A stretch of DNA of 64,000 bases from Streptomyces sp. CA-210063 (GTDB taxonomy: Bacteria > Actinomycetota > Actinomycetes > Streptomycetales > Streptomycetaceae), in NCBI RefSeq assembly GCF_024612015.1, contig NZ_CP102512.1, positions 1,984,001 through 2,048,000 on the forward strand. The letters run 5' to 3'. Each line of letters opens with the position of its first letter. The stretch's first letter is position 1. A program made the position numbers and the translations under genes. Shown here piece after piece: positions 1 through 64,000 of this stretch. The notes below the pieces were generated by a model. It had not been told where the DNA came from. It did not search any database and was given only the letters and a program-made list of their open reading frames with translations.

Positions 1-117
1 CAGCACCAGTTCGTGGTCCGGGAGGCCCCGGCGCAGCGCGCGCAGCGCGGGGACACCGGCGAGGAGGTCACCGAGGCCCAGGGCGCGCAGGACGAGCAGA
101 CGGGGGGGCGTGTTCAT
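1..117 (-). CDS. Glycosyltransferase family 9 (heptosyltransferase-like), N-terminal part
   Basis: The reverse strand from the ATG at 117 opens with MNTPPRLLVLRALGLGDLL and continues in frame with a GVPALRALRR segment to the window edge. The 'RALGLGDLL..VPALRALR' pattern is the nucleotide-sugar transferase N-terminus of GT9 (ADP-heptose:LPS heptosyltransferase superfamily) proteins, which occur in actinobacteria as sugar transferases of glycan or natural-product loci. The start overlaps the stop of the gene upstream (ATGA), which supports it. Only 39 codons are visible, so substrate and integrity cannot be judged. A GmhB-like phosphatase 350 bp upstream fits a heptose-type sugar pathway. Confidence 0.6.
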   Translation of the reverse strand, partial: MNTPPRLLVLRALGLGDLLAGVPALRALRRGLPDHELVL

Positions 118-466
118 GGGGCTCCTTCCCGTACACGTGCCGTCGGCGCGGTGGCGGAGCGGCCGTCGAGGTACGCCAGCAGGACCGCCTGCCCGCCCCA
201 CTCCTCGAGCGGCGCGGCCTCGGGCAGGTCGGTGCGGAGGACATATCTCCCCCATCGGCTCTCTCGACGGGGCCACGCAGGGCGCCACCGACCGGTCGCC
301 GAGCAGCACGCAGGGCACGCCGTACGGCCGCGGCGCTCGGCCGGCGCGCCAGGCGCGTCCGGCGCGCAGAGCGAGACGACGGGGTGCCGACAGCGGCGGC
401 GAGGCGGGCCGGCCCGTCGAGCGGTACGTCGCCGAAGCTGTCGAGGCGGGTGCCGGGCGCTTTCAC
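114..466 (-). pseudogene. Degenerate gene between gmhB-like and GT9 genes
   Basis: A GTG at 466 overlaps the phosphatase stop (GTGA) and a TGA at 116 overlaps the GT9 start (ATGA), so both ends look like genuine gene borders. The distance is 353 bp, not a multiple of three, and no single frame joins them. From the GTG one reads VKAPGTRLDSFGDVPLDGPA, then coding-like peptides appear in the other two frames (a YGVPCVLLGDRSVAPC stretch, then EEWGGQAVLLAYLDGRSA up to the stop). The middle pieces resemble the C-terminal part of GT9 transferases (YGVPxVLLGD..APC), but this is a weak, eye-made match. Best read as a gene with deletion and frameshifts; its original function is unknown. Confidence 0.45.
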
Positions 467-1041
467 CGTGGCCTCCCGTCGGCGTCGTGGGCGGCTTCGG
501 TGGCCAGGGCGCTCCGGAGCGGTGGCCCTGTCAGCACCGCGCGTACGGCGGTCAGGAGGTCCGGCGCCACATGGTCGGCGCTCGCCGTCTCCTCCGGCCG
601 TGTCCGCGGGGTGGGGACGAGGATGCCCTGGGCGCCCGCCCGGCGGGCGGCCTCGACGTCGGCGCCGATGTCGCCGATGACGACGCAGTCGGCGGGCGCG
701 GTACAGATCCGGCCGGCCGCCCACAGGATCAGGCCCGGTTCGGGCTTGCGGCAGTGGCAGCCGTCGTCGGGGCCGTGCGGGCACACGGACCAGACGTCGA
801 AGGGGCCGAGGAGCTCGTCGACGCGGCGGTTGACGCGGCGCACGTCGGCGTCGGTGAGCAGCCCGCGCGCGATGCCGGACTGGTTGGTGACGACCCCGGT
901 GCGGATGCCGCGCGAGCGCAGCAGGCCGACCGCCTCGTGGGCTCCGTCGACCGTGCGGACCCGGTCGGGGTCGCCGTTGTAGGGGACGTCATGGACGAGG
1001 GTGCCGTCGCGGTCGAACAGCACGGCCTTGACGGGGCTCAT
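463..1041 (-). CDS. gmhB: HAD-family phosphatase, D-glycero-D-manno-heptose-1,7-bisphosphatase type
   Basis: 192 aa, the usual length for GmhB-like HAD phosphatases, which remove the C7 phosphate in NDP-heptose synthesis. Motif 1 is FDRDGTL (nucleophile Asp10, acid/base Asp12), motif 2 VVTNQSG, motif 3 a Lys in RKPEPG, motif 4 VIGDIGADV. A CPHGPDDGCHCRKPEP segment supplies the Cys/His zinc loop typical of GmhB and histidinol-phosphatase. The start overlaps the upstream stop and the stop overlaps a downstream GTG, so it sat in a tightly packed operon whose other members are now truncated. The ORF itself looks intact. Assignment to heptose rather than another sugar bisphosphate rests on the neighbouring GT9 start. 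Confidence 0.75.
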   Translation of the reverse strand: MSPVKAVLFDRDGTLVHDVPYNGDPDRVRTVDGAHEAVGLLRSRGIRTGVVTNQSGIARGLLTDADVRRVNRRVDELLGPFDVWSVCPHGPDDGCHCRKPEPGLILWAAGRICTAPADCVVIGDIGADVEAARRAGAQGILVPTPRTRPEETASADHVAPDLLTAVRAVLTGPPLRSALATEAAHDADGRPR

Positions 1042-1226
1042 GCCGCCACCTCGCGCCAGGAGGGGACGTCGCGGTGACGCCGGGGTCCGCTCAGCCGGTG
1101 CCAGGTCGCCGCGGGCGGGATGAGCGCGCTGGTCAAGGGCATCGTCGTCCCTTCGTGGCGGGTGGGCGGTCCGGGCGCGGTCGCGGCCTGGTCGAGGAAC
1201 AGGGCGTTGATGCCGAGGGTGCGCAT
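1038..1226 (-). pseudogene. Chimeric 62-codon remnant: carbamoyltransferase-like N-terminus joined to another gene's end
   Basis: The ORF begins MRTLGINALFLDQAA, very close to the start of NodU/CmcH-type O-carbamoyltransferases (MRxLGINAxFHDPAA), behind a GGAG ribosome site. Similarity stops after about 15 residues. The rest ends ...LIPPAATWHRLSGPRR and its TGA overlaps the phosphatase ATG, so the 3' end looks like the natural end of a different, co-translated gene. I infer a deletion that fused the first codons of a carbamoyltransferase to the last ~35 codons of a neighbour. A genuine 62-aa protein is possible but unlikely. Confidence 0.45.
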
Positions 1227-1294
1227 GGGGTGGCCGCTCCGTCCCGGTGGCTTGCGGGGCTCGTGCTACGGATTCGCGAGTGCCGCTGTCCCGG

Positions 1295-1317
1295 CTGTCT
1301 CAAACACTTGGAGACAG
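1295..1317. promoter_or_regulatory. Inverted repeat CTGTCTC/GAGACAG upstream of the decayed operon
   Basis: Seven-base perfect arms separated by 9 bases, about 70 bp upstream of the leftward start at 1226. It may be an operator of the lost operon or a weak hairpin; the short stem and lack of a T-run argue against a strong terminator. Confidence 0.25.
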
Positions 1318-1522
1318 CTCGTCATGAACAAGCGCATTTCTCACTCTTCGTCCCGCACGGAACGCGCTGCGTCGCCGGGCTCCCGCAGCAGGGGCGTTCT
1401 GACTGCCGGGCTCGAAGAATGCCTGACTGAGGCCAGGCGCCTGAAGGAATCGGCGGCCGGTTCAGACTGCCGCCGAACGAGTGAATCAGTCGATCATGTG
1501 TGCGGTGCTTCGTAGAAGGGTC

Positions 1523-1576
1523 CGGGCCCGCGAGGGACGCGATCACGGCCGTGACCTCGCGGGCGTCGCCGGACAT
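1523..1576 (-). pseudogene. Relic of a short-chain dehydrogenase C-terminal segment
   Basis: The minus strand reads MSGDAREVTAVIASLAGP, nearly the same as GDAREVAAVIAFLAGE in the intact SDR gene at 20432-21253. This is the region just before the C-terminal SDR signature. Nothing recognisable lies on either side, so it is a short relic. The rest of 1320-1677 holds no gene that I can support. Confidence 0.4.
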
Positions 1577-1643
1577 CCGGTGTCCGTGCCGCGATCTCCT
1601 TGTCCCGCTTCGAGGACTCACCGCGGCCTTCGGCACCCTTCTC

Positions 1644-1695
1644 GATGTATCAGGGGTGCTCGGAGCGTCCTGATGTATCAAGGGTGCTCGGAGCG
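1644..1695. repeat. 24-bp direct repeat, 28-bp period, at the end of a small gene
   Basis: GATGTATCARGGGTGCTCGG plus AGCG occurs at 1644-1667 and 1672-1695 with one mismatch. On the minus strand each copy encodes RSEHP followed by TGA, so the duplication repeats the C-terminus and stop codon of the small protein that ends at 1678. Confidence 0.8.
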
Positions 1696-1833
1696 CTGGT
1701 CCGGCGGCACACCTCCACCTTTCCCACCGCCCTTGGTGCCCTTGTCCGTGCCATGGGCAGGGCCGCGCTTCGTCTTGGACTCCTCCGCCTTGAGTTCGGC
1801 GCTGTTCTGCGGGGTGGCACCGCCCTTTCCCAT
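1678..1833 (-). CDS. Small hydrophilic protein, 51 aa, function unknown
   Basis: Starting at the ATG at 1833, the product begins MGKGGATPQNSAELKAEE, continues with a Lys/Gly-rich stretch (HGTDKGTKGGGKGGG) and ends PPDQRSEHP. There is no membrane segment or cysteine. The Lys/Gly/Ser composition, rather than the Arg/Pro/Ala typical of antisense shadows in this genome, suggests real coding. Small basic disordered proteins of this style are common in Streptomyces and uncharacterised. A GTG- or ATG-extended form up to 1932 is open but looks non-coding. The 28-bp duplication at its 3' end repeats the last codons just outside the gene. Confidence 0.45.
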   Translation of the reverse strand: MGKGGATPQNSAELKAEESKTKRGPAHGTDKGTKGGGKGGGVPPDQRSEHP

Positions 1834-2015
1834 GGTGCCCACCCGAAGCATCCGAACCTCGGACGGCCGCCTCGATCCCGAAGACCTCCCGGACGACGCG
1901 TTCGCAGCGCCGGGACCGGGCAGCCGCGCCACCTTTGACTACGGCCCCCGGGCCGACCCTTGCCGCCGGGAAAGCCGGCTCGGCAGGGGGCGGCCCGGGA
2001 CGGGTGATCCGTCGA

Positions 2016-3962
2016 TCAGCGCCCGACGAGGGACGTGGCCCGCGCGGGCTCCAGCTTCACCCACTTCGCCGTGCTCGGCACGCCTCGCTCGTCCAGCAGG
2101 AACAGCATGTACCACCCGGGTGGGGCGTCGGCGGACGTCGCCGGGGTCTGCAGGCTGAGCCTGTTGCCGTCACGGTTGTTGATCTTCACCTGGAGGTGGC
2201 GCTGGCTGGAGTTCGTCGAGTGCGTGGCGGTCGACGGTGCCACAAGGACGGCCCTGTTGACGCGTCCCGGCGTCGAGGTCTGCACGGAGAAGGCGGAGTC
2301 GTAGGTCAGCGCCCCGGCCGGGACCCTGTTGAGCTGGGGCCGGTTGCCGACGTGCATGTACCACGGCTCGAACATCTCGATGCTGCCGTGCATGTCGTCC
2401 TTGATGTCCGGGTCGTTGGCGATCTGCTGGGCCTCGTCCCCGGTGACCAGGATCCGCCCGTCGGGCATGAGCACCGCGTTGGAGTGGTAGCCGCGCGGCA
2501 GCCGCTGGACCGGGCCGAGCCTCCAGCTGCCGTCCGCCTCGCGCGCCTCGGTGTGCCGGTACTTCGGCAGCGCGTTCGGGTTGTACATGCCGTTGCCGTA
2601 GTTGCGGATGTGGAACGAGCCGTTGACCGTGAAGAGCTTGCCGTCCGGCAGGATGACGGTACTGTCGTTCGACCGGCCGAACGCACGGGGTTCGCGTTTG
2701 GTCCAGCTCGCGCCCTTGACCAGCTCGTAGGTGTTCGCGTCATCCCGGTTGCCGCCGAGGATCAGCACCGAGTCCGGGCCCTCGTAGCCGTTGGGCAGCG
2801 CCACCGCGGAGCCGTTGATGCGCTCCGGATTGCAGCCCTCGCCGTTGCCGTCCCTCGCGTCCTTGCAGGGAATGTTGGGCCGGTCCGGCAGCTTCCCCCG
2901 CGACTCGGTGTCCAGGTCGAAGACGTACTGCTCGTTGAGCATCCGGCCCAGGCCGTAGATCCTGCCGTCGCGCAGCGAGAACAGGTGCGGGTAGTCCCTG
3001 CTGAAGGGCGCGTCGGCACGGAACCTGTCGACCGGTACGTTCACCGGCACGTCGTCCCGCTGCCACGGCACCGGGTGCGACTTGGCGGGGAAGCGCTCGA
3101 CGACGGGTGTGGGGGTGCCCCAGCCGATCTCCGACTGGCCCGACATGATGAGCAGCCGGCCGTCCTTGCCCTCCACGACTCCGGGGTACCACCGGCCGAC
3201 CGACATGTCCTGGTTGCGGTGCCAGGTCTCGGTCCACGGGTCGAAGACGAGTGACAGTTTGGCGCCGCTGCCACCGTTGCCGCCGAGGTTGCCGCCGAAC
3301 ACGCCCACCATGCCGTTGGGCAGGAACGCGTGGCCGGAACAGAAGAACGGCGCCGGGCGCTCCTCGTTCTTGCCGTCCGGCATCACCACCATCGGCGGGG
3401 GAACACTCTTGAACGCGTCGGGCCCCGTGCCCTTGTCCGGGTCCCACACATACGCGCGACCCGCGTTCTCCTTGCCGATGACGTCGGTGGGCGCGGTCTC
3501 CTTCTGGGGGTTGTCCTCGATCGGCTCGAAGGAGAAGAGCAGTACCTTGCCGGTGGGCAGCATGGCGATGTGGTCGCCGTAGTCCGGCGAGGGGAAGTAC
3601 TCCGCGAACCGGCCGAACTGGCCGGGCGCGTACTGCTTGTTGGTCTCCGTCTGGGACTCCGTCAGCTTCTTCAGCCGCTCGGTACGGGTCGTCTGCGGGT
3701 ACTCACCCAGGGCCTTGGCCGTCGCCCGGAGTCGGGCGTGCTCCCGGGCGTGCTCCTTACCCAGGACGGCGGCCTCGTCGGCTCTCATCTCCTTCTTTAC
3801 CTGCCGCTCGGGCACATGGACCTTGGCTTCGCCCGCGCCCGTGCCCTCGTGATGGGCACCGTCATGCGCATATACGGAAGGCGCGGCCAACCCTGCCGTG
3901 ACGGCCAGCGCGGATACCAGCGCGCACACCGAAAAGGCCGCAGAAATCTTTTTTGGAGGCAT
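2016..3962 (-). CDS. Secreted copper-radical oxidase (GlxA / galactose-oxidase family)
   Basis: 648 aa with a Sec signal peptide (MPPKKISAAFSVCALVSALA, cleavage near SVYA-HDG), a helical region, a seven-bladed kelch propeller and a C-terminal Ig-like DUF1929 domain. Family members use Cu and a Cys-Tyr radical cofactor to oxidise an alcohol or aldehyde and release H2O2. All ligands are visible: Cys208 in FFCSGHAF and Tyr259 in GRWYPG for the crosslink, Tyr492-His493 in RGYHSNAV, and His581 in ATHSTNS. The ATG at 3962 has AGGAG 5 bp upstream; a GTG 15 bp earlier is less likely. It is divergent from a DyP peroxidase-lectin gene, a plausible H2O2 consumer. Unlike the Streptomyces GlxA locus, no CslA-type glucan synthase lies next to it here. 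Substrate unknown. Confidence 0.88.
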   Translation of the reverse strand: MPPKKISAAFSVCALVSALAVTAGLAAPSVYAHDGAHHEGTGAGEAKVHVPERQVKKEMRADEAAVLGKEHAREHARLRATAKALGEYPQTTRTERLKKLTESQTETNKQYAPGQFGRFAEYFPSPDYGDHIAMLPTGKVLLFSFEPIEDNPQKETAPTDVIGKENAGRAYVWDPDKGTGPDAFKSVPPPMVVMPDGKNEERPAPFFCSGHAFLPNGMVGVFGGNLGGNGGSGAKLSLVFDPWTETWHRNQDMSVGRWYPGVVEGKDGRLLIMSGQSEIGWGTPTPVVERFPAKSHPVPWQRDDVPVNVPVDRFRADAPFSRDYPHLFSLRDGRIYGLGRMLNEQYVFDLDTESRGKLPDRPNIPCKDARDGNGEGCNPERINGSAVALPNGYEGPDSVLILGGNRDDANTYELVKGASWTKREPRAFGRSNDSTVILPDGKLFTVNGSFHIRNYGNGMYNPNALPKYRHTEAREADGSWRLGPVQRLPRGYHSNAVLMPDGRILVTGDEAQQIANDPDIKDDMHGSIEMFEPWYMHVGNRPQLNRVPAGALTYDSAFSVQTSTPGRVNRAVLVAPSTATHSTNSSQRHLQVKINNRDGNRLSLQTPATSADAPPGWYMLFLLDERGVPSTAKWVKLEPARATSLVGR

Positions 3963-4323
3963 GGCTCTCCTAGCCACCTGAGGAAATCAGGGATCGAAAT
4001 CCAGAGAAAGGAAATTCAAGACGTGACCCGCGACGAACACATGCCCCGAGGCGTCCACATCCTTTCCGGCAACACTGCCGTTGCAACAACAAGAACAAAT
4101 ACCAGGAATCACGCACTCCATGCACGTCGGAAGGGTCATCAGGGGCACGGGGGTATATCACCGGCGCACGGTCAAGAATGGTGCGCCTGGCATGCGCTCC
4201 ACCAACCGGGTGAACATCCATGGCATTGGGAGGTTTGGCTCGAAATCTCCACTCACCGCCATTTCCGCTGGGTACGGGAGACCCGAAAACATGCCGCCGA
4301 AATTCCCCGGAGGAAGCGCACGC
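3963..4323. promoter_or_regulatory. Divergent promoter region between oxidase and DyP peroxidase genes
   Basis: 361 bp, noticeably less GC-rich than its surroundings, with A-rich runs (for example around 3940-4015 and 4075-4110). It must carry both promoters. The peroxidase frame is open back to 4081, but that upstream peptide is not DyP-like and the ribosome site GGAGGAAG lies just before 4324. I could not fix individual -35/-10 boxes. Confidence 0.5.
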
Positions 4324-6252
4324 ATGTCCACGTACACGGCGCCGGCCGATCCCCAAAAGCCAACCGACCCGAAATCCCAGCTGTTCCTGCGCGAGGACAC
4401 CGAGATCCAGGGCGATGTACTCGCCGGGTTCAAGAAGGACCACATGCAGTTGGTGTTCCTGCGGTTCGAGGACCAGCAGATGACGCGCACATGGCTAAAA
4501 CAGCTGCGGCCGCTCATCGCCACGACCGGCCAGGTGGCGAAGTTCAACAGGGAGTTCTCCCGGGCCCGCCAGTACTCGGGCGGCGACGATCCGAAGAACC
4601 TGAACGCGCTGTGGTACGGCATCAGCTTCACCTTCGACGGGCTGAAGTTCCTCACCGGCAACAACCCGCTGCCCGGCGTCGGCAAGAACAGCACCGACGG
4701 CCCCCTGAAGGCCTTCATGGAGGGCCCGGCCAACCGTGCGGCGGCTCTCGGCGACACGGGGCAGAACGCCCCACAGAACTGGCTCTTCGGCAACTTCGGC
4801 GGCGGAAACGTCCACGCGGTGCTCACCCTCGCCGCCGACCAGGCGCACGTGCTGCGGGCCACCCTGGGAGACGTACGCCAGGACCTCGCCCGCGCCAAGA
4901 TCGTCACCGTCTACGAGCAGGAGGGCGCCACCCTCGAAGGTCCGCGCCGAGGCCGGGAGCACTTCGGATTCAAGGACGGCGTCAGCGAGCCGGCCATCAA
5001 GTACCTCGACGAGCCCGACCCCGAGCAGCCGCTCTACGAGAAGGGCCACCCCGGCACCCTCCTCATCAACCCCGGCGAGTTCGTCGTCGGCCTCGAGCGG
5101 GAGCGCCCGCACCCCCTGCCGTACCCGGAGTGGGCGCAGAAGGGCTCCTTCCAGGTGGTGCGCCGACTGGCCCAGGACGTCCCCGGCTGGTGGGCCGGCG
5201 TGGCCGAGCAGCTGAAGGTGCTGAAGGAGGCGAAGGCCGCGCCCCCGGAGGCGACGACCGAGTGGCTGGCGGCCCGGCTCGTCGGACGCTGGCGCAGCGG
5301 TACCCCGGTGGCGAAGTGCCCGCACGCCGACATGTCGTACAACGCGGAATCGTCGGGCGACAACCTGATCTCGTTCAGGGACGACCCCGAGGGCAAGGTC
5401 ACCCCGCTCTGGTCCCACCTGCGCAAGACCAACCCCAGGGACGGCTTCAAGGACCCCAGGACTTCCCAGTTCGTCGACGACACGAAGTTCAACCACCGCC
5501 GCCTCATGCGCCGCGGCATTCCGTACGGCCTTCCGTTCGACCCGTCCGCCTCGGCCCTCAACGGCCCGGACGCGCCCCGCGGTCTGGTCTTCGTCTCGTA
5601 CCAGGCCGACCTCTACCGGCAGTTCGAGTTCATCCAGCGGGACTGGATGAACGACGAGACGTTCCCCCAGCCCAACCCCAACACCCACCACGAGCAGATC
5701 GACCCCGGCCCGCACCCCGCCGGCGCCGACCCGGTGGCCGGCGAGGAGACCGTGGTCTCCTGGGTGCACGAGGGCAGCAGCGAGCCGGTCCCGCTGAAGT
5801 TCGCCCAGTTCGTACGGACCGAGGGTGCGGTGTACGCCTTCATGCCGTCGATCTCGGTCATCGACCAGCTGGCAGAGGGCCGGATGAACACCAACATGGT
5901 CGTCCACGGGAACACGGTCTTCACCTCCGACAGCTTCGACAACACGGAGCGGGACACCGTCGACTCGGGCACGGTGCGGCTGTTCCTGACGGAGGGCGGC
6001 GACCTTCAGGTCGTCGACAGCAAGAACAACAAGGTCCGCTGGTCGGCGAAGACCGCAGCCGGTCCGAAGGCGCAGGCGTGGTTCAAGGACGGGGAGCTCT
6101 TCGTCATCGACCCGAAGAACAAGGACAAGAAGCTCTTCAGCTCCGGCACCGCGGGCAACCCGGAGGCCCAACTCGTCGTCCAGACCGACGGGAATGTAGT
6201 CATCTACAACAAGGGCAAGGCGATCTGGCACACCAACACGGCCGGCCGCTGA
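4324..6252 (+). CDS. DyP-type heme peroxidase fused to a bulb-lectin-like domain
   Basis: 642 aa. Residues ~20-500 form a dye-decolorizing peroxidase: FGFKDG at 214-219 gives the distal Asp218 (GxxDG motif), SHLRKTNPR holds the proximal heme ligand His365, and RRGIPYG gives distal Arg397. Residues ~516-642 form a beta-prism lectin-like tail with repeated strand motifs and one clear mannose-lectin signature, QLVVQTDGNVVIY. No Tat or Sec signal is visible, although many actinobacterial DyPs are Tat-exported, so its location is uncertain. GGAGGAAG sits 7 bp before the ATG. Divergent pairing with an H2O2-producing oxidase suggests coupled oxidation; the lectin tail may target a glycan. The fusion is unusual. 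Confidence 0.88.
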   Translation: MSTYTAPADPQKPTDPKSQLFLREDTEIQGDVLAGFKKDHMQLVFLRFEDQQMTRTWLKQLRPLIATTGQVAKFNREFSRARQYSGGDDPKNLNALWYGISFTFDGLKFLTGNNPLPGVGKNSTDGPLKAFMEGPANRAAALGDTGQNAPQNWLFGNFGGGNVHAVLTLAADQAHVLRATLGDVRQDLARAKIVTVYEQEGATLEGPRRGREHFGFKDGVSEPAIKYLDEPDPEQPLYEKGHPGTLLINPGEFVVGLERERPHPLPYPEWAQKGSFQVVRRLAQDVPGWWAGVAEQLKVLKEAKAAPPEATTEWLAARLVGRWRSGTPVAKCPHADMSYNAESSGDNLISFRDDPEGKVTPLWSHLRKTNPRDGFKDPRTSQFVDDTKFNHRRLMRRGIPYGLPFDPSASALNGPDAPRGLVFVSYQADLYRQFEFIQRDWMNDETFPQPNPNTHHEQIDPGPHPAGADPVAGEETVVSWVHEGSSEPVPLKFAQFVRTEGAVYAFMPSISVIDQLAEGRMNTNMVVHGNTVFTSDSFDNTERDTVDSGTVRLFLTEGGDLQVVDSKNNKVRWSAKTAAGPKAQAWFKDGELFVIDPKNKDKKLFSSGTAGNPEAQLVVQTDGNVVIYNKGKAIWHTNTAGR

Positions 6253-6273
6253 CACCTTCCGGCAGCCGGTCCC

Positions 6274-6310
6274 CTGACAGCGCCCGCCCCACAAAGGCGG
6301 GCGCTGTCAG
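6274..6310. terminator. Bidirectional terminator between DyP gene and methyltransferase gene
   Basis: A perfect 15-bp stem (CTGACAGCGCCCGCC, 6274-6288, pairing with 6296-6310) and a 7-base loop lie 22 bp after the DyP stop. The right arm overlaps the methyltransferase stop codon at 6307-6309, so one hairpin serves both converging units. Confidence 0.85.
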
Positions 6311-7047
6311 TCCTTCGGGCCGATCAGACAGCAGTGCTGCCGCTCCGGTGCCGCAGGGGGGCGTACCTCGGCGGACGGAAACAGTGACCTCGCGTGGTCC
6401 GGGCTCCAGAGCACGTCGTACCGTCCGCACGGGCCGACCGGGGCGCTGGCGTCGAACAGCAGGCTCTGGTCCACGACCGCGCACCAGGGCGCCTCGCGCG
6501 CCCGCTCGACGGCGGCGTCCACGTGCGCCTCAACCGGGGGCGACGCCGTCGCGTTCCCCAGGGAGCAACTGCTCAGTCGCCACAGCACATTGGGCTGCTG
6601 CCCCTCGCCCGGTGGCGCCCAGCCCGGGTCGATGAAGGTGAAGGCGAGTATGCCGTCGTCGGTCAGCATCGACCGCAGCGCGTCCACCAGTTCCAGGGTC
6701 TCGTCGTCCGGGGTGTGGGTGAAGACGGAGTACGCGAGGACATAGTCGAAACGCGACCCCAGGTCGGGCAGCGCGAGCCCGCGGACGCCGCCAGGGTTGA
6801 ACTGCGGGTTGTACCGGTCGTAGAAGACCCAGTGGGCCCCCGGTTCGCGCCGTCGGCCCTCCTCGATCGCGGACCGCGACACGTCCACGCACCAGTAGAG
6901 CGACGGCTCGACCCGTCCCGCGGCCTCCGCCAGGAACGCGCCGATGTTCCCGCCGAAGTCCAGCACCCTGCGCCCCGACCAGTCCGGGCGGCCGAGCTGG
7001 GTGTCGAAGTAGGCGAACTGGCCGGTCTTGGTGGAATGGAAGGCCAT
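6307..7047 (-). CDS. Class I SAM-dependent methyltransferase
   Basis: 246 aa. Motif I is RRVLDFGGNIGAFL (residues ~26-39), the acidic post-I position is in YWCVDVS, and motif II lies around FDYVLAYSVFTHTPDD. This is a small-molecule methyltransferase fold, soluble and cytosolic. It is the last gene of a seven-gene leftward operon, 6 bp after the P450, and shares a terminator with the DyP gene. The substrate is unknown; by position it would act on the cluster's product. The C-terminal 80 residues (cysteine-containing, ending HCCLIGPKD) do not match a family that I know. Confidence 0.8.
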   Translation of the reverse strand: MAFHSTKTGQFAYFDTQLGRPDWSGRRVLDFGGNIGAFLAEAAGRVEPSLYWCVDVSRSAIEEGRRREPGAHWVFYDRYNPQFNPGGVRGLALPDLGSRFDYVLAYSVFTHTPDDETLELVDALRSMLTDDGILAFTFIDPGWAPPGEGQQPNVLWRLSSCSLGNATASPPVEAHVDAAVERAREAPWCAVVDQSLLFDASAPVGPCGRYDVLWSPDHARSLFPSAEVRPPAAPERQHCCLIGPKD

Positions 7048-7053
7048 GTGCGC

Positions 7054-8253
7054 TCACCAACTGACGGGGAGGGCGGCGAGTGCCTGCAGGCGCTGATGGT
7101 CCTTCCAGTCGGCCGACACCTCGGCGGCGGCCGGGCGCAGTCCGGGAAAGCGGGCCAGGAGCGAGGTGAGGCCGATGCGCAACTCCGCCCGCGCCAGATG
7201 GGACGCCAGACAGCGGTGGATGCCGTGGCCGAAGGCCACATGTGGATTGGGGTCACGGCCCAGGTCGAGGACTTCCGGGTCGGAGAAGACATCCGTGTCG
7301 TGGTTGGCGGAGTTGAGGGAGACCACGACGGACTCGCCGGCGCGGACGGTGACCCCGGCGATGTCCACGTCCTCGGTGGCCACCCGGATCTGACCGTCCC
7401 TCAGCACCAGGTGGTAGCGCAGCAGTTCCTCCACCGCGCGCTCCACCGACGCGGGGTCGTGCCGCAGCCGGGCGAGGTCGGCGGGCCGGTGCAGCAGGGT
7501 GCGCAGGGCAGAGGTCAGGGCGGTCGTCACCACCGTGTGGCCCGCGAACAGCAGGCTCACGCCCATCCCGGTCAACTCGGCGTCGGAGAGCGCGCCCTGT
7601 TCGTCGTGTGCCGCGACCAGGGCGCTGAACAGGTCGTCGCCGGGTCTCCTACGACGGGAGTCCATCAAGGTCTCCAGGTAGTCGCACATCTCCCGCTGGG
7701 CCCCGGTGATCCGCTCCAGGGGGCCCTTGCCGTTCATCGTGTCCGACAGGGCCAGGATCCGGTCGCTCTCCTCGACCGGGACGCCCAGCCAGGCGCAGAT
7801 CACGGCCATGGGCAGGGGGCGTGCGAAGTCGGCGACGAGGTCGGCGGGCGGGCCGGTCCCGGCCATGGCGTCGAGCAGCCCGTCGGTGATCTTCTGGATC
7901 AGCGACAGTGACCGCTCGACCTGGCGCGCCCTGAACTCCGGCATGACCAGCCGGCGCAGCCGGGCGTGGTCCGGCGGCTCGGTGTCCCGCAGGAGGGAGA
8001 CACCGGGCGGGAACGGAGTCGTGAACAACCTGGGCGCGTCGGACGCGGTGTTGGCCGTCACACCGAACCGCCGGTCGCGGAGCACCTGCCGTACGTCCTC
8101 GTACCGGGTCACCAGCCACACCTCGTGCCCGCTGGCGATGACCACACGGGTCACGGGTTCGTTCTCGCGCAGCCAGGCCAGCCTCTCGAACACCTCGGAG
8201 TGGACACGGGTGTCGAAGGGGAAGGCGACGGGCCGACAGTCCGGGACGGGCAT
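7054..8253 (-). CDS. Cytochrome P450
   Basis: 399 aa, normal for a bacterial CYP. The heme-binding loop is FGHGIHRCLAS with thiolate Cys348; the K-helix ExxR is EELLR (Glu276, Arg279). The I-helix reads FAGHTVVTTAL (236-246), so the usual acid-alcohol pair (AG-x-E/D-T-T) is replaced by Thr-Val, suggesting altered oxygen activation or a substrate-assisted mechanism. GGAGGG stands 6 bp before the ATG. It lies 20 bp after the acyl-CoA dehydrogenase and 6 bp before the methyltransferase, so all three are probably co-translated. No ferredoxin gene is adjacent; redox partners must come from elsewhere. Confidence 0.92.
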   Translation of the reverse strand: MPVPDCRPVAFPFDTRVHSEVFERLAWLRENEPVTRVVIASGHEVWLVTRYEDVRQVLRDRRFGVTANTASDAPRLFTTPFPPGVSLLRDTEPPDHARLRRLVMPEFRARQVERSLSLIQKITDGLLDAMAGTGPPADLVADFARPLPMAVICAWLGVPVEESDRILALSDTMNGKGPLERITGAQREMCDYLETLMDSRRRRPGDDLFSALVAAHDEQGALSDAELTGMGVSLLFAGHTVVTTALTSALRTLLHRPADLARLRHDPASVERAVEELLRYHLVLRDGQIRVATEDVDIAGVTVRAGESVVVSLNSANHDTDVFSDPEVLDLGRDPNPHVAFGHGIHRCLASHLARAELRIGLTSLLARFPGLRPAAAEVSADWKDHQRLQALAALPVSW

Positions 8254-8273
8254 CGCGTCCCTCCTCACTCGGC

Positions 8274-9515
8274 TCAGGGTTGGTGGAAGGACGGGTCGTG
8301 GTCCTCGCCGAGCACCGCGCGACCGATGGTGGCGAGGATGTGGTCGTCGTTGTCGTGGCGCTGGTAGAAGGTCAGGTCGCGCAGGATCCGTTCCACCGGG
8401 CTGGGACGGACCAGACTGCGGGCGCCGCAGGCCCGGATGCAGTGATGCACGGTCTCCTCCGCCAGGTGCTCGACGACGTGCCGGGCCTTGCTGCCCGCGA
8501 GCCTGGCCTCGTCCACCCTGCCCTCGTCCCACAACGCGGCGACATGGCGCAGCCACAGGCGGGCGGTGTCCACGTTGACCGCCATGCTGCCCGCCCGCTG
8601 CCGTACGTACGGGTCGCACCCCTTGCCCTGCTTCCTGAGGTACGCCAGTCCGTAGTCGTACGCCGCCTGGGCGGCGCCCAGGAAGCTGGAGGCGTAGTGG
8701 GGGACGAACGCGGCCTGCCAGTGCCCGGTGAGATAGCTGCCGGGCGCGCCGATGAGGTGGTCCCGGGGGATGAACGTGTCGTCGAACCGCACCAGATGGC
8801 TGACCGTCGCGCGCATGCCCCCCGGGTCCCACCACGCGCTGTCGACGCTCACGGTCGGGTCCGACAGATCGCAGGCGAGCATGAGCAGTCCGCTGCCCGC
8901 CGCCCGGCCGTTCCGGGCGGCCGGCGCGTGCCGTGCTCCGCCGGGTCCGGCGGGGTCGACGAACAGGACGGCCCACTGGGCGCCCGTGGCGCTGGTGGCG
9001 AACGCCTTGGTGCCCCGCACGGTCCAGCCTCCCTCGACAGGAGTGAGGGTGGTGCCGAAGCCGCTGGTCTCCCCGGGCTTGGGGGCCCGGGGCTCGCCGC
9101 TCCAGGCCACCCACTTCTCCCCTCGCTCGACCACGCCCGCGAACCAGCGCTGCTTCTGCTCGGGCGTTCCCAGGGCGTCGATGAGCACCAGGGAGTTGGC
9201 GTGTCCCTCCCAGCAGCGCGCCAGCGAGAGATCCGCCGAGGCCAGGACGGTCGTCAGCTCCCACAGGGGCAGCGTGTCGCGCTGCTGCGGGCCGAAGCCC
9301 AGTCCCCCGTACTCGTGTGGCACGGCGGCGGCCAGCAACCCGGCGGCGAAGAGGTCGTCGAAGTCCTCGGCGGGGAAGGCGGCCCTGCGGTCGTAGTCGT
9401 CCGCGCGGGCGGAGAACGTCTCCACGGCCAGCTTCCGTGCGCTGTCCAGGGCGGCACGATGCCCGAGAACGGGGCCGTGCGGCCCCTGCGAGCCGTGCGC
9501 CAGGTCGGCGGTCAT
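8274..9515 (-). CDS. Acyl-CoA dehydrogenase family flavoprotein
   Basis: 413 aa. The order fits the family: N-terminal helical domain (FAAGLLAAAVPHEYGG), middle beta domain with VAWSGEP and FATSATGAQW, and C-terminal four-helix bundle (SFLGAAQAAYDYGLAYLRKQ). Such enzymes do FAD-dependent alpha,beta-desaturation, or in related subgroups flavin hydroxylation; in natural-product loci they often act on carrier-bound or free acids. The usual catalytic Glu near the C-terminal helices is not evident to me, so a non-classical reaction is possible. Its ATG overlaps the stop of the small gene upstream (ATGA). Confidence 0.82.
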   Translation of the reverse strand: MTADLAHGSQGPHGPVLGHRAALDSARKLAVETFSARADDYDRRAAFPAEDFDDLFAAGLLAAAVPHEYGGLGFGPQQRDTLPLWELTTVLASADLSLARCWEGHANSLVLIDALGTPEQKQRWFAGVVERGEKWVAWSGEPRAPKPGETSGFGTTLTPVEGGWTVRGTKAFATSATGAQWAVLFVDPAGPGGARHAPAARNGRAAGSGLLMLACDLSDPTVSVDSAWWDPGGMRATVSHLVRFDDTFIPRDHLIGAPGSYLTGHWQAAFVPHYASSFLGAAQAAYDYGLAYLRKQGKGCDPYVRQRAGSMAVNVDTARLWLRHVAALWDEGRVDEARLAGSKARHVVEHLAEETVHHCIRACGARSLVRPSPVERILRDLTFYQRHDNDDHILATIGRAVLGEDHDPSFHQP

Positions 9516-9919
9516 GGGAGAGGAACCCCTTCCGGAGGTCCGGACGGCCGGGCGGGTCCCGGACGGTAGTAATGGGCGCGGTACATCGTGTTCGGCGCCC
9601 GCTGGTCGTCGGGGTGGGCCGTGTGGACGTCGATGGTCAGCAGGCCGCGGTTGAGATAGCCGCAGAGGATGACGTCCCGGGTGCCGAGCCGCGCTTCGGC
9701 GAGGAAGCCCACGGCCGGGCCGTCCCCGCCCGCGTCCACCAGTGGTGTGGCGGTGAGTGCGGTGCGGGTGCCGACGGCGCCGGGGCCGGCCTCGGCGATG
9801 CTCAGCGCGAGTCGGCCCTCGTCCTCGACGGCGTCGACGAGCCGGATGCCGAGGGCTGTGGTGTCGAAGTTGACCCACCCGCCGGTGAGCCCGGCCAGGT
9901 CGGTGTGCGGTGCCGTCAT
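9512..9919 (-). CDS. Small protein of unknown family, paralog of the adjacent gene (copy 2)
   Basis: 135 aa, starting at the ATG overlapping the previous stop, with GGAGGAGGG before it. It opens LAGLTGGWVNFDTTALGIRL and has VILCGYLNRGLLTIDVHT and a YRAHYYRPG end. The 142-aa neighbour shows the same layout (LSGDWLNTD, TVLCAYYKTGILVATA, SRSFFHRLE), so the two are diverged duplicates. Alternating polar and hydrophobic strands suggest an all-beta, barrel-like protein (lipocalin- or avidin-like topology is conceivable). No catalytic motif is recognised. Stop/start overlaps on both sides put it firmly in the operon. Confidence 0.75.
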   Translation of the reverse strand: MTAPHTDLAGLTGGWVNFDTTALGIRLVDAVEDEGRLALSIAEAGPGAVGTRTALTATPLVDAGGDGPAVGFLAEARLGTRDVILCGYLNRGLLTIDVHTAHPDDQRAPNTMYRAHYYRPGPARPSGPPEGVPLP

Positions 9920-10344
9920 GCGCCCTCCTCCAGCCGGTGGAAGAAGGAGCGGGACCACTCGCCGGGGCGCCCGCCGCCGTCGACGGGGACACGGGAGGCG
10001 GTGGCCACCAGGATGCCCGTCTTGTAGTAGGCGCAGAGAACCGTGCGGAATCCGCCGAGTTCGTAGACGGAGGAAAACGCCCAGGCCAGGGATGGTGTGC
10101 CCGGCGCGGTGTAGAGGACCGCCGGTACCTCACCCCAGTCGTACGGCTGCCCGCCCGCCGTGCTGCCGAAGGCCCGTACGGCGAGGCCCGTTCCGCGCGG
10201 GGCGACGGTCAGCCGGACAGGGCCCTTGGACACCGCTCCCCCGTCGGTGTTGAGCCAGTCGCCCGACAGGGCCGAGATGTCGGGGCTTTCCGGTGGGTAC
10301 GGCTCCGCCGATGGTGCCGCACCGGCCACCGAGGGCATGGTCAT
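9916..10344 (-). CDS. Small protein of unknown family, paralog of the adjacent gene (copy 1)
   Basis: 142 aa. After a Pro/Ala-rich start it reads ISALSGDWLNTDGGAVSKG, has a DWGEVPAVLY segment and ends WSRSFFHRLEEGA. It matches the layout of the gene at 9512-9919 (W-x-N-x-D near the N-terminus, cysteine-containing strand two thirds along, aromatic C-terminus). It is likely a beta-rich soluble protein; a heterodimer of the two copies is a reasonable guess. No signal peptide. It follows the nitroreductase gene by 36 bp, and its stop overlaps the next start. I do not recognise the family. Confidence 0.75.
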   Translation of the reverse strand: MTMPSVAGAAPSAEPYPPESPDISALSGDWLNTDGGAVSKGPVRLTVAPRGTGLAVRAFGSTAGGQPYDWGEVPAVLYTAPGTPSLAWAFSSVYELGGFRTVLCAYYKTGILVATASRVPVDGGGRPGEWSRSFFHRLEEGA

Positions 10345-10380
10345 GAGGTGTTCTCCCTCTCACAGATTCATGTGCCGGAG

Positions 10381-11082
10381 TCAGCCCCACTGGACGTACT
10401 CCTCGATGCGGGCCCGCGGGGGGACGAACCGGTTGACCGGTGCCGCCTCGTCGGGGTAGCCGACGGCCAGGGTGCAGACGATGATCCGATGGGTCTCGAT
10501 GTCCAGCCTCCGGCGCAGCACGTCCGCGTAGCCCGCGACGCTGAACTGCGGGCAACTGCCGAGGCCCCGGGCGACCAGCCCGAGCATGACGTTCTGCAGG
10601 AAGAGGCCGGTCTCCAGGAAGGTGCCGGGCACCGCGTCGCCGGGGACGTGGCAGACGACAGCGGCCGGGGCGCCGTAGAAGCGCAGATTGTCACGGAGGT
10701 GGTCCCGGGCGGCTGCCGTGTCGTCGGGGGCACGGCCCTTGGCTCGTAGGACTCCGGAGAGGGCCGCGCGGGCGCGTTCCACCGCGGTGTCGTCGAGCGT
10801 CGGCGGCCGGTTGGCGTAGTCCGGCCGTGCGGGCTCTCCCCGGTCGAAGGCTTCGCGGAGGCCACGGGTCAACGCGTCCAGGGTGCTGCCGGTCACCACG
10901 GTCACCCGCCACGGCTGGAGATTGCGGCTGGAGGGTGCCTGACCCGCGGCGAGGAACACCTCCGCGAGGACGCTCCGGGGCACCGGCCGGTCCAGGAAGG
11001 CGCGCTTGCAGTGACGGGACGCGATCAGGGACAGGCCGTCGTACGTCGGCTCGGTGTGTGCCGGCTCGGTGTGTGCCGTCAT
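10381..11082 (-). CDS. Nitroreductase-family flavoprotein
   Basis: 233 aa with typical features: an early SRHCKRAFLDRPVPRSVL segment, PSSRNLQPWRVTVV (FMN phosphate binding), a central helix LETGLFLQNVMLGLVARGLG and the C-terminal GYPDEAAPVNRF. Members bind FMN and reduce nitro groups, quinones or enones with NAD(P)H, or act as dehydrogenases in biosynthesis. GAGG lies 5 bp before the ATG. Second gene of the seven-gene operon, so a biosynthetic redox role is more likely than detoxification. The N-terminus carries a duplicated HTEPAHTEP. Confidence 0.88.
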   Translation of the reverse strand: MTAHTEPAHTEPTYDGLSLIASRHCKRAFLDRPVPRSVLAEVFLAAGQAPSSRNLQPWRVTVVTGSTLDALTRGLREAFDRGEPARPDYANRPPTLDDTAVERARAALSGVLRAKGRAPDDTAAARDHLRDNLRFYGAPAAVVCHVPGDAVPGTFLETGLFLQNVMLGLVARGLGSCPQFSVAGYADVLRRRLDIETHRIIVCTLAVGYPDEAAPVNRFVPPRARIEEYVQWG

Positions 11083-11123
11083 GGGCGCCTCACTTCTTCC
11101 GGCATCTCGACTCATCCGGCATG

Positions 11124-12614
11124 TCAACCCGCGCCGGCCGGGCGGATGTCGAGGCCGGGGTCGCCGTCGAGGAACTCGTGCAGACGGGTGCGGACCAATT
11201 CCTCGATGCGGTGGGCGCATTGGCGGTAGACCTCGGGCGACTGCCCTTCGGGGTTGGGGATGTCGCCGTGCGGGTCCAGACAGAGGGTGCGGTGCTCCGC
11301 GTCGGGCGCCAGGGCGACCACGGCGTCGCGGTGCGCGCGCGTCATGCAGTAGATGACGGAGCTGTCCCGGCACAGCTGGGGGGTGACCGGCCTCGCCCGG
11401 TGGCGGCGAGGATGGACGGGGCCCGGCACCCGCCGGATGCCGAGGTCGGCGAGCGCGGTCCGGGCGGCGGGGGCCAGCGGCGCTCCGCCGCGGGCGGGGG
11501 TGACTCCCGCGCTGGCGAAGCGCACCCGCCTCGCGGAACGTCCCGCCCGCACCGCGTGGTTCCTGGCGATGACCTCGGCCATGGGCGAACGGGAGGTGTT
11601 GCCGCCGCAGACGAACAGCACCCGCCGCGTGCCTATGCCGCGTTCCCGCCACCAGGAGGCCGTCGCGGGGTAGGACAAGGACACGATGGCGATGCCGATG
11701 AAGACGAGCGCGAGAAGCTGTGCGTCCCCCGGGACCGGCAGCCCGGCCAGTCCGGCGAGGGCGTACGAGGCGACCAGGCCGGACAGCAGGCTGGCGCACC
11801 GGTTCGCCGGGACGCACCAGGTGTACACGCGGCGGTCGAGGTAGATCAGCGTGCCGAAGACGAACAGCACCTCGTAGGCCACGCCGATCCCGAAGGCCCC
11901 CCAGGCGGCGGGGGTGCCGAGGAAGGTGGTGAACCCGGAGCGCAGCTCCGGCTGTCCCGCCAGGGCCGCGGCCGCCGAAATCCCGACCAGGAAAAGCGGG
12001 GCGGCGGCGTGCTCCTCCACGAAATAGCGGCGATCGGTTTCCTTCACTCCGGTCTTGGCCACGCGGCTCATGATCTCGAATCGCCCCACGTACCCGACGA
12101 GATAGGTGAGCACGCTCAGAACCGTCGCCAGAGTGAGGTGATAACTGTCCACATCGCCGAGAGCCACCGAGACCGCCAGCAGACTGAAAGCGAGAGCGGC
12201 CCACGCGGAACCCGAGACCTTTCGCTTACGTGCCGAGTCGACCAGCGGGGAAATGATCAGCACACCCCCACGCATCAGAAGCAACACAAGGAGGATGGAG
12301 ACACCGGCGAACGTGAAATTCAGCGTGGTGGTGCCGATGACGAGCGCGGTGAAGAACCCCGCCAGGAGCGTTTCTCTTCCCGGCCCGCGGACACGCCCCA
12401 CTCCGGGTATCTCATGCTGCCGGCCGTAACGCCACCATCCGCTGGCCGCCAGGAACAACGGCATGACGGCGAGTTGTCCGAGGGCGGCCGCCGGGAGCAG
12501 CACCAGACCGTCGACCGGGCTCCCGGCCAGCGGGGAAACCCCGGTGGCCATCGCTTTCACGAGCATGGCGTAGGGAATGTAGGCGAGAAAGTATCCGAGC
12601 GCGAGCCAAGCCAT
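11124..12614 (-). CDS. Membrane transporter-like protein fused to a low-molecular-weight tyrosine phosphatase
   Basis: 496 aa from the ATG at 12614, chosen because CCGGAGGACC lies 8 bp upstream; an ATG at 12683 is open but lacks a ribosome site. Residues ~1-320 hold about ten hydrophobic helices (for example LALGYFLAYIPYAML and GVSILLVLLLMRGG) resembling a drug/metabolite-transporter-like membrane protein. Residues 332-496 are an LMW-PTP/arsenate-reductase domain: VLFVCGGNTSRSPMAE gives the C-x5-R P-loop (Cys336, Arg342). The general-acid position reads DIPNPEG, with Asn454 where DPxG is expected. First gene of the leftward operon. The fusion is unknown to me; signalling, phosphate-ester hydrolysis or regulated export are all conceivable. 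Confidence 0.75.
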   Translation of the reverse strand: MAWLALGYFLAYIPYAMLVKAMATGVSPLAGSPVDGLVLLPAAALGQLAVMPLFLAASGWWRYGRQHEIPGVGRVRGPGRETLLAGFFTALVIGTTTLNFTFAGVSILLVLLLMRGGVLIISPLVDSARKRKVSGSAWAALAFSLLAVSVALGDVDSYHLTLATVLSVLTYLVGYVGRFEIMSRVAKTGVKETDRRYFVEEHAAAPLFLVGISAAAALAGQPELRSGFTTFLGTPAAWGAFGIGVAYEVLFVFGTLIYLDRRVYTWCVPANRCASLLSGLVASYALAGLAGLPVPGDAQLLALVFIGIAIVSLSYPATASWWRERGIGTRRVLFVCGGNTSRSPMAEVIARNHAVRAGRSARRVRFASAGVTPARGGAPLAPAARTALADLGIRRVPGPVHPRRHRARPVTPQLCRDSSVIYCMTRAHRDAVVALAPDAEHRTLCLDPHGDIPNPEGQSPEVYRQCAHRIEELVRTRLHEFLDGDPGLDIRPAGAG

Positions 12615-13069
12615 ACGCAGGGTCCTCCGGAGCGGCCCAGAAGAAGGGTTCGTCAATTCGCAGTGTGCAGGGATCCGATGCACCGCGCAAGTGCCTCAAG
12701 TCCCGGGATTTCAGGGGTAATTCCTCTCCGGATGCCGCTGTGGGACACATTGTTCGCGGTGTCGCACAGGAGCACGATTGACGTCATGGTGCGTGCGCCC
12801 CGCGTGCGCCGGTCGAATGCCCCAGCCCTCTGCCCGTGCGAGCTTGCGGATTCACGACAGATCCCGTATCCCGCGAAAATCGTAAAACGGTACTCGGGTT
12901 GAAATGGTGGTTCCCGATGGTCTGATCGCGTGGTGATATCCCCGCCCGGAACACAGACCGCCGTTCGGCCCAGTGACACGCCGTCGGGAGAGTGACCGCA
13001 GGGTTCGCACCACTGCGCGAGAGCCAGATCGAGGGTGATCCGAGCGAGCGCTTCCAGAAGGCGGTGGCG
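12615..13069. promoter_or_regulatory. Divergent control region of the unknown cluster
   Basis: 455 bp between the leftward operon (start 12614) and the rightward MFS gene (start 13070), with locally lower GC around 12780-12920. It must hold both promoters. It also contains a small leftward reading frame at 12653-12786. I see no convincing operator palindrome. Confidence 0.45.
12653..12786 (-). other. Possible small leader ORF, 44 codons
   Basis: An ATG at 12786 opens MTSIVLLCDTANNVSHSGIR and ends GSLHTAN. Its composition (Asn, Ser, Cys, Ile) is unlike the Arg/Pro-rich antisense shadows around it. No clear ribosome site precedes it and the frame is open further upstream, so translation is uncertain. 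It would lie just ahead of the operon, where a leader peptide or precursor peptide could sit. Confidence 0.2.
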
Positions 13070-14515
13070 ATGGGCCCACGAGTGCGGCGACGACCGAACG
13101 CGGTGGGGCCCTTGCTCATCTACTGCGCGCTGTCGACCACGATGGTGAGCTCGCTCGGCGCGTTGCTGATCCCCTCCATCGCCCGGGCGCATCACGTGCC
13201 GGTGAGTTCGGCCCAGTGGATGCTGACGGTGACCCTGCTCGTGGGAGCGGTGAGCACCCCGGTGCTCGGCCGGCTGGCCGACGGGCACCGCAGTCGGTGG
13301 GCGCTGGTGGGGGTGCTCGTCCTGACGCTGTCGGGTTCCTTGCTGGCCGCGATCGCCGCGACTTTCCCGCAGTTGCTGATCGGTCGGGCGCTCCAGGGCC
13401 CGGCCTGTGGAATGCTGCCGATGACGATCGCCCTGGCGCACCGTCACCTCGCCCCGGCGAAGGTGCCGGACGGCATCACCGCCCTCACGGTCACCGCCGC
13501 CACCGGGGCCGGGCTCAGTTTCCCGCTGACCGGCCTGATCGCCGAATACCTCGACCACCGCTGGGGGTTCTGGTGTGCGGCCGGCTTCGCCGCACCGGCC
13601 GTCGTGGGGGCCCTGCTGATTCTGCCCAAGGACGAGCGCCCGGCGGCCGGGCCGGGCGCCGGCCCCGGCGCGCTGTCCTCCTCCGCGCGCGCCGATCTGG
13701 CGGGCACCGTTCTTCTGGTGGCAGGTCTGGCGAGCCTGCTCCTCTTACTGAGCCAGGGGTCGCGTTGGGGCTGGACCTCCGCCATCGTGCTGAGCGTGCT
13801 GGTGGACGCCGGGCTGCTGCTCACCGCATGGGCATGGTGGGAGCGGCGCGTCGCCCAGCCGTTGGTCCGGCCCGAGTTGCTCGTCCATCCCGATGTGCTG
13901 CTGGCCAATTTCGCCACGGTCGTACTAGGCGCCGCGACGTTCATCGGTGTCTCCGCTCTCGCCACTCTCGTGCAAGTGCCCGTCGGCACGGGGTACGGGC
14001 TTGGGCTCTCGGTCTTCGCGGCCGGGTGTGTGATGCTCCCGTTCTCGGCCGGGAGCCAGCTCGCGGGCCGGCTGGCACGTCGTCCGGCCGTCCGCACGGG
14101 GCCGTACGCGCTGCTCTCGCTCGGCGGAGTCCTGCTCACCGGTACCCATGTCGCCCTGGCCGCTCACCACGACGAGTTGTGGCACCTGCTCCTCGCCATA
14201 CTGACCTTCGGCCTGGGCAGCAGCATCGTCTGGGCCGTCGTGGCCGCCCTGATCCACACCGCGGTCCCGGGCGGCGACCTCGGATCCACGACCAGCTTCA
14301 ACCATGTGCTCCGTGTCGTCGGCAGCGCGATCGGCAGCGCCGCGACCGGAGTGATCCTCGCCGCCCACACCGCCCCCGACGGCTACCCGACGGATGACGG
14401 TTACGTGGCTGTCTTCACTGTCTGCGCGATCGGTTGCACCGCCGTGCTGCTCGGCCTGCTGGTGCGTGCACTCGCCGAGCGACGACGGGCGCCGAAGTCG
14501 GGAACATCGGGGTGA
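13070..14515 (+). CDS. MFS transporter, drug:H+ antiporter DHA2-like, 14-helix
   Basis: 481 aa. The first helix region reads LLIYCALSTTMVSSLGALL; motif A appears as LGRLADGHRSRWAL after helix 2, and motif C-like glycines in helix 5. About 14 hydrophobic segments are present, as in EmrB/QacA exporters. The ATG at 13070 is preceded by GAAGGCGG; a GTG at 12992 is less likely. It is the first rightward gene of the cluster and the natural candidate for product export and self-resistance. Confidence 0.85.
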   Translation: MGPRVRRRPNAVGPLLIYCALSTTMVSSLGALLIPSIARAHHVPVSSAQWMLTVTLLVGAVSTPVLGRLADGHRSRWALVGVLVLTLSGSLLAAIAATFPQLLIGRALQGPACGMLPMTIALAHRHLAPAKVPDGITALTVTAATGAGLSFPLTGLIAEYLDHRWGFWCAAGFAAPAVVGALLILPKDERPAAGPGAGPGALSSSARADLAGTVLLVAGLASLLLLLSQGSRWGWTSAIVLSVLVDAGLLLTAWAWWERRVAQPLVRPELLVHPDVLLANFATVVLGAATFIGVSALATLVQVPVGTGYGLGLSVFAAGCVMLPFSAGSQLAGRLARRPAVRTGPYALLSLGGVLLTGTHVALAAHHDELWHLLLAILTFGLGSSIVWAVVAALIHTAVPGGDLGSTTSFNHVLRVVGSAIGSAATGVILAAHTAPDGYPTDDGYVAVFTVCAIGCTAVLLGLLVRALAERRRAPKSGTSG

Positions 14516-14728
14516 AACGGCGAGGCAGCCACAGCAGTTACCGGCGCCACGACGCTGAACGTCAACCGAGCCGCACAGTTGATCAATGCTTTCGAGGGAT
14601 GTCTGCCCACGTGGCTCTCCACCGCGTGCGCGCCTCCTTGATCATGTCGTCCCGTGCGGTCTACTGGCAGACGTTCGTCTGCCGGCCGCTGGCCAGTTCA
14701 CGAGGGTCCGCCCGGAGGAGTACATCCA

Positions 14729-16240
14729 GTGGCACGCATGAGACAGGGGGGGCGACGGGCACAGCTGGTGGCCGTCCTGACCTCTCCCGACGACCTCGAC
14801 CACGACCCGCTGAGCGGTGTCGACCCCCTCGCCGACGGGCTGGAGGTCCGTGCCGACCTGGTGGGTGACCCAGAACCGAGGTGGCTGCGGCGGAACTTCA
14901 CCGGCTCGCTGACGTACTGCCTGCGCAGCCAGCGGCACGGCGGTCGTCACCAGGGACGGTCCGGCGAGCGGCAGACCAGGCTGGCGCACGCCGCCGACCG
15001 GTACGACATGGTCGATCTCGAATGGCCCCACGACCTGACGCCCGACGTGCTGGCCCGCGTCCCACCCCACCGGCGACGGATCTCCTGGCACGGCGGGAAA
15101 ACCGGACGCGACGGGTTGTTCCGGATCTTCGACGCGATGGCGGCCGTCCCCGCGGCGCTGTACCTGCTGTCGGTAGGTCCGACCACCGAAGGCAGCACAT
15201 CGGCGCCGATGTTCCTCAGCGCCCTGGACCGGCCCGACGTCACGGCTTTCGCCTCCGGCCCGGCCGGGATCTGGACCCGGATCCTGGCTCCCTGGCTCGG
15301 TGCACCCGTGGTCTTCGGTCACGCCGGCGCCGAAGGGCCGGACGGGATGCCGAGCCTGCGTCAGCTCGTCGTGGACTACGGGCTGCCCGCCCTGCCTCGA
15401 CTCGATCATCTCTACGGCATCGCCGGTGTGTCTCCCGGCCGCTCGCTCTCTCCCCGCCTGCACAACACAGCCCTGCGCGCGCTGGGCCTGCGGGCGCTCT
15501 ACCTCCCGTTTCCGAGCCGCTCACTGTCCCACCTCCTGCACACGACGGCTTCCCTGGGGACACACGCGGGGCTCCCGCTGCGCGGCCTCACGGTGACGGC
15601 GCCGCACAAGGAGGACGCTCTGGCCCTGGCCGACACGGCCTCCCGGGCCGCGCGGGGCGCCGCCGCGGCGAACGTACTGTCGCTGGAGAACGGTCGCCGG
15701 CACGCCGACACCACCGACCCGGCAGGCGTGCTCGACTCGCTGGCCGCAGCCGGCATCGATCCGGCCGGACGCAGTACGGCCGTCGTGGGATGCGGGGGCG
15801 CCGGACGGGCCGTCGCCCTGGCGCTGCGTCAGGCCGGTGCCCGGGTGACCATGGTGAACCGGAGCCGGGACCGCGGTCTGCGGGCCGCCTCGCTGGTCGG
15901 CCTGCCGTTCGTGCCCCTCCCGGCGTTCTCCGCCCGAGGGCACTCGCTGCTGGTGCACGCCACCCCGCTGACCGACCGCCCTCCGTTCCAGCTCACGACC
16001 GCCGATCCCGGAGCCGTCGTGCTGGAACTCGTCTACGGGGAAGAGCCGACCGCGCTGATGACCGCGGCCCGCGCCCATGGGCTGCCCGCCATCGACGGCC
16101 GGTCGGTGCTGTTCATAGAGGTACGCGAGCAATTCAGGCTGCTGACCGGACACACGATGCCGGCAGACACCGCCCGTACCCTCCCGCAGGACGCCTCGGA
16201 GCACAGCACCGCGCTCTGCCCCGCGAAGGTGATCCCGTAG
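14729..16240 (+). CDS. Bifunctional-type dehydroquinase-like / shikimate dehydrogenase fusion
   Basis: 503 aa from the GTG at 14729, which has GGAGGAG at ideal spacing. Residues ~10-205 look like a type I dehydroquinase: EVRADL, LTYCLRS, DLEWP (Glu98) and ISWHGGKTG (His121). The Schiff-base lysine is absent: the segment that is PKIAVMP in E. coli AroD is VPAALYLLSVG here. Residues ~228-480 form a shikimate dehydrogenase with RSLSPRLHN substrate loop, catalytic Lys294 in TVTAPHKED, Asp330 in TTDPAG, NADP fold VVGCGGAGRA and a QFRLLTG end. The order matches plant DHQ-SDH. The SDH half looks active and the DHQ half altered. Placed between two transporters, it may shape a shikimate-like precursor. 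Confidence 0.85.
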   Translation: MARMRQGGRRAQLVAVLTSPDDLDHDPLSGVDPLADGLEVRADLVGDPEPRWLRRNFTGSLTYCLRSQRHGGRHQGRSGERQTRLAHAADRYDMVDLEWPHDLTPDVLARVPPHRRRISWHGGKTGRDGLFRIFDAMAAVPAALYLLSVGPTTEGSTSAPMFLSALDRPDVTAFASGPAGIWTRILAPWLGAPVVFGHAGAEGPDGMPSLRQLVVDYGLPALPRLDHLYGIAGVSPGRSLSPRLHNTALRALGLRALYLPFPSRSLSHLLHTTASLGTHAGLPLRGLTVTAPHKEDALALADTASRAARGAAAANVLSLENGRRHADTTDPAGVLDSLAAAGIDPAGRSTAVVGCGGAGRAVALALRQAGARVTMVNRSRDRGLRAASLVGLPFVPLPAFSARGHSLLVHATPLTDRPPFQLTTADPGAVVLELVYGEEPTALMTAARAHGLPAIDGRSVLFIEVREQFRLLTGHTMPADTARTLPQDASEHSTALCPAKVIP

Positions 16241-16313
16241 GCGTCGTGGCGGTCCGTCCGAGGCCACCGCACGCGCGTCGCGCCGAGCGGCCTCCCGCAC
16301 CCCTGGAGTCGCC

Positions 16314-17627
16314 TTGCCCCCCACCCACGTACCCGTGAAAGGCCGGACCGCCTTCGCCGACCCGTCCCGCAAGGCGATCAGGGCAGGGGCGATCGGCAAC
16401 CTCATCGAGTACTACGACGCGACGATCTACTCCCTGCTCGCACCCGTCTTCGCCCAGCAGTTCTTCCCCGTGGAGAACAAGGCGTTCGCGCTGCTCTACA
16501 CCTACGGTCTCGTGGTGGGCGTCGCCTTCGTCGTGCGTCCCGCGGCCGCGATGCTCCTGTCGCCCTACGGGGACCGGCGGGGCCGTCGCAAACTGCTCTC
16601 GCTCAGCCTGTTCCTCATGGGTTCGGGGCTGCTGATCATCGGCCTGTCGCCCACCTACCGCAGTATCGGTGTGCTCGCGCCCATCTGTCTCGTCGTCGGG
16701 CGGGCCGTGCAGAACGTCTCCAACTCCGGCGAATTCCAGGCGGCCTCCACCTTCATCGTCGAGCACGCGCCGGCCGACCGCCGGGCGACGACCGGCGCCG
16801 TCCAGTACATGACCGCCGGTCTCGGAATCCTGTCCGCCACGCTGGTGGCGACCACGCTCACCACCGTCTTCCCGAAGGAGGTGGTGGCCGACTGGGCATG
16901 GCGCATCCCGTTCCTGATCGGGGCGGCGCTCTGTCTCTACGGCTTCCGCCTGCGGCGCGCGGTTCCGGAGAGTCCGCTCTTCACCGCACTGCAGTCCACA
17001 GGGCAGGTCGAGAGCAAGCCGCTGCGGACGGCCGTGAAACGGTACCCGCGAAGCCTTCTTCTGGTGATGGTGATTCAGTTCAGCCAGGTCACGTACTTCA
17101 CCTGGCAGGTCTTCCTGCCCACGTACGCACACCTGGTCGGAGGGTTCCCGCTGAAGACCGGTCTGGCCCTGAACTGCGTCGCTCTCGCGGCCTTCGTGCT
17201 CGTGCTGCCCCTGGTCGGCATGGTCTCGGACCGGAAGACCGGCCGACGTCCGCTGATCATCGCCGAAGCCCTGGGCTTCGCGGTCCTCGCCTACCCGATG
17301 CTGCGCCTGTTGCAGCATCCGACGCCGCTCACCTACCTGCTGGTGGCGGTGGCCGGCAATCTGCTGCTCGCCCTCACCTACGGCAATGTCGCGGCGGTGT
17401 TCTGCGAGCTGTTCCCCACGGGGGTACGGACCTCCGGGGTCGGCCTGGCCTACAACGTCGCCGTCACGGTCTTCGGCGGCAGCGCGCCCATCATCGCCAC
17501 CTGGACCATCGGCCACGGCCGGCCACTCGCTCTCGGCTACTACATCCTCGCACTGGAACTGGCGGCCGCGATCATCTTTCTCGCCCTTCTGCCGGAGACC
17601 CGTGGGACGCGACTCGAGACGAAGTGA
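16314..17627 (+). CDS. MFS metabolite:H+ symporter (ShiA/KgtP-type)
   Basis: 437 aa from a TTG at 16314 with GGAG 7 bp upstream. The start of helix 1, IGNLIEYYDATIYSLLAP, and the loop SPYGDRRGRRKLL are signatures of the metabolite:H+ symporter group that imports shikimate, alpha-ketoglutarate or proline. Twelve helices; the end LLPETRGTRLE is typical. Lying 73 bp after the shikimate-dehydrogenase fusion, it may import shikimate or quinate, or another polar acid, for that enzyme. Export is less likely for this family. Confidence 0.88.
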   Translation: MPPTHVPVKGRTAFADPSRKAIRAGAIGNLIEYYDATIYSLLAPVFAQQFFPVENKAFALLYTYGLVVGVAFVVRPAAAMLLSPYGDRRGRRKLLSLSLFLMGSGLLIIGLSPTYRSIGVLAPICLVVGRAVQNVSNSGEFQAASTFIVEHAPADRRATTGAVQYMTAGLGILSATLVATTLTTVFPKEVVADWAWRIPFLIGAALCLYGFRLRRAVPESPLFTALQSTGQVESKPLRTAVKRYPRSLLLVMVIQFSQVTYFTWQVFLPTYAHLVGGFPLKTGLALNCVALAAFVLVLPLVGMVSDRKTGRRPLIIAEALGFAVLAYPMLRLLQHPTPLTYLLVAVAGNLLLALTYGNVAAVFCELFPTGVRTSGVGLAYNVAVTVFGGSAPIIATWTIGHGRPLALGYYILALELAAAIIFLALLPETRGTRLETK

Positions 17628-17762
17628 CCTGCGCCGGTGATGGTCAGTCGGTGTCGTCATCTGGCTCCCGGCCCACGGCCGGAACCACCTCGCCTTACGA
17701 CCGAAAAGTCCGCTATGTCGCCAATCCGGCATGAGTGGCGCCGGGCCGGATACTCGCGGGGA

Positions 17763-18827
17763 ATGGTACGGACATTGAAGCCGCACAAGCGGCACGGCAA
17801 CCACGTAGCGGCCGATCGCGAGGGCGGGAACGGGCGGGCGCCGACCGCCGAGGGGCCGGACGAGCAGGTGGAGGGGCGGGCGCCGGACAGTCCGACGGAC
17901 CTGCCGAGGCGCTCCTGGCTGTCGGTGCTGAAAGGCACCCTGAAGGAGTTCAAGAAGGACGAGCTGACCGACCGGGCCGCCGCCCTGACGTACTACTCGA
18001 TCCTGGCGCTGTTCCCGGCTCTGCTGGCGCTCGTGTCCCTGCTGGGGATCGTCGGCCGGTCGGCGACGCAGCAGGTGCTGGACAACATCCGGACGCTCAC
18101 CCCCGGGGCGGCGCGAGACGTCCTCACCAACGCGGTCCAGCAGATGCAGGGCAACGCCGGGCTCGGTTCGGTCATGGCGATCGTGGGTCTGGCGCTCGCG
18201 GTGTGGTCGGCCTCCGGCTATGTCGCCGCGTTCATCAGGAGCGCGAACGCGGTGTACGACGTCCCCGAGGGGCGCCCGGTGTGGAAGGTGCTGCCGGTCC
18301 GGGTCGGCGTGACGGTCGTCCTGATGGTCATGGCCGTGATCAGCGCGCTGATCGTGGTGTTCACCGGTGGCCTCGCCCAGGAGGTGGGCACCGCACTCGG
18401 CGTCGGCGACACGGCGCTCACCGTGTGGTCGATCGCGAAGTGGCCGGTGCTGGTGGCCCTGGTCACCATCATGATCGCGCTTCTGTACTGGGCCACACCC
18501 AACGCGAGGGTCCGCGGCTTCCGCTGGATCACACCGGGCAGTCTCCTCGCCCTCCTGATCTGGATGGTCGCTTCGGCCGGCTTCGCGTTCTACGTGGCGA
18601 ACTTCGGCTCGTACAACAAGACCTACGGCACGCTCGCCGGCGTGGTCATTTTCCTGGTGTGGCTGTGGATCACGAACCTGGCGATCCTGCTGGGCCTGGA
18701 GTTCGACGCGGAGCTGGCACGGCAGCGTGCCATCGCGGGTGGCCATCCGCCGGACGAGGAGCCGTACGTCGAACCGCGTGACACCCGGAAGTGGGACGAA
18801 GAGGACCGTCGCCGCCTCGGACCTTGA
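17763..18827 (+). CDS. YihY/BrkB family inner membrane protein
   Basis: 354 aa. A charged N-terminus is followed by LTDRAAALTYYSILALFPAL, the family signature, then six predicted helices and the conserved end segment VIFLVWLWITNLAILLGLEF. Despite early naming as ribonuclease BN, these are membrane proteins of unclear, possibly transport, function. The start is uncertain: the ATG at 17763 is used, but an in-frame ATG at 17715 is possible. The PAP2 gene follows within ~15 bp, suggesting co-transcription. Confidence 0.85.
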   Translation: MVRTLKPHKRHGNHVAADREGGNGRAPTAEGPDEQVEGRAPDSPTDLPRRSWLSVLKGTLKEFKKDELTDRAAALTYYSILALFPALLALVSLLGIVGRSATQQVLDNIRTLTPGAARDVLTNAVQQMQGNAGLGSVMAIVGLALAVWSASGYVAAFIRSANAVYDVPEGRPVWKVLPVRVGVTVVLMVMAVISALIVVFTGGLAQEVGTALGVGDTALTVWSIAKWPVLVALVTIMIALLYWATPNARVRGFRWITPGSLLALLIWMVASAGFAFYVANFGSYNKTYGTLAGVVIFLVWLWITNLAILLGLEFDAELARQRAIAGGHPPDEEPYVEPRDTRKWDEEDRRRLGP

Positions 18828-18840
18828 GGGGGTGGCGTAC

Positions 18841-19590
18841 GTGCGCGTGGTGAGTGCTCTGCGCGAGAGGGACCGTCGTCTGGCCAGGCGGCTGATCGCG
18901 TGGGGCCCGCCCTGGTTGCGGCGGGTCGGGGCCGCGCTGGAGGGGGCGGCCGAGCACACCAGGCTGTGGTGGGCGGCAGCCGCGACGCTGGCCGTCGCCG
19001 GCGGATGGCGCGGCCGGAGGGCCGCTGCCGCCGGAGTGGCCGCGATGGCGGCGGCCGAGGTGTTGTCCAACGGGGTCGCCAAGCCGGTGTGCGAGCGGCG
19101 CCGCCCGCCGCGGGAGTGGGTGCCGCCGGAGAACCTCCGCGACCGCCCGGCCAGTTCCTCCTTCCCCTCCGGGCACACGGCCGCCGCCGTCGCCTTCTCC
19201 GGGGCGGTCGCGCTGGTGTGGCCGGCCGTCGGTGCCGTATGCGGGGCCGCCGGGGTGCTGGTGGGAGCGCAGCGGTTGCACAGCGGGGCGCACTACCCGG
19301 CCGACGTGGCCGTCGGGGGCGCGCTCGGGCTAGTGCCGCGTCAGCCAAGGTTTGCCCGTCAAGGAGCGGCGTCCGGTGCGTGCTCTCGGCGTGCCGGCCG
19401 GAAGTCCTCGTCGATGGACCGGACGTGCTTGGGCTTTCGGCCGGTGCGGCGAGGGTGCGTGCCGGGCGCCGTGGGTGCTGTGCGGGGCTTTCAAAACACC
19501 CCCTGGCCGGGGTGGCCCTGGTGCGGGCCGCGCCGCGGCTCCTTCGGCGAGGAGTGCTGTTTTGTCGCTTATGGGTACTCGGGAGGCTGA
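18841..19590 (+). pseudogene. PAP2 phosphatase, 3' end replaced by a mobile-element insertion
   Basis: From the GTG at 18841 the protein carries all three PAP2 motifs: KPVCERRRPP, SSFPSGHTAAA and QRLHSGAHYPADV. It reads normally to VAVGGALGL, where the frame enters the repeat that begins at 19331 and continues as ~85 foreign, Arg/Ser-rich codons to 19590. The natural tail seems to survive downstream in another frame (ALVRAAPRLLRR near 19515-19555). The catalytic core is complete but the last membrane helix is lost, so function is doubtful. Family role: dephosphorylation of lipid phosphates such as undecaprenyl diphosphate. Confidence 0.75.
19331..19475. mobile_element. Small repeated element, copy 1 (right end lost)
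   Basis: Begins TAGTGCCGCGTCAGCCAAGG inside a CTAG, exactly as the complete copy at 33331-33539. The two agree almost base for base for ~118 bp (G/A difference near 19425), then again briefly at GCGTGCCGGGCG. The right inverted repeat CTGATGCGGCACTAG of copy 2 is missing here. It interrupts the PAP2 gene. The exact right border is uncertain. Confidence 0.7.
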
Positions 19591-19633
19591 GCGGCGGTGA
19601 AAGCACCGTCCACTCCGCGGAGGGATGGTTCCC

Positions 19634-20056
19634 ATGACTCAGCATGTGAGCGACGTGATGACGAGTGCCCCGGTGGCCGTCGAGCCGCAGACCTCGGTGG
19701 CGGTCGTGGCCCGGATGATGCGGGACGAGAACATCGGTGCCGTTCTGGTCACCGAGGGCGAGCGCTTGCGGGGGCTGGTCAGTGACCGCGATCTGGTGGT
19801 GCGCGCGGTGGCCAAGGGCGGCGACCCCAACAACACGACCGTGGCCGACGCGTGCAGCGAGGACCTCGTCACGGTGGGGCCCGACGACGACGTGCGCCGG
19901 GCGGTGGAACTGATGCGTGAGCATTCGGTCCGCCGTGTGCCGGTCGTCGACGAAGGGCAGCACCCGGTGGGCATCGTCTCCATCGGCGACCTGGCCATCG
20001 AGCGCGACCCCGAGTCGGCTCTCGGCGACATCAGCGCCGCGAGGCCCAACAAGTGA
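19634..20056 (+). CDS. Tandem CBS-domain protein
   Basis: 140 aa with two CBS motifs: VSDVMTSAPVAVEPQTSVAV ... GLVSDRDLVVRAV, and VADACSEDLVTVGPDDD ... VGIVSIGDLAIERDP. CBS pairs (Bateman modules) bind adenine nucleotides and act as energy sensors; stand-alone forms are frequent in actinobacteria and usually stress- or dormancy-associated. GGAGGG is placed 9 bp before the ATG at 19634. The last codons, AAC AAG TGA, lie in the first unit of the 18-bp repeat array. Confidence 0.9.
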   Translation: MTQHVSDVMTSAPVAVEPQTSVAVVARMMRDENIGAVLVTEGERLRGLVSDRDLVVRAVAKGGDPNNTTVADACSEDLVTVGPDDDVRRAVELMREHSVRRVPVVDEGQHPVGIVSIGDLAIERDPESALGDISAARPNK

Positions 20057-20122
20057 TCCGCAAGGCACAAGTGATCCGCAAGGCACAAGTGATCCGCGAG
20101 GCCCCAGTGATCCGCGAGGCCC
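20051..20122. repeat. Four tandem 18-bp repeats at the CBS gene stop
   Basis: Unit AAGTGATCCGCAAGGCAC occurs at 20051 and 20069 exactly, then at 20087 and 20105 with a few changes. Because 18 is a multiple of three, every unit carries an in-frame TGA, so the gene keeps its stop whatever the copy number. Confidence 0.85.
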
Positions 20123-20181
20123 AACAAGTGACGCGTCCTGGAATCAGTCACGAACACTGAGCCACGAAGGGAGCGTGCGCC

Positions 20182-20409
20182 ATGACGACTCCTGATCCCG
20201 ACCCGCGGCGAACCCCGGGAGTCGAACCGGGCGGCGGGGTGCCACCCGGTGAGACACCACCCGCCGAGGGCGGAACGTACGGCATCTCGCACCCCGAGCC
20301 GCCCGAACTGCGCAAGGGGTGGGGGCCGATGCCCCTCGCCCTGATCATGGTCGTGGTGGCGTTGATAGCGATCGGGCTCATCGGCATGGCGGTGGCCCTG
20401 ATGGTGTGA
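20182..20409 (+). CDS. DUF6480-type small membrane protein
   Basis: 75 aa. A Pro/Gly-rich soluble N-terminus (GVEPGGGVPPGETPPAEGG) is followed by GISHPEPPELRKGWGPMPL and one transmembrane helix, ALIMVVVALIAIGLIGMAV. This matches the widespread Streptomyces DUF6480 layout, function unknown. GGGAG precedes the ATG. It is convergent with the SDR gene at 20432. Confidence 0.8.
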   Translation: MTTPDPDPRRTPGVEPGGGVPPGETPPAEGGTYGISHPEPPELRKGWGPMPLALIMVVVALIAIGLIGMAVALMV

Positions 20410-20431
20410 CGCTTCTTCCCGCGCCACACAC

Positions 20432-21253
20432 TCAAGGGCGCCGCCAGCCGTCGTCGGGGAGATGGCTGCCGGCCTGCGGGCCCATCCGCAGCATCCCTCC
20501 GTCCACCACCCAGGAGGCGCCCGTGACATACGACGCGCCCTCCCCGGCGAGGAAGGCGATCACGGCCGCGACCTCGCGGGCATCGCCCGGGCGGCCCAGT
20601 GGCACACCGGGCCGCCGTTCGGAGGTGACGTCGGTGTCCTCCTGGCCGGTCATCGGGGTGGCGATCTCTCCGGGAGCGACGGCGTTGACAGTGATCCCGT
20701 GCTCGGCCAGTTCCAGCGCCATGACCTGGGAGAGCAGTCCGAGGCCGCCCTTGGCCGCGCAGTACGGCGCCGCGCCCACCCGCGGCTGATGCTCATGGAC
20801 GCTGGTCACGTTGATGATCCGACCGCCGTCACCCTGGGCGATCATGTGACGGGCGGCGCGCTGAGCACACAGGAACGGCCCCACCAGATCCACATCCACG
20901 ACCTCGCGGACGGTGCTGAGATCCAGGTCGAGGAAGGGCGTCATGGTGCCGGTCCCCGCATTGTTGACCAGCACGTCGATCCTGCCGAGCCGCTCGGCCA
21001 GCCGGTCGATGACGTCCGCGGCCTGCGGAAGCCGGGTGAGGTCCAGCTGCTCGATCTCGGCGCGGCGCCCGGTCCGGCGTACCTCGTCCGCCGTCCGCCG
21101 GGCGCCTTCCTGATCGCGATGCCAGGTGACGCCGATGTCCATGCCGGACTCGGCCAGTCGGACCGCGCTCGCCCGGCCGATCCCGGAGTCGGATCCGGTG
21201 ATCAGCGCCACGGGGGCGGTGTCAGGGCCTGCGGCGGCATCGTGCGGTTCCAT
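20432..21253 (-). CDS. Short-chain dehydrogenase/reductase (classical, glucose-1-dehydrogenase-like)
   Basis: 273 aa. Cofactor motif ALITGSDSGIGRAS, NNAG in VLVNNAGTGT, catalytic Ser in NVTSVHEH, and Y-x3-K in PYCAAKGGLG. It ends VTGASWVVDGGMLR as in the glucose/3-oxoacyl reductase branch. The ATG at 21253 has GGAG 5 bp upstream. Substrate not predictable; NADP is likely, given the short loop after strand 2. It is near stress-type genes (CBS, SRPBCC), which suggests a general-stress island. Confidence 0.9.
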   Translation of the reverse strand: MEPHDAAAGPDTAPVALITGSDSGIGRASAVRLAESGMDIGVTWHRDQEGARRTADEVRRTGRRAEIEQLDLTRLPQAADVIDRLAERLGRIDVLVNNAGTGTMTPFLDLDLSTVREVVDVDLVGPFLCAQRAARHMIAQGDGGRIINVTSVHEHQPRVGAAPYCAAKGGLGLLSQVMALELAEHGITVNAVAPGEIATPMTGQEDTDVTSERRPGVPLGRPGDAREVAAVIAFLAGEGASYVTGASWVVDGGMLRMGPQAGSHLPDDGWRRP

Positions 21254-21380
21254 GGCGGCTCCACGTCGTTCCATGGCTCCACGTCTATGGACGAGGGACG
21301 GCTCGGCCCGGACGCCCCTCGGCGACGGACCCGCCCGCCCCCTTCGTGTCTCTGCCTGCCCTCTGCCTGTCCTCTGCCTG

Positions 21381-21857
21381 TCAGAGGGCCGGACCGGAAT
21401 CCTCGGGCCGTACACGTCCCCGCCAGGCGCCCGTCTCTCCTCCACGGCCTTCGACGTAGTCCTTGAAGCGGTGCAGATCACCCTTGACCCGGCGGTCGAT
21501 CACGCCGAGCATGTCCGCGCCCTTCTCGGCCATACCGGAGGGCTCGACGTCCATCGTGAGCTCCACCCGGGTGTGGGTCTCGTCCAGCCGCTCGAACCTG
21601 ACCGATCCCCGCTGCCGGGGCTCGCCTTCGACGACCCGCCAGGTGATCCGGTCGTCCGGCATCTGGTCGACGATCTCGGTGTCGAACTCGCGCCGCACCC
21701 CGCCGATCTTGGTGGTCCAGTGGTTGTGCCGATCGTCGAGCTGCCGTACCTCCTCGACGCCCTCCATGAAGTTCGGGAACTCCTCGAACTGCGTCCACTG
21801 GTTGTAGGCGGTGCGCACGGGCACCTCGACCTCCACTGCTTCCTTCACCGTGCTCAT
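21381..21857 (-). CDS. SRPBCC-family (START-like) cyclase/dehydrase protein
   Basis: 158 aa: MSTVKEAVEVEVPVRTAYNQ, FPNFMEGVEEVRQLDD, and the long C-terminal helix MLGVIDRRVKGDLHRFKDYV fit the polyketide cyclase/START-like cavity fold. Such stand-alone copies in Streptomyces are often osmotic- or general-stress proteins of unknown ligand. GAGGAGGACATC leads into the ATG. No polyketide synthase is near, so an aromatase role is unlikely. Confidence 0.85.
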   Translation of the reverse strand: MSTVKEAVEVEVPVRTAYNQWTQFEEFPNFMEGVEEVRQLDDRHNHWTTKIGGVRREFDTEIVDQMPDDRITWRVVEGEPRQRGSVRFERLDETHTRVELTMDVEPSGMAEKGADMLGVIDRRVKGDLHRFKDYVEGRGGETGAWRGRVRPEDSGPAL

Positions 21858-21996
21858 GATGTCCTCCTCACTGTCGTTCCGCGTGACGTCGGGTACCCGG
21901 ACAGAGAGGTCTAAAAGACATCAGCGTGCCCTGCCGGCGGCACCCCCGAGCCGCTCGGCCGGGGCGCGGACGGCGCCGACGCCGTCAGCTCAGTGC

Positions 21997-22229
21997 GTCC
22001 AGCGATTGTTCGCCGCTGGGCTGTCCAGCCGCACGATCGCGGAACTGTGGCGTGCGTCGATGCCCCCGGTGAGAACGACTCCGACGCCGCGCTGGAGCGA
22101 ATGGCGCAGGAGCACGACCGTCTGACCCAGCACGTCGCTGACCTCGTACGGACCCGGGACGCACTCGACGCGCTGATGACCAGCGCCCGAGCCCATCGCG
22201 AAATGCTGCGGGGGACAGCGGCCCGATGA
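21997..22229 (+). pseudogene. MerR-family regulator fragment with frameshift
   Basis: VQRLFAAGLSSRTIAEL in one frame (from 21997) continues in another frame as CVDAPGENDSDAALERM..EHDRLTQHVADLVRTRDALDALM to the TGA at 22229. Together these match the middle and C-terminal coiled coil of MerR regulators (GLSxxTIxELLPCVD...). The DNA-binding N-terminus is absent and a single-base change near 22050 breaks the frame. Confidence 0.6.
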
Positions 22230-22261
22230 CCGGCGGAGCCGGATGCGCTGACGGTGCGAAC

Positions 22262-22340
22262 AAGAGGACGCCGGGGGCGCAAGCGGGGCTGGCCGTCGAC
22301 GTGCTGGGGCTGATCATCGGCGTCGTCGTCCTGGCCCTGA
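22262..22340 (+). pseudogene. IS5-family transposase fragment
   Basis: GLAVDVLGLIIGVVVLAL (22286-22339) is the strand carrying the 'HLAVDTLGL' block of IS4/IS5-type DDE transposases; the preceding KRTPGAQA fits the usual KxxGRKRH. Only ~26 codons remain. Confidence 0.5.
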
Positions 22341-22411
22341 CGGATCTCCAGGCACGCCACGGCGAAGGCGATGCCCAGGCTGATGAACTTCGCGTTCAGC
22401 CATTGGGTCAT
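22341..22411 (-). pseudogene. Start of a small membrane-protein gene cut by the IS remnant
   Basis: An ATG at 22411 with GAGG upstream opens MTQWLNAKFISLGIAFAVAC, a good transmembrane start, and loses coding character where the transposase fragment begins. Function unknown. Confidence 0.3.
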
Positions 22412-22535
22412 GGGAGCAGCCCTCACCGAAGTACCGGCACGCAGCCGAGGCCCGCGAACACGGTTCGCCGCGCGGACCCCTGACCCACCACCCTGTTCCG
22501 GGGACAGGCCCCGACCGGGATCGTCCGGACCGCCG

Positions 22536-23696
22536 TCACCGTCGTCGCTGTCGGTCGTTCTCGTCGACGCCCTCCCCCTCGACGGACGTGACGTCAGGGA
22601 GCCCGGACACCGGCCGTGTCGGGGCCGTGGTGCGGGTCGGCGTGGTGAGCACGGCGAGGCAGCCGACGACCAGGGCGATGCCGGACCAGCCGAGCGGGGG
22701 CAGGCGTTCACCGACGACGAGTACGGCGAGTACGGCCGCGACGGCGGGTTCCAGGAGCGAGAGCGTGGTCGCGGTGCTCGCCGGGACGTGCGCCAGGCCC
22801 CAGCCGAACAGGACGTAGCCGAGGAACATGGGTACGAGGGCCATGTAGGCGCCGACGGCCGCGTTGGACCAGGAGTCGAGAAGCGGGGCGCCGGTGGTCA
22901 GCAGCACGGGCAGGAGCAGCAGCCCGCCCAGCCCGAAGACGGTGCCCATGGCCGCGCCCGAGGTGACGCCATGGCTGATCAGGCGGTGGGCCGCCCAGGA
23001 GTACAGGGCGTAGGTGAAGCCCGCCACCAGGCCCAGCCCCACGCCGAGCACGATGCTCTGCGCGGAGCGGGCCCCGGGGCCGTCGTGCGCCCGGGCCGCT
23101 TCGGCCACGCACAGCAGCACGGTTCCGGACAGGCCGAGGGAGGCGCCGATCATCCAGCGGCGCGTGAGGCGGCGTTTGTCCACCACGCGCTCGATCACGG
23201 CCGAGGCGAGCGGGGCCGAGCCGATCGACACCACGGTTCCGGCGGCGACCCCGGCCAGGTGCATGGAGCTGTAGAACGCCAGCGGGTAGGCCCCCACCGA
23301 CAGCGCCCCGAGCACGACGACACCGCGCTGCGCGCGCAGCGCGGTCGCTTCCCGGGCGATCCGGGGGGCCGCCATGAGGGCTTGGAGCAGTCCGCCCAGG
23401 CCCATGGCCGCGGCCCCGATCGCGAGAGGGCCCACGGCTGGGGCGAAGGTCGCGGCGGTGCCCGTGGTGCCCCACAGCACCGACGCCAGGAGCACGCACA
23501 GCGAGCCCATGCCCGTCGATCCCGCGCCTGTCGATCCCGAGGCCGTGCCCGTCGATCGCGTGCGCGTGCCCGTCGATCCCGAGGCCGTGCCCGTCGATCG
23601 CGTGCGCGTGCCCGTCGATCCCGAGGCCGTGCCCGTCGATCGCGTGCCCGTGCCCGTGCCCATCGCGCCGGCCGTATGTCCGGCGGGCCGCGTCAC
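22536..23696 (-). CDS. EamA/DMT-family transporter with repeat-bearing N-terminal extension
   Basis: 386 aa if the GTG overlapping the TetR stop (GTGA, 23696) is used. The first ~60 residues are a Thr/Gly/Ser-rich extension made of a 14-residue unit repeated three times. The transporter proper starts at MGSLCVLLASVLWGTTGTAA and has ten helices in two EamA halves (second half ALYSWAAHRLISHG..., ending PLGWSGIALVVGCLAVL). EamA proteins export amino acids or drugs. An in-frame ATG at 23663 or 23510 could be the true start. It forms an apparent operon with the tetR gene upstream, which probably controls it. Confidence 0.82.
   Translation of the reverse strand: MTRPAGHTAGAMGTGTGTRSTGTASGSTGTRTRSTGTASGSTGTRTRSTGTASGSTGAGSTGMGSLCVLLASVLWGTTGTAATFAPAVGPLAIGAAAMGLGGLLQALMAAPRIAREATALRAQRGVVVLGALSVGAYPLAFYSSMHLAGVAAGTVVSIGSAPLASAVIERVVDKRRLTRRWMIGASLGLSGTVLLCVAEAARAHDGPGARSAQSIVLGVGLGLVAGFTYALYSWAAHRLISHGVTSGAAMGTVFGLGGLLLLPVLLTTGAPLLDSWSNAAVGAYMALVPMFLGYVLFGWGLAHVPASTATTLSLLEPAVAAVLAVLVVGERLPPLGWSGIALVVGCLAVLTTPTRTTAPTRPVSGLPDVTSVEGEGVDENDRQRRR
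23530..23655. repeat. Three tandem 42-bp repeats inside the EamA gene
   Basis: Units at 23530, 23572 and 23614 (last with one mismatch); each unit is itself two similar 21-bp halves starting GTCGATC. They encode the 14-aa protein repeat on the minus strand. The 42-bp length keeps the frame. Confidence 0.9.
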
Positions 23697-24337
23697 AGTC
23701 GGTCCAGCAGGTTCGCCGCCATGGTCCGTGCGTGCTCCAGACGCGTGGCCGCTCCCTCCAGTCCGGCCCGTGCCACCGCGCCCTCGAGCAGGAACGACAG
23801 ATGCTCCGCCACCGCGCGGGCCTCCTCCGGCCGGTCGGGCAGCAGTTCCTCCAGGTGCCCGGCGAGCAGGGACTCGACTTCCTCCTTGTGCCGGCGCACC
23901 ACGTCCCGCCCCTCGTGCCCGGCGGGCAGTTCGGCGGCCGCGTTCAGCAGTCCGCATCCGCGAAAGCCGTGCTCGTAGGTGAAGGCGGCGTGATCGGCGT
24001 ACGCGTCGAAGACGGCCAGTACGCCGCCGCGACCGTCCCGGACGCCCTCGTCGCCCTGGACGCCCTGGACGTCCGGGATTTCCTCCAGCCGTCGCCGGTA
24101 CAGGCCCAGCCACTCCTCATGTCGCGCATCGAGGTACGCCATCACCAGGTCGCCCTTGGAGGAGAAGTTGTTGTACAGGCTCATCTTCGCCACGCCCGCC
24201 TCGGCGGTGATCGTGTCGATGCCTGTCGCTGACACCCCGTCCGCGTAGAAGCGGCGCGCGGCGGCGGCGAGCAGCCGGGCGCGCGCGCTTCCCTGCCGCT
24301 TGCCGGGGCGCACTGCCGGAGTGGGGGTGTCGGTCAT
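23693..24337 (-). CDS. TetR/AcrR-family regulator
   Basis: 214 aa. The N-terminal HTH region is RARLLAAAARRFYADGVSAT ... AGVAKMSLYNNFSSKGDLV, followed by an all-helical ligand domain. The downstream EamA gene overlaps the stop, and an arginase-family gene diverges from its promoter. A 20-bp palindrome at 24357-24376, just upstream of the start, is a good candidate operator for autoregulation and control of both units. Confidence 0.9.
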   Translation of the reverse strand: MTDTPTPAVRPGKRQGSARARLLAAAARRFYADGVSATGIDTITAEAGVAKMSLYNNFSSKGDLVMAYLDARHEEWLGLYRRRLEEIPDVQGVQGDEGVRDGRGGVLAVFDAYADHAAFTYEHGFRGCGLLNAAAELPAGHEGRDVVRRHKEEVESLLAGHLEELLPDRPEEARAVAEHLSFLLEGAVARAGLEGAATRLEHARTMAANLLDRL

Positions 24338-24356
24338 TGCGTGGCCTTCCCGGGAG

Positions 24357-24376
24357 TAGGTAGGTCAGTCTACCTA
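24357..24376. promoter_or_regulatory. TetR operator candidate TAGGTAG-N6-CTACCTA
   Basis: Perfect 7-bp arms with a 6-bp spacer, 20 bp upstream of the tetR start and ~125 bp upstream of the arginase-family start. Position and symmetry fit a TetR dimer site. Confidence 0.65.
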
Positions 24377-24500
24377 GAAACCGGGTTCCGCTCGGTGTCC
24401 GTTCTGCAGCACCATGGAGGGAGGGCGGCGACACTCGGACGGCCGGCGCCGGACGGGCCCAGCGGGACCGACGCCGCCCAGCAGGCGAAGGGACCGGCTC

Positions 24501-25397
24501 GTGCAGGGACTCGCGATCATCGAGGCGCCGTCCACGCTGGGGCTGCGCCCGTCCGGCGTCCAGGATCTGCCCGAGGCTCTGATCGATGCCGGGCTGCCGG
24601 ATCACCCCGGGGCGGTACTGGCCTACCGCGTCGAAGCACCGGCGTACGACCCGAGGCGGGACACCGGCACGGGTGTCCTCAACCCTGTCGGTATCGCGCG
24701 CTACTCGCTCCGGCTCGCCGACGCGGTGGGCGCCGCCCTGGACGCCGGCCGGTTTCCGGTGGTCCTCGGCGGCGACTGCAGCATCCTGCTCGGCAATCTC
24801 CTCGCCCTGCGCCGCCGGGGACGCCACGGTCTGCTGTTCCTCGACGGCCACACCGACTTCTACCAGCCTTCGGCGGAACCGGCGGGCGAGGCGGCCTCGA
24901 TGGAACTCGCCCTGGCCACGGGCCGTGGCCCTCGCCTGCTCACCGACCTCGAAGGCCTCGGTCCCCTGCTCCGCGACGAGGACGCCGTCGCCTTCGGCTT
25001 CCGTGACGTCGCCGAGTCCGCGGAGGCAGGCATGCAGCCGCTGCCGCCACGGTTGTACGCGATCGGCCTCGACGCCGTACGGGCGGCCGGCGCCGCGACG
25101 GCAGCGCGCCAGGCGGTCGGCCACCTCACCCGCGGCCGGATCGCCGGGTACTGGGTCCACCTCGACGTCGACGTCCTGGATGACGCGATCATGCCCGCCG
25201 TCGACTACCGCCTCCCCGGCGGGCTGACCTGGTCGGAGCTGGAGAGTGTGCTGCGGACCGCACTGGCCGACGGACGAGCCGTCGGCTTCGACGTCACGAT
25301 CTTCAACCCCCGCCTCGACCCCGACGGGAGTATCGCGGCCCGCCTCACGGAGTGCCTGCACCGGGGGCTGTCGGCGCGGACCGACCACGGAAGCTGA
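24501..25397 (+). CDS. Arginase/agmatinase/formimidoylglutamase-family hydrolase
   Basis: 298 aa from the GTG at 24501 (AAGGGA upstream). Metal-site blocks are VVLGGDCSILLG, LFLDGHTDF and HLDVDVLDD. In classical arginases the first block is GGDHS; here Cys93 replaces the metal-binding His, while the Asp/His ligands of blocks two and three remain. The protein is therefore a ureohydrolase-fold member of unclear substrate or metal use. It is divergent from tetR and probably under the palindrome at 24357. Confidence 0.8.
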   Translation: MQGLAIIEAPSTLGLRPSGVQDLPEALIDAGLPDHPGAVLAYRVEAPAYDPRRDTGTGVLNPVGIARYSLRLADAVGAALDAGRFPVVLGGDCSILLGNLLALRRRGRHGLLFLDGHTDFYQPSAEPAGEAASMELALATGRGPRLLTDLEGLGPLLRDEDAVAFGFRDVAESAEAGMQPLPPRLYAIGLDAVRAAGAATAARQAVGHLTRGRIAGYWVHLDVDVLDDAIMPAVDYRLPGGLTWSELESVLRTALADGRAVGFDVTIFNPRLDPDGSIAARLTECLHRGLSARTDHGS

Positions 25398-25402
25398 GCC
25401 AA

Positions 25403-25436
25403 AACCCGCTGCTCCCACGAACCCGCTGCTCCCACG
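25403..25436. repeat. Perfect 17-bp tandem duplication
   Basis: AACCCGCTGCTCCCACG occurs twice head to tail just after the arginase-family stop at 25397. No function visible. Confidence 0.85.
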
Positions 25437-25492
25437 CGCAGTCGCAGCCGAGACCCCGCCCGCGTCGGTCCATGAGTGCGCCGGCGGACGGC

Positions 25493-25780
25493 TCAGCCGC
25501 CGCCGGACATGGCCTCCCTCGCCCGCCGCTCCAACTCCTCCGGCGGGACGTCCTCCACATGCGTGGCGACGTGCCAGCGATGGCCGAAGGGGTCCTCGAA
25601 ACGGCCGACCCTGTCGCCGTAGAACTCGTCCTTGACCGCGTTCAGCTCCGTGGCGCCCCTGGCGAGGGCCTCGGCGAAGACCGTTCGTGATGGATCCTGC
25701 CGTCGGGTCCCGCCATCCTCATGCGCTCCGTGGCGCCCAGGACGCAGACGGAGAAGTCGATCCCGGCCGCCGCACCGTCG
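25493..25780 (-). pseudogene. VOC/glyoxalase-like (PhnB-type) gene with internal deletion
   Basis: Upstream piece: GIDFSVCVLGATERMRMAGP, then DGRIHH. Downstream piece in another frame: TVFAEALARGATELNAVKDE, then YGDRVGRFEDPFGHRWHVAT, ending EAMSGGG at 25493. Intact homologs carry ~50 residues between these blocks, so a deletion with frame change joins them near 25690. Non-functional. Confidence 0.65.
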
Positions 25781-25805
25781 GCCCCACGCGGTCCCGGTCC
25801 TTCGC

Positions 25806-26621
25806 CTACCTGACGGGGCCGGACAGGCGTTCCACTTCCTGTGCGGCGTCACGCGCCGCCTGTTCCGCCCCGGCCACGGCCTCGGCGGCCGATCTACGCC
25901 GTTCCTCGGCTTCCTGCTGCTCCCGCTCGGCTCGCCGGAGTTCCTCGCGCGCCTGCCGCAACCGCTGCTCGGCGGTCTTGGCCGCCTCGCGGGCCCGACC
26001 GAGCTGCTCCTCCTGCTTCTGGCGGCGCTTCTCGGCGACCTCGTCCTTCGCCCGGGTCCGCGAGGAGGGCGGCGCGGCCGGCTTCCGGAGTGGGCCGGCC
26101 GCGGCGCGGGCGGGGAAGTCCGTCGGTGGGACGAGGGCGCTCTCCAGGCGGCCGGTGGCCCACAGGCCGGCCGCGTCCTGGTCGGCGAGCACCGCGCGCA
26201 GGGTGGACTCGACGTCGCGTCGCACCGTGTCCGACAGCGGGTGCCCGGCCTCACGAGCGAGTTCGCCGGCCTGCCGGGACAGCGCGAAGACGACACTCCG
26301 GCGCTGCTCGGACAGCTCCTTGATCCCGTCGGCGTCCAGGCTCTGATAGGCCTCGCGCAGCGCGCGCCCCAGCTCCAGGAAGCGGCGACTCTCCTCCGGT
26401 TGGGAGCGCAGCAGCAGGTTGGCCGCCCAGGCCGCGAGCGAGGGGCGGTGAGCGGCCCGGATCCGACGGGCGTCAGCCACCCGTCCGGCCGCCTTGGCCC
26501 GGGCGGCCAGCTCCTGGCGACGGGAGACGAAGACAGGCGGCGGCGTGGTGAAGAGCTCGTCCAGAGCCTGCTCCACGTCGTGGCCTTCACCGCCCCCCGC
26601 ACCCTTGAGCGTCATGATCAT
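25806..26621 (-). CDS. Coiled-coil protein of unknown function
   Basis: 271 aa. The N-terminal half is helical and Ala/Arg-rich (ELFTTPPPVFVSRRQELAAR, SLAAWAANLLLR); residues ~190-265 are a long charged coiled coil of EEQLGRAREAAKTAEQRLR type. No signal or membrane segment. Proteins of this layout are frequent in Streptomyces and uncharacterised. The start is taken at the ATG at 26621, with a GGTGGA upstream; a second ATG lies two codons on. Confidence 0.75.
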   Translation of the reverse strand: MIMTLKGAGGGEGHDVEQALDELFTTPPPVFVSRRQELAARAKAAGRVADARRIRAAHRPSLAAWAANLLLRSQPEESRRFLELGRALREAYQSLDADGIKELSEQRRSVVFALSRQAGELAREAGHPLSDTVRRDVESTLRAVLADQDAAGLWATGRLESALVPPTDFPARAAAGPLRKPAAPPSSRTRAKDEVAEKRRQKQEEQLGRAREAAKTAEQRLRQAREELRRAEREQQEAEERRRSAAEAVAGAEQAARDAAQEVERLSGPVR

Positions 26622-26769
26622 CAGGTTCCACCGGGACGGGCCGCCGCGCACCTCGGACCGCGTCCGGGCACGGCTTCCCGGTCCTGCCGCCTCAAGCCAA
26701 AGCCCCTTAGCCACACGGTAGTTGAACGGCGTATAGCCACCAGGCGCTCCGCTATGCTCAGCCCCGTTC

Positions 26770-26829
26770 GAACGAACGACGACCGAACGAACCACGACCG
26801 AACGAACGACGACGGAACGAACGGCGACC
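26770..26829. repeat. Four tandem 15-bp repeats upstream of a kinase gene
   Basis: Unit GAACGAACGACGACC, starting at 26770, 26785, 26800 and 26815 with one or two changes each. It ends 30 bp before the kinase start at 26860, so it lies in the promoter or leader and may bind a regulator or be a simple slippage product. Confidence 0.85.
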
Positions 26830-26859
26830 GGCGGGCACCCAGTCCCCCGGGAAGGAAAC

Positions 26860-28425
26860 GTGAGAGAGCACGTGATATCCGAAGACGGCGACGACCAGAC
26901 GGCGACACGTGCGCAGCGCGGCTCGGAACGACTGGTCGCCGGTCGGTATCTGCTCCACGACGTTCTCGGCCGAGGCGGCATGGGCACGGTCTGGCGCGCC
27001 CACGACCAACTGCTGGACCGCCCGGTCGCCGCCAAGGAACTGCACGTCCTCACCCAGGGCGACGAGGAGCACCGCATACGGATGCGCCGGGCGATCCGTG
27101 AGGCCCGCGCGGTCGCCCGGGTGCCGCACCCGCATGTGGTCGGCGTCCATGACCTGGTCGAGTCGGAGGACCGGCTGTGGATCGTCATGGAACTCGTCGA
27201 GGGCCCCTCGCTGGCCCACCGTATCGCCGAGACCGGACCACTCACCCCGCGTCACACGGCCGCCCTCGGTCTGCAGATGCTCGACGCGCTGGAGGCCGTG
27301 CACGCGGCCGGCACCCTGCACCGCGACGTCAAGCCCGCCAACGTTCTGCTGCGCCGTGACGGCAACGCCGTCCTCACCGACTTCGGCATCGCGGCCCTGG
27401 ACGACGGGGAGTTCCTGACGAGTACCGGTCAACTGGTCGGCTCCCTCGAGTACATGGCGCCGGAGCGGGTGACGGGCTCGGAGGCGGGCCCGGCCTCCGA
27501 CCTGTGGTCGCTGGGGGCCACCCTCGTCACGATCTGCGGCGGCCGGTCCCCCTTCCGCAGGCCGGGTGCGCCCGCGACGCTGCACGCGGTGGCGTACGAG
27601 GAACCCGTCCTGCCGGAGCGGCTCGGCCCGCTGCGGCCGGTCGTCGAGGCGCTGCTGCGCAAGTCCCCGGACGAGCGTCCTTCGGCGGCGGGTGCGCGTT
27701 CCGCGCTGCGGCGTGTCGTGGCGGGTGAGTCGGACGCCGGGCCGCTGCCCTCGGCGACCGTGCGCGTGACCCGGCCCACGCCCGCCTCGGCCGACGCGGC
27801 CACCGTGACCAGCGGTCACGGGCGGCTCGTCCCGGCCGGGGAGACCGTACCGACGGCGGGGCACACCACGTCGCCCGCACCTCACCGGTCGTCGCGCTCG
27901 GCGGGGCCCAAGCGGCTGTGGTGGGCCCTGGCCGGTACGGCGGTGCTGGCGGCGGGTGTCGGAGGGGGGTTGTTCCTCACCGGGGTGCTGCCGTTCAAGG
28001 AAGGCCCGACAACGACAACGACGACCGTCAGTCAGGTCGTCCAGTCGGCGACCGGCTGGCAGCCGGTGACCGGGGTGTCCGTCCAGCGGGGAGACCGGGT
28101 CACCGTGCGCTTCGTCTCGGGAGAATGGACGGCCGACCACCGGAACATGCCCATGACCGGGCCGGCCGGCTACGACGCGGCCACCGACACGTTGCTGGAC
28201 GGCGCGAAGGACTGCAAGGTCAAGCCCGGGGCACCGTTCGGCACCCTGCTGGCGGTCCTCACGGGCGACAAGAAGTTCCCCGTCCACTCCGTCGGCCGGA
28301 AGCTCACCTTCAAGGCCACCGGGAACGGCACCCTGCAACTCGGCATGAACGACGCCGCAGGGGCCTGTTCCGAGGACAACAGGGGCACGATGACCGTGAA
28401 GGTGAGTGTCCGGCACCAGAGCTGA
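26860..28425 (+). CDS. PknB-like Ser/Thr kinase with extracellular PA-IL-like domain
   Basis: 521 aa. Kinase domain ~29-290: Gly loop GRGGMGTV, Lys59 in VAAKEL, HRDVKPAN (154-161), DFG at 174-176. A Pro/Thr-rich linker leads to one membrane helix (~350-375) and an extracellular C-terminal domain of ~130 residues. That part (GWQPVTGVSVQRGDRVTVRF, GTLLAVLTG, GTLQLGMND) resembles LecA/PA-IL-type calcium-dependent galactose lectin modules rather than PASTA repeats. The kinase may sense a carbohydrate or cell-wall sugar. GGAAGG precedes the start. Confidence 0.88.
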   Translation: MREHVISEDGDDQTATRAQRGSERLVAGRYLLHDVLGRGGMGTVWRAHDQLLDRPVAAKELHVLTQGDEEHRIRMRRAIREARAVARVPHPHVVGVHDLVESEDRLWIVMELVEGPSLAHRIAETGPLTPRHTAALGLQMLDALEAVHAAGTLHRDVKPANVLLRRDGNAVLTDFGIAALDDGEFLTSTGQLVGSLEYMAPERVTGSEAGPASDLWSLGATLVTICGGRSPFRRPGAPATLHAVAYEEPVLPERLGPLRPVVEALLRKSPDERPSAAGARSALRRVVAGESDAGPLPSATVRVTRPTPASADAATVTSGHGRLVPAGETVPTAGHTTSPAPHRSSRSAGPKRLWWALAGTAVLAAGVGGGLFLTGVLPFKEGPTTTTTTVSQVVQSATGWQPVTGVSVQRGDRVTVRFVSGEWTADHRNMPMTGPAGYDAATDTLLDGAKDCKVKPGAPFGTLLAVLTGDKKFPVHSVGRKLTFKATGNGTLQLGMNDAAGACSEDNRGTMTVKVSVRHQS

Positions 28426-28451
28426 CCGGTGGTTCAGGTGGCGGCGAGGAG

Positions 28452-29147
28452 TCAGATCCAGCCGTCGAGGGACTTCATGAACCCCTCGAAGTCGTCGCGG
28501 TGGATGGTGTGTCCCGCACCGGCGACCGTACGGACCTCGAAGCCGCTCGCCCGCAGCCGCTCCGCGTCCTCGGCCCCGACCAGGAAGCTTGGGTCGGCGA
28601 GCTGGACGAGGGAGGGCACGGCAGGCCGGTCGGGGACGAACCCCGTGAGCGGGCGGCCACCGAGGAAACGCGCGGAACCGGCGTCCCAGGCGGCCAGCGT
28701 GTCCACCTCGATGTCGACGTCCTCGGCGTCCCAGCGCGGGTTGAGCGCGATCATCTGCGCGCGGGTGGCGTGCTTGAAGGAGGCGAAGACCTCGGGACCG
28801 ACGTGCCGGTCGGGGTCGGCCGACGACCAGGCCGGGTCCGAGTACACCGCCCGACGGGGGCGCAGCCGCTCCACGGCCAGGGAGAGGCTGAGGCCGCCCA
28901 GGGAGTGGCCGATGGCCAGGTCGGCCCGCTGGGGCAGGGTGTCGACGAGGTCGTCGGCGAAGTGCTGCGGGCTGTACTCGCCGCGGGGCGAGAGTCCGTG
29001 CCCCCGCAGGTCCACGGCGATCACCCGGTAACCGCGCTCCGCGAGCGCCGGGGCGACCCGTCGCCAGGTACGGGAGTCGGACATGATGCCGTGGACGAGC
29101 AGGGCCGTCCGGTCACCTGCGCCCCATTCACGGGTGTGGAGCTGCAC
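28452..29147 (-). CDS. Alpha/beta-hydrolase fold protein
   Basis: 231 aa from the GTG at 29147. LLVHGIMSDSRTW (oxyanion region), VDLRGHGLS, nucleophile Ser in AIGHSLGGLS, and a final His in GAGHTIHRDD match the Abhydrolase_1 family. Intracellular (no signal). Substrate not predictable. Convergent with the kinase gene, leaving only ~26 bp between stops. Confidence 0.85.
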   Translation of the reverse strand: MQLHTREWGAGDRTALLVHGIMSDSRTWRRVAPALAERGYRVIAVDLRGHGLSPRGEYSPQHFADDLVDTLPQRADLAIGHSLGGLSLSLAVERLRPRRAVYSDPAWSSADPDRHVGPEVFASFKHATRAQMIALNPRWDAEDVDIEVDTLAAWDAGSARFLGGRPLTGFVPDRPAVPSLVQLADPSFLVGAEDAERLRASGFEVRTVAGAGHTIHRDDFEGFMKSLDGWI

Positions 29148-29248
29148 GTCGCCGCCTTTCGTCCGGTGGATGCACGAAACGTCCGGCGCGCCCCCGGTCC
29201 CGGGTGACGGCCTTGGTACACCCCACCATCGCGAGTCGTCGATCCGTG

Positions 29249-30142
29249 TCAGGCGGTGAGCGCGGTACGCAGGGTCGTGGCCATCAGCTCTATGGCCTCC
29301 TTGCCGGCCGGCACCGGGCCGGTGTGGGTGAAGTAGTGGTCGACGCCCTCGAAGACACGGTGGGTGACCGGGACGCCCGCGGCCTCCAGGGCCTTGGCGT
29401 AGGCGTCGCCCTCGTCGCGCAGGCGGTCGTTCTCCGCGGTGATGACGAGGGCCGGCGGCAGCCCGGCGAGGTCGTCGGCCAGCCCGGGCGAGACCAAGGG
29501 GTTGGCGAGGTCCGCCGGATCCGGGACGTACGCGGCGGTGAAGATCCGCATGAGCTTGGGGCTGAGCAGCGGCTTGGCGATGGGGGAGAACTTGGTGGAC
29601 GGGTCGGCGACCTGGTCGAGCGGCGCGGAGTCGATGATCTGGAGTCGCGGCGTGAAGGTGCCCCGGTCGCGGGCCGTACGGCAGACCGCGGCGGTCAGGG
29701 CGGCCCCCGCGCTGTGTCCGCCGACGGCGACCCGGGAGCCGTCCCAGTCGTGGGCGGCGCCGTTCTCGACGACCCACTTCGTGACGTCGTACGCCTGGGT
29801 GACCGCTGTGGGGAAGGGCCGTTGCGGGGCGACGGCGTAGTCCACGTTGATCACGACGCAGCCGGCCGTGGCGGCTGTGTAGCGGCAGATGTGGTCGTCC
29901 TGCTCGGGGCGGGCCACGATGAAGCCGCCGCCGTGGAAGTTGACGTACACGGGAGCGGGGGTGCCGGTGGAGGCCGGCGGGCGGTAGACGGTGCAGTTCA
30001 CCGGTCCGGCGCCGGTCTCGACCCGGAGGGATTCCGTCTGCTTCGGGATATCGGTGAAGCGCAGGTCCTTGTGGACCCGGCTCATGACGCCGCTGAGCAG
30101 CAGCTGAACCCCTCTGGCCTGGATTCTGGCACTGAACGGCAT
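29249..30142 (-). CDS. Esterase/lipase of the hormone-sensitive lipase family
   Basis: 297 aa. FHGGGF (oxyanion hole), nucleophile in GGHSAGAAL, acid in TAENDRLRDE, and His in VDHYFTH give a complete HSL/GDXG-type triad. Cytosolic carboxylesterase acting on short or medium acyl esters. The ATG at 30142 is preceded by GGTGGGG; a GTG four codons upstream is possible. Confidence 0.88.
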   Translation of the reverse strand: MPFSARIQARGVQLLLSGVMSRVHKDLRFTDIPKQTESLRVETGAGPVNCTVYRPPASTGTPAPVYVNFHGGGFIVARPEQDDHICRYTAATAGCVVINVDYAVAPQRPFPTAVTQAYDVTKWVVENGAAHDWDGSRVAVGGHSAGAALTAAVCRTARDRGTFTPRLQIIDSAPLDQVADPSTKFSPIAKPLLSPKLMRIFTAAYVPDPADLANPLVSPGLADDLAGLPPALVITAENDRLRDEGDAYAKALEAAGVPVTHRVFEGVDHYFTHTGPVPAGKEAIELMATTLRTALTA

Positions 30143-30389
30143 GATCGGCCCCACCCATCGCTACAACGTTGAATTAACAGGATTCCTGATGATGGACGGT
30201 AATCCTGATTTGCGCAACGGTGAGCGCGCCACTGCCGAACGGCATCGGATCGCGGTGGCGTCGAAGTGGGTTCCGGTGGGCGTCGGAGGAGGGGGCCGGT
30301 GGGCGTCGGAGCGGGTTCCGTAGGCCTCGGCGAGGGGCCGCGGAAGGCCGCGGCCTCGTGAGGGTCAGCTCTGGGCGGGGGCGTGAAGG

Positions 30390-31205
30390 TCAGCTCTGGG
30401 CGGGGGCGAGGACCACGAAGTCCGCGTTCGACGGGTCGAGACAGACGGCCAGGCGGCCGACGCCCTCCGCGTCCTCGGGTCCCATCTGCACGCTGCCGCC
30501 GTTCCCGGTGACCCCGGCGACCGCGGCGTCGCAGTCGGTGACGGCGAAGACCGGGTGCCAGTAGGGCCGCCCGTTGGCCAGGGCGAGGTCGTCCGCGCTG
30601 AGTTCCATGAGGCCGCCCTGCATCCGTTCCTCGGGGAGTCCGGCGGGTGTGATGAGGGTGTACGTGCCTCCGCCGCCCGGCAGCGGCATGTCGCCGAACT
30701 GCCAGCCGAGGACCCCGCCGTAGAACTCCTTCGCGGCCGCGACGTCGGTCGTGTACAGCTCGGTCCAGGACAGCGAGCCCGGCTCGTCCACCAGCTCGAA
30801 GCCCTGGTCCTTGCCCGGCTGCCAGACGGCGAACTGGCCGCCCAGCGGGTCGCTGTACTGCGCCATGCGGCCCCAGTCGCCGAGGTCCCTCGGTGCCACC
30901 CGCACCGTGCCGCCCGCGCGCTCCACGGCCTGGGTCGTGGCGTCCGCGTCGGTGACGCGGTAGTAGATCATCCAGGCCGAACGCGCGCCCTCCTCGGTGA
31001 GCCGCCCGAGCCCGCCGACGATCTTGCCGTCCTTCCGGAACACTCCGCCTTCGCCTTCCGTCTCCTGCCCCTCGCCGCCGCCGTCGCTCATGGGCTCGTA
31101 CGCCCAGCCGAGCACCGCGCCGTAGAAAGCGGCGGCGGCCGGAACGTCGGGAGCACCGAGGTCGAGCCAGCAGGGGGAACCAGGAGTGAGGTCAGTGGTG
31201 ATCAC
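30390..31205 (-). CDS. Tandem VOC-domain (glyoxalase-like) protein
   Basis: 271 aa with two VOC halves: SPCWLDLGAPDVPAAAAFYG ... YSDPLGGQFAVWQP and LSWTELYTTDVAAAKEFYGG ... CLDPSNADFVVLAP. Two halves make one metal-dependent barrel; members include hydroxylases, isomerases and resistance proteins, and in Streptomyces this type is usually annotated only by fold. GTG start with AAGGGG upstream. Confidence 0.85.
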   Translation of the reverse strand: MITTDLTPGSPCWLDLGAPDVPAAAAFYGAVLGWAYEPMSDGGGEGQETEGEGGVFRKDGKIVGGLGRLTEEGARSAWMIYYRVTDADATTQAVERAGGTVRVAPRDLGDWGRMAQYSDPLGGQFAVWQPGKDQGFELVDEPGSLSWTELYTTDVAAAKEFYGGVLGWQFGDMPLPGGGGTYTLITPAGLPEERMQGGLMELSADDLALANGRPYWHPVFAVTDCDAAVAGVTGNGGSVQMGPEDAEGVGRLAVCLDPSNADFVVLAPAQS

Positions 31206-31480
31206 GGGGATACCCCTTCGCGTTCGCGGGTCCTGTGATTTCAGCCTGACATCCGACCCCGGCGATCGCGCGTCGGCCGCTGTGCGGTCGGGCGGATCGC
31301 CGATCGGGCCCGGCCGCCCCGGGCGTCGCGGTGGCGCCGCCGCCGCTGCTCGGGCGTCGAGCCCGCCGCGCCTGACGAGCCGGCCGCCGATGACATCGCG
31401 CGGGAACTCGTTCCCCACCGCGGCCTCCATGTCCCGCCCACCGACGTACGATCCCGCCCCGCCGTACGGCCCGGCCGCCC

Positions 31481-31546
31481 CGGCGCACGACGGCGCATGA
31501 CGGCGCATGACGGCGCATGACGGCGCATGACGGCGCATGACGGCGA
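31481..31546. repeat. 10-bp tandem repeat, six units
   Basis: CGGCGCATGA occurs five times perfectly from 31491 to 31540, preceded by one imperfect unit (CGGCGCACGA) and followed by a partial one. It lies in a gene-free stretch (31206-31626) between the VOC and SDR genes, where nothing else is evident. Confidence 0.9.
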
Positions 31547-31626
31547 CCAAGCGAACCCCCACAACTGACCGCGCGCTCCTCCGGAACAGCCTCTCCCCTG
31601 CCGCCACCGTCCGAGCCGACGGGCCG

Positions 31627-32292
31627 TCAGGTGTCGAGGTCGTCCGCGAAGTGCCGGAAGCCGTGGCGGTCGCGGTGGATCCCCCACAGGGTGTCGGCGA
31701 GGACGGCCGGGTCCTTCCGGTCGTGCCCGGGGACGATCGCGCCGGGGACCACCAGTTGGGCGACATGGATGCCCTCGCCCGCGAGGGTGTCGTGCAGCAG
31801 CAGGCCGTACGCGCTCTCCGCGGCGAAGGCGATGGACGTGCCGGCCCGGTCGGGGTGCGGGACCACGGCCGTGCCGCCGTTGACGAAGAGGATCGTGCCG
31901 CGGCCGAGGGCACGCATGTCGGGCAGCACCTGGCGTACGGCGGCGACCGAGCCGTAGACCGAGAACTCGATCGGGCCGACGAGGTCGGTGTGGCTGGTCT
32001 CCAGCACCGGCAGCATGAAGTCCCGGTGCGGCAGCGGGCTGTACTGCAGGACCTCGATCGGCCCGAGGGTCGTGTGCGCCGCGTCGAGTGCGGCGGCCAG
32101 GGCCTCCGGGTCACGTACGTCGGCGGCGAATCCCCGGGCCGTGACGCCCTCTTCGGCCAGGTCGGCGGCGAGTGCCTTGGTCCGCTCCGGGTCGCGGGCG
32201 ACGAGCGCCACGGCGAACCCCTCACGCCCGAAGCGACGGGCGACGGCCGCGCCGAGACCCGGCCCGGCTCCGATGACGGCGATGGTGGTCAT
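31627..32292 (-). CDS. SDR-like NAD(P)-binding protein lacking the catalytic Tyr-Lys pair
   Basis: 221 aa. Rossmann motif VIGAGPGLGAAVARRFG and VALVARDPER are clear; the central part GTILFVNGGTAV matches the Ser region. Where Y-x3-K is expected one reads TSIAFAAESAYGLLLHDTLA, without the pair. It may be a binding or regulatory protein, or use another mechanism. GGAAAGCAAGG before the ATG. Confidence 0.8.
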   Translation of the reverse strand: MTTIAVIGAGPGLGAAVARRFGREGFAVALVARDPERTKALAADLAEEGVTARGFAADVRDPEALAAALDAAHTTLGPIEVLQYSPLPHRDFMLPVLETSHTDLVGPIEFSVYGSVAAVRQVLPDMRALGRGTILFVNGGTAVVPHPDRAGTSIAFAAESAYGLLLHDTLAGEGIHVAQLVVPGAIVPGHDRKDPAVLADTLWGIHRDRHGFRHFADDLDT

Positions 32293-32469
32293 GGCGTTCC
32301 TTGCTTTCCTCGGGTGGGCTTGACGGTCTTCATCGTGAAGTGCGAAGTGACGTTCTTGACGCGCGGGGTGGTCATGACCCGGCCTACGCCCTCCAGGGCC
32401 CTAGAGAGCGGTCGGTGACCTGGTACGGCCGCCCGCCGGAGCGTCGGCGGGCGGCCGTACGCTTGCCCC

Positions 32470-33333
32470 GTGGAGGACTACGACATCCTGGACACCCCGG
32501 ACAGCGGCACCTCGGACGGCCCGCAGCCGCGCCCGCAGTCGCTCATGCTCGCCTTCTTCGGCAACCACGTGCTGGAGGAGGACGACCGTGATCTGTGTGT
32601 CTACTCGGGCAGCATCATCGACGTACTCGGCCGCGTCGGCGTCGGTGAACAGGCCGTGCGTTCCACGTTGACCCGTATGGTCGGTCGCGGGCTGCTGCGG
32701 CGCCAACGTGAGGGCCGCAGGATGTACTTCGGCCTCACCCCGCAGGCGACCCGCGTCCTGTGGGACGGCCGCACCCGCATCTGGAAGCAGGGCGCCGTCA
32801 ACGACGACTGGGACGGCACCTGGACCCTCCTCGGCTTCTCCCTCCCCGACTCCTGGAAGCGCCGGCGCCACGACCTGCGCTCCCGGCTCACGTGGTCCGG
32901 ATTCGGCGCGCTGTACAGCGGGCTGTGGATCGCCCCCGGGAACGTCGACATCGCCGGTGTCGTCGCGGAGCTCGGGCTCACCGGCCACGTCAAGATCTTC
33001 CACGCCCAGGCCGATGGGGCCACCGACATCGAGCTGATGATCCGCGACACCTGGGATCTGGAGACCGTCGCCGCCCGCTACGTCACCTTCGACAAGCGCT
33101 GGACCGCCCACCTGGGCAGCGGTTCCGGCGACGACCCCATCGGCACCCGGCTGCGGCTCGTCAGCGAATGGCTCTGGACCATCCGCACCGACCCCCGGCT
33201 CCCCACCCGCCACCTTCCCCCCGCCTGGCCAGCCCGGCCGGCCGAGGAGACCTTCCGCCGCGTCGCCGAAGAGACGACGCAGCCGGCGCGGCGGATGGCC
33301 CGCGAACTACTGGACACGGTTCCGCTGCGCTAG
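32470..33333 (+). CDS. PaaX-family transcriptional regulator
   Basis: 287 aa. The N-terminal winged-helix part reads LMLAFFGNHVLEEDD, VGVGEQAVRSTLTRM and LLRRQREGRRMYFGLT, then the PaaX middle domain WDGTWTLLGFSLPDSWKRRR and C-terminal region. PaaX-type proteins usually repress aromatic-acid (phenylacetyl-CoA) catabolism; no such genes are adjacent. The stop TAG at 33331-33333 is part of the CTAG where the small mobile element inserted, so the native C-terminus may have been longer. Confidence 0.88.
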   Translation: MEDYDILDTPDSGTSDGPQPRPQSLMLAFFGNHVLEEDDRDLCVYSGSIIDVLGRVGVGEQAVRSTLTRMVGRGLLRRQREGRRMYFGLTPQATRVLWDGRTRIWKQGAVNDDWDGTWTLLGFSLPDSWKRRRHDLRSRLTWSGFGALYSGLWIAPGNVDIAGVVAELGLTGHVKIFHAQADGATDIELMIRDTWDLETVAARYVTFDKRWTAHLGSGSGDDPIGTRLRLVSEWLWTIRTDPRLPTRHLPPAWPARPAEETFRRVAEETTQPARRMARELLDTVPLR

Positions 33334-33539
33334 TGCCGCGTCAGCCAAGGTTTGCCCGTCAAGGAGCGGCGTCCGGTGCGTGCTCTCGGCGTGCCGGCCG
33401 GAAGTCCTCGTCGATGGACCGGACGTACTTGGGCTTTCGGCCGGTGCGGCGGTGGGGGCCCCTCCCGTTCGAGCGAAGCCGAGAATGGGGGAGCGTGCCG
33501 GGCGTCGCGACGGGGCGAACGTTGCCTGATGCGGCACTA
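33331..33539. mobile_element. Small repeated element, complete copy 2 (MITE-like)
   Basis: 209 bp bounded by TAGTGCCGCGTCAG and CTGATGCGGCACTA, an imperfect terminal inverted repeat (13 of 14), and flanked by CTAG on both sides, consistent with TA duplication at a CTAG target as in the IS427 group of IS5. It is too short for a transposase. On its minus strand TGRKPKYVRSIDEDFRPARR runs in frame to a TGA, possibly the tail of a parent element's gene. Copy 1 is at 19331. Confidence 0.75.
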
Positions 33540-33606
33540 GCTACAGCTAGGCACGGCCGGGGGGAGGCCGGGCCCTCCCCAGCACGTCGCGTACTCGCCC
33601 CTCGGT

Positions 33607-34287
33607 TCAGGCGTCGCCCTTCCGTCCCGTGCCGAGCAGCCCGTTGAGCACGAGTGCGGCCAGTGCCTCCGCCGTGGCCGCGATCTGTTCGGGCGAGTAG
33701 GGCTCGGGGCGGCCCAGGCGGCGGGCGAGGGGGACGTCCAGCATTCCGGAGACGGGCGGAATGATGGCGAAGAACAGGACGTCCATCGGAAGGGGCGCCA
33801 TGCGTCCGGCGGCGACGAGCCGCTCGATGCTGGACGTCATGCTCCGCAGGACGACGCTGATGTAGTGGTCGTAGAGGTAGTCCAACCGCTCGGTGTCCTG
33901 GTTGAGTTCGTCGACGAGGAGCCGTGCGACCAGGGGCGCGCCCGCCGCGCCCCGGTAGAAGTCGGTGATCAGCCGCCGCAGGTTCTCCGCGTCGTCGACC
34001 GAGGGATCACGCTCGGGCAGGCTCGCCAGCTGCACCCCCATGGCGGAGTCCACCACCGCGCGCCAGAACGCCGCCTTGGAGCCGTAACGGTCGTTGATGA
34101 AGTTGTGGCTGACGCCCAGACGGCGGGCCAGCTCCCGGGCGGACGCCCGGTCGTAGCCCAGCTCCGCGAAGGCCTCCAGCCCGCGCAGCAGGACGCTCCC
34201 CTCCTCGGGCACCGCGGGAGTGTCCGCGCCGGGGCGCCCCGGCCGCCGAGCGGATTCGGCTCTTGCTCCCACCCTTGCCTCCCTCAC
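33607..34287 (-). CDS. TetR-family regulator of the adjacent MFS pump
   Basis: 226 aa. HTH: RGLEAFAELGYDRASARELA, RRLGVSHNFINDRYGSKAAF; a helical C-terminal domain follows. It is divergent from an EmrB-type pump with a long palindrome between them (34403-34440), the standard arrangement for a repressor released by a pump substrate. The start was chosen from frame length; an inner start is possible since the first ~25 residues are Arg/Pro-rich. Confidence 0.88.
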   Translation of the reverse strand: MREARVGARAESARRPGRPGADTPAVPEEGSVLLRGLEAFAELGYDRASARELARRLGVSHNFINDRYGSKAAFWRAVVDSAMGVQLASLPERDPSVDDAENLRRLITDFYRGAAGAPLVARLLVDELNQDTERLDYLYDHYISVVLRSMTSSIERLVAAGRMAPLPMDVLFFAIIPPVSGMLDVPLARRLGRPEPYSPEQIAATAEALAALVLNGLLGTGRKGDA

Positions 34288-34402
34288 TTCCAGCTCGCGC
34301 CCGTACGCCCTGCGTGGGCGGTCCCGCGCCCATCTTAAGGACCAGCGAACACCGTCCCGGAGACCCCTTGAACGCAGTCCGGAGGCTGGCGAGCATCTTA
34401 TT

Positions 34403-34440
34403 TGACACCTGTCAGATCACAGTTAATCTGACAGGTGTCA
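34403..34440. promoter_or_regulatory. TetR operator: TGACACCTGTCAGAT-N8-ATCTGACAGGTGTCA
   Basis: Fifteen-base perfect arms separated by 8 bases between divergent tetR and MFS genes. Each arm itself contains the small palindrome TGACACCTGTCA, so two dimers could bind. A TTGACA at 34402-34407 overlaps the left arm, so occupation would block a rightward promoter. Confidence 0.85.
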
Positions 34441-34560
34441 GACGGCTTCCTCTCCTGGGGAACGGGCCCTCTCACTCGTGACGAGCTCCGCCGACGCAGC
34501 CGTCCTCTCCCGCCCACCGCCGTACCCACCCTTGTCCAGCACTTCCCCTGGAGTTTCGTC

Positions 34561-36072
34561 ATGCCTCGGACCACCTCGGACACACCGGCCGGCACAGCCA
34601 CCGTGTCGTCCCCGCCAACGACCGCCCCGCCGCACCGCCATCGCTGGTGGATCCTCGCCGTCATCGGCCTGGCCCAGCTGATGGTCGTGCTGGACGCGAC
34701 GATCGTGAACATCGCGCTGCCCTCGGCCCAGCGGGACCTGGGCTTCTCCGACGGCGACCGGCAGTGGATCGTGACTGCCTACGCGCTCGCCTTCGGCAGC
34801 CTGCTGCTGCTCGGCGGCCGTGCGGCCGATCTGTTCGGCCGCAAGCTGGCCTTCCTCGTCGGACTGGTGGGCTTCGCCGGTGCCTCCGCCGTCGGCGGCG
34901 CGGCCGGCAGCTTCGAGATGCTCGTCGCCGCGCGGGCCGGACAGGGTGTGTTCGGGGCGCTGCTCGCACCGGCCGCCCTGTCGCTGTTGACCACGACGTT
35001 CACCGACCCCAGGGAACGTGGCAAGGCCTTCGGCGTCTACGGCGCGATCGCGGGGGCCGGCGGTGCCGTCGGCCTGCTGCTGGGCGGCGTACTGACCGAG
35101 CACCTCGACTGGCGCTGGACCCTCTACGTCAACCTCGTCTTCGCCGCCGTCGCCTTCGTCGGCGGGGTGCTCCTGCTCGGCCGTACCCGCCGCGACAGGA
35201 CCGCCAAGATAGACGTTCCCGGTGCGGTCCTCGTCTCCGCGGGTCTGTTCGGCCTGGTCTACGGGTTCTCCAACGCCGAGAGCCACGACTGGGACGCGCC
35301 GGCCACCTGGGGTTTCCTGCTCGCCGGGACCGTCCTGCTCGTCGCCTTCACGGTGTGGCAGACCCGCTCGCCGCACCCGCTGCTGCCCCTGCGCGTCCTG
35401 CTCGACCGGAACCGCGGCGCCTCGTTCGTCTCCGTCCTGATCATCGGCGCGGGCATGTTCGGCGTCTTCCTCTTCCTCACCTACTACCTGCAGCAGAGCC
35501 TCGGCTACACGCCCATCGAGACCGGGCTCGCCTTCCTGCCCATGATCACCGGGCTCATGCTCACCTCGACGCTGGCGTCCACGATGCTCGTCCCGCGCAT
35601 CGGCCCCAAGCCGGTGGTTCCGCTGGGCATGGGCATGGCCGCCGCCGCGATGGCCTGGCTGACCGCCCTCGACCTGAACAGCTCCTACACCACCGGCATC
35701 ATGCCGCCGCTGGTCCTCGCCGGACTCGGCTTCGGTCTGATCATGGCCCCCGCCATGAGCCTGGCCACCGACGGCGTCGCCGCCGAGGACGCGGGCGTCG
35801 CGTCCGCCGCCGTCAACACCATGCAGCAGGTCGGCGGCTCCCTCGGCACCGCTCTCCTCAACACCCTCTCCACCAGCGCCGCCGCGGACTACCTGGCCGG
35901 CAGGAACCCCAAGGACCCCACCGTCGTCGCCCAGGCGGGACTGGAGGCGTACTCCACGGCGTACTGGTGGTCCGCCGTCTTCTTCGTCGCCGGCGTGGTC
36001 ATCAGCTTCGTGCTCTACCGACGGGGCGCCCCGGTCCACGCCCCGGACGCGGCCCCCGTGGTGCACATGTGA
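34561..36072 (+). CDS. MFS multidrug exporter, EmrB/QacA (DHA2) family
   Basis: 503 aa with 14 helices. WWILAVIGLAQLMVVLDATI (helix 1 with motif D1), LGGRAADLFGRKLAF (motif A) and GAIAGAGGAVGLLLGGVLT (motif C) are all present. Proton-driven drug efflux is expected. The ATG at 34561 has TGGAG 7 bp upstream; the frame is open to 34435 but the intervening DNA carries the operator and leader. Confidence 0.92.
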   Translation: MPRTTSDTPAGTATVSSPPTTAPPHRHRWWILAVIGLAQLMVVLDATIVNIALPSAQRDLGFSDGDRQWIVTAYALAFGSLLLLGGRAADLFGRKLAFLVGLVGFAGASAVGGAAGSFEMLVAARAGQGVFGALLAPAALSLLTTTFTDPRERGKAFGVYGAIAGAGGAVGLLLGGVLTEHLDWRWTLYVNLVFAAVAFVGGVLLLGRTRRDRTAKIDVPGAVLVSAGLFGLVYGFSNAESHDWDAPATWGFLLAGTVLLVAFTVWQTRSPHPLLPLRVLLDRNRGASFVSVLIIGAGMFGVFLFLTYYLQQSLGYTPIETGLAFLPMITGLMLTSTLASTMLVPRIGPKPVVPLGMGMAAAAMAWLTALDLNSSYTTGIMPPLVLAGLGFGLIMAPAMSLATDGVAAEDAGVASAAVNTMQQVGGSLGTALLNTLSTSAAADYLAGRNPKDPTVVAQAGLEAYSTAYWWSAVFFVAGVVISFVLYRRGAPVHAPDAAPVVHM

Positions 36073-36109
36073 GATACGTGGGACATGTGAGGTGTGCGGT
36101 CAGGCCTGG

Positions 36110-38332
36110 CTACAGTGCGGAGTCGTTCAGTTCGGCCCAGACCGTTTTGCCTCGTCGGGCCCGGCGTGTGCCCCAGTGTTCGGCGAGCTGGGCGACCAGG
36201 AGGAGGCCTCGGCCGCCCTCGTCGAAGACGGGGGCGCGGCGGAGGAGCGGGGTGGTGCCGCCGGAGTCGGAGACCTCGCACATGAGGGTGCGGTCGTGGA
36301 TGAGGCGCAGCCGGATGGGGGGCCGGCCGTAGCGGATGGCGTTGGTGACCAGTTCGCTCACCACCAGCTCGGCCGTGAACTCCAGCTCCTCCAGGCCCCA
36401 GTCGCCCAGTTGCCGGGAGACGTCCGCCCTCGCCCGGGCGACGGCGGTGGGCTCGGCCGCCAGCTCCCAGGTGGCGACCTGGGCCGCGCCGAGGGCATGC
36501 GTCCGGGCCAGGAGCAGGGCCACGTCGTCGGGCGGTCGGGCGGGCAGCAGGGCTTTCAGTACGGCGTCGCAGGTGGCCTCCAGAGAGGGCGCGGGCCGGG
36601 CGAGGACGTCTTGGAGCCGGGCCAGGCCCGCGCCGATGTCGTGGTCCCGCGCCTCGATCAGCCCGTCGGTGTAGAGCGCGAGCAGACTGCCCTCGGGCAG
36701 CTCGAACTCCGCCGCCTCGAACGGCAGCCCGCCCAGGCCGAGCGGCGGGCCCGGGGGCAGATCGAGGATGTCGACGGTGCCGTCCCCGGTCACCACAGCG
36801 GGCAGCACATGCCCCGCACGGGCGATGGCACAGCGCCGCGAGACGGGGTCGTACACGGCGTAGAGACAGGTCGCCCCGATGCCTCCGACGCCTTCGGCGC
36901 CATCAGCCGCTTCGGCGTCGCCGCTGCTCTCCATCTCGGCCGCCAGGCGGATCACGACGTCGTCCAAGTGCGTGAGGAGTTCGTCGGGCGGCAGGTCGAT
37001 GTCGGCCAGGGTGCGTACGGCGGTCCGCAGGCGGCCCATCGTGGCGGCGGCGTGGATGCCGTGGCCGACGACGTCGCCGACGACAAGGGCGACCCTGGCG
37101 CCGGAGAGCGGGATGACGTCGTACCAGTCGCCGCCCACGCCGCCCTGCGAGTCGGCGGGCAGATAGCGGAAGGCGACGTCGACGGCGGACTGCCGTGGGG
37201 TCCGGCGCGGGAGCAGGCTGCGTTGCAGGGTGAGGGCGGTGGCGCGGGCGTGCGTGTAGCGGCGGGCGTTGTCGACGGCGATCGCCGCCCTCGCCGCGAT
37301 CTCCTGGGCGAGCAGCAGATCCTCGTCGTCGAACGCGTCGGGGTCGCGGTCCCGGCAGAACTGCGCGACACCGAGCGTGGCGCCCCGGGCCCGCAACGGC
37401 ACGACCAGCGTGGAGTGGACCGGACGGACACGGCCCGCACCGCCGCCGTCCACGCCGCCGCCGCAGACACCGCCGCCTGCCGCGTGGTCCGGCTCCCGTC
37501 CCCCACCGTGGAGCCGATGCCGGGTCGGCTGTCCCGTCGCCAGGGCGCGGGCCGGTGGTGAATCGGACGGAAAGGTGTGCGACTGCCGACGCGCCACCGT
37601 CGACGACGCCCGGTCGGGTGCGGCGGCCGGCCGCCGGGCGAGACGGCGCAGTACGGGCGAGACAGGCGAGACGGGTGAGACGGGCGGGTCGTCCGGCGGG
37701 GTGTCATGAGCGTTGAGCGCGGAGTCGAGCAGATCGACGGTGACGAGGTCGGCGAAGTGCTCGGTGGCGAAGTCGGCCAGCTCCTGGGTGGTGCGGGCGA
37801 CGTCCAGGGTGGTGCCGATGCGCATGCTCGCCTCGTTCACCATCGACAGCCGCCATCGCAACCGCCGGTCGCGTTCCTCCTCGTACGCCACGACGCCCTG
37901 CTCGGAGGTGCGGTCCACGTACCCGGTCGCCGTCACGATCAGGCTGCGCGCGGCCTCGCTGATCAGGTTCGCGTCATCGGTGCGACGGGGCATCTCTTCG
38001 AGAAGGCGGTCGAGGATGACTCTTTGGCCGACCCGGAAGCCTCGCAGCACGGCGCCGATGGGGACGCCGTGCCGGGCCAGTCTGCGGATCCGCGCCAGCA
38101 CGTCGGCCGGTGCCTCGATGCCGCCCGTTTCGAGACCGTGTTCGAGGCCGGTCAGTACCACGATGACGTGCTCGGCCACGTTCTCCAACGTCATGGCCTC
38201 AGAGTGCTCCCACAGTTCGGGCGTCTCACGACGCAGGCACCGCTCCACCTCGGCGATCAGCTCGTCCGCTCTGGAGGCGAGTTCGCGCGCGACACGGGAC
38301 ACAAGACCGTCAGCCGTGGGGTCCACAGTCAC
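36110..38332 (-). CDS. SpoIIE/RsbU-type PP2C phosphatase with GAF and anti-sigma-like kinase domains
   Basis: 740 aa. Residues ~1-160 are a helical N-terminal sensor-like domain (RsbRD/PucR-like region: VAEHVIVVLTGLEHGLETGG). ~180-365 is a GAF domain with a Gly/Pro/Arg-rich insertion. ~390-610 is a PP2C-SpoIIE domain (GGVGGDWYDVIPL, VVGDVVGHGIHAAA, LLALYTDGLIEARD). ~625-740 is an HATPase of the anti-sigma kinase type (ELVTNAIRYG N-box, EGGRGLLLV G-box). It would dephosphorylate and phosphorylate anti-sigma-factor antagonists in a partner-switching pathway. No cognate antagonist gene is adjacent. Confidence 0.9.
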   Translation of the reverse strand: MTVDPTADGLVSRVARELASRADELIAEVERCLRRETPELWEHSEAMTLENVAEHVIVVLTGLEHGLETGGIEAPADVLARIRRLARHGVPIGAVLRGFRVGQRVILDRLLEEMPRRTDDANLISEAARSLIVTATGYVDRTSEQGVVAYEEERDRRLRWRLSMVNEASMRIGTTLDVARTTQELADFATEHFADLVTVDLLDSALNAHDTPPDDPPVSPVSPVSPVLRRLARRPAAAPDRASSTVARRQSHTFPSDSPPARALATGQPTRHRLHGGGREPDHAAGGGVCGGGVDGGGAGRVRPVHSTLVVPLRARGATLGVAQFCRDRDPDAFDDEDLLLAQEIAARAAIAVDNARRYTHARATALTLQRSLLPRRTPRQSAVDVAFRYLPADSQGGVGGDWYDVIPLSGARVALVVGDVVGHGIHAAATMGRLRTAVRTLADIDLPPDELLTHLDDVVIRLAAEMESSGDAEAADGAEGVGGIGATCLYAVYDPVSRRCAIARAGHVLPAVVTGDGTVDILDLPPGPPLGLGGLPFEAAEFELPEGSLLALYTDGLIEARDHDIGAGLARLQDVLARPAPSLEATCDAVLKALLPARPPDDVALLLARTHALGAAQVATWELAAEPTAVARARADVSRQLGDWGLEELEFTAELVVSELVTNAIRYGRPPIRLRLIHDRTLMCEVSDSGGTTPLLRRAPVFDEGGRGLLLVAQLAEHWGTRRARRGKTVWAELNDSAL

Positions 38333-38360
38333 GACGGTACGCCGAACAACCGCTTACGCC

Positions 38361-38987
38361 CTACCGCGGGCCCGCCTCGTCCGCCGTACCCCGGAAGACG
38401 CGGTTCAGGTGGTGGTCCAGGACCGCCAGCGCGGATTCCTGGCCGCGCTGGCCGACGAGGACGCTCGAGCCGAGCCCCGCGGACATGGCGAGCAGACCGA
38501 TCGCCTCCAGCCGCGGGTCCGCGCCCGGCCGCAGCAGACCCTCGTCCTGTGCCTTCCGGAGGAGCCCGGTCAGGGCCTCCTCGGCGGCGTCGGGCCGCTT
38601 GATGAAGGGCTGGGCCGCGAGCGCCGGATCGGTGACGGAGAGGACGGCGTACGAGGTGTAGAGGTGGTGGAACGTACGGCTCTCCTCGTCGGTCGGCAGG
38701 GCCGCCATGAGCAGCGCCTCGACGGTCGCACGCGGGCCGGTGCCGTCGCCGGCGGCCCGGAGGCGTTCGGCGACCCGTTCGCCGAACCGCTCGGCCAGCC
38801 GCTCCAGCCCGAAGAGCAGCAGCTTCTCCTTGGTCTCGAAGTAGTACTGCACGAGCCGCAGCGAGACGCCCGCCTCCGCCGCCACATCACGCATCCCCAC
38901 GGCATGCAGCCCCTGCCGCCCGGCCACCCTGATGAGCGCCTCGGCGATCTCGGTGCGCCGCTGTGCGTGGTCCACCCGTCTGGGCAT
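38361..38987 (-). CDS. TetR-family regulator next to an alpha/beta hydrolase
   Basis: 208 aa from the ATG at 38987 (GGGGAG 9 bp upstream). HTH: EIAEALIRVAGRQGLHAVGM, AAEAGVSLRLVQYYFETKEK. A C-terminal domain with a conserved LARCxGL-like ligand pocket follows. It is divergent from the hydrolase at 39173, with a composite palindrome between them that is the likely operator. Confidence 0.9.
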   Translation of the reverse strand: MPRRVDHAQRRTEIAEALIRVAGRQGLHAVGMRDVAAEAGVSLRLVQYYFETKEKLLLFGLERLAERFGERVAERLRAAGDGTGPRATVEALLMAALPTDEESRTFHHLYTSYAVLSVTDPALAAQPFIKRPDAAEEALTGLLRKAQDEGLLRPGADPRLEAIGLLAMSAGLGSSVLVGQRGQESALAVLDHHLNRVFRGTADEAGPR

Positions 38988-39019
38988 CGACCGGTACTCC
39001 CCTCGTCGTTCTCGCTGAT

Positions 39020-39075
39020 ACGGCGTCGCTGACACACGTCGCTATACGGCGTCGCTGACACGGCGTCGCTGACAC
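39020..39075. repeat. Three copies of a 16-bp repeat upstream of tetR
   Basis: ACGGCGTCGCTGACAC at 39020, 39046 and 39060 (the last two overlap by two bases). They lie between the tetR start and the divergent operator, within the tetR leader or promoter. Confidence 0.8.
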
Positions 39076-39110
39076 CGCCCGTCCACGAACGAGCCGCACG
39101 CCTTTTTGAT

Positions 39111-39137
39111 GGTACAGCCGTACCACCATGGTGGTAC
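39111..39137. promoter_or_regulatory. Composite operator GGTACAGCCGTACC / GTACCACCATGGTGGTAC
   Basis: A perfect 18-bp palindrome (39120-39137) overlaps a second inverted repeat GGTAC-AGCC-GTACC (39111-39124). Shared GTAC half-sites suggest two cooperating repressor dimers between tetR and the hydrolase gene. The first possible hydrolase ATG (39128) lies inside the palindrome, which is another reason to prefer the GTG at 39173. Confidence 0.75.
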
Positions 39138-39172
39138 TCTCGTATCACGAAACCGAGACCCCGGAGGTGGAC

Positions 39173-40114
39173 GTGTCCCCGACCGTTGCGAGCAAGAACG
39201 CCGATGTCGGCCGCTATGTGAGCGATGCCTGGCGTGACCGTCACTTCGCGGCGTGCGACGCGGTCCACGCCCTGGGCGCGACCGCCCTCGCGGAGCAGGA
39301 CGTGGAGACCTCGTACGGCACCACCCACGTGTACCGCTACGGCCCGGCCGCCCCGGAGGGCCGGTCCCGTACCCCCGTCGTCCTGATCCACGGGGCGGGC
39401 TCCTGTTCCGCCATGTGGTACCCCAACACCCCCGCCCTCAGCGCCGAGCGCCCCGTCTACGCCCTCGACACCCCGGGCGACCCCGGACGCAGCGTCCAGC
39501 GCGCGCCTCTCCATCGGCCCGAGGACGCCGCCCGATGGCTGGACGAGGCGCTCGCCGGGCTCGGGCTCGACCGTGTCCACCTGGTCGGCGCGTCCTACGG
39601 AGGCTGGCTCGCGCTGAACCAGGCGCACCGCGCCCCCGGCCGCCTCGCCTCGGTCACCCTCCTCGACCCCGGCGGGCTGGAGAAGGTGGGGCTGCGCTTC
39701 TTCGTGTGGATCTTCGCCAGCCTGTTCGCGACCTTCGCTCCCAAGGCGCTGCGTCCGCGCCTGGCCGCCTGGCTGGAACAGCCGGTCCTCGTCGTGCCCG
39801 AGCTGCGCACGATGGCCAGAACGGCCCTCCGCGCCTACACCGTCCGCCGCCCGTCTCCCCTGCCCCTGACCGACGAGGAACTGTCCACCGTCCGCACCCC
39901 GCTCTACCTCGCCCTCGGCAGGCGCAGCCTCCTCGTGCACGCCCGACGGCAGGTGGAGCGGGTGCCGCGCCTGATACCGGGCGCCCGGGCCGAGATGTTC
40001 TCCGACACCGGCCACGGCCCGTGGATGGACCACGCGGAGGAGATGAACCGCCGGATGCTGGACTTCATGGCCGCCGTCGACACCCGGACCGGGCGCGACT
40101 CGTCCCACGGGTGA
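39173..40114 (+). CDS. Alpha/beta hydrolase
   Basis: 313 aa from the GTG at 39173, chosen for the GGAGGTGGAC directly upstream. VVLIHGAGSCSAMWYPN (oxyanion), LDTPGDPGRS, nucleophile Ser in LVGASYGGWL, and His in DTGHGPWMDH fit the Abhydrolase_1 family; the acid should be near ALGRRSLL. No signal peptide. It is probably controlled by the divergent TetR. Confidence 0.87.
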   Translation: MSPTVASKNADVGRYVSDAWRDRHFAACDAVHALGATALAEQDVETSYGTTHVYRYGPAAPEGRSRTPVVLIHGAGSCSAMWYPNTPALSAERPVYALDTPGDPGRSVQRAPLHRPEDAARWLDEALAGLGLDRVHLVGASYGGWLALNQAHRAPGRLASVTLLDPGGLEKVGLRFFVWIFASLFATFAPKALRPRLAAWLEQPVLVVPELRTMARTALRAYTVRRPSPLPLTDEELSTVRTPLYLALGRRSLLVHARRQVERVPRLIPGARAEMFSDTGHGPWMDHAEEMNRRMLDFMAAVDTRTGRDSSHG

Positions 40115-40247
40115 CGTCGAACGGACCCGCCCCCGCTCACAGCCATCTCCCCGACCCTGCACGGGCCCGGTCCGCCTGCCCTCCCTCACCTCGGGCCGGT
40201 TATGGTGACGAGGCGAATCGAACGTATGCAGGGCTGGCGGAGGGCAC

Positions 40248-41927
40248 GTGGTGTCGGACGTAGGGCGGCTCGTCGCCGGGCGTTACCGGCTCACGGAGCA
40301 GATAGGCCGCGGCGGCATGGGCACGGTCTGGCGGGCCGGGGACGAGGTCCTCGACCGCCAGGTCGCCGTGAAACGGCTGCATGTGCAGCCGCACCTGTCC
40401 GCCGACGACCTCGTCACCCTGTACGAGCGCACCCGCCGCGAGGCGCGCAGCGCGGCCCGGATCGCGCACCCCAATGTGATCGTCGTCCATGACGTCGTGG
40501 ACGACCACGTGGACGACGCCGACGGTGGCACCGGTGACGGCCGGCCCTGCATCGTCATGGAGTACGTCCCGGCGCCCACGCTCGCCGACCTCCTCACGGA
40601 CGGCCGGACCCTCCCGCCCGAGGAGGCGGCCCGGATCGGTCTGGGCATGGTCGCCGCACTGCGCGCCGCGCACACCGCCGGGGTACTGCACCGCGATGTC
40701 AAGCCGGGCAACGTCCTGCTCGGCGCCGAGGGCCGGGTCGTCCTCACCGACTTCGGCATCGCGATGACCGCGGACGCCTCGACCCTGACCAAGACCGGCG
40801 AGATGGTCGGCTCGATCCACTACATGGCCCCGGAGCGGATCCGCGGCCGGAAGCCCGGCCCCGCCTCGGACCTGTGGGCGCTGGGCGCCACGCTGTACCA
40901 GGCGGTGGAGGGCCGCCCGCCGTTCCGCCGCCTCACCGCGATGGAGGCCGCGTACGCCATCGCCGTGGACCCCCTGGAGCCCCTGAAGCAGGGCGGCGCC
41001 CTGGAACCCCTCATCGAGGCCCTCCTCGCCAAGGACCCCGCCGACCGCCCCTCCACCGAACAGACGGAACGGGCTCTGCACGCCGTGGTGTCCGGACAGG
41101 CGACGACGGCGCTGCCGGTGCCGGGTGCCGGGCGCTCGGCCGACGCGGGTTCGCCCAGCGGGGGCCCGGCCGGCGACGGCTCGTCCGACGGGCGGGAGAC
41201 CGGCCGGGAGCCGGCGGAGCACGCCGGCGGCCGGGGCGGAACGGGCCGAGACGGCGCCCTGGACGGCTCCCCGGGAGGCCCGGGCCCGCAGACCGGCCGG
41301 CCCGCCCACCGGGGCCGGGGAAAGCGCCGTGTCCTCGTCCCGGTCGTCGTCGCCGTGACCGTGGCCGCCACGGTCGTCGGGGCCACGCTCTACGCGACGT
41401 CGGACCCCGACGGACGAACGGCCTCGCCGAGCAGCGGAAACTCCGCCTCACCCACCCCGTCCCACTCCCCGTCCCCCGTACCCGACGGCTTCCACCTGGT
41501 CACGGAGGAGAGCCTCGGCGTCTCCTTCCCCGTCCCGGACGGCTGGAAGGTCGCCAAGCGGACGGCCGAGTCGGTCACCTACACCGACGAGACGCGCCTG
41601 GTCGGCATCACGATCGGCGTCGTGGACCCCGCAGGCTCGCACCCCATGGCCCACTTCGAGGACATCGAGGCCAACACCAAGCTCAACTACCCCACCTCGT
41701 ACCGCAGGCTGCGCATGCAGCAGACCACCTTCCGTGGACAGCCCGCGGCCGTCTGGGAGTTCACCTTCGAGGGACGGGCCCGCGCCTACCGCGCCATCGA
41801 CCTCGGTTACGGCCGCGAGGGCGAACGGGAGTACGACATCTACCTCTCGGCCCCGGACGCCGACTGGGACACCCACCGCCCCGTCTTCGACAGCGTCAGG
41901 GACGGCTTCATCACGGGCGTTTCCTGA
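40248..41927 (+). CDS. PknB-like Ser/Thr kinase with extracellular C-terminal domain
   Basis: 559 aa. Kinase domain ~12-275: GRGGMGTV, Lys42 in VAVKRL, HRDVKPGN (148-155), DFG 168-170. A long Gly/Ser/Pro-rich linker (~290-360) precedes one helix (VLVPVVVAVTVAATVVGATL, ~364-385). The extracellular domain (GFHLVTEESLGVSFPVPDGW ... DTHRPVFDSVRDGFI) resembles domains that follow other Streptomyces kinases; its ligand is unknown. It overlaps the end of the converging gene by 17 bp. GTG start. Confidence 0.9.
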   Translation: MVSDVGRLVAGRYRLTEQIGRGGMGTVWRAGDEVLDRQVAVKRLHVQPHLSADDLVTLYERTRREARSAARIAHPNVIVVHDVVDDHVDDADGGTGDGRPCIVMEYVPAPTLADLLTDGRTLPPEEAARIGLGMVAALRAAHTAGVLHRDVKPGNVLLGAEGRVVLTDFGIAMTADASTLTKTGEMVGSIHYMAPERIRGRKPGPASDLWALGATLYQAVEGRPPFRRLTAMEAAYAIAVDPLEPLKQGGALEPLIEALLAKDPADRPSTEQTERALHAVVSGQATTALPVPGAGRSADAGSPSGGPAGDGSSDGRETGREPAEHAGGRGGTGRDGALDGSPGGPGPQTGRPAHRGRGKRRVLVPVVVAVTVAATVVGATLYATSDPDGRTASPSSGNSASPTPSHSPSPVPDGFHLVTEESLGVSFPVPDGWKVAKRTAESVTYTDETRLVGITIGVVDPAGSHPMAHFEDIEANTKLNYPTSYRRLRMQQTTFRGQPAAVWEFTFEGRARAYRAIDLGYGREGEREYDIYLSAPDADWDTHRPVFDSVRDGFITGVS

Positions 41928-43389
41928 ACTCCGGCGCCACATGCAGCTGGAACCCGGCGACCTGGTGGGCGGGCCACGCCCGGGCGTATTCGGGCGGGCC
42001 GCCGCCCGGTGCGACGAGGGCCGCCACCGGGATGCGCTCGGCGGTCTCCAGGATGCCTTCACGGGTGATGTTGGCGTTGTTGCCGTGGGTGGCGGCGGAG
42101 GCGCAGCCGGCGTAGTACGCGATGGGGATGGCGTAGTCACCGGTCAGCAGACAGGGCGGCCGTACGCCGAGGTGCCGCAGTTCGGCGGCGGTGCGGTCCC
42201 AGTCGCGATGCCATGAGGCGGTGCGCTCGACGGTGCGCGACAGCACCGCGTACTGCACCGCCAGATGCCCGACGAGCCCGAGCACCACCACCGCCCCCAC
42301 GACCGGCCGCCAGGCCCCGCCCGGCCCCGTCACGAGGTCGAGCAGCGCGTCGGCGACGGGGATCGCGAGCAGGGCGTACGCGGGCAGCAGGAAGCGCGGC
42401 GCGGCGTACCCGATCAGGAACAGATACGGGACGGCGGCCGTGGCGGCACACGCCAGGGGCACCGCCGTGGACGACGCCCGCCCGGCCCTGAGCGCGACGG
42501 CCAACCCGAGCGCGGCCAGCACCGGCAGCACGAACCACCACGCGACGACCGCCACAGGCGGCATGTCCCCGGTGCACGGACGGCACAGCGTGCGCCCCAC
42601 GAGACTGCGCAACTGGTCGTCGACGGCGATGTTCCAGCCCAGCCCGCCCTGAATCCGCGACGCGTCGGCCAGCCTCCGCGCCAACCCGCCGTACTGGGCG
42701 TACGCCTCGACGACCCACGCCCCCGCCCCGGTGCCGAGCCCGGCCGCCAACGCCACCGGCAGCCGCGGCCGCCGCCACTGCCGTACGCCCACCAGCAGCA
42801 CGAACAGCGGGAGAGTCACCCACACCGTGTCGGTGGGCCGCATCCACGCCATCAGCGCGCTGCCGGCGGCCACACCCCACAGGGCCGCCCGGTCCGCGGG
42901 GTTCTTCCGCACGCGCAGGAAGCAGCCCACACAGAGGAGCGCGCCGACCGCGACCCAGTAGTTGGGCATGGCCTGCGGTCCGTAGTAGAGGGTCACCCAC
43001 AAGGACGCGAACAGCGCGCCCCCGAGGGCCAGTACACGCACCGGGAACAGCCCCCGCCAGACGCGCAGAGCGAGGTAGAGCCCCAGCCCCGACAGCACCG
43101 CCAGATACACGCGCAGCAGCGCGGTGGACGACGACCACACGGCGACCGGTGCGACCAGCAGCGACACGCCCCGGGCACGCGGCGCGCTGAAGAACGCCGC
43201 CGGAGCATGCGGGCTGACCTGACTGACGTACACCGTCTCGTCCCAGCCGAGCCCCGTCCCCGGGGGTACGAGGACGAGTTGGGCCAGTGTGAAGGCCGAG
43301 GCCACCACGGCGACGAGGCCGAGGGCCGGTGCGGCGGCCGGCGCCACGAGTGGTGTGACGACCGGCGCGGCGTTCGGACTGAGACGCAT
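41911..43389 (-). CDS. Polytopic GT-C-type glycosyltransferase-like membrane protein
   Basis: 492 aa, ~10-11 hydrophobic helices. After helix 1 the first outer loop carries GWDETVYVSQVSP (Asp50-Glu51), the DE/DD motif of GT39/PMT-like transferases that use polyprenyl-phosphate sugars. The C-terminal soluble end (DYAIPIAYYAGCASA) resembles this class. The acceptor is unknown. Its 3' end overlaps the kinase gene on the other strand. Confidence 0.75.
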   Translation of the reverse strand: MRLSPNAAPVVTPLVAPAAAPALGLVAVVASAFTLAQLVLVPPGTGLGWDETVYVSQVSPHAPAAFFSAPRARGVSLLVAPVAVWSSSTALLRVYLAVLSGLGLYLALRVWRGLFPVRVLALGGALFASLWVTLYYGPQAMPNYWVAVGALLCVGCFLRVRKNPADRAALWGVAAGSALMAWMRPTDTVWVTLPLFVLLVGVRQWRRPRLPVALAAGLGTGAGAWVVEAYAQYGGLARRLADASRIQGGLGWNIAVDDQLRSLVGRTLCRPCTGDMPPVAVVAWWFVLPVLAALGLAVALRAGRASSTAVPLACAATAAVPYLFLIGYAAPRFLLPAYALLAIPVADALLDLVTGPGGAWRPVVGAVVVLGLVGHLAVQYAVLSRTVERTASWHRDWDRTAAELRHLGVRPPCLLTGDYAIPIAYYAGCASAATHGNNANITREGILETAERIPVAALVAPGGGPPEYARAWPAHQVAGFQLHVAPEFRKRP

Positions 43390-43566
43390 GACTCATCCCG
43401 GAGATAGTACGAAAAGCCTCTAAAGAGACAAAAGGATGAGACATATGTCGGCGGCCGGACGATGCGGCACACCGGCCCGCAGGCGCCCTTCACCCGCCCG
43501 GCTCAGCACGCCCTCCCCGCACGGCCCCCTTCCTCCCGAGGCGGGCCTCTGCCTAGCGTGCGCCTC

Positions 43567-45249
43567 ATGGATCACCGACAGCTGCCGCCCACGCGGCCCT
43601 TCGACCACGTCGACCACTGCCCCTGGCTGTTCGAGAAGGAGGCGACGGAGGAACAGCGAGCCGCGCAGCGGGAACGGCAGCGGAAGCTCGGCGGAGACAG
43701 CGAGGTGGGCGAGCGGTGTTACGTGGCCGAGTCGGCGGCGGTGTACCCGGACGTCCTACGGCTCGGCGACGACTCGTACATCGCCGCCCACGCCTATGTC
43801 ACCGGCGACCTGACCACCGGCACGGACTGCACCCTGAACCCGTTCACCGTGGTGCGAGGCACCGTCGTGCTGGGCGACGGGGTGCGCATCGGCGCCCACA
43901 CCTCGCTCCTCGGCTTCAACCACTCCACGGCCCCCGACCAACCGGTCTTCCGTCAGCCCCAGACCAGCCGGGGCATCACCGTCGGCGACGACGTCTGGAT
44001 CGGCTCCCACGTGGTCGTCGTCGACGGCGTCACCATCGGCGACCACTGCGTCATCGGCGCCGGGGCGGTCGTCACGAAGGACGTCCCGGCGTGGACGGTG
44101 GCGGCGGGGAATCCGGCCCGGCGGATCCGGGACCGGCGGGAGACGGGCGGTCGCGAGCGGGTGGGCGGGGACGCCCTCACCCGGTTCGCCGACACCGCCC
44201 GCGCCCAGGCCGCCGACCTCCTCGACCGATGCTGGAACGGCGACCACTACACCGACCGCCCCGGCGCCGCCCCCACCGTGCGGGCCCACTGCGACGCCGT
44301 GGAGATCGCCGACCTCCTTCTGGGCTCCGCCCCCGAGCAGCTGGACACGGCGGCACACATCGAGCGCCTGACCACCCTCCAGGACCGGGAGACCGGCCTG
44401 ATACCCGAACTCGGCGAGCAACTGCCTCCCATGGACGCCGACGGTTTCATCGGCGACGGCCCGGCGCTGTACCACGTGCTGTCCGTGGGCTACGCGCTCG
44501 ACCTGTTGGGCGCGTCCTTCACCCAACCGGTCCACGGGGTAGGCAACATGACGGCGAGTCAACTCGTCGCCCGTCTGGAGGGGTTGTCCTGGCGGGACGG
44601 CGCGTGGGGCGCCGGTGCCTGGATCGACGCGTGGGCCACAGCCGCCCACTGGAACCTGCGGCACCCCGGCAGCGGGGGCCTCAACCCAGGCACGCTCGAA
44701 GCCCTCTTCGGCTGGCTCCTCACCCGGGCCGATCCCTGGACCGGCATGTGGGGCAGCCCATCGGCCACCGCCGGACGCCTCCAGGTGGTGAACGGCTACT
44801 ACCGGCTCACCCGCGGTTCCTTCGCCCAGTTCGGGGTACCCGTCCCGCATCCGGAACGGGTCGTGGACGCGGTCCTGGACCACGTCCGCGACACCCGCTA
44901 CTTCGGGGCGGGCCGGGAGAACGCCTGCAACGTCCTGGACGTCGCCCATCCGTTGTGGCTGTCCACACGGCAGTCGGGCGGCAGAGGCGCAGGCGGTGAC
45001 GGCTACCGCTCGGCCGAGATCCGCGGTTGGGCCGAACAGCAACTCGCCGCCGCCCTGACCCGCTGGCAGGACGGGAAGGGTTTCGGGTTCGGGCCGGGCA
45101 CGGTGGGGCCGGGCCCGGAGCCGGGGCTGCAAGGGACGGAGATGTGGCTGGCCATCGTCTGGCTGCTGGCCGACCTGCTGGGCCGCTCCGACCTGCTGGG
45201 CTATCGGCCACGTGGCGTACACCGCCCCGAACCGGCCCGCGGGGCGTGA
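43567..45249 (+). CDS. Left-handed beta-helix acyltransferase fused to an alpha-toroid-like domain
   Basis: 560 aa from the ATG at 43567. Residues ~45-190 are a hexapeptide-repeat O-acetyltransferase: GFNHSTAP (catalytic His region), ITVGDDVWIGSHVVVVDGVT, GDHCVIGAGAVV and AGNPARRIRD. Residues ~215-545 form a helical domain with repeated Trp/Gly-rich turns (DGPALYHVLSVGYALDLLGA, WRDGAWGAGAWIDAWATAAH) that looks like a glycoside-hydrolase or terpene-cyclase type alpha/alpha toroid. This fusion is not one I know; acetylation plus processing of a glycan or lipid-linked sugar is a guess that fits the GT-C gene next door. Confidence 0.75.
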   Translation: MDHRQLPPTRPFDHVDHCPWLFEKEATEEQRAAQRERQRKLGGDSEVGERCYVAESAAVYPDVLRLGDDSYIAAHAYVTGDLTTGTDCTLNPFTVVRGTVVLGDGVRIGAHTSLLGFNHSTAPDQPVFRQPQTSRGITVGDDVWIGSHVVVVDGVTIGDHCVIGAGAVVTKDVPAWTVAAGNPARRIRDRRETGGRERVGGDALTRFADTARAQAADLLDRCWNGDHYTDRPGAAPTVRAHCDAVEIADLLLGSAPEQLDTAAHIERLTTLQDRETGLIPELGEQLPPMDADGFIGDGPALYHVLSVGYALDLLGASFTQPVHGVGNMTASQLVARLEGLSWRDGAWGAGAWIDAWATAAHWNLRHPGSGGLNPGTLEALFGWLLTRADPWTGMWGSPSATAGRLQVVNGYYRLTRGSFAQFGVPVPHPERVVDAVLDHVRDTRYFGAGRENACNVLDVAHPLWLSTRQSGGRGAGGDGYRSAEIRGWAEQQLAAALTRWQDGKGFGFGPGTVGPGPEPGLQGTEMWLAIVWLLADLLGRSDLLGYRPRGVHRPEPARGA

Positions 45250-45589
45250 GACACACCACGTCCGGAACGTCAGCGTCCGTGCTGCTCCATACGGGTGGTC
45301 GCACCTTCACCCAGGTGCCGGGCATCGCGCAGGGACGGAACGGGCCCCGAGAGTGCGATGAGGCGGTTACTCCATGACTCACTTCGTCACCATGAATTCC
45401 CCCCTCGTCCGGCGACCCGTGGCTCGGTGCACTACCTTGGGGCGTGAACAGCCGAGCGGCCCACGTTTACCCAATTCTTGCCACATGAAGCCAGAACGGC
45501 TGAGCAGCTACTAGGAGCGGGGCTTTCCATGCGTAATGCTGGGAGGTCCCGCGCTTCACTCCACAGCCGCTGGCACGGGAGGGCATCGG
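45250..45589. promoter_or_regulatory. Intergenic region ahead of hydrolase gene
   Basis: 340 bp with no gene I can support. A 46-codon frame (ATG at 45374) lacks a ribosome site and coding character. It presumably carries the promoter for the gene at 45590. Confidence 0.4.
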
Positions 45590-46525
45590 GTGGTTAAGAC
45601 AGTGAAGACGCCGTCCGGCGGACGGACGATCGCCTTTGAGACCTGGGGCGATCCGGACGCACACCCGGTGTTTCTGCTGCACGGAACTCCCGGAAGCCGA
45701 CTCGGGCCCCGACTGCGCACCTTCGACCTGCACAAGCTCGGCGTGCGGCTGATCGCCTACGACCGACCGGGTTACGGCGGCTCCGACCGCCACGAGAAAC
45801 GCACGGTCGTCGACGCCGCCGAGGACGTCGACGCCATCGCGCAGAAGCTGGACCTCAAGAAGTACTCCGTGGTGGGCAGATCGGGCGGCGCACCGCACGC
45901 CCTGGCCTGCGCGGCCCGGAACATCGGCAGCCAGGTGGCGAGCGTCGCCGCACTGGTCTCGCTCGCCCCACCGAACGCGGACGGCGACGGACTCGACTGG
46001 GACAAGGAGATGTCCGAGTCCAATGTGTCGACCTACGACCTGCTCGACCGCCACGCGCCCGATGTGACCGAGTTGGGTGCGCTGCTGGCCCGTAACGCCG
46101 AGACCATCCGGCGCGATCCCACCGTGTTCCTCGCCTCCCTCCGAGAAGAGATGCCGAGTGTGGACCGGGTGATCGTCGAAGACGCCGGAATCCGCCAGCA
46201 CCTCCTCAGGAACTACCTCTCGGCGGTGGGCCAGGCCGAACAGGGTGAGGGAGCGGCGGACGATCCGCGCGCGCCGATGGGCTGGGTGGACGACCTGGTC
46301 GCGTTCCGGTCGCACTGGGGATTCGATCTCAAGGAGATCGACGGTTCGGTGCCCGTGATGCTCTGGCACGGCGAACGTGACGTCTTCGCCCCGGTGGCCC
46401 ATTTCCACTGGCTGGCCAAGAAGATCCCCTCGGCCAAGGCCGTACTGCAGCCGTCCGCCGCCCACTTCGCCGCGCTGCCGGCCCTGCCCCAGGTGCTCGC
46501 CTGGGCGCGTGACAAGGCCCGCTGA
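45590..46525 (+). CDS. Alpha/beta hydrolase
   Basis: 311 aa from the GTG at 45590 (GGGAGGG 7 bp upstream). VFLLHGTPGSRLGPR, YDRPGYGGSDRH, nucleophile Ser in VGRSGGAPHAL, acid in HGERDVFAP and His in AAHFAALPA. Cytosolic. It converges on the FxSxx operon, separated by a strong terminator hairpin, and is probably not part of that system. Confidence 0.88.
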   Translation: MVKTVKTPSGGRTIAFETWGDPDAHPVFLLHGTPGSRLGPRLRTFDLHKLGVRLIAYDRPGYGGSDRHEKRTVVDAAEDVDAIAQKLDLKKYSVVGRSGGAPHALACAARNIGSQVASVAALVSLAPPNADGDGLDWDKEMSESNVSTYDLLDRHAPDVTELGALLARNAETIRRDPTVFLASLREEMPSVDRVIVEDAGIRQHLLRNYLSAVGQAEQGEGAADDPRAPMGWVDDLVAFRSHWGFDLKEIDGSVPVMLWHGERDVFAPVAHFHWLAKKIPSAKAVLQPSAAHFAALPALPQVLAWARDKAR

Positions 46526-46541
46526 CCAACGTCCTTGGTGC

Positions 46542-46576
46542 GTGCGGCCGTTGCCGGGTTCCGGCACCGGCCGCAC
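46542..46576. terminator. Bidirectional terminator between hydrolase and FxSxx operon
   Basis: GTGCGGCCG-T-TGCCGG, loop GTT, CCGGCA-C-CGGCCGCAC: a 15-pair stem with one internal mismatch, between converging stops at 46525 and 46594. Confidence 0.85.
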
Positions 46577-46593
46577 ACTCCGGTCGACGACCC

Positions 46594-49500
46594 CTAGATG
46601 GGGTGCGGCTCCAGGTCGAGGCAGCTGAGATCCCACTCCTGGAGGGCCAGTACCCGGGGGTGCTCCCGGCCGATGCGCTTGCTCAGCGCGGCCAGCGCGT
46701 CATGGTGGTTGGTGCGGGCCTCGTCCGCCCGGCCCAGTCGGCTCAGGATGACGGCGAGGTTCCCCGCACAGGTCAGCGTCGACGGGTGCGTGGGCTCAAG
46801 GACCTCCTTGAGGAGTTGGAACGCCTCGGAGCAGGTCCTTCGGGCTTCCTCCCACTCGCCGAGCGCCGCTTCCGCGACGGCCAGGTTCGCGATGCAGATG
46901 AGCACATAGGGATGGTGCTCGCCGTTGAGCGTGCTGAAGCGGTCCTGGGCCTTGCGCAGCAACTCCCGTGCCTCGGCCGCCGCTTCGGGACGAATGGACT
47001 CGACGTCGCCGAGCAGCAGAACCGCGTAGTTGACCGAGCAGGCGACGGTCTGGGAGTGGCCCTCCCCCAGGTTGTCCCTCAGGTCCTCCTGGACCCTGCG
47101 GATCAGGGTCAGCGCCTCGTCGACCCGCCCCTGGGCGGCCATGTCACCGGCCAGGCTCATCTCCAGCAGCAACTGCTCGGCGGACGACCCCTTCTCCCCG
47201 TCGGGCGTGCTCCGCAGCACATGGCGCACGAGTTCCTCGGCCTCCACCGGCCGGCCCGCCCGGCGCAGTGAACCGGCCAGCCCCTTGGCCGTGTTGAGCA
47301 CGGTCGGCGAACCCTGGGTGAGGCGAGGATTGCGCAGACAGCGCTCGTACGCGCGCTTCAGCAGGGTGACGGATTCCTCGTAGTCACCGCAGTCACGCAG
47401 GTCGCGGCCCAGGTTCACCGCCGACTCGATGGTCAGCGGATGGTCGTGGAGCTGGATCGCCTCACGCAGTTCCAGCGTCTTGCGGTCCAGATCGCGGGCC
47501 TTGTAGTAGTCGCCGGAGAGTCGCAGGGCGACGGCGAGGTTGTTGGCCGCGCTGAGGGTGCGCGCGTGGTCCTCACCGTAGATCAGCTCGTACCGCTGGT
47601 ACGTCTCCTCGTCGTACCGCAGAGCCTCCGTCAGTCGGCCAAGACCCCGCAGGTCGGCCGCGATGCTACTGGTGGTCATGAGGATGTGCTGGTCGTCCAC
47701 GTCGTCGAGCACCGCGAGCTGTCGCTCCAGGACCTCCTGGTCGAGGGCGAGCGACTCCTCGTACCTGCCCTGGGCGCGCAGGATGTTGGCGATCTGGAAG
47801 CGCATGTGCAGCGTCCAGCGTTCGTCCGGTGAGCCCTCCGCGGACCAGGCGGCCACCCGCCGGAAGCTGTAGTCCATGGCCTGGCTCAGCTCGCCCCGGC
47901 GGCGCAGCTGGCGCACCCGGTCCACGAAGAGTTCCTTGATGCCTTCGTCGGGCGCGGTCTCGGCCCACGGTGTGCCGAGGTGCGGCCAGATGATGCGGTA
48001 CTTCTCCCAGGTGTTGGGGTTCTCGGGGTCGTCCCCGCTCGGCCTGGCGGCGATCAGCGAGCGGTACACGACTTCCTGCGCCGCCTCGCGCTCCGCGTCG
48101 GTCATCTCCTCGCGCATGGCGATCTGCATCATCCGGTGCACCGTCACGCTCCGGGCCTTGCGGTCCACCGTGACCAGGGAGAACTTGCTCAGCTCCTTGT
48201 AGGCGCGGGAGACCGTGCGGACCCCGCCGAGCGCCCGGGAGACCTCGAAGCCCTCCAGCAGGTCCATGGAGATCGGCTCGGGGCTGTAGTACGAGCAGAT
48301 CTGCAGGAGCTTCACCGCGGGCGGGAACTTCTCCCTCAGCTGCCCGAGGGCGAACTCCCAGGTGTTGGTGCTCGACTTGACGACTTCGCCGACCGTGTTG
48401 TCGTCCGGGGCTCCGGTGGCCTGGGGCTGGAGCTGCTTGATGTAGCTGCGGACGTCGACTCTGGTCTGCTCGATGTAGGCCGCGGCGCGTTCGATCGCGA
48501 TCGGCAGGTCGCCCAGGGCCTCCGCGATCTGGTCGGCCTCCGCCCAGCCGCAGTCGGGCAGTCGGCTGTGGAGGTGGGCGATGCTCTCGTCCCGCTCGAA
48601 CACGGGGACGTCGACGGTGTCCACGAACCGTCCCCAGCCCTCGGCGCGCTGGCTGGTGATCAGGATGTGGCCGCCCCGGCCGTCCATCATGAACTCGGGG
48701 AGGTAGTCGGCCTCCGTCACGTTGTCCAGGATCAGCAGCCAACTGCCGTACGGCTCACCGTGGTTGAGCGCCTCGTAGACCGTCTTGGCCGTGTCGGTCG
48801 GGTTCGTCCGCACCGGCAGGCCCAGCTTCTCGGCCATGGCCGCGTACCGCTCGACGGCCAGGATCTTCTGCTCGGCCTGGATGTGCCAGATGACGTCGTA
48901 GTCGCTCTTGTAGCGGTAGGCGAACTCCTGGGCCAGCAGGGTCTTCCCGACCCCGCCCATGCCCTTGAGCACGAGAGCCCGGTTGTCCTCCTTCCACAGC
49001 TTCTCCCGGATGCCCTCCAGCAGCTCCGTCCGCCCGGTGAAGGACGACGTACGCAACGGGACATCGAAGACCGGAGGTTCGGCGCCGGGGTAGCGGGGCA
49101 ACTTGGGCTCGGCGCCGGTGAAGTGATTGCGCGTCAGCGACTCGGAGGTCCGGCCGAAGCTGGCCAGCAGGGCCTCACGGGCCGCCTCTCCGGTGTCGCA
49201 GCGGGTCATGTCGGCGAGCTGTTCCGTGAAGGGCGCGTCCAGTGACAGCTTCCTGTCGACCTGCATCGAGACCAGCTGGTGCGAGCGCCGGTCGCCCTCC
49301 GCGTAGACCGCCTCCCAGGTGGTGCGGAAGCGGGACGACCTGAGGTAGGTCTCGGAGAAGATGACCAGGGTGTGCGAGGCCGACTCGACGCCGCGCTCGA
49401 TCTCGTCCCTGCGCTGGGCGCCCTCGGCCGTGCCCTCCTGCGCCAGGTGGACCTTGAAACCGGCCTGCTCCAGGACCGCGCCCGCCCAGTTGGCCCAACT

Positions 49501-50586
49501 CCGGTCCTGGGGAACGAAGCTGACGTACACGTCGGAGATGCGCGGCGGGCGGTGGCGGGTGTACCGGTCGAGGGTCTTGCGGCGCAGCGTCTCGTCGATG
49601 CGGGGCATCGAGTCGACCTGGCCGTCCGTGATGACCTCGGTGAGTCTCTCGTAGGCGGCGAGCAGGCTCTTGGGGTCCCCCGGCTGCTCGCGGAACGGGG
49701 CGAGCGTCTCCTCGTAGGAGTAGATGGGCCGGTAGGGGATCTCCACGTTGCCCCAGTAGTCCTCCGGGTCCCGGTCGGTGATGTGCTTGCGCACGATCCG
49801 GTCGAAGCGGTACTGGATCTGTCCCCGGGCGGCGTCCAGCCGGTCCGCCTCCGCGTTCTCCACCCGCATGGGGACGGGCAGGATCCGGATGTCCCGGTTG
49901 CCGTACAGCATCCCGTCGATGCGCTCGGCGACGCCCGCCGCGCCCTCGATGCTCTGGCTGCTGGGGGTGAAGCAGGTGACGAGGGTGTGGGGCAGGTTGA
50001 CGGTGCAGATGTCGGAGATGTCGTTGAGCCCGGTGCGGCTGTCGATGAGGACGTAGTCGAAGTTCTCGACGAACTCGCGCTTGAGCCCTTCCAGAAACCT
50101 GGTCGCCAGCGGCCCGTCCATGAAGGGCTTCCAGTCGAACTGGGAGAACGCCGAGAGGTAGCCCTTGTTCTTCGTGCCGGCCGGGAGGTAGTAGAGCTGG
50201 CCTCCCGCGGGGAATTCCCAGTCGACCTGGATGAGGCAGCTGTTGAGAGCGATTCCGTCACTCGCCCAGGCGTCGGCCGCGGCCGACAGTTCGGAATCGA
50301 GTTCGAGCTGACGCGTCTGCTCGGCCATGTTCAGCGCCTGGAGCATGAACTGGGTGGACCGGCTGACCAGTTCGAGCACCCCGGGTGTGGTGCGCAGCTG
50401 ACTCTCACTCAGAAAGGGGTGCAGGAAGCGGTCAAGACCCGGAGCGTCGAGATCCCAGTCGACCACCAGGACACTCTTGCCCGAGGAGGCCAGGATCCAG
50501 GCCGTGTTGGCCAGTGCCATCGTCCGTCCCGTACCACCCTTGTACGAGTAGAACGTGATGATCCTGCCCGCGTCGTCGCCGGTCAT
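46594..50586 (-). CDS. FxSxx-COOH system STAND protein: ParA-like, TIR-like, NB-ARC, TPR
   Basis: 1330 aa. Residues ~8-330: SIMIBI/ParA-like NTPase with FYSYKGGTGRT (the Walker Lys is Arg, KGGxGR) and WDLDAPG. ~345-490: TIR-like fold (SDVYVSFVPQDRSWANWAGA). ~520-800: NB-ARC ATPase with P-loop GMGGVGKT (~541-548), LLILDNV and a winged-helix part. ~900-1320: about ten tetratricopeptide repeats (EALRYDEETYQRYELIYGED style). This protein accompanies FxSxx-COOH peptide loci and is expected to act as a ligand-triggered assembly ATPase. Its ATG overlaps the fxsC stop (ATGA). Last gene of the operon. Confidence 0.88.
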   Translation of the reverse strand: MTGDDAGRIITFYSYKGGTGRTMALANTAWILASSGKSVLVVDWDLDAPGLDRFLHPFLSESQLRTTPGVLELVSRSTQFMLQALNMAEQTRQLELDSELSAAADAWASDGIALNSCLIQVDWEFPAGGQLYYLPAGTKNKGYLSAFSQFDWKPFMDGPLATRFLEGLKREFVENFDYVLIDSRTGLNDISDICTVNLPHTLVTCFTPSSQSIEGAAGVAERIDGMLYGNRDIRILPVPMRVENAEADRLDAARGQIQYRFDRIVRKHITDRDPEDYWGNVEIPYRPIYSYEETLAPFREQPGDPKSLLAAYERLTEVITDGQVDSMPRIDETLRRKTLDRYTRHRPPRISDVYVSFVPQDRSWANWAGAVLEQAGFKVHLAQEGTAEGAQRRDEIERGVESASHTLVIFSETYLRSSRFRTTWEAVYAEGDRRSHQLVSMQVDRKLSLDAPFTEQLADMTRCDTGEAAREALLASFGRTSESLTRNHFTGAEPKLPRYPGAEPPVFDVPLRTSSFTGRTELLEGIREKLWKEDNRALVLKGMGGVGKTLLAQEFAYRYKSDYDVIWHIQAEQKILAVERYAAMAEKLGLPVRTNPTDTAKTVYEALNHGEPYGSWLLILDNVTEADYLPEFMMDGRGGHILITSQRAEGWGRFVDTVDVPVFERDESIAHLHSRLPDCGWAEADQIAEALGDLPIAIERAAAYIEQTRVDVRSYIKQLQPQATGAPDDNTVGEVVKSSTNTWEFALGQLREKFPPAVKLLQICSYYSPEPISMDLLEGFEVSRALGGVRTVSRAYKELSKFSLVTVDRKARSVTVHRMMQIAMREEMTDAEREAAQEVVYRSLIAARPSGDDPENPNTWEKYRIIWPHLGTPWAETAPDEGIKELFVDRVRQLRRRGELSQAMDYSFRRVAAWSAEGSPDERWTLHMRFQIANILRAQGRYEESLALDQEVLERQLAVLDDVDDQHILMTTSSIAADLRGLGRLTEALRYDEETYQRYELIYGEDHARTLSAANNLAVALRLSGDYYKARDLDRKTLELREAIQLHDHPLTIESAVNLGRDLRDCGDYEESVTLLKRAYERCLRNPRLTQGSPTVLNTAKGLAGSLRRAGRPVEAEELVRHVLRSTPDGEKGSSAEQLLLEMSLAGDMAAQGRVDEALTLIRRVQEDLRDNLGEGHSQTVACSVNYAVLLLGDVESIRPEAAAEARELLRKAQDRFSTLNGEHHPYVLICIANLAVAEAALGEWEEARRTCSEAFQLLKEVLEPTHPSTLTCAGNLAVILSRLGRADEARTNHHDALAALSKRIGREHPRVLALQEWDLSCLDLEPHPI

Positions 50587-51923
50587 GGCCTGCCCTCCAC
50601 GCGACGTCCGTCGCTCGGTGCCCCGTTGTCCCTGCCGGCGTCGGGCCGTCGGGGCAGGTCCGCACCGGATTCCGGAACTTCCCGGACGCCAGCTCCGCTC
50701 CGGGACAATTGTGAATGAATGTACCGCAAATAGCGGATCTTGGTTGCCTCGGCCAGCTCACTGAACCAGCGGGTGAAGACATCCGCCCCGGCCAGCCCGC
50801 GTACCGCATCCTGCTCTCCCGCCCGGCCCTCGCTGAGGAAGCGGGGGAAGTGCGTCGTCAGCAGTCCACGCAGCCGGTCGGCCTGCTCCTTGGTCTGCAG
50901 ATCGTCCCCCGCCAGAGTACTCAGCACGGCCGTCCACGGACGCCGGGCCCTGTCGAACTCCCGTGCCTGACTGGCCATTTGGGGATTCTCCAGCGCCCAG
51001 GGATCCACCACCAGGATCCAGGGGGCCGTCGGGATCTCCGCACCCCGCAGCTCCGCCTGGATCTTGTGGAAGGGCAGCACGGTGGGCTCGAAGCCGAGGT
51101 TGCGGGCCAGGGCCTCCATCTGCTCGACCAGAGGTCCCACCGCTTGGCCATAGGGCCGCCAGTCGTCGACGCGTGGTCCGTAGCGGGTGTTGTCCCGGCC
51201 TACCGGTAACTGTTCCTCGGTCGGGGCGAGCACGGTGATGTGCAGCGGGGAGGCGAAGGGCGGATCGGCGAAGGCGTCGTCCAGGCCGGCCAGCGTCGTC
51301 GGCTCCGCCGTCCTGCCGCCGCCGGTGGACACCCGCGACTGCCCGGGCACGGAGGCCGCCTGGTCGACGATGCGCTTGGCGAGCCAGTCGGTGACCTGGG
51401 CGACCTGGGCGGAGAGCTGGGCCGCCGCGTTCTCGTCGTCCGGGTCCGGCCGTTCGGTCAGGTCGAGCAACTGGTCGAGCAGCCGGTGCAGCCCCATGGA
51501 GGCGTAGTTCTCGGCCGCTTCACCGATGCCTTCCGGCACCTCGGGGTACTGCTCCTTGACCCTCTTGGGGAGCGACGTCGGCGAATACGGGGTCCACAGC
51601 ACCGGGACCATGCTCGGCCGAACCCCCTGAGACGCCCCCTGGGTGACGGCGGTCCACTGGCGCCCGCACTGGGGATTGCTGAAGTACCGCTTCGAGTACA
51701 GCGGAACGAAGACCTGGCAGCCGAGGAGCGCCTTGATCGACTTCTCCCCCGGCGTCCCGGGCCGCTCGACGAACCCGGCCTCCTCCCGTGACACTCTCGC
51801 GTGACGTGCCACTTTCCCGCACAGTTCGTCGAAGAACTGGAAAACCAGACGATTGGGATCCTGTGAGGCATCCCGGTGTCGGGGAGCAGGAACCCGCGCA
51901 TAGCTCATGAAGAACATCGGCAT
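50583..51923 (-). CDS. fxsC: TIR-like protein FxsC
   Basis: 446 aa from the ATG at 51923 (GAGGGGG upstream). Residues ~1-190 are TIR-like: MPMFFMSYARVPAP, VFVPLYSKRYFSNPQCGRQW. The usual W-C-x2-E of TIR enzymes reads QCGRQW here, so the catalytic Glu seems lost. Residues ~245-400 are the second FxsC domain (PLHITVLAPTEEQLPVGRDN, WILVVDPWAL) of unknown role. It starts 4 bp after the preceding TIR-like gene, and its stop overlaps the STAND gene start. It may be a partner or signalling component of the peptide system. Confidence 0.85.
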   Translation of the reverse strand: MPMFFMSYARVPAPRHRDASQDPNRLVFQFFDELCGKVARHARVSREEAGFVERPGTPGEKSIKALLGCQVFVPLYSKRYFSNPQCGRQWTAVTQGASQGVRPSMVPVLWTPYSPTSLPKRVKEQYPEVPEGIGEAAENYASMGLHRLLDQLLDLTERPDPDDENAAAQLSAQVAQVTDWLAKRIVDQAASVPGQSRVSTGGGRTAEPTTLAGLDDAFADPPFASPLHITVLAPTEEQLPVGRDNTRYGPRVDDWRPYGQAVGPLVEQMEALARNLGFEPTVLPFHKIQAELRGAEIPTAPWILVVDPWALENPQMASQAREFDRARRPWTAVLSTLAGDDLQTKEQADRLRGLLTTHFPRFLSEGRAGEQDAVRGLAGADVFTRWFSELAEATKIRYLRYIHSQLSRSGAGVREVPESGADLPRRPDAGRDNGAPSDGRRVEGRP

Positions 51924-51927
51924 CCCG

Positions 51928-52587
51928 CTATTCCCCCTCGAAGACATTCCGGAGGTCTTTGAACAGCTCCACGTCGCACGGTTCAAGGCTGGTCTGCTGA
52001 GCCACTTTGACGATCATCTGGGCGAGCGTCCACACGGAGCTGCGGTACTTGAGGTGACGGCCCGCCTGCTTCAGTCCGTAGAGACCGGACTGCAGGTAAT
52101 CCTTACCCAGATCGGGGTGGGCGTACTGCACCCTCGCCGCCGTGGGCGGCAGCGTCAGATGCTGGTGCCCCACCCAGAGGACGGGGACGATCGCGTTGCC
52201 CGTGTACGGGCGGGTACGGAGCTGTTCCTCCTGACGCCGCGCGAAGGCGTCCCATTCCCTTCCGCACCACTCCCTCTTGAAGTACCGGCTGTTGTAGATC
52301 GGTACGAAGACCCGGCAGGTGGCCAGGGCCTGTTTGAGTCTGCTCTCCCAGTCGTCGCCGGGGTCCATGCTCAGGTCGAGGAATCCGGGCGATTCCTCCC
52401 CGTCGTGATCGGTCAACTGCATGATGTCGCTGCATAACTGGGCGTGGAACTGCTCCAGCGCCACATCCGACGGATCTTTCCTGGCCCGCGCGGCCCCCTT
52501 CAGCGGTGTCCGGGCATAGCTCATGAAGAACACATACGGATCGGAGGAAACCGTCGACCGGGTCGCCTGAGAAGCCGGATGAATCAT
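51928..52587 (-). CDS. Second TIR-like protein of the FxSxx locus
   Basis: 219 aa, one domain. It shares FFMSYART and VFVPIYNSRYF with FxsC, but has KREWCGREWDAF, keeping a W-C-x2-E pattern like that of catalytic TIR domains (Glu is the NAD glycohydrolase residue in active members). No extra domain. ATG at 52587 with AAAGGCGAG upstream. It follows the maturase gene after a 170-bp gap that might hold an internal promoter. Confidence 0.82.
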   Translation of the reverse strand: MIHPASQATRSTVSSDPYVFFMSYARTPLKGAARARKDPSDVALEQFHAQLCSDIMQLTDHDGEESPGFLDLSMDPGDDWESRLKQALATCRVFVPIYNSRYFKREWCGREWDAFARRQEEQLRTRPYTGNAIVPVLWVGHQHLTLPPTAARVQYAHPDLGKDYLQSGLYGLKQAGRHLKYRSSVWTLAQMIVKVAQQTSLEPCDVELFKDLRNVFEGE

Positions 52588-52757
52588 GGACTCGCCTTTC
52601 CCCTCCCCCGTCGCCCACCTCGGGCCTCCCAGCCCCGAGCATCACAGCTGAATCTCCTCCAGGATCCATTGGAACGCGAAAACCACTGCCGGTGCCAGGG
52701 TTCGGCCGGAGCAAGTTGTAGCGGACACCGGTGCGGAGAACGGGAGTTGGTCCCCCA

Positions 52758-55154
52758 TTACACCGCGACCGGACCGGTTTCGGCCACTCCTCCCAGAGTT
52801 TCGGCCTCGCCCCGGAGCCCTCGGACGAAGCGGTGACCCAGGGCGGTCAGGGAGCCGGTTCCGGCCACCGTGTCGAGGGCGTCCAGCACCGCCGTACGCC
52901 ACTTGTCCGCCTCGACGCGGGAGCGTTCGTGCAGGGCGGCGCCGACGTCCGCCGCACCGCGGCGGACCCTGATCCGCCAGACGTCGGCGACCGCGAGATG
53001 GGCGTACGCGCCCTGGACGATGGCGTCGAGCGGCCTGGGGTCGGGCCGCCACAGCACCCGGTAGCGGCGCTCGTCGAGGCCGTCGAGCAGGTCGAACATG
53101 TCCAGCATGGCGCCCAGTTTGACGTGCTGGTACTCGTGGATGAGCAGCATGGCGAGGTCCTCGGCCGAGCGGGGCAGCGCGATACCGACCGCGCCGAAGG
53201 CGTGCCGGGAGGTGGCGCTGACGTCGTCACCGGTCGGTGAGGGGGCCAGCGGGGTCACGGCGGTCAGCCCGGCGGCGATCCCCGGCGCGTAGTCGGGGTA
53301 CTCGGTCCGGATCAGCCGCCAGGCTTCCCCGAACATCGACTCCCACCGTCGGAATTCGGCCTCGTCCAGTCGGGGCAACGGCTCGTACCCGTAGCAGTCG
53401 CGGGCGGGGTCCAGGTCGTCCAAGGCCACGTCCAGCCCCTCCGCGGACAGGTGCCGCAGCGGCTGCCAGATCATGCCGGCGGGTGGCCGCTCCCGGCCGA
53501 GGGTCCGCCCTTCCACGGTGAGCGCGGAGTCGGCGGCCGTCACGGTGACGGTCCCGGACCGCCGGTCGCGGCTGCCGGCGCGCAGCAACAGCCGCCCCAT
53601 GCCGGGCAGATGGATCGCCGAGCCCTCGGGGCCGTGCCGCAGCGGGACCGGCAGGGTCAGCTGCCCCCCGGTGCGTACGACGGCCGAGAGCGCGGCCTCG
53701 GCCGGGTGGCCCTCGGCCCGCCGTGCCGACTGGCCGCAGGCGAGGGCCCACACGCGTAGATAGGGGTCGGCCAGCAGTATGTCCAGGGCGCCGGCGGGCA
53801 GGGCGAGGATCGCTTCCCAGCCAGGGGCCGAGGCCGCCGGGCCGCCGGGAGCCGAGTCCGCCGAGTCACGGGGGTCCTGGGTGTCCGCCCGGCGGGCGGC
53901 GGCCAGCAGAGCCCGTCGCTGGCTGCTCTGGGCCGCGGCGAGCGACCGGACGGCCGCCGTGCTGCCGTATCCGGCGGCAAGTTCGTCGAAGTGGGTCCAG
54001 GACAGGCCGTGCCAGCCGTGGCGGACCTCGGCGTCGTCGCGTTCGCTGATCTGGACGTACTCGATGGTCTTCAGCAGGTCCGCGCAGTAGACGGAGGGGT
54101 TGTCGAAGCCGTTCGACTTCCGGTGGCGGTGTCCGTACAGGCCGCCGCCGCAGACCGACACGACGGGGCAGGCGCGGCACTGCGCGCTCAGCCCGTCGAG
54201 TCCGGCGCGGCGGGCCTGGATGCCCCGGTGTTCGGCGGCCTCCTCCAGGCGGTGGGTGGCGATGTGCATGCCGGTGTCCGGGGCTCCCGGATAGGCCGTC
54301 TTGAGCCAGTCCGCCTGTTCGACGGCGCCGTCGGTCTCCACCACCAGCAGATCCGAACTGCCCAGCCCCAGCGCCTCGGTGAGGCTGCCCCGGCCGCGGG
54401 TCAGCCGGCTGATCGACTCGAACATCCGGATCCGCATCGGCATGCCGTCCGCGGTCCACTGCTTGTGCACGGCGATCAGCCAGTCGGCGTAGTCGGAGCC
54501 GGCCTCTCCGCCGGGGCGGGGCGGCGGGTACTCCCAGGTGGCGTGCGGCAGCAGGAAGTCGACGGCGGGCGGGCGCAGTTCGGCCAGCGCCCGGTACACC
54601 TCCACCGGGTCGTTCTCGACGTCGATCGTGCAGAGCAGCCCGCCGAAGGCGCTCCGGTGGGCGGGGGCGCCCAGGCGGCGCACCGCGCGCACCACGTCCC
54701 GGTAGGAGCCCGAGCCGTCCCGCCTGATCCGGTGACGGTCGTTGGACGCCTCGTCGCCGTCGAGCGAGATGCTGGTGACGATGGACTCGTCGACGAGCAT
54801 CTCGCAGAACGCGTCGTCCAGTTGGAGACCGTTGGTCTGCATACGCAGGTCGAGTTCGGCCACGCCGTGCAAGGCGGAGCGCAGTCGGCGGGCGTAGCCG
54901 CGCAGTCGTTCACGCCCGGCGAGCAGCGGCTCACCGCCGTGCAGCACGACATGGACGCGGGTGAGTCGGTGCTCGGCGGCATGCTCGGCGATCCGGTCAG
55001 CCGTACGGCGGAACGTTTCCTCCGACATCGTCACCGGACGCCCGCGCCAGCTCTGGTCGGCGTGCTGGTAGACGTAGCAGTGGTCACAGGCCAAATCGCA
55101 GCGACTGTGCACCTTGATCACGAACTGGCGGAAGGGCCGCGCCGCCACCGTCAC
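52758..55154 (-). CDS. fxsB: FxsB radical SAM/SPASM peptide maturase fused to HExxH domain
   Basis: 798 aa from the GTG at 55154 (GAGGA upstream). The radical SAM cluster motif is SRCDLACDHCYVY (Cys19, Cys23, Cys26), then LHGGEPLL and a SPASM block CRACPVVSVCGGGLYGHR near residue 325, with a further Cys in SVYCADLL. The C-terminal half ends with a domain carrying HEYQH (673-677), a zinc-metalloprotease-like signature found with these peptides. FxsB-type enzymes form a cyclophane crosslink in the precursor tail; here this would join Phe47 and Ser49 of the 51-aa peptide (inferred from family). Starts 33 bp after fxsA. Confidence 0.92.
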   Translation of the reverse strand: MTVAARPFRQFVIKVHSRCDLACDHCYVYQHADQSWRGRPVTMSEETFRRTADRIAEHAAEHRLTRVHVVLHGGEPLLAGRERLRGYARRLRSALHGVAELDLRMQTNGLQLDDAFCEMLVDESIVTSISLDGDEASNDRHRIRRDGSGSYRDVVRAVRRLGAPAHRSAFGGLLCTIDVENDPVEVYRALAELRPPAVDFLLPHATWEYPPPRPGGEAGSDYADWLIAVHKQWTADGMPMRIRMFESISRLTRGRGSLTEALGLGSSDLLVVETDGAVEQADWLKTAYPGAPDTGMHIATHRLEEAAEHRGIQARRAGLDGLSAQCRACPVVSVCGGGLYGHRHRKSNGFDNPSVYCADLLKTIEYVQISERDDAEVRHGWHGLSWTHFDELAAGYGSTAAVRSLAAAQSSQRRALLAAARRADTQDPRDSADSAPGGPAASAPGWEAILALPAGALDILLADPYLRVWALACGQSARRAEGHPAEAALSAVVRTGGQLTLPVPLRHGPEGSAIHLPGMGRLLLRAGSRDRRSGTVTVTAADSALTVEGRTLGRERPPAGMIWQPLRHLSAEGLDVALDDLDPARDCYGYEPLPRLDEAEFRRWESMFGEAWRLIRTEYPDYAPGIAAGLTAVTPLAPSPTGDDVSATSRHAFGAVGIALPRSAEDLAMLLIHEYQHVKLGAMLDMFDLLDGLDERRYRVLWRPDPRPLDAIVQGAYAHLAVADVWRIRVRRGAADVGAALHERSRVEADKWRTAVLDALDTVAGTGSLTALGHRFVRGLRGEAETLGGVAETGPVAV

Positions 55155-55187
55155 CGGTACGATTCCTCGTCGTTCCGGTCAGCCTGG

Positions 55188-55343
55188 TCAGAGCGACGAC
55201 TGGAAGGCGGCCACCGGCTCTCCGCCACCCGCGAGCATCCTTGCCAGAGCCGACTCCTGAGCGGACTCCGGAACCTCATCCAGCGAGGTGTCGTGCAAGT
55301 CCCTGACGACGCTCGTGGCGAAGGGCTGCTCGTACCTGTCCAT
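55188..55343 (-). CDS. fxsA: FxSxx-COOH cyclophane RiPP precursor
   Basis: 51 aa. Leader MDRYEQPFATSVVRDLHDTS ... SALARML, then Gly-rich GGGEPVA and the C-terminal core AFQSSL, matching the obligatory Phe-x-Ser-x-x end (F47-Q48-S49-S50-L51). GAGGAG lies 6 bp before the ATG at 55343. It directly precedes the FxsB maturase. The mature product and its biological role are unknown for most of this family. Confidence 0.9.
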   Translation of the reverse strand: MDRYEQPFATSVVRDLHDTSLDEVPESAQESALARMLAGGGEPVAAFQSSL

Positions 55344-55700
55344 AGGCGTCTCCTCGGGCGTACGGCTCCGGGCGGCACACCTCATAGTGACGGCCCGGTA
55401 ACCGAACAGCAAGGCGATCGCCAGCCAAGTCCGTGCGGCAAAGAGACATCGTCAAACGCCTTGGCGGCAGCGCTGGAACGCAGGTGCGAGGTGGTTGGGC
55501 CGCGGCGACGGGGAACGGACTGGTCCACCTGAAGGGCCGTCAATACACCGTCATTACATCGTCCATGCGTACGGCCTCGGTCGTCAGGACGCCCCTCCTG
55601 GACGCCCCCTCGGTCGAAGGGGCCGTCGTACCAGGAAAGTCGTCCTGACGACCCGGCCGTCGTCATCGGCGTGGCTGCCCTCAGGGGGCAGCCGCCGACA
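55344..55700. promoter_or_regulatory. Upstream region of the FxSxx operon
   Basis: 357 bp between fxsA and the end of the ABC ATPase gene. It should contain the fxsA promoter and the end of the sugar-transport operon. I found no clear hairpin, palindrome or further gene. Confidence 0.4.
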
Positions 55701-56627
55701 TCACGCGGCCCCGTCCTTCGAGGTGGCCACGGGTGCGGTGAGGTCGCCCTCCTCGGGAAGCTCCTCGACGTCCACGCCACGGACCTGGGCCAACTCGTGC
55801 TTGAGCGCGGCGAGTTCGGTGCCTCCGGCCATGTGGTTGGTGAGTTCTTCGAGGCTGACCTGGTCGCGGGTGGCGGAGAGTTCGAGGGTGCCCAGACGCA
55901 GGACGCTGAAGTGGTCACCGACCATGTAGGCGTGGTGGGGGTTGTGGGTGATGAAGATGACGCCGAGGCCGCGGTCGCGGGCGGCGGCGATGTACTTCAG
56001 CACGACACCCGACTGCTTGACGCCGAGGGCGGCGGTGGGCTCGTCGAGGATGAGGACGCGGGCGCCGAAGTAGACGGCGCGGGCGATGGCCACGCACTGG
56101 CGCTGGCCGCCGGAGAGGGTGCCGATGGGCTGGTCGAGATCGTCCAGGACGATGCCCATGTTGCGCAGTTCCTCGTCGGCGGTCTTCCTCATCCTGTCGA
56201 TGTCGAGGCGGCGCACGGGCCAGGGGCCGCGCGTGAACTCGGAGCCGAGGAAGAAGTTGCGCCACACCGGCATCAGCGGGACGACCGCCAGGTCCTGGTA
56301 GACGGTGGCGATACCGGCGTCGAGGGCTTCACGGGGGGTGGTGAAACGCACCGGCTTGCCGTCGACGAGGACGTCGCCTTCGGTGTGCTGGTGCAGGCCC
56401 GAGATGATTTTGATGAGGGTGGACTTGCCGGCGCCGTTGTCGCCCAGGACGCAGGTGACGCGGCCGGGGTGGACGGCGAGGTTCACGCCGTGCAGGGCGC
56501 GGACGTTGCCGTAGGCCTTGCCGGTCCCCTTCAGCTCGACGATGGGCGTGTCCTGGCCGGGCGTCGCGTCGGTGACGGTGTCCTTCGGGGGCGTGCCGTC
56601 GGCAGCGGATCCGTTGGTGGTGGTCAT
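55701..56627 (-). CDS. Sugar ABC transporter ATPase (CUT2 type, single domain)
   Basis: 308 aa. Walker [11 protein letters not shown], signature TLSGGQRQ, Walker [14 protein letters not shown], with YQDLAVV as Q-loop and THNPHH as H-loop. It resembles one half of RbsA/XylG-type ATPases and works with the CUT2 permease and binding protein upstream. ATG at 56627 with GGAGGTG. A ~40-residue acidic tail follows the ATPase core. Third gene of the uptake operon. Confidence 0.92.
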
Positions 56628-56635
56628 GGGGTGGT

Positions 56636-57712
56636 TCACCTCCGGGTCGCTTGGCTGCGGACCCACAGATTGACGAGGGCGGCGATCAGGAGCATCACGC
56701 CGAGGAAGGCCTTGAACCAGTCGGGGTTCCAGTTGGCGTAGACGATGCCCTGGTTGACCATGCCGAAGATGAAGGCACCGATGACCGGGCCGATCGCCGA
56801 GCCGTAGCCGCCGGTCAGCAGACAGCCGCCGATCACCGCGGCGATGATGTACAGGAACTCGTTGCCCACGCCCTCGTTGGACTGCACCGTGTTGAACGAG
56901 AACAGCAGGTGCATGCCCACGAACCAGGCCCCGGCGCCGACGCCCATGAACAGGGCGATCTTCGTGAAGTTGACGGGGACACCGACGGCTCGCGCGCTGT
57001 CCTTGTTGCCGCCGACGGCGAAGATCCAGTTGCCGAACTTGGTGCGCAGCAGCAGCCAGGTCGCGATCGCGGCGAAGATCAGCCAGTAGAAGATCGTGAT
57101 CTTGAAGTCGACGCCGCCGATGCCGATCTCCGAGGCGAAGATGCTCTTGGCCTGGTCGAAGCCGTCCATGTCGGCGATCGAGTCACTGGCCACGTTATTG
57201 GTGAAGATCTTCGTGACGGCCAGGTTGGAGCCCTGGAGGATCAGGAAGGAGCCGAGGGTGACGAGGAAGCTCGGCAGTCCGGTCTTGATGAGCAGCCAGC
57301 CGTTGAAGGCGCCCACCGCCAAGGACACGATCAGCGCGACGAACACGCCGGTCCAGACGTTCACCGTGAGCTGGAAGCTGAGGATCCCGGCGGTGAGGGC
57401 GGAGGTGGTGACCGCGACACCGGCGGACAGGTCGAACTCGCCGCCGATCATCAGCAGGGCCACCGGCAGCGCCATGATGCCCATGACGGAGGCCTGGTAG
57501 AGCACGGTCGCCAGCGAGCTGGTCTCCCGGAAGGAGGGGGCGACCGCGAAGAAGAAGGCGTAGACGCCGATCGCGGCGATGAGCGCGCCGACCTCGGGGC
57601 GGGCCAACAGGCGTCGGCCCAGGGAGCGTTGTGCGGTTCGGCCGTCCTTGTGGGCGGCCGGCGGAGCCGGCGACGAGGGTGAACTCGCCGCCGGTGCCGT
57701 TGCTTGGGTCAT
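56636..57712 (-). CDS. Sugar ABC transporter permease (CUT2)
   Basis: 358 aa, ~10 helices. [17 protein letters not shown] is the CUT2 signature (GGIDLS-like), with [10 protein letters not shown] and [20 protein letters not shown] further on. It forms the membrane channel of a ribose/inositol/xylose-type importer. 8 bp before the ATPase start. Confidence 0.92.
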
Positions 57713-57719
57713 GGTCGGA

Positions 57720-58739
57720 TCACCGGGTGCCCTTCGCGGCGAACTGGGCGATCGTGTCGACGTTGTCCTTGTCCACGAAGGCAGGACCGGTCAGCACCGG
57801 CTCCTCGCCACCGCCGCTGTAGTTTCCGTTGTTCTTGTAGAGCCAGAGCGAGTCCACGGCCAGGTAACCCTGCAGGTAGGGCTGCTGGTCGACGGCGAAC
57901 TCGATGTCGCCGGACTTGATGGCGTCCGTCATCTCCTTGTTGAGGTCGAACGTCGCGACCTTCGCCTTGCTGCCCGCGTCGTCCACCGACTGCACGGAGG
58001 TCAGGGCGACCGGGGCGCCCAGGGTGACGACCTCGTCGATGGAGGAGTCCTGCTTGAGCTTGGCCGTGATGGTGGACTTCACCGAGGGCATGTCCGTGCC
58101 GTTGACATAGAGGTTCTCGGTCTCGCCCTCGAACGTCTTCTTCACGCCGGCGCAGCGGGCCTCAAGGGCGACGTTGCCCTGCTCCTGGATCACGCAGACC
58201 GCGTGCTTGGCGCCGGTCTCGTTGAGCTTCCTGCCGAAGGCCTCGCCGGCGACGGTCTCGTCCTGGCCGAAGAAGGAGAGCAGACCCTGCTCCTGCCACA
58301 CATCCATACCGGAGTTGAGGCCCACGACGGGGATGCCGGCCTTCTCCGCCTTGGCGATGACGTCCTTCATCGCGTCCGGCTTGGCGAGGGTGACGGCGAT
58401 GCCGTCGACCTTCTGGTCGATCGCGTTCTGGACGAGGTTGGCCTGGTTGGCCGCGTTCGGGTCGTTCGAGTAGATCAGCTCGACGTTGTCCTTGTCGGCG
58501 GCCGTCTGGGCGCCCTTGCGGACGATGTCCCAGAAGGTGTCGCCCTGGCCGGCGTGGGTCACCATCGCGACCGTCATCTTGGGGGTGTCGGCCTTGCCCG
58601 CGGAGGCGTCCGCCCCGCCCTCCTCGGCCTCCTTGCCGCCGGAACCGCTGGAGCAGCCGGCTATCAGCAGCGCGGATGCCGCGGCCATCGCGAAGAAGGG
58701 GGCCACTCTACGGGAGCGGGGATAAAACGTGCGGTCCAT
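57720..58739 (-). CDS. Sugar ABC transporter substrate-binding lipoprotein
   Basis: 339 aa. Lipoprotein signal with lipobox LLIAGCSSG (Cys ~29), then a periplasmic-binding type 1 fold (MTVAMVTHAGQGDTFWDIVR, GIAVTLAKPDAM, FAVDQQPYLQG) as in the ribose/inositol cluster. The location beside iolD makes myo-inositol or a related cyclitol the first guess. First gene of the leftward uptake operon. Confidence 0.9.
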   Translation of the reverse strand: MDRTFYPRSRRVAPFFAMAAASALLIAGCSSGSGGKEAEEGGADASAGKADTPKMTVAMVTHAGQGDTFWDIVRKGAQTAADKDNVELIYSNDPNAANQANLVQNAIDQKVDGIAVTLAKPDAMKDVIAKAEKAGIPVVGLNSGMDVWQEQGLLSFFGQDETVAGEAFGRKLNETGAKHAVCVIQEQGNVALEARCAGVKKTFEGETENLYVNGTDMPSVKSTITAKLKQDSSIDEVVTLGAPVALTSVQSVDDAGSKAKVATFDLNKEMTDAIKSGDIEFAVDQQPYLQGYLAVDSLWLYKNNGNYSGGGEEPVLTGPAFVDKDNVDTIAQFAAKGTR

Positions 58740-59070
58740 CTTTCCTGCACCTCACTGTGCGACAGGTGGAAAGGGAACGGGACAGCGTCGGGCGGAGTGC
58801 CCGCGCGGGCCCGGACATCGAAGTCCGGATCATTGTGCCGGTAGGCCGACTGAGCTGTTTCGTTGGGACGGGATACAAACCCCTGACACACCCGCCTGTC
58901 AATACTTTGTTAAGACATCATTTCAGGCTCAGGTCCGAATGTCAGTACAAATCCTTGACAGCGGGTCGCTTCGGGTCCTAAACCTGGGATACATCCGGAC
59001 CTGAGTGCTCGCACACCCCGCGCGCACGGACCTCCGGTGGCCCGCATCCCCCACCCGAGGAGCGACGCGC
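58740..59070. promoter_or_regulatory. Divergent control region with repeated TGACA/TGTCA sites
   Basis: Rightward promoter candidate: TTGACA (58955-58960), 18-bp spacer, TAAACC (58979-58984). Pairs of half-sites: TGACA 58884-58888 with TGTCA 58897-58901, and TGTCA 58941-58945 facing TTGACA 58955-58960. A 15-bp inverted repeat CTCAGGTCCGAATGT (58928-58942) pairs, with one mismatch, with 58991-59005 and brackets the promoter. These fit control of uptake and iol genes by a common repressor. Confidence 0.55.
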
Positions 59071-59166
59071 ATGCCCGAATCCTCCGATCCGATCGCCCTG
59101 GGCCGTATCGGAATCGATCTCTATCCGTTGCAGACCGGCGTCCCGCCCGTCGTCGTCCGCGGGTGA
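59071..59166 (+). pseudogene. iolC: Truncated iolC (5-dehydro-2-deoxygluconokinase) stump
   Basis: 31 codons behind GAGGAG: MPESSDPIALGRIGIDLYPL followed by QTGVPP and a TGA after VVVRG. IolC enzymes start with a near-identical (M/L)GRIGVDLYPLQTGV block and run to ~320 aa. Only the first strand survives, so the kinase is lost here. The stump keeps promoter and ribosome site upstream of iolD, as if the gene had been cut out of an iolC-iolD operon. Confidence 0.7.
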
Positions 59167-59270
59167 GTGGGTGCCGGTCGCGCCCCTAGAAGCGCCGGAC
59201 GCGACCCACGCTGTTCAGGCCGCACAAGCCCCGCCACCCACCACAACCCCTTCGCCCCTGTGAGGTCCCG

Positions 59271-61145
59271 ATGTCCCAGCCCACCCGCCGTCTGACCGTC
59301 GCCCAGGCGCTGGTGCGGTTCCTGTCCGCGCAGTACACCGAGCGCGACGGCGTACGCCACCGGCTGATCGCCGGGACCTGGGGCATCTTCGGCCACGGCA
59401 ATGTCGCGGGGCTCGGCCAGGCCCTCCTGGAGGCCGGCGAGGAGACGATGCCGTTCCACCAGGGCCGCAACGAGCAGTCCATGGTGCATGCCGCCGTCGG
59501 CTACGCCCGTCAGCTGAACCGCCTCTCCGCCCAGGCGGTCACCACCTCCATCGGCCCCGGCGCCACCAACCTGGTCACCGGCGCCGCCCTGGCCACCATC
59601 AACCGGCTGCCCGTCCTCCTCCTGCCCGGCGACTACTTCGCGACCCGCACCGCCGACCCGCTGCTCCAGCAACTGGAGCACCCCACCGAGGCCGACGTCT
59701 CGGTCAACGACACCCTGCGTCCGGTCTCCCGCTACTTCGACCGGATCACCCGCCCGGAGGCCCTGATCCCGGCCGCCCTCAACGCCATGCGGGTCCTCGC
59801 CGACCCGGCCGACACCGGCGCCGTCACCCTCGCCCTCCCGCAGGACGTCCAGGCGGAGGCGTACGACTGGCCGGAGGAGTTCTTCGCCGAGCGCGTGTGG
59901 ACCGTACGGCGTCCCGCGCCCGACCCGGTCGAGCTGGCCCAAGCCGTACGAGCCATCCGTGCCGCCCGGCGTCCGCTCATCGTCGCGGGCGGCGGCATCC
60001 ACCACAGCGAGGCCGAAGACGCCCTGAAGGCGCTGGTCGACGCCACGGGCATCCCGGTCGCGTCCACCCAGGCGGGCAAGGGGTCCCTGCGGTACGACCA
60101 CCCGGCCGACCTCGGCGGCATCGGCCACACCGGCACGGCGGTCTGCGACGACATCGCCCGCACCGCCGACCTGATCATCGGCGTCGGCACCCGCTACACC
60201 GACTTCACCACCGCCTCCCACACCCTCTTCCAGGCCCCGGACGTCCGTTTCGTCAACCTCAACATCACCGCCTTCGACGCCCACAAGCTGGCCGCCCGCA
60301 CGGTGGTCTGCGACGCCCGGTCCGGTCTCACGGCCCTCGCCGAGGCATTGGACGGCCACCGCGTGAGCGAGGCGTACGAGGCCGAGTACCGGGCCGGCAA
60401 GGAGCGCTGGGAGCAGATCGTCGAGGCCGCCTACACCCCGGCCGACGAACACGCCGTACCCACGCAGAGCCAGGTCCTCGGCGCGCTCGACGCGGTCGTC
60501 GGTGACGAGGACGTCGTCATCAACGCGGCCGGTTCGCTCCCCGGCGACCTGCACAAGCTGTGGCGCGCCCGCAGCCCCCGCCAGTACCACCTCGAATACG
60601 GCTACTCCTGCATGGGCTACGAGATCCCCGCCGGGATCGGTGTCCAGCAGGCGGCGCCCGGCACGGCCGTCTGGTCGCTGGTCGGGGACGGCACGTATCT
60701 GATGATGCCGACGGAGATCGTGACGGCCGTCCAGGAGGGCCTGCCCGTCAACCTGGTCCTCATCCAGAACCACGGCTACGCCTCCATCGGCGGCCTCTCC
60801 GAGTCGGTCGGCGGAGAACGCTTCGGCACCGCCTACCGCTACCGCGCCGACGACGGCACGTTCTCCGGCGCCCCGCTCCCGGTGGACCTCGCCGCCAACG
60901 CGGCCAGCCTCGGCATGGACGTCATCCGCGCCAAGACCGTGCGGGAACTACGCGAAGCCCTGGCCGCGGCCCGCGCCTCCGACCGTCCCACCTGTGTGTA
61001 CATCGAGACCGACCCGACGCCCACCGCTCCCCCGGCCGAGGCCTGGTGGGACGTCCCGGTCGCGGAGACCGCCGCCCGCCCGGCGGCCGTCGAGGCGCGC
61101 GCGACGTACGACCGGGAGGTGGCCAACCGGCGCCGCCACCTCTGA
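59271..61145 (+). CDS. iolD: 3D-(3,5/4)-trihydroxycyclohexane-1,2-dione hydrolase
   Basis: 624 aa, standard IolD length. ThDP enzyme: N-terminal PYR domain with HQGRNEQSMVHAAVGYAR and TSIGPGATNLVTGAA, middle domain PLIVAGGGIHHSEAE, C-terminal PP domain with VGDGTYLMMPTEIV ... NHGYASIGGLSESVG. It opens the cyclitol ring in myo-inositol catabolism. Other iol genes (iolB, iolE) may lie beyond the window. The promoter is likely the one at 58955, read through the iolC stump. Confidence 0.95.
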   Translation: MSQPTRRLTVAQALVRFLSAQYTERDGVRHRLIAGTWGIFGHGNVAGLGQALLEAGEETMPFHQGRNEQSMVHAAVGYARQLNRLSAQAVTTSIGPGATNLVTGAALATINRLPVLLLPGDYFATRTADPLLQQLEHPTEADVSVNDTLRPVSRYFDRITRPEALIPAALNAMRVLADPADTGAVTLALPQDVQAEAYDWPEEFFAERVWTVRRPAPDPVELAQAVRAIRAARRPLIVAGGGIHHSEAEDALKALVDATGIPVASTQAGKGSLRYDHPADLGGIGHTGTAVCDDIARTADLIIGVGTRYTDFTTASHTLFQAPDVRFVNLNITAFDAHKLAARTVVCDARSGLTALAEALDGHRVSEAYEAEYRAGKERWEQIVEAAYTPADEHAVPTQSQVLGALDAVVGDEDVVINAAGSLPGDLHKLWRARSPRQYHLEYGYSCMGYEIPAGIGVQQAAPGTAVWSLVGDGTYLMMPTEIVTAVQEGLPVNLVLIQNHGYASIGGLSESVGGERFGTAYRYRADDGTFSGAPLPVDLAANAASLGMDVIRAKTVRELREALAAARASDRPTCVYIETDPTPTAPPAEAWWDVPVAETAARPAAVEARATYDREVANRRRHL

Positions 61146-61204
61146 CACCGCTGAGCAATCCGTGACGGAATCTCTTACGAATCCGGGCCATGTAAGGACA
61201 ACGC

Positions 61205-61226
61205 GATGACAGGGGTTCCTGTCATC
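61205..61226. promoter_or_regulatory. GntR operator candidate GATGACAGG-GGTT-CCTGTCATC
   Basis: Perfect 9-bp arms with a 4-bp spacer, 20 bp before the GntR start. Its TGACA/TGTCA halves are the same as those repeated in the 58.9 kb control region, suggesting that this GntR protein regulates itself and the uptake/iol promoters. Confidence 0.65.
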
Positions 61227-61245
61227 CGGACGGACGGATACCCTC

Positions 61246-62016
61246 ATGGGCGTGACCAGCGCGACTACGGGGAGTACAGGGAGTCTCGGCCTCAGCGTCG
61301 ACCGGAGCAGCCCGGTGCCGCTGTACTACCAGCTGGCCCGGCAGCTGGAGTCGGCGATCGAGCACGGTGCGCTCGGCCCGGGCAGCCTGCTGGGCAACGA
61401 GATCGAGCTCGCGGGCCGGCTCGGCCTGTCCCGGCCGACCGTGCGGCAGGCCATCCAGTCGCTCGTCGACAAGGGCCTGCTCGTCCGCCGCCGGGGCGTC
61501 GGCACGCAGGTGGTGCACAGCCAGGTCAAACGGCCGCTGGAACTGAGCAGCCTGTACGACGACCTGGAGGAGGCCGGCCTGCAGCCCACGACCAAGGTGC
61601 TGCTGAGCGAGATCCGGCGGGCCTCCGCCGAGGTCGCGGCCGCCCTGGGCATCGCCGAGGGCGCCGAGGTGCACCTCTTCGAACGGCTGCGTCTCACGCA
61701 CGGCCAGCCGGTGGCGTTCCTGTCGAACTTCGTCCCGGCCGGGCTGCTGGACCTCGACACCGAACGCCTGGAGTCGACGGGCCTGTACCGGATGATGCGC
61801 AACGCCGGCATCACCCTGCACAGCGCCCACCAGAGCGTCGGCGCCCGTATCGCCACCCCCGAGGAGGCCGAGCGCCTCGGCGAACCGGAGGGCGCCGCAC
61901 TCCTCACCATGCAGCGCACGGCGTACGACGACACCGGGCGCGCCGTCGAGTACGGCACCCATGTCTACCGGGCCTCGCGCTACTCCTTCGACTTCCAGCT
62001 GCTCGTCCGCAGCTGA
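61246..62016 (+). CDS. GntR/HutC-family regulator, probable iol repressor
   Basis: 256 aa. wHTH: PVPLYYQLARQLESAIEHGA, LSRPTVRQAIQSLVDKGLLV, RRRGVGTQV; then a UTRA ligand domain (EVHLFERLRLTHGQPVAFLS ... YGTHVYRASRYSFDFQL). HutC-type regulators bind sugar or cyclitol derivatives. It follows iolD and carries a candidate operator in its leader. Confidence 0.92.
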   Translation: MGVTSATTGSTGSLGLSVDRSSPVPLYYQLARQLESAIEHGALGPGSLLGNEIELAGRLGLSRPTVRQAIQSLVDKGLLVRRRGVGTQVVHSQVKRPLELSSLYDDLEEAGLQPTTKVLLSEIRRASAEVAAALGIAEGAEVHLFERLRLTHGQPVAFLSNFVPAGLLDLDTERLESTGLYRMMRNAGITLHSAHQSVGARIATPEEAERLGEPEGAALLTMQRTAYDDTGRAVEYGTHVYRASRYSFDFQLLVRS

Positions 62017-62089
62017 CGCCGGGGCAAGGGAAGTTCAGGGCCTGGAACGCTTCACAGGGCTCGTTCGGCGCCGGCAGCGGTCCAAGGCC

Positions 62090-63241
62090 TCAGAGGTTCA
62101 CCCACGCCCCGGTTTCGGCGGAGCGGCTCATGGCGTCCAGCGCGGTGGCGCTGTGCACGGCGTCGGCCAGGGTGGTGCCGTGCGGGGTGCCCTCGGCGAC
62201 GGAGCGCAGGAAGTTGTACGCCTCGACCACCTTGAGGTCGTCGTAGCCCATGGCGTTGGCGGAGCCCGGCTGGAACGCGGCGTACGCACCGTGGCCGGGG
62301 CCGACGAAGAGGGTGTGGACGGACTGGTCCTGGTAGGCGTCACCCTTGCTGACGCCCAGTTCACCCATACGGCGGAAATCCCAGAAGAGGGCGCCCTCGG
62401 TGCCGTGGATCTCGAAGCCGTAGTTGTTCTGCTCGCCGACGGAGACCCGGCAGGCCTCCAGCACGCCGCGGGCGCCGGAGGCGAAGCGGAGCAGGCAGTT
62501 GACGTAGTCCTCGTTCTCGACGGGGCCCAGCTCGCCGCCCGAGGCGCGGGTGTGCCCGGCGGTGGCGCCGGTGGGCCGGGCCCGCTCGGGGACGAAGATC
62601 GCGGTGTCGGCGGTGAGGGAGGCGAGGTCGCCGAGCAGGAAACGGGCGAGGTCCACGCCGTGCGAGGCGAGGTCGCCGAGGACGCCGCTCCCGCCGCGCT
62701 CACGCTCGTACCGCCAGGTCAGAGCGCCCTCGGGGTGGGCGGCGTAGTCGCTGAAGAGACGGATCCGGACGTGCGTGACCGTGCCGATCTCACCGGCGGC
62801 GATGAGCTCGCGGGCGGCGGCGACGGCGGGCGCGTTGCGGTAGTTGAAGCCGACCGTGCCCTGGACGCCGGCCTTGGCGACGGCGTCGGCCACGGCCCGG
62901 GCGTCGGCGGCGGTGAGCCCGACCGGCTTCTCGATCCAGATGTGCTTGCCCGCCTCGGCCATGGCGATGCCGATCTCCCGGTGCAGGAAGTTCGGCGCGG
63001 TGATGCTGACCGCCTGGATCCGGGGGTCGGCGGCCACCTCACGCCAGTCCCGGGCGGTCGAGGCGAACCCGAACCGCTCGGCCGCCTCCTCGGCGCGACC
63101 GGGCACCTCCTCGACGACCGTGACCAGCTCGGGCCGTACAGGCAGCTGCGGGAAGTGGTGCGGCACGCGGGCGTACGCCTGGGTGTGCACCCGTCCCATC
63201 CAGCCGAACCCCACGACCGCGACACCGAGCGCACTCACCAT
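62090..63241 (-). CDS. Gfo/Idh/MocA-family oxidoreductase
   Basis: 383 aa. Rossmann start VAVVGFGWMGRVHTQAYARV, cofactor/catalytic EKPVGL (the EKP Lys), then GFNYRNAPAV and the Asp/His region GDLASHGVDLARFLLGD. Family members are NAD(P)-dependent sugar or inositol dehydrogenases. The context of iolD, GntR and LacI suggests an inositol- or sugar-dehydrogenase step. ATG at 63241 with GAGGAAGGG upstream; a LacI-type palindrome lies 65 bp before it. Confidence 0.92.
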   Translation of the reverse strand: MVSALGVAVVGFGWMGRVHTQAYARVPHHFPQLPVRPELVTVVEEVPGRAEEAAERFGFASTARDWREVAADPRIQAVSITAPNFLHREIGIAMAEAGKHIWIEKPVGLTAADARAVADAVAKAGVQGTVGFNYRNAPAVAAARELIAAGEIGTVTHVRIRLFSDYAAHPEGALTWRYERERGGSGVLGDLASHGVDLARFLLGDLASLTADTAIFVPERARPTGATAGHTRASGGELGPVENEDYVNCLLRFASGARGVLEACRVSVGEQNNYGFEIHGTEGALFWDFRRMGELGVSKGDAYQDQSVHTLFVGPGHGAYAAFQPGSANAMGYDDLKVVEAYNFLRSVAEGTPHGTTLADAVHSATALDAMSRSAETGAWVNL

Positions 63242-63306
63242 GACTGCCCTTCCTCGGACCTTCACCGGAATCACCGGAATCGCCAAGAGAATCACCGGGC
63301 CATGTT

Positions 63307-63318
63307 TGGACCGGTCCA
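63307..63318. promoter_or_regulatory. LacI-type operator TGGACCGGTCCA
   Basis: Perfect 12-bp palindrome with central CCGG... (ACCGGT) between the divergent Gfo/Idh and lacI genes. LacI-family sites typically have a central CG flanked by such symmetric arms. Confidence 0.7.
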
Positions 63319-63401
63319 GAAGCGTACGTCGCCCACTCTGCGAGGCCGTCTTCGCTGCTGTCAACCCCTTGCAGACCCCTTTGACAAGGGCACCGCGGCT
63401 G

Positions 63402-63413
63402 TGGAACGGTCCA
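63402..63413. promoter_or_regulatory. Second LacI-type operator TGGAACGGTCCA
   Basis: An imperfect copy of the palindrome at 63307, ending 4 bp before the lacI ATG, consistent with autoregulation. A TTGACA (63381-63386) stands upstream. Confidence 0.6.
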
Positions 63414-63417
63414 CGTC

Positions 63418-64000
63418 ATGAGACCTCCGACCATCCGGGATGTCGCCGAGCGGGCCGGCGTGTCGAAGTCACTGGTCTCCCTGGTGCTGCGCGGCTCCGA
63501 CCAGGTGCGCGCCGAGAAGCGGGAGGCCGTGCTGACGGCCGTGGACGAGCTGGGCTACCGGCCGAACGCCGCAGCGCGCAGCCTTAGCGAGCGCCGCACG
63601 CGCACGGTCGGCGTCCTCCTCAACGACATGCGCAACCCCTGGTTCGTCGAGCTGCTGGACGGCCTCAACTCCCGGCTGCACGACAACGGTCTGCGCATGC
63701 TCCTGGCCGACGGCCATCTCAACCGGCGGCTCGGCGAGGACCTCACCCACACCTTCACCGAACTGCGGGTCGACGGTCTGATCGCGGTCGGCACCCTGCC
63801 CCCGTCCGAGGCCCTGCGCACGGCGGCCGGGCTCATCCCGACCGTGGTCGCGGGCGCCCGCGAGCCCACCCTCCCCCATGTGGACGTCGTCGCGGGCGAC
63901 GACCAGCACGGCGCCCGCCTCGCCACCGAGCACCTCATCGGCCTCGGGCACCGGCGTATCGCGCACATCGCGGGTGAAGGCGTGGTCGGCGCGCTGCGCC
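63418..64000 (+). CDS. LacI-family transcriptional regulator, partial
   Basis: 194 codons to the window edge. N-terminal HTH: TIRDVAERAGVSKSLVSLVL, RGSDQVRAEKR, LGYRPNAAARSL; then the periplasmic-binding-like core (TVGVLLNDMRNPWFVELLDG, DGLIAVGTLPP). It is divergent from the Gfo/Idh gene with two matching palindromes, so it probably represses that gene and itself. The 3' end is outside the window. Confidence 0.92.
   Translation, partial: MRPPTIRDVAERAGVSKSLVSLVLRGSDQVRAEKREAVLTAVDELGYRPNAAARSLSERRTRTVGVLLNDMRNPWFVELLDGLNSRLHDNGLRMLLADGHLNRRLGEDLTHTFTELRVDGLIAVGTLPPSEALRTAAGLIPTVVAGAREPTLPHVDVVAGDDQHGARLATEHLIGLGHRRIAHIAGEGVVGALR

Follow-up and report, generated by a model that had tools for sequence, protein, structure and literature searches.

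Type I 3-dehydroquinase and shikimate dehydrogenase (SDH) domains are joined in one and the same order in the bifunctional enzyme of Arabidopsis (2gpt), in the bacterial model PRK09310 and in acidobacterial relatives encoded beside his genes. A dehydrogenase of this kind can also reside in a specialised cluster, RifI being described in PMC8788734 as an aminoshikimate dehydrogenase inside the rifamycin cluster, and a threonine at position PX5 of the phosphatase P-loop is said in PMC8001253 to steer selectivity to phosphoarginine. The present work analyses a window of 64,000 nucleotides from Streptomyces sp. CA-210063, which encodes a dehydroquinase-SDH fusion of that domain order together with a transporter-like/LMW-phosphatase fusion and an ACAD-fold flavoenzyme (Table 1). 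These three genes are the core of the cluster; two small predicted barrel proteins, here called C and D, usually accompany them, and a nitroreductase-type flavoenzyme often does so. Literature searches of open-access PMC, judged by titles and the openings of abstracts, showed no description of the gene set. The reading favoured here, which we hold to be moderately probable, is that of an undescribed family of biosynthetic gene clusters that makes and exports a small metabolite, the SDH substrate being related to shikimate without being shikimate itself.

Seven leftward genes (6307-12683, minus strand), separated by gaps of 6, 20, 36 and 41 bp or joined by two 4-bp ATGA overlaps, stand opposite a rightward arm of exporter, SDH fusion and symporter (12992-17627, plus strand). 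The first-pass annotation had given this layout, and its coordinates and gaps proved correct, with Pfam and NCBIfam in agreement. Its statement that a standard scaffold enzyme is lacking also stands: profile searches found none among the ten cluster ORFs, and no PKS, NRPS, terpene or RiPP scaffold gene appeared among these and the 20 further window ORFs scanned. No regulator gene is present among the ten ORFs. Alternative starts exist for the SDH fusion (GTG 14729 or ATG 14738) and the symporter (GTG 16335 or TTG 16314). The conserved upstream block is exact in the window and in loci L084 and L024, carries one mismatch in L085, and in L021 and L023 has to be moved by one base to align; the other 14 of the 20 loci scanned gave no match. 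Rfam gave no match in the window at the gathering cut-off, and a single match in the intergenic region, which falls well short of it (17.1 bits, cut-off 100), is taken as chance.

Table 1. Features of the cluster in the window, with supporting evidence; loci are counted within the stretches fetched.
Feature	Coordinates	Strand	Evidence
SAM-dependent methyltransferase, optional tailoring	6307..7047	-	PF08242 43.8 bits, cut-off 30; 6/18 loci
Cytochrome P450, optional tailoring	7054..8253	-	PF00067 93.6 bits; 8/18 loci
ACAD-fold flavoenzyme, core	8274..9515	-	PF02771/PF08028 above cut-off; 18/18 loci
Small paralog D, probable calycin barrel	9512..9919	-	homology to C; without Pfam/NCBIfam match
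Small paralog C, predicted 8-stranded beta barrel	9916..10344	-	structure model; without Pfam/NCBIfam match
Nitroreductase-family flavoenzyme, accessory	10381..11082	-	PF00881 88 bits; structure 7dp1 E=3.7e-37
Membrane (transporter-like)/LMW-phosphatase fusion, core	11124..12683	-	PF01451 57.7 bits, residues 355-498; 17/17 assessable loci
Divergent intergenic region with conserved upstream block	12684..12991	.	block core 12820-12792 on minus strand
MFS efflux-type transporter, optional	12992..14515	+	PF07690 117.6 bits; 3/18 loci
Type I dehydroquinase-like/shikimate dehydrogenase fusion, core	14729..16240	+	PF08501 and PF01487 above cut-off; 18/18 loci
Metabolite:H+ symporter, TIGR00883 group	16335..17627	+	TIGR00883 313.6 bits, cut-off 443.45; 4/18 loci

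The grouping of these genes is more than chance, since they stand side by side again in other genomes. An SDH fusion and an ACAD-fold flavoenzyme share one cluster at 18 distinct loci, 17 of them in Streptomycetaceae (the window included) and one in a Blastocatellia MAG (L031). The transporter-phosphatase fusion is present at all 17 assessable loci and the small paralog pair (D, or in L031 a second C-like copy, beside C) at 17 of the 18, while L116 consists of the three core genes only. The co-occurrence of the pair with both fusions, on which the earlier annotation had staked its proposal, is thus seen across genomes and at one locus of another phylum. Because C served to find loci L021-L031, its presence at these loci is built into the sample; in a check independent of C, the SDH-fusion profile matched seven of 297 Streptomycetaceae genomes (window included), and all seven matches share a cluster with both the transporter-phosphatase fusion and the ACAD gene, six of them with C and D as well. 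The cluster is rare, occurring in 7 of 392 Streptomyces genomes. The proposed tailoring-like set holds as a coherent cluster of tailoring type; four of its genes, for the methyltransferase, P450, MFS exporter and symporter, lie outside the core.

Left out of the locus counts were a streptomycete with the transporter fusion alone (L088), the decayed cluster remnants of two streptomycetes (L085 and L087), L090-L104, acidobacterial transporter-like homologues without SDH or ACAD (L078-L080), and L081/L082 of genome G926, where a phosphatase piece and an SDH fusion with its residues unchanged lie near two contig ends. Contigs judged identical by their lengths were counted once (L086=L027, L089=L026, L113=L029, L083=L031). 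Contig ends truncate loci L022 and L025; in L022 the break falls in the SDH fusion, and this locus is not assessable for the transporter fusion or nitroreductase; residue counts span 16 of the 18 loci for the SDH fusion, with L022 and L025 outside the set, and 17 for the phosphatase. Genes for a DyP peroxidase and a galactose-oxidase-like protein (2016-6252) were rejected as core members because they flank the cluster at only 7 of 18 loci (the window, L021, L022, L023, L024, L026 and L084); the stretches fetched for the remaining 11 did not show them. Of 150 Streptomyces genomes, 18 have a DyP relative, the window included, the others being 41-61% identical. No close DyP copy without the cluster was seen among these 150 genomes, and the gene may be co-inherited with the cluster.

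The position of the SDH gene adds a further line of evidence. It lies between exporter and symporter in the window and in L084, and inside the operon at the other 16 loci. The window SDH fusion is 61% identical to that of L024, compared with 91% for the ACAD and 85% for the transporter fusion; its place in the tree is discordant, and the reciprocal empty sites can both be aligned. The gene has been swapped in the window lineage, the in-operon copy being gone and the more distant homologue standing in the other arm. Such a swap within the cluster suggests that the cluster needs its SDH enzyme.

That this enzyme is a fusion was confirmed, and its partner could be refined to a type I 3-dehydroquinase domain (PF01487, 34.8 bits, cut-off 22.2). 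The SDH half scores 47.4 bits with PF08501 (cut-off 27) and 124.2 bits with TIGR00507, below the cut-off of 200.2, and the family profile matches Arabidopsis 2gpt across both domains (E=2.8e-46). In the residue numbering that we assume for both domains, with Asn59 (or Ser) and Gln244 taken to be the shikimate contacts, the catalytic dyad Lys65/Asp102 corresponds to K291 and D327 of the window; the Lys is kept in 15 of 16 cluster copies (Arg in L111) and the Asp in all 16. Where the shikimate contacts are expected, the window has Thr (position 59, as in 16/16 cluster copies) and Glu (position 244, as in 15/16), while Ser14, presumably a carboxylate contact, is kept in 16/16. In the dehydroquinase half of the window, Schiff-base Lys170 is Leu, Glu86 is His and Gln236 is lost, leaving His143 of the residues sought in a type I 3-dehydroquinase. 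Glu86 and Gln236 are lost in all 16 cluster copies and Lys170 in 15, each of which has Leu; His143 is Gln or Arg in three. In the Blastocatellia copy Lys170 and Gln244 remain, whereas Glu86 is replaced by Phe and His143 by Arg.

Acidobacterial relatives outside such clusters keep Glu86, His143, Lys170, Gln236 and SDH Gln244 in 16 of 16 checked, with Ser (15) or Ala (1) at position 59. Among the 120 relatives listed, Lys170 is kept in 47, all of which keep Gln244, and lost in 73, of which 66 have Glu or Asp at 244. Thr at 59 occurs in 117 of the 120, including those 47 with Lys170 and Gln244, and Thr alone is therefore no mark of a new function. The residues suggest that one active site of the fusion, the dehydroquinase, has been lost and that the other, the SDH, has changed in step. 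Housekeeping does not depend on the fusion, since the genome also holds a type II dehydroquinase, a DHQ synthase and two further aroE-like genes. The earlier proposal of a product made directly from a shikimate-like cyclitol acid gains from the retained SDH dyad and loses by the lost dehydroquinase residues and by contact positions that differ from AroE; it is plausible, and unproven.

The same residues bear on other readings of the enzyme. Producers often carry altered target copies, and a dyad kept while contact positions differ from those of the 16 relatives outside such clusters would fit self-resistance, in which a shikimate-pathway antimetabolite is made and the SDH fusion and symporter are insensitive target copies or a bypass, not biosynthetic. 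The nearest named relatives of the symporter include a shikimate transporter, and such an antimetabolite exists in cyanobacteria according to PMC6358636. We judge this reading rather unlikely, as a window dehydroquinase without Lys170, Glu86 and Gln236 should not replace AroD or AroQ, and the SDH gene is one of only three at L116, a locus with few other candidates for making a product. Alternatively, the Glu that 15 of 16 copies have at 244 would favour a positive charge on the substrate, and AroE, YdiB and other SDHs have iminosugar reductase activity in vitro as reported in PMC9881201; the SDH domain would then be an imine or amino-ketone reductase acting on an amino-polyol or iminosugar-like substrate, with a product not derived from shikimate. 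An aminotransferase or sugar enzyme is absent among the ten ORFs, which makes this unlikely. The retention of Ser14, the presumed carboxylate contact, also speaks against it, as do the named relatives of the symporter, mostly organic-acid carriers. The precedent of RifI might point to an aminoshikimate branch, as in AHBA clusters, yet this is highly improbable and was set aside because the genome has no second (amino)DHQ synthase: its single PF01761 match lies ~7 kb from an aroE-like gene. Nor do the ten cluster ORFs include an AHBA synthase, an aminoDAHP synthase or a kinase family.

The ACAD-fold enzyme of the window is 71-95% identical to the other streptomycete copies and 63% to that of L031. 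Its best structure match is 5z8t (E=1.4e-25), entitled 'Acyl-CoA dehydrogenase type 2 domain protein', thermophilic DszC (5xb8) matches at E=3.5e-19, and the nearest NCBIfam models are SfnB-type (80.7 bits, cut-off 430.9), then desulfinase and DszC-type. A conserved HDNDD segment, near the presumed place of the catalytic Glu, which we take to be MCAD Glu376 in this superfamily, occurs in 17 of 18 copies, with HDNAD in L116. The nitroreductase is full length at 10 of 17 assessable loci, shortened or fragmentary at five and not found at two. The nearest NCBIfam model of the P450 is pentalenolactone synthase (238.6 bits, far under the cut-off of 700) and that of the MFS exporter the DHA2 efflux family (86.3 bits, cut-off 230.2). 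ShiA, TcuC and ProP are the nearest named relatives of the symporter, which scores 226 bits with the TcuC model (cut-off 445) and 177.6 with the shikimate transporter model NF007414 (cut-off 538); its loci include L111, and a 33% match in L028 was not counted.

Symporters, P450s and ACAD-fold enzymes occur in catabolism too, and the nearest ACAD families include sulfur-acquisition and desulfurisation enzymes. The locus might accordingly be a catabolic or detoxification island that imports an organic acid and degrades it via symporter, SDH, flavoenzymes and P450. We think this quite improbable, given a symporter at only 4 of 18 loci and ten ORFs that include neither a ring-cleaving nor a CoA-ligase family; the rarity of the cluster in Streptomyces (7/392) and the remnants L085 and L087 suit specialised metabolism better, though not exclusively.

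Of the transporter-phosphatase fusion first annotated, the phosphatase half is borne out by PF01451. The membrane half has no Pfam model above cut-off, for which reason a known family was set aside; its N-terminal helices are predicted (mean pLDDT 67.5), and a transporter role is deduced from these helices only. The best fold match of the fusion model is the arginine phosphatase YwlE, to the C-terminal part, and all 50 fold matches listed for the whole model (pLDDT 67.5) are LMW phosphatases; at that confidence they say nothing about the membrane half. The P-loop C-x5-R reads VCGGNTSRS in the window, with Thr at PX5 in 17/17 copies; where the general-acid Asp is expected, ten of the 17 copies, the window included, have Asn and seven have Asp. 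C and D, initially described as two small paralogs, are homologous (BLASTP 23% over 116 aa, E=2e-6), with no match among Pfam/NCBIfam models. The structure model of C is an 8-stranded avidin/lipocalin-like (calycin) barrel; D is a probable calycin barrel by homology to C, and the two probably form a heterodimer.

For the favoured biosynthetic reading, we infer substrate, order of steps and product, set beside the computed gene content, conservation, discordant SDH phylogeny with empty sites, residue changes and barrel of C. The SDH domain would act as an NAD(P)-dependent redox enzyme on a ring carboxylate that is a relative of shikimate and not shikimate itself, supplied by primary metabolism or symporter import, and the ACAD-fold enzyme would then oxidise the intermediate, perhaps using reduced flavin from the nitroreductase. 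C and D would bind an intermediate or the product, which the transporter-phosphatase fusion would dephosphorylate and/or export; in the window clade, P450, methyltransferase and MFS exporter may further decorate and export it. A bolder proposal, which we regard as doubtful, is a new class of specialised metabolism built on a ring acid other than shikimate, the product of a dead-dehydroquinase/SDH fusion; the ACAD would oxidise this acid, a heterodimeric avidin-like barrel would carry it and a transporter-phosphatase of P-N (phosphoarginine) type would release it, with an N-phosphorylated intermediate or protoxin. If the favoured reading is true, the cluster would add a way of making small molecules which, in our judgement, search tools built around scaffold enzymes would overlook, with the transporter-phosphatase fusion, the altered dehydroquinase/SDH fusion, the ACAD and the C/D pair as a probe set. 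It would also be a test case for the reuse of a primary-metabolism fusion enzyme, and its barrels a further example, beside streptavidin, of calycins in a metabolite cluster.

Compared with bifunctional DHQ-SDH enzymes, the cluster fusion keeps the SDH Lys/Asp dyad (15/16 and 16/16 copies), yet in all or all but one of the copies dehydroquinase Lys170, Glu86 and Gln236 are replaced and SDH positions 59 and 244 are Thr and Glu. It resembles the RifI/AHBA clusters (PMC8788734) in that a dehydrogenase gene of this kind serves a specialised cluster, and differs from them in the lack of a second DHQ synthase in the genome and of an AHBA synthase or PKS among the ten ORFs. The cluster phosphatase has the P-loop Thr in common with the arginine phosphatases YwlE and PtpB of the LMW-PTP family, but is fused to a membrane domain and has Asn for the general-acid Asp in 10/17 copies. 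The ACAD shares its fold family with SfnB/DszC-type enzymes, its nearest named sequence families, whereas its scores lie far under the curated cut-offs of every model listed. As for the streptavidin of biotin-antimetabolite clusters, identity is 8-15% in nearly all matches listed and, unlike streptavidin, C and D are two paralogs that probably pair.

The ten genes of the cluster lie on the strands and with the gaps and overlaps that the first-pass annotation had given them. Transcription of the leftward arm proceeds from a transporter-like/LMW-phosphatase fusion (the transporter-phosphatase) through a nitroreductase, the small proteins C and D and an ACAD-fold flavoenzyme (ACAD) to a P450 and a methyltransferase, while the rightward arm comprises an MFS exporter, a fusion of type I dehydroquinase and shikimate dehydrogenase (the SDH fusion) and a symporter. 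Gene families were assigned with Pfam and NCBIfam models, to none of which C or D has a match; the two are distant paralogs (23% over 116 aa, E=2e-6). EamA is no more than a label for the transporter-phosphatase's membrane half, to which no Pfam model lends support above cut-off. The claim that a standard scaffold gene is missing also holds for the ORFs scanned: no PKS, NRPS, terpene synthase or RiPP core enzyme is encoded among the ten cluster ORFs and 20 further ORFs of the window.

Positions of the features discussed, in the window unless another locus is named
Feature	Position	Strand	Reading
Galactose-oxidase-like and DyP-peroxidase genes	2016-6252
Cluster	6307-17627
ACAD	8274-9515	-
D	9512-9919	-
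C	9916-10344	-
Transporter-phosphatase	11124-12683	-
Conserved upstream block with repeated GGCGCAC-type element	12792-12820		candidate operator
SDH fusion	14729-16240	+
Genes for TIR and radical SAM proteins	46594-55154
Acidobacterial transporter-phosphatase homologue and neighbours	L078:4190-13499
Oxygenase genes after the Blastocatellia cluster	L083:14583-18494

When 84,980 genomes were scanned by two peptide patterns, a profile built from C, its 15 relatives and D identified 11 loci, of which ten belong to Streptomycetaceae and one to a Blastocatellia MAG. By tblastn of the window proteins, the same genes are present at these loci, and the streptomycete ones follow the gene order of the window, the SDH gene excepted. 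Two further queries, independent of C, were the transporter-phosphatase and SDH-fusion profiles. The former matches 7 of 392 Streptomyces genomes, in the form of four clusters with SDH fusion and ACAD (window included), two decayed remnants and one solitary gene (L088). The latter, at E<=1e-60, matches 7 of 297 Streptomycetaceae genomes, window included; each of the seven copies is clustered with the transporter-phosphatase and ACAD genes, and six of these clusters also contain C and D. In the two remnants (L085, L087), the transporter-phosphatase gene outlasts most others. The transporter-phosphatase profile, applied to 296 genomes of the class, recovers the window plus two sequences matched only in the phosphatase part. 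It has eight matches in 396 acidobacterial genomes, and within the fetched stretches (five of the eight followed in full) the cluster is found only in the genome of the Blastocatellia locus, L031. One acidobacterial homologue, at L078, is accompanied by neither SDH nor ACAD; its neighbours are an octopine-dehydrogenase-family gene, an arginase-family gene and an FAD/NAD-binding protein, perhaps a different pathway sharing this exporter type.

In all, 18 distinct loci were counted (the window, L084, L021-L031, L111, L112, L114, L115 and L116). The small paralog pair, the transporter-phosphatase and the SDH fusion, whose co-occurrence the first-pass annotation had proposed as a check, recur together (17/18, 17/17 assessable and 18/18 loci, respectively), the SDH fusion of L022 being cut at a contig end and both pair members of L031 being C-like. 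ACAD is likewise present in all 18. Of the 17 loci that can be assessed for the nitroreductase, 10 carry a full-length gene and five (L025, L027, L028, L114, L115) a shortened or fragmentary one; in L116 and L031 it was not found. The P450 (8/18), methyltransferase (6/18), symporter (4/18) and MFS exporter (3/18) are more sporadic. Since L116 contains just the transporter-phosphatase, SDH fusion and ACAD, these three define the minimal core. The gene set reads best as a biosynthetic cluster whose SDH domain acts on an acid related to shikimate; a catabolic island is a rival account of the same genes.

Galactose-oxidase-like and DyP-peroxidase genes, 74-93% identical to those of the window, border the cluster in 7 of 18 loci and may be co-inherited neighbours. 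In L111, GGGGCGCAC-type repeats lie near the start of the transporter gene. On the Blastocatellia contig (L083), genes for two luciferase-like monooxygenases, one TauD-family dioxygenase and one PhyH-family dioxygenase come after the cluster, and the product there may therefore be tailored differently. Elsewhere in the window is a possible defence island, where genes for a TIR/NB-ARC/TPR STAND-like protein and for a radical SAM protein weakly matched by a viperin model (PADLOC pVip E=1.9e-7) lie close to that of another protein whose TIR match is below cut-off.

The SDH gene is part of the operon in 16 loci; in the other two, the window and L084, it is enclosed by the exporter and symporter genes. 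Identity between the window and L024 is 91% for ACAD and 85% for the transporter-phosphatase, and 61% for the SDH fusion. Trees of ACAD and of the transporter group the window with the clade of L021-L026 (forks 99/99 and 97/98); the SDH tree places it in a different clade, of nine rows (100/99), alongside proteins from S. sannanensis, Kitasatospora and S. chattanoogensis. Both flanks of the window's SDH gene align to the exporter-symporter junction of L024, and both flanks of L024's in-operon gene align to the window's nitroreductase-C junction. On the simplest account, in a direction and order that are inferred, the in-operon copy was lost and a divergent copy gained, and this suggests that the cluster depends on the SDH enzyme.

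The SDH-fusion family profile aligns to Arabidopsis DHQ-SDH across both domains, and residue positions follow AroD/AroE numbering. All 16 cluster copies keep dehydroquinase Glu46, Arg48, Arg82 and Arg213 and replace Glu86 and Gln236; Lys170 is Leu in 15, with Lys in L031. The SDH domain retains Asp102 in 16/16 and Lys65 in 15/16 (Arg in L111), and has Thr at position 59 throughout and Glu at position 244 in 15/16 (Gln in L031). An NR-x-x-x-R segment that comes after the nucleotide-binding loop and is associated with NADP occurs in 12 of 16 copies, with His in three and Leu in one. An iminosugar-type reductase (PMC9881201) is a rival to the reading in which the SDH domain acts on a shikimate-related acid.

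The wider SDH-fusion family is large (at least 1440 proteins at E<=1e-60). Among the 120 matches listed, position 59 is Thr in 117; the 47 that keep Lys170 all have Gln244, and among the 73 that have lost it, Glu or Asp stands at 244 in 66. The two active sites have thus changed together, a pattern and not a statistic, as the listed relatives are not mutually independent. Matches at E<=1e-80 occur in 24 of 396 acidobacterial genomes; 15 of 23 places (that of L031 excluded) with room around them, together with one further genome (G926), gave 16 copies for comparison. All 16 retain Glu86, His143, Lys170, Gln236 and SDH Gln244, with Ser at position 59 in 15 and Ala in one; these fusions therefore look like ordinary bifunctional enzymes. 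By family clustering, his-type genes lie nearby in 14 of 15 acidobacterial regions, the exception being L094. Three regions were scanned with his models: those for hisG and hisD exceed cut-off wherever they were tested, and the fusion is followed by a hisZ-like gene that scores below cut-off. In L090-L093 and L095-L104, a dehydroquinase-SDH fusion that retains its active-site residues lies near histidine-biosynthesis genes, so that one operon combines shikimate and histidine genes. Besides its fusion, the window's genome encodes two other aroE-like genes, one type II dehydroquinase and one DHQ synthase. Two further rival accounts read the cluster fusion as a resistance copy, or the cluster as an aminoshikimate branch, the weakest of the rivals.

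The cluster is rated an orphan family with a robust, testable core, and searches of the open-access literature listed no description of this gene set. Among known systems, streptavidin provides a precedent for a product-binding barrel (PMC13336041).
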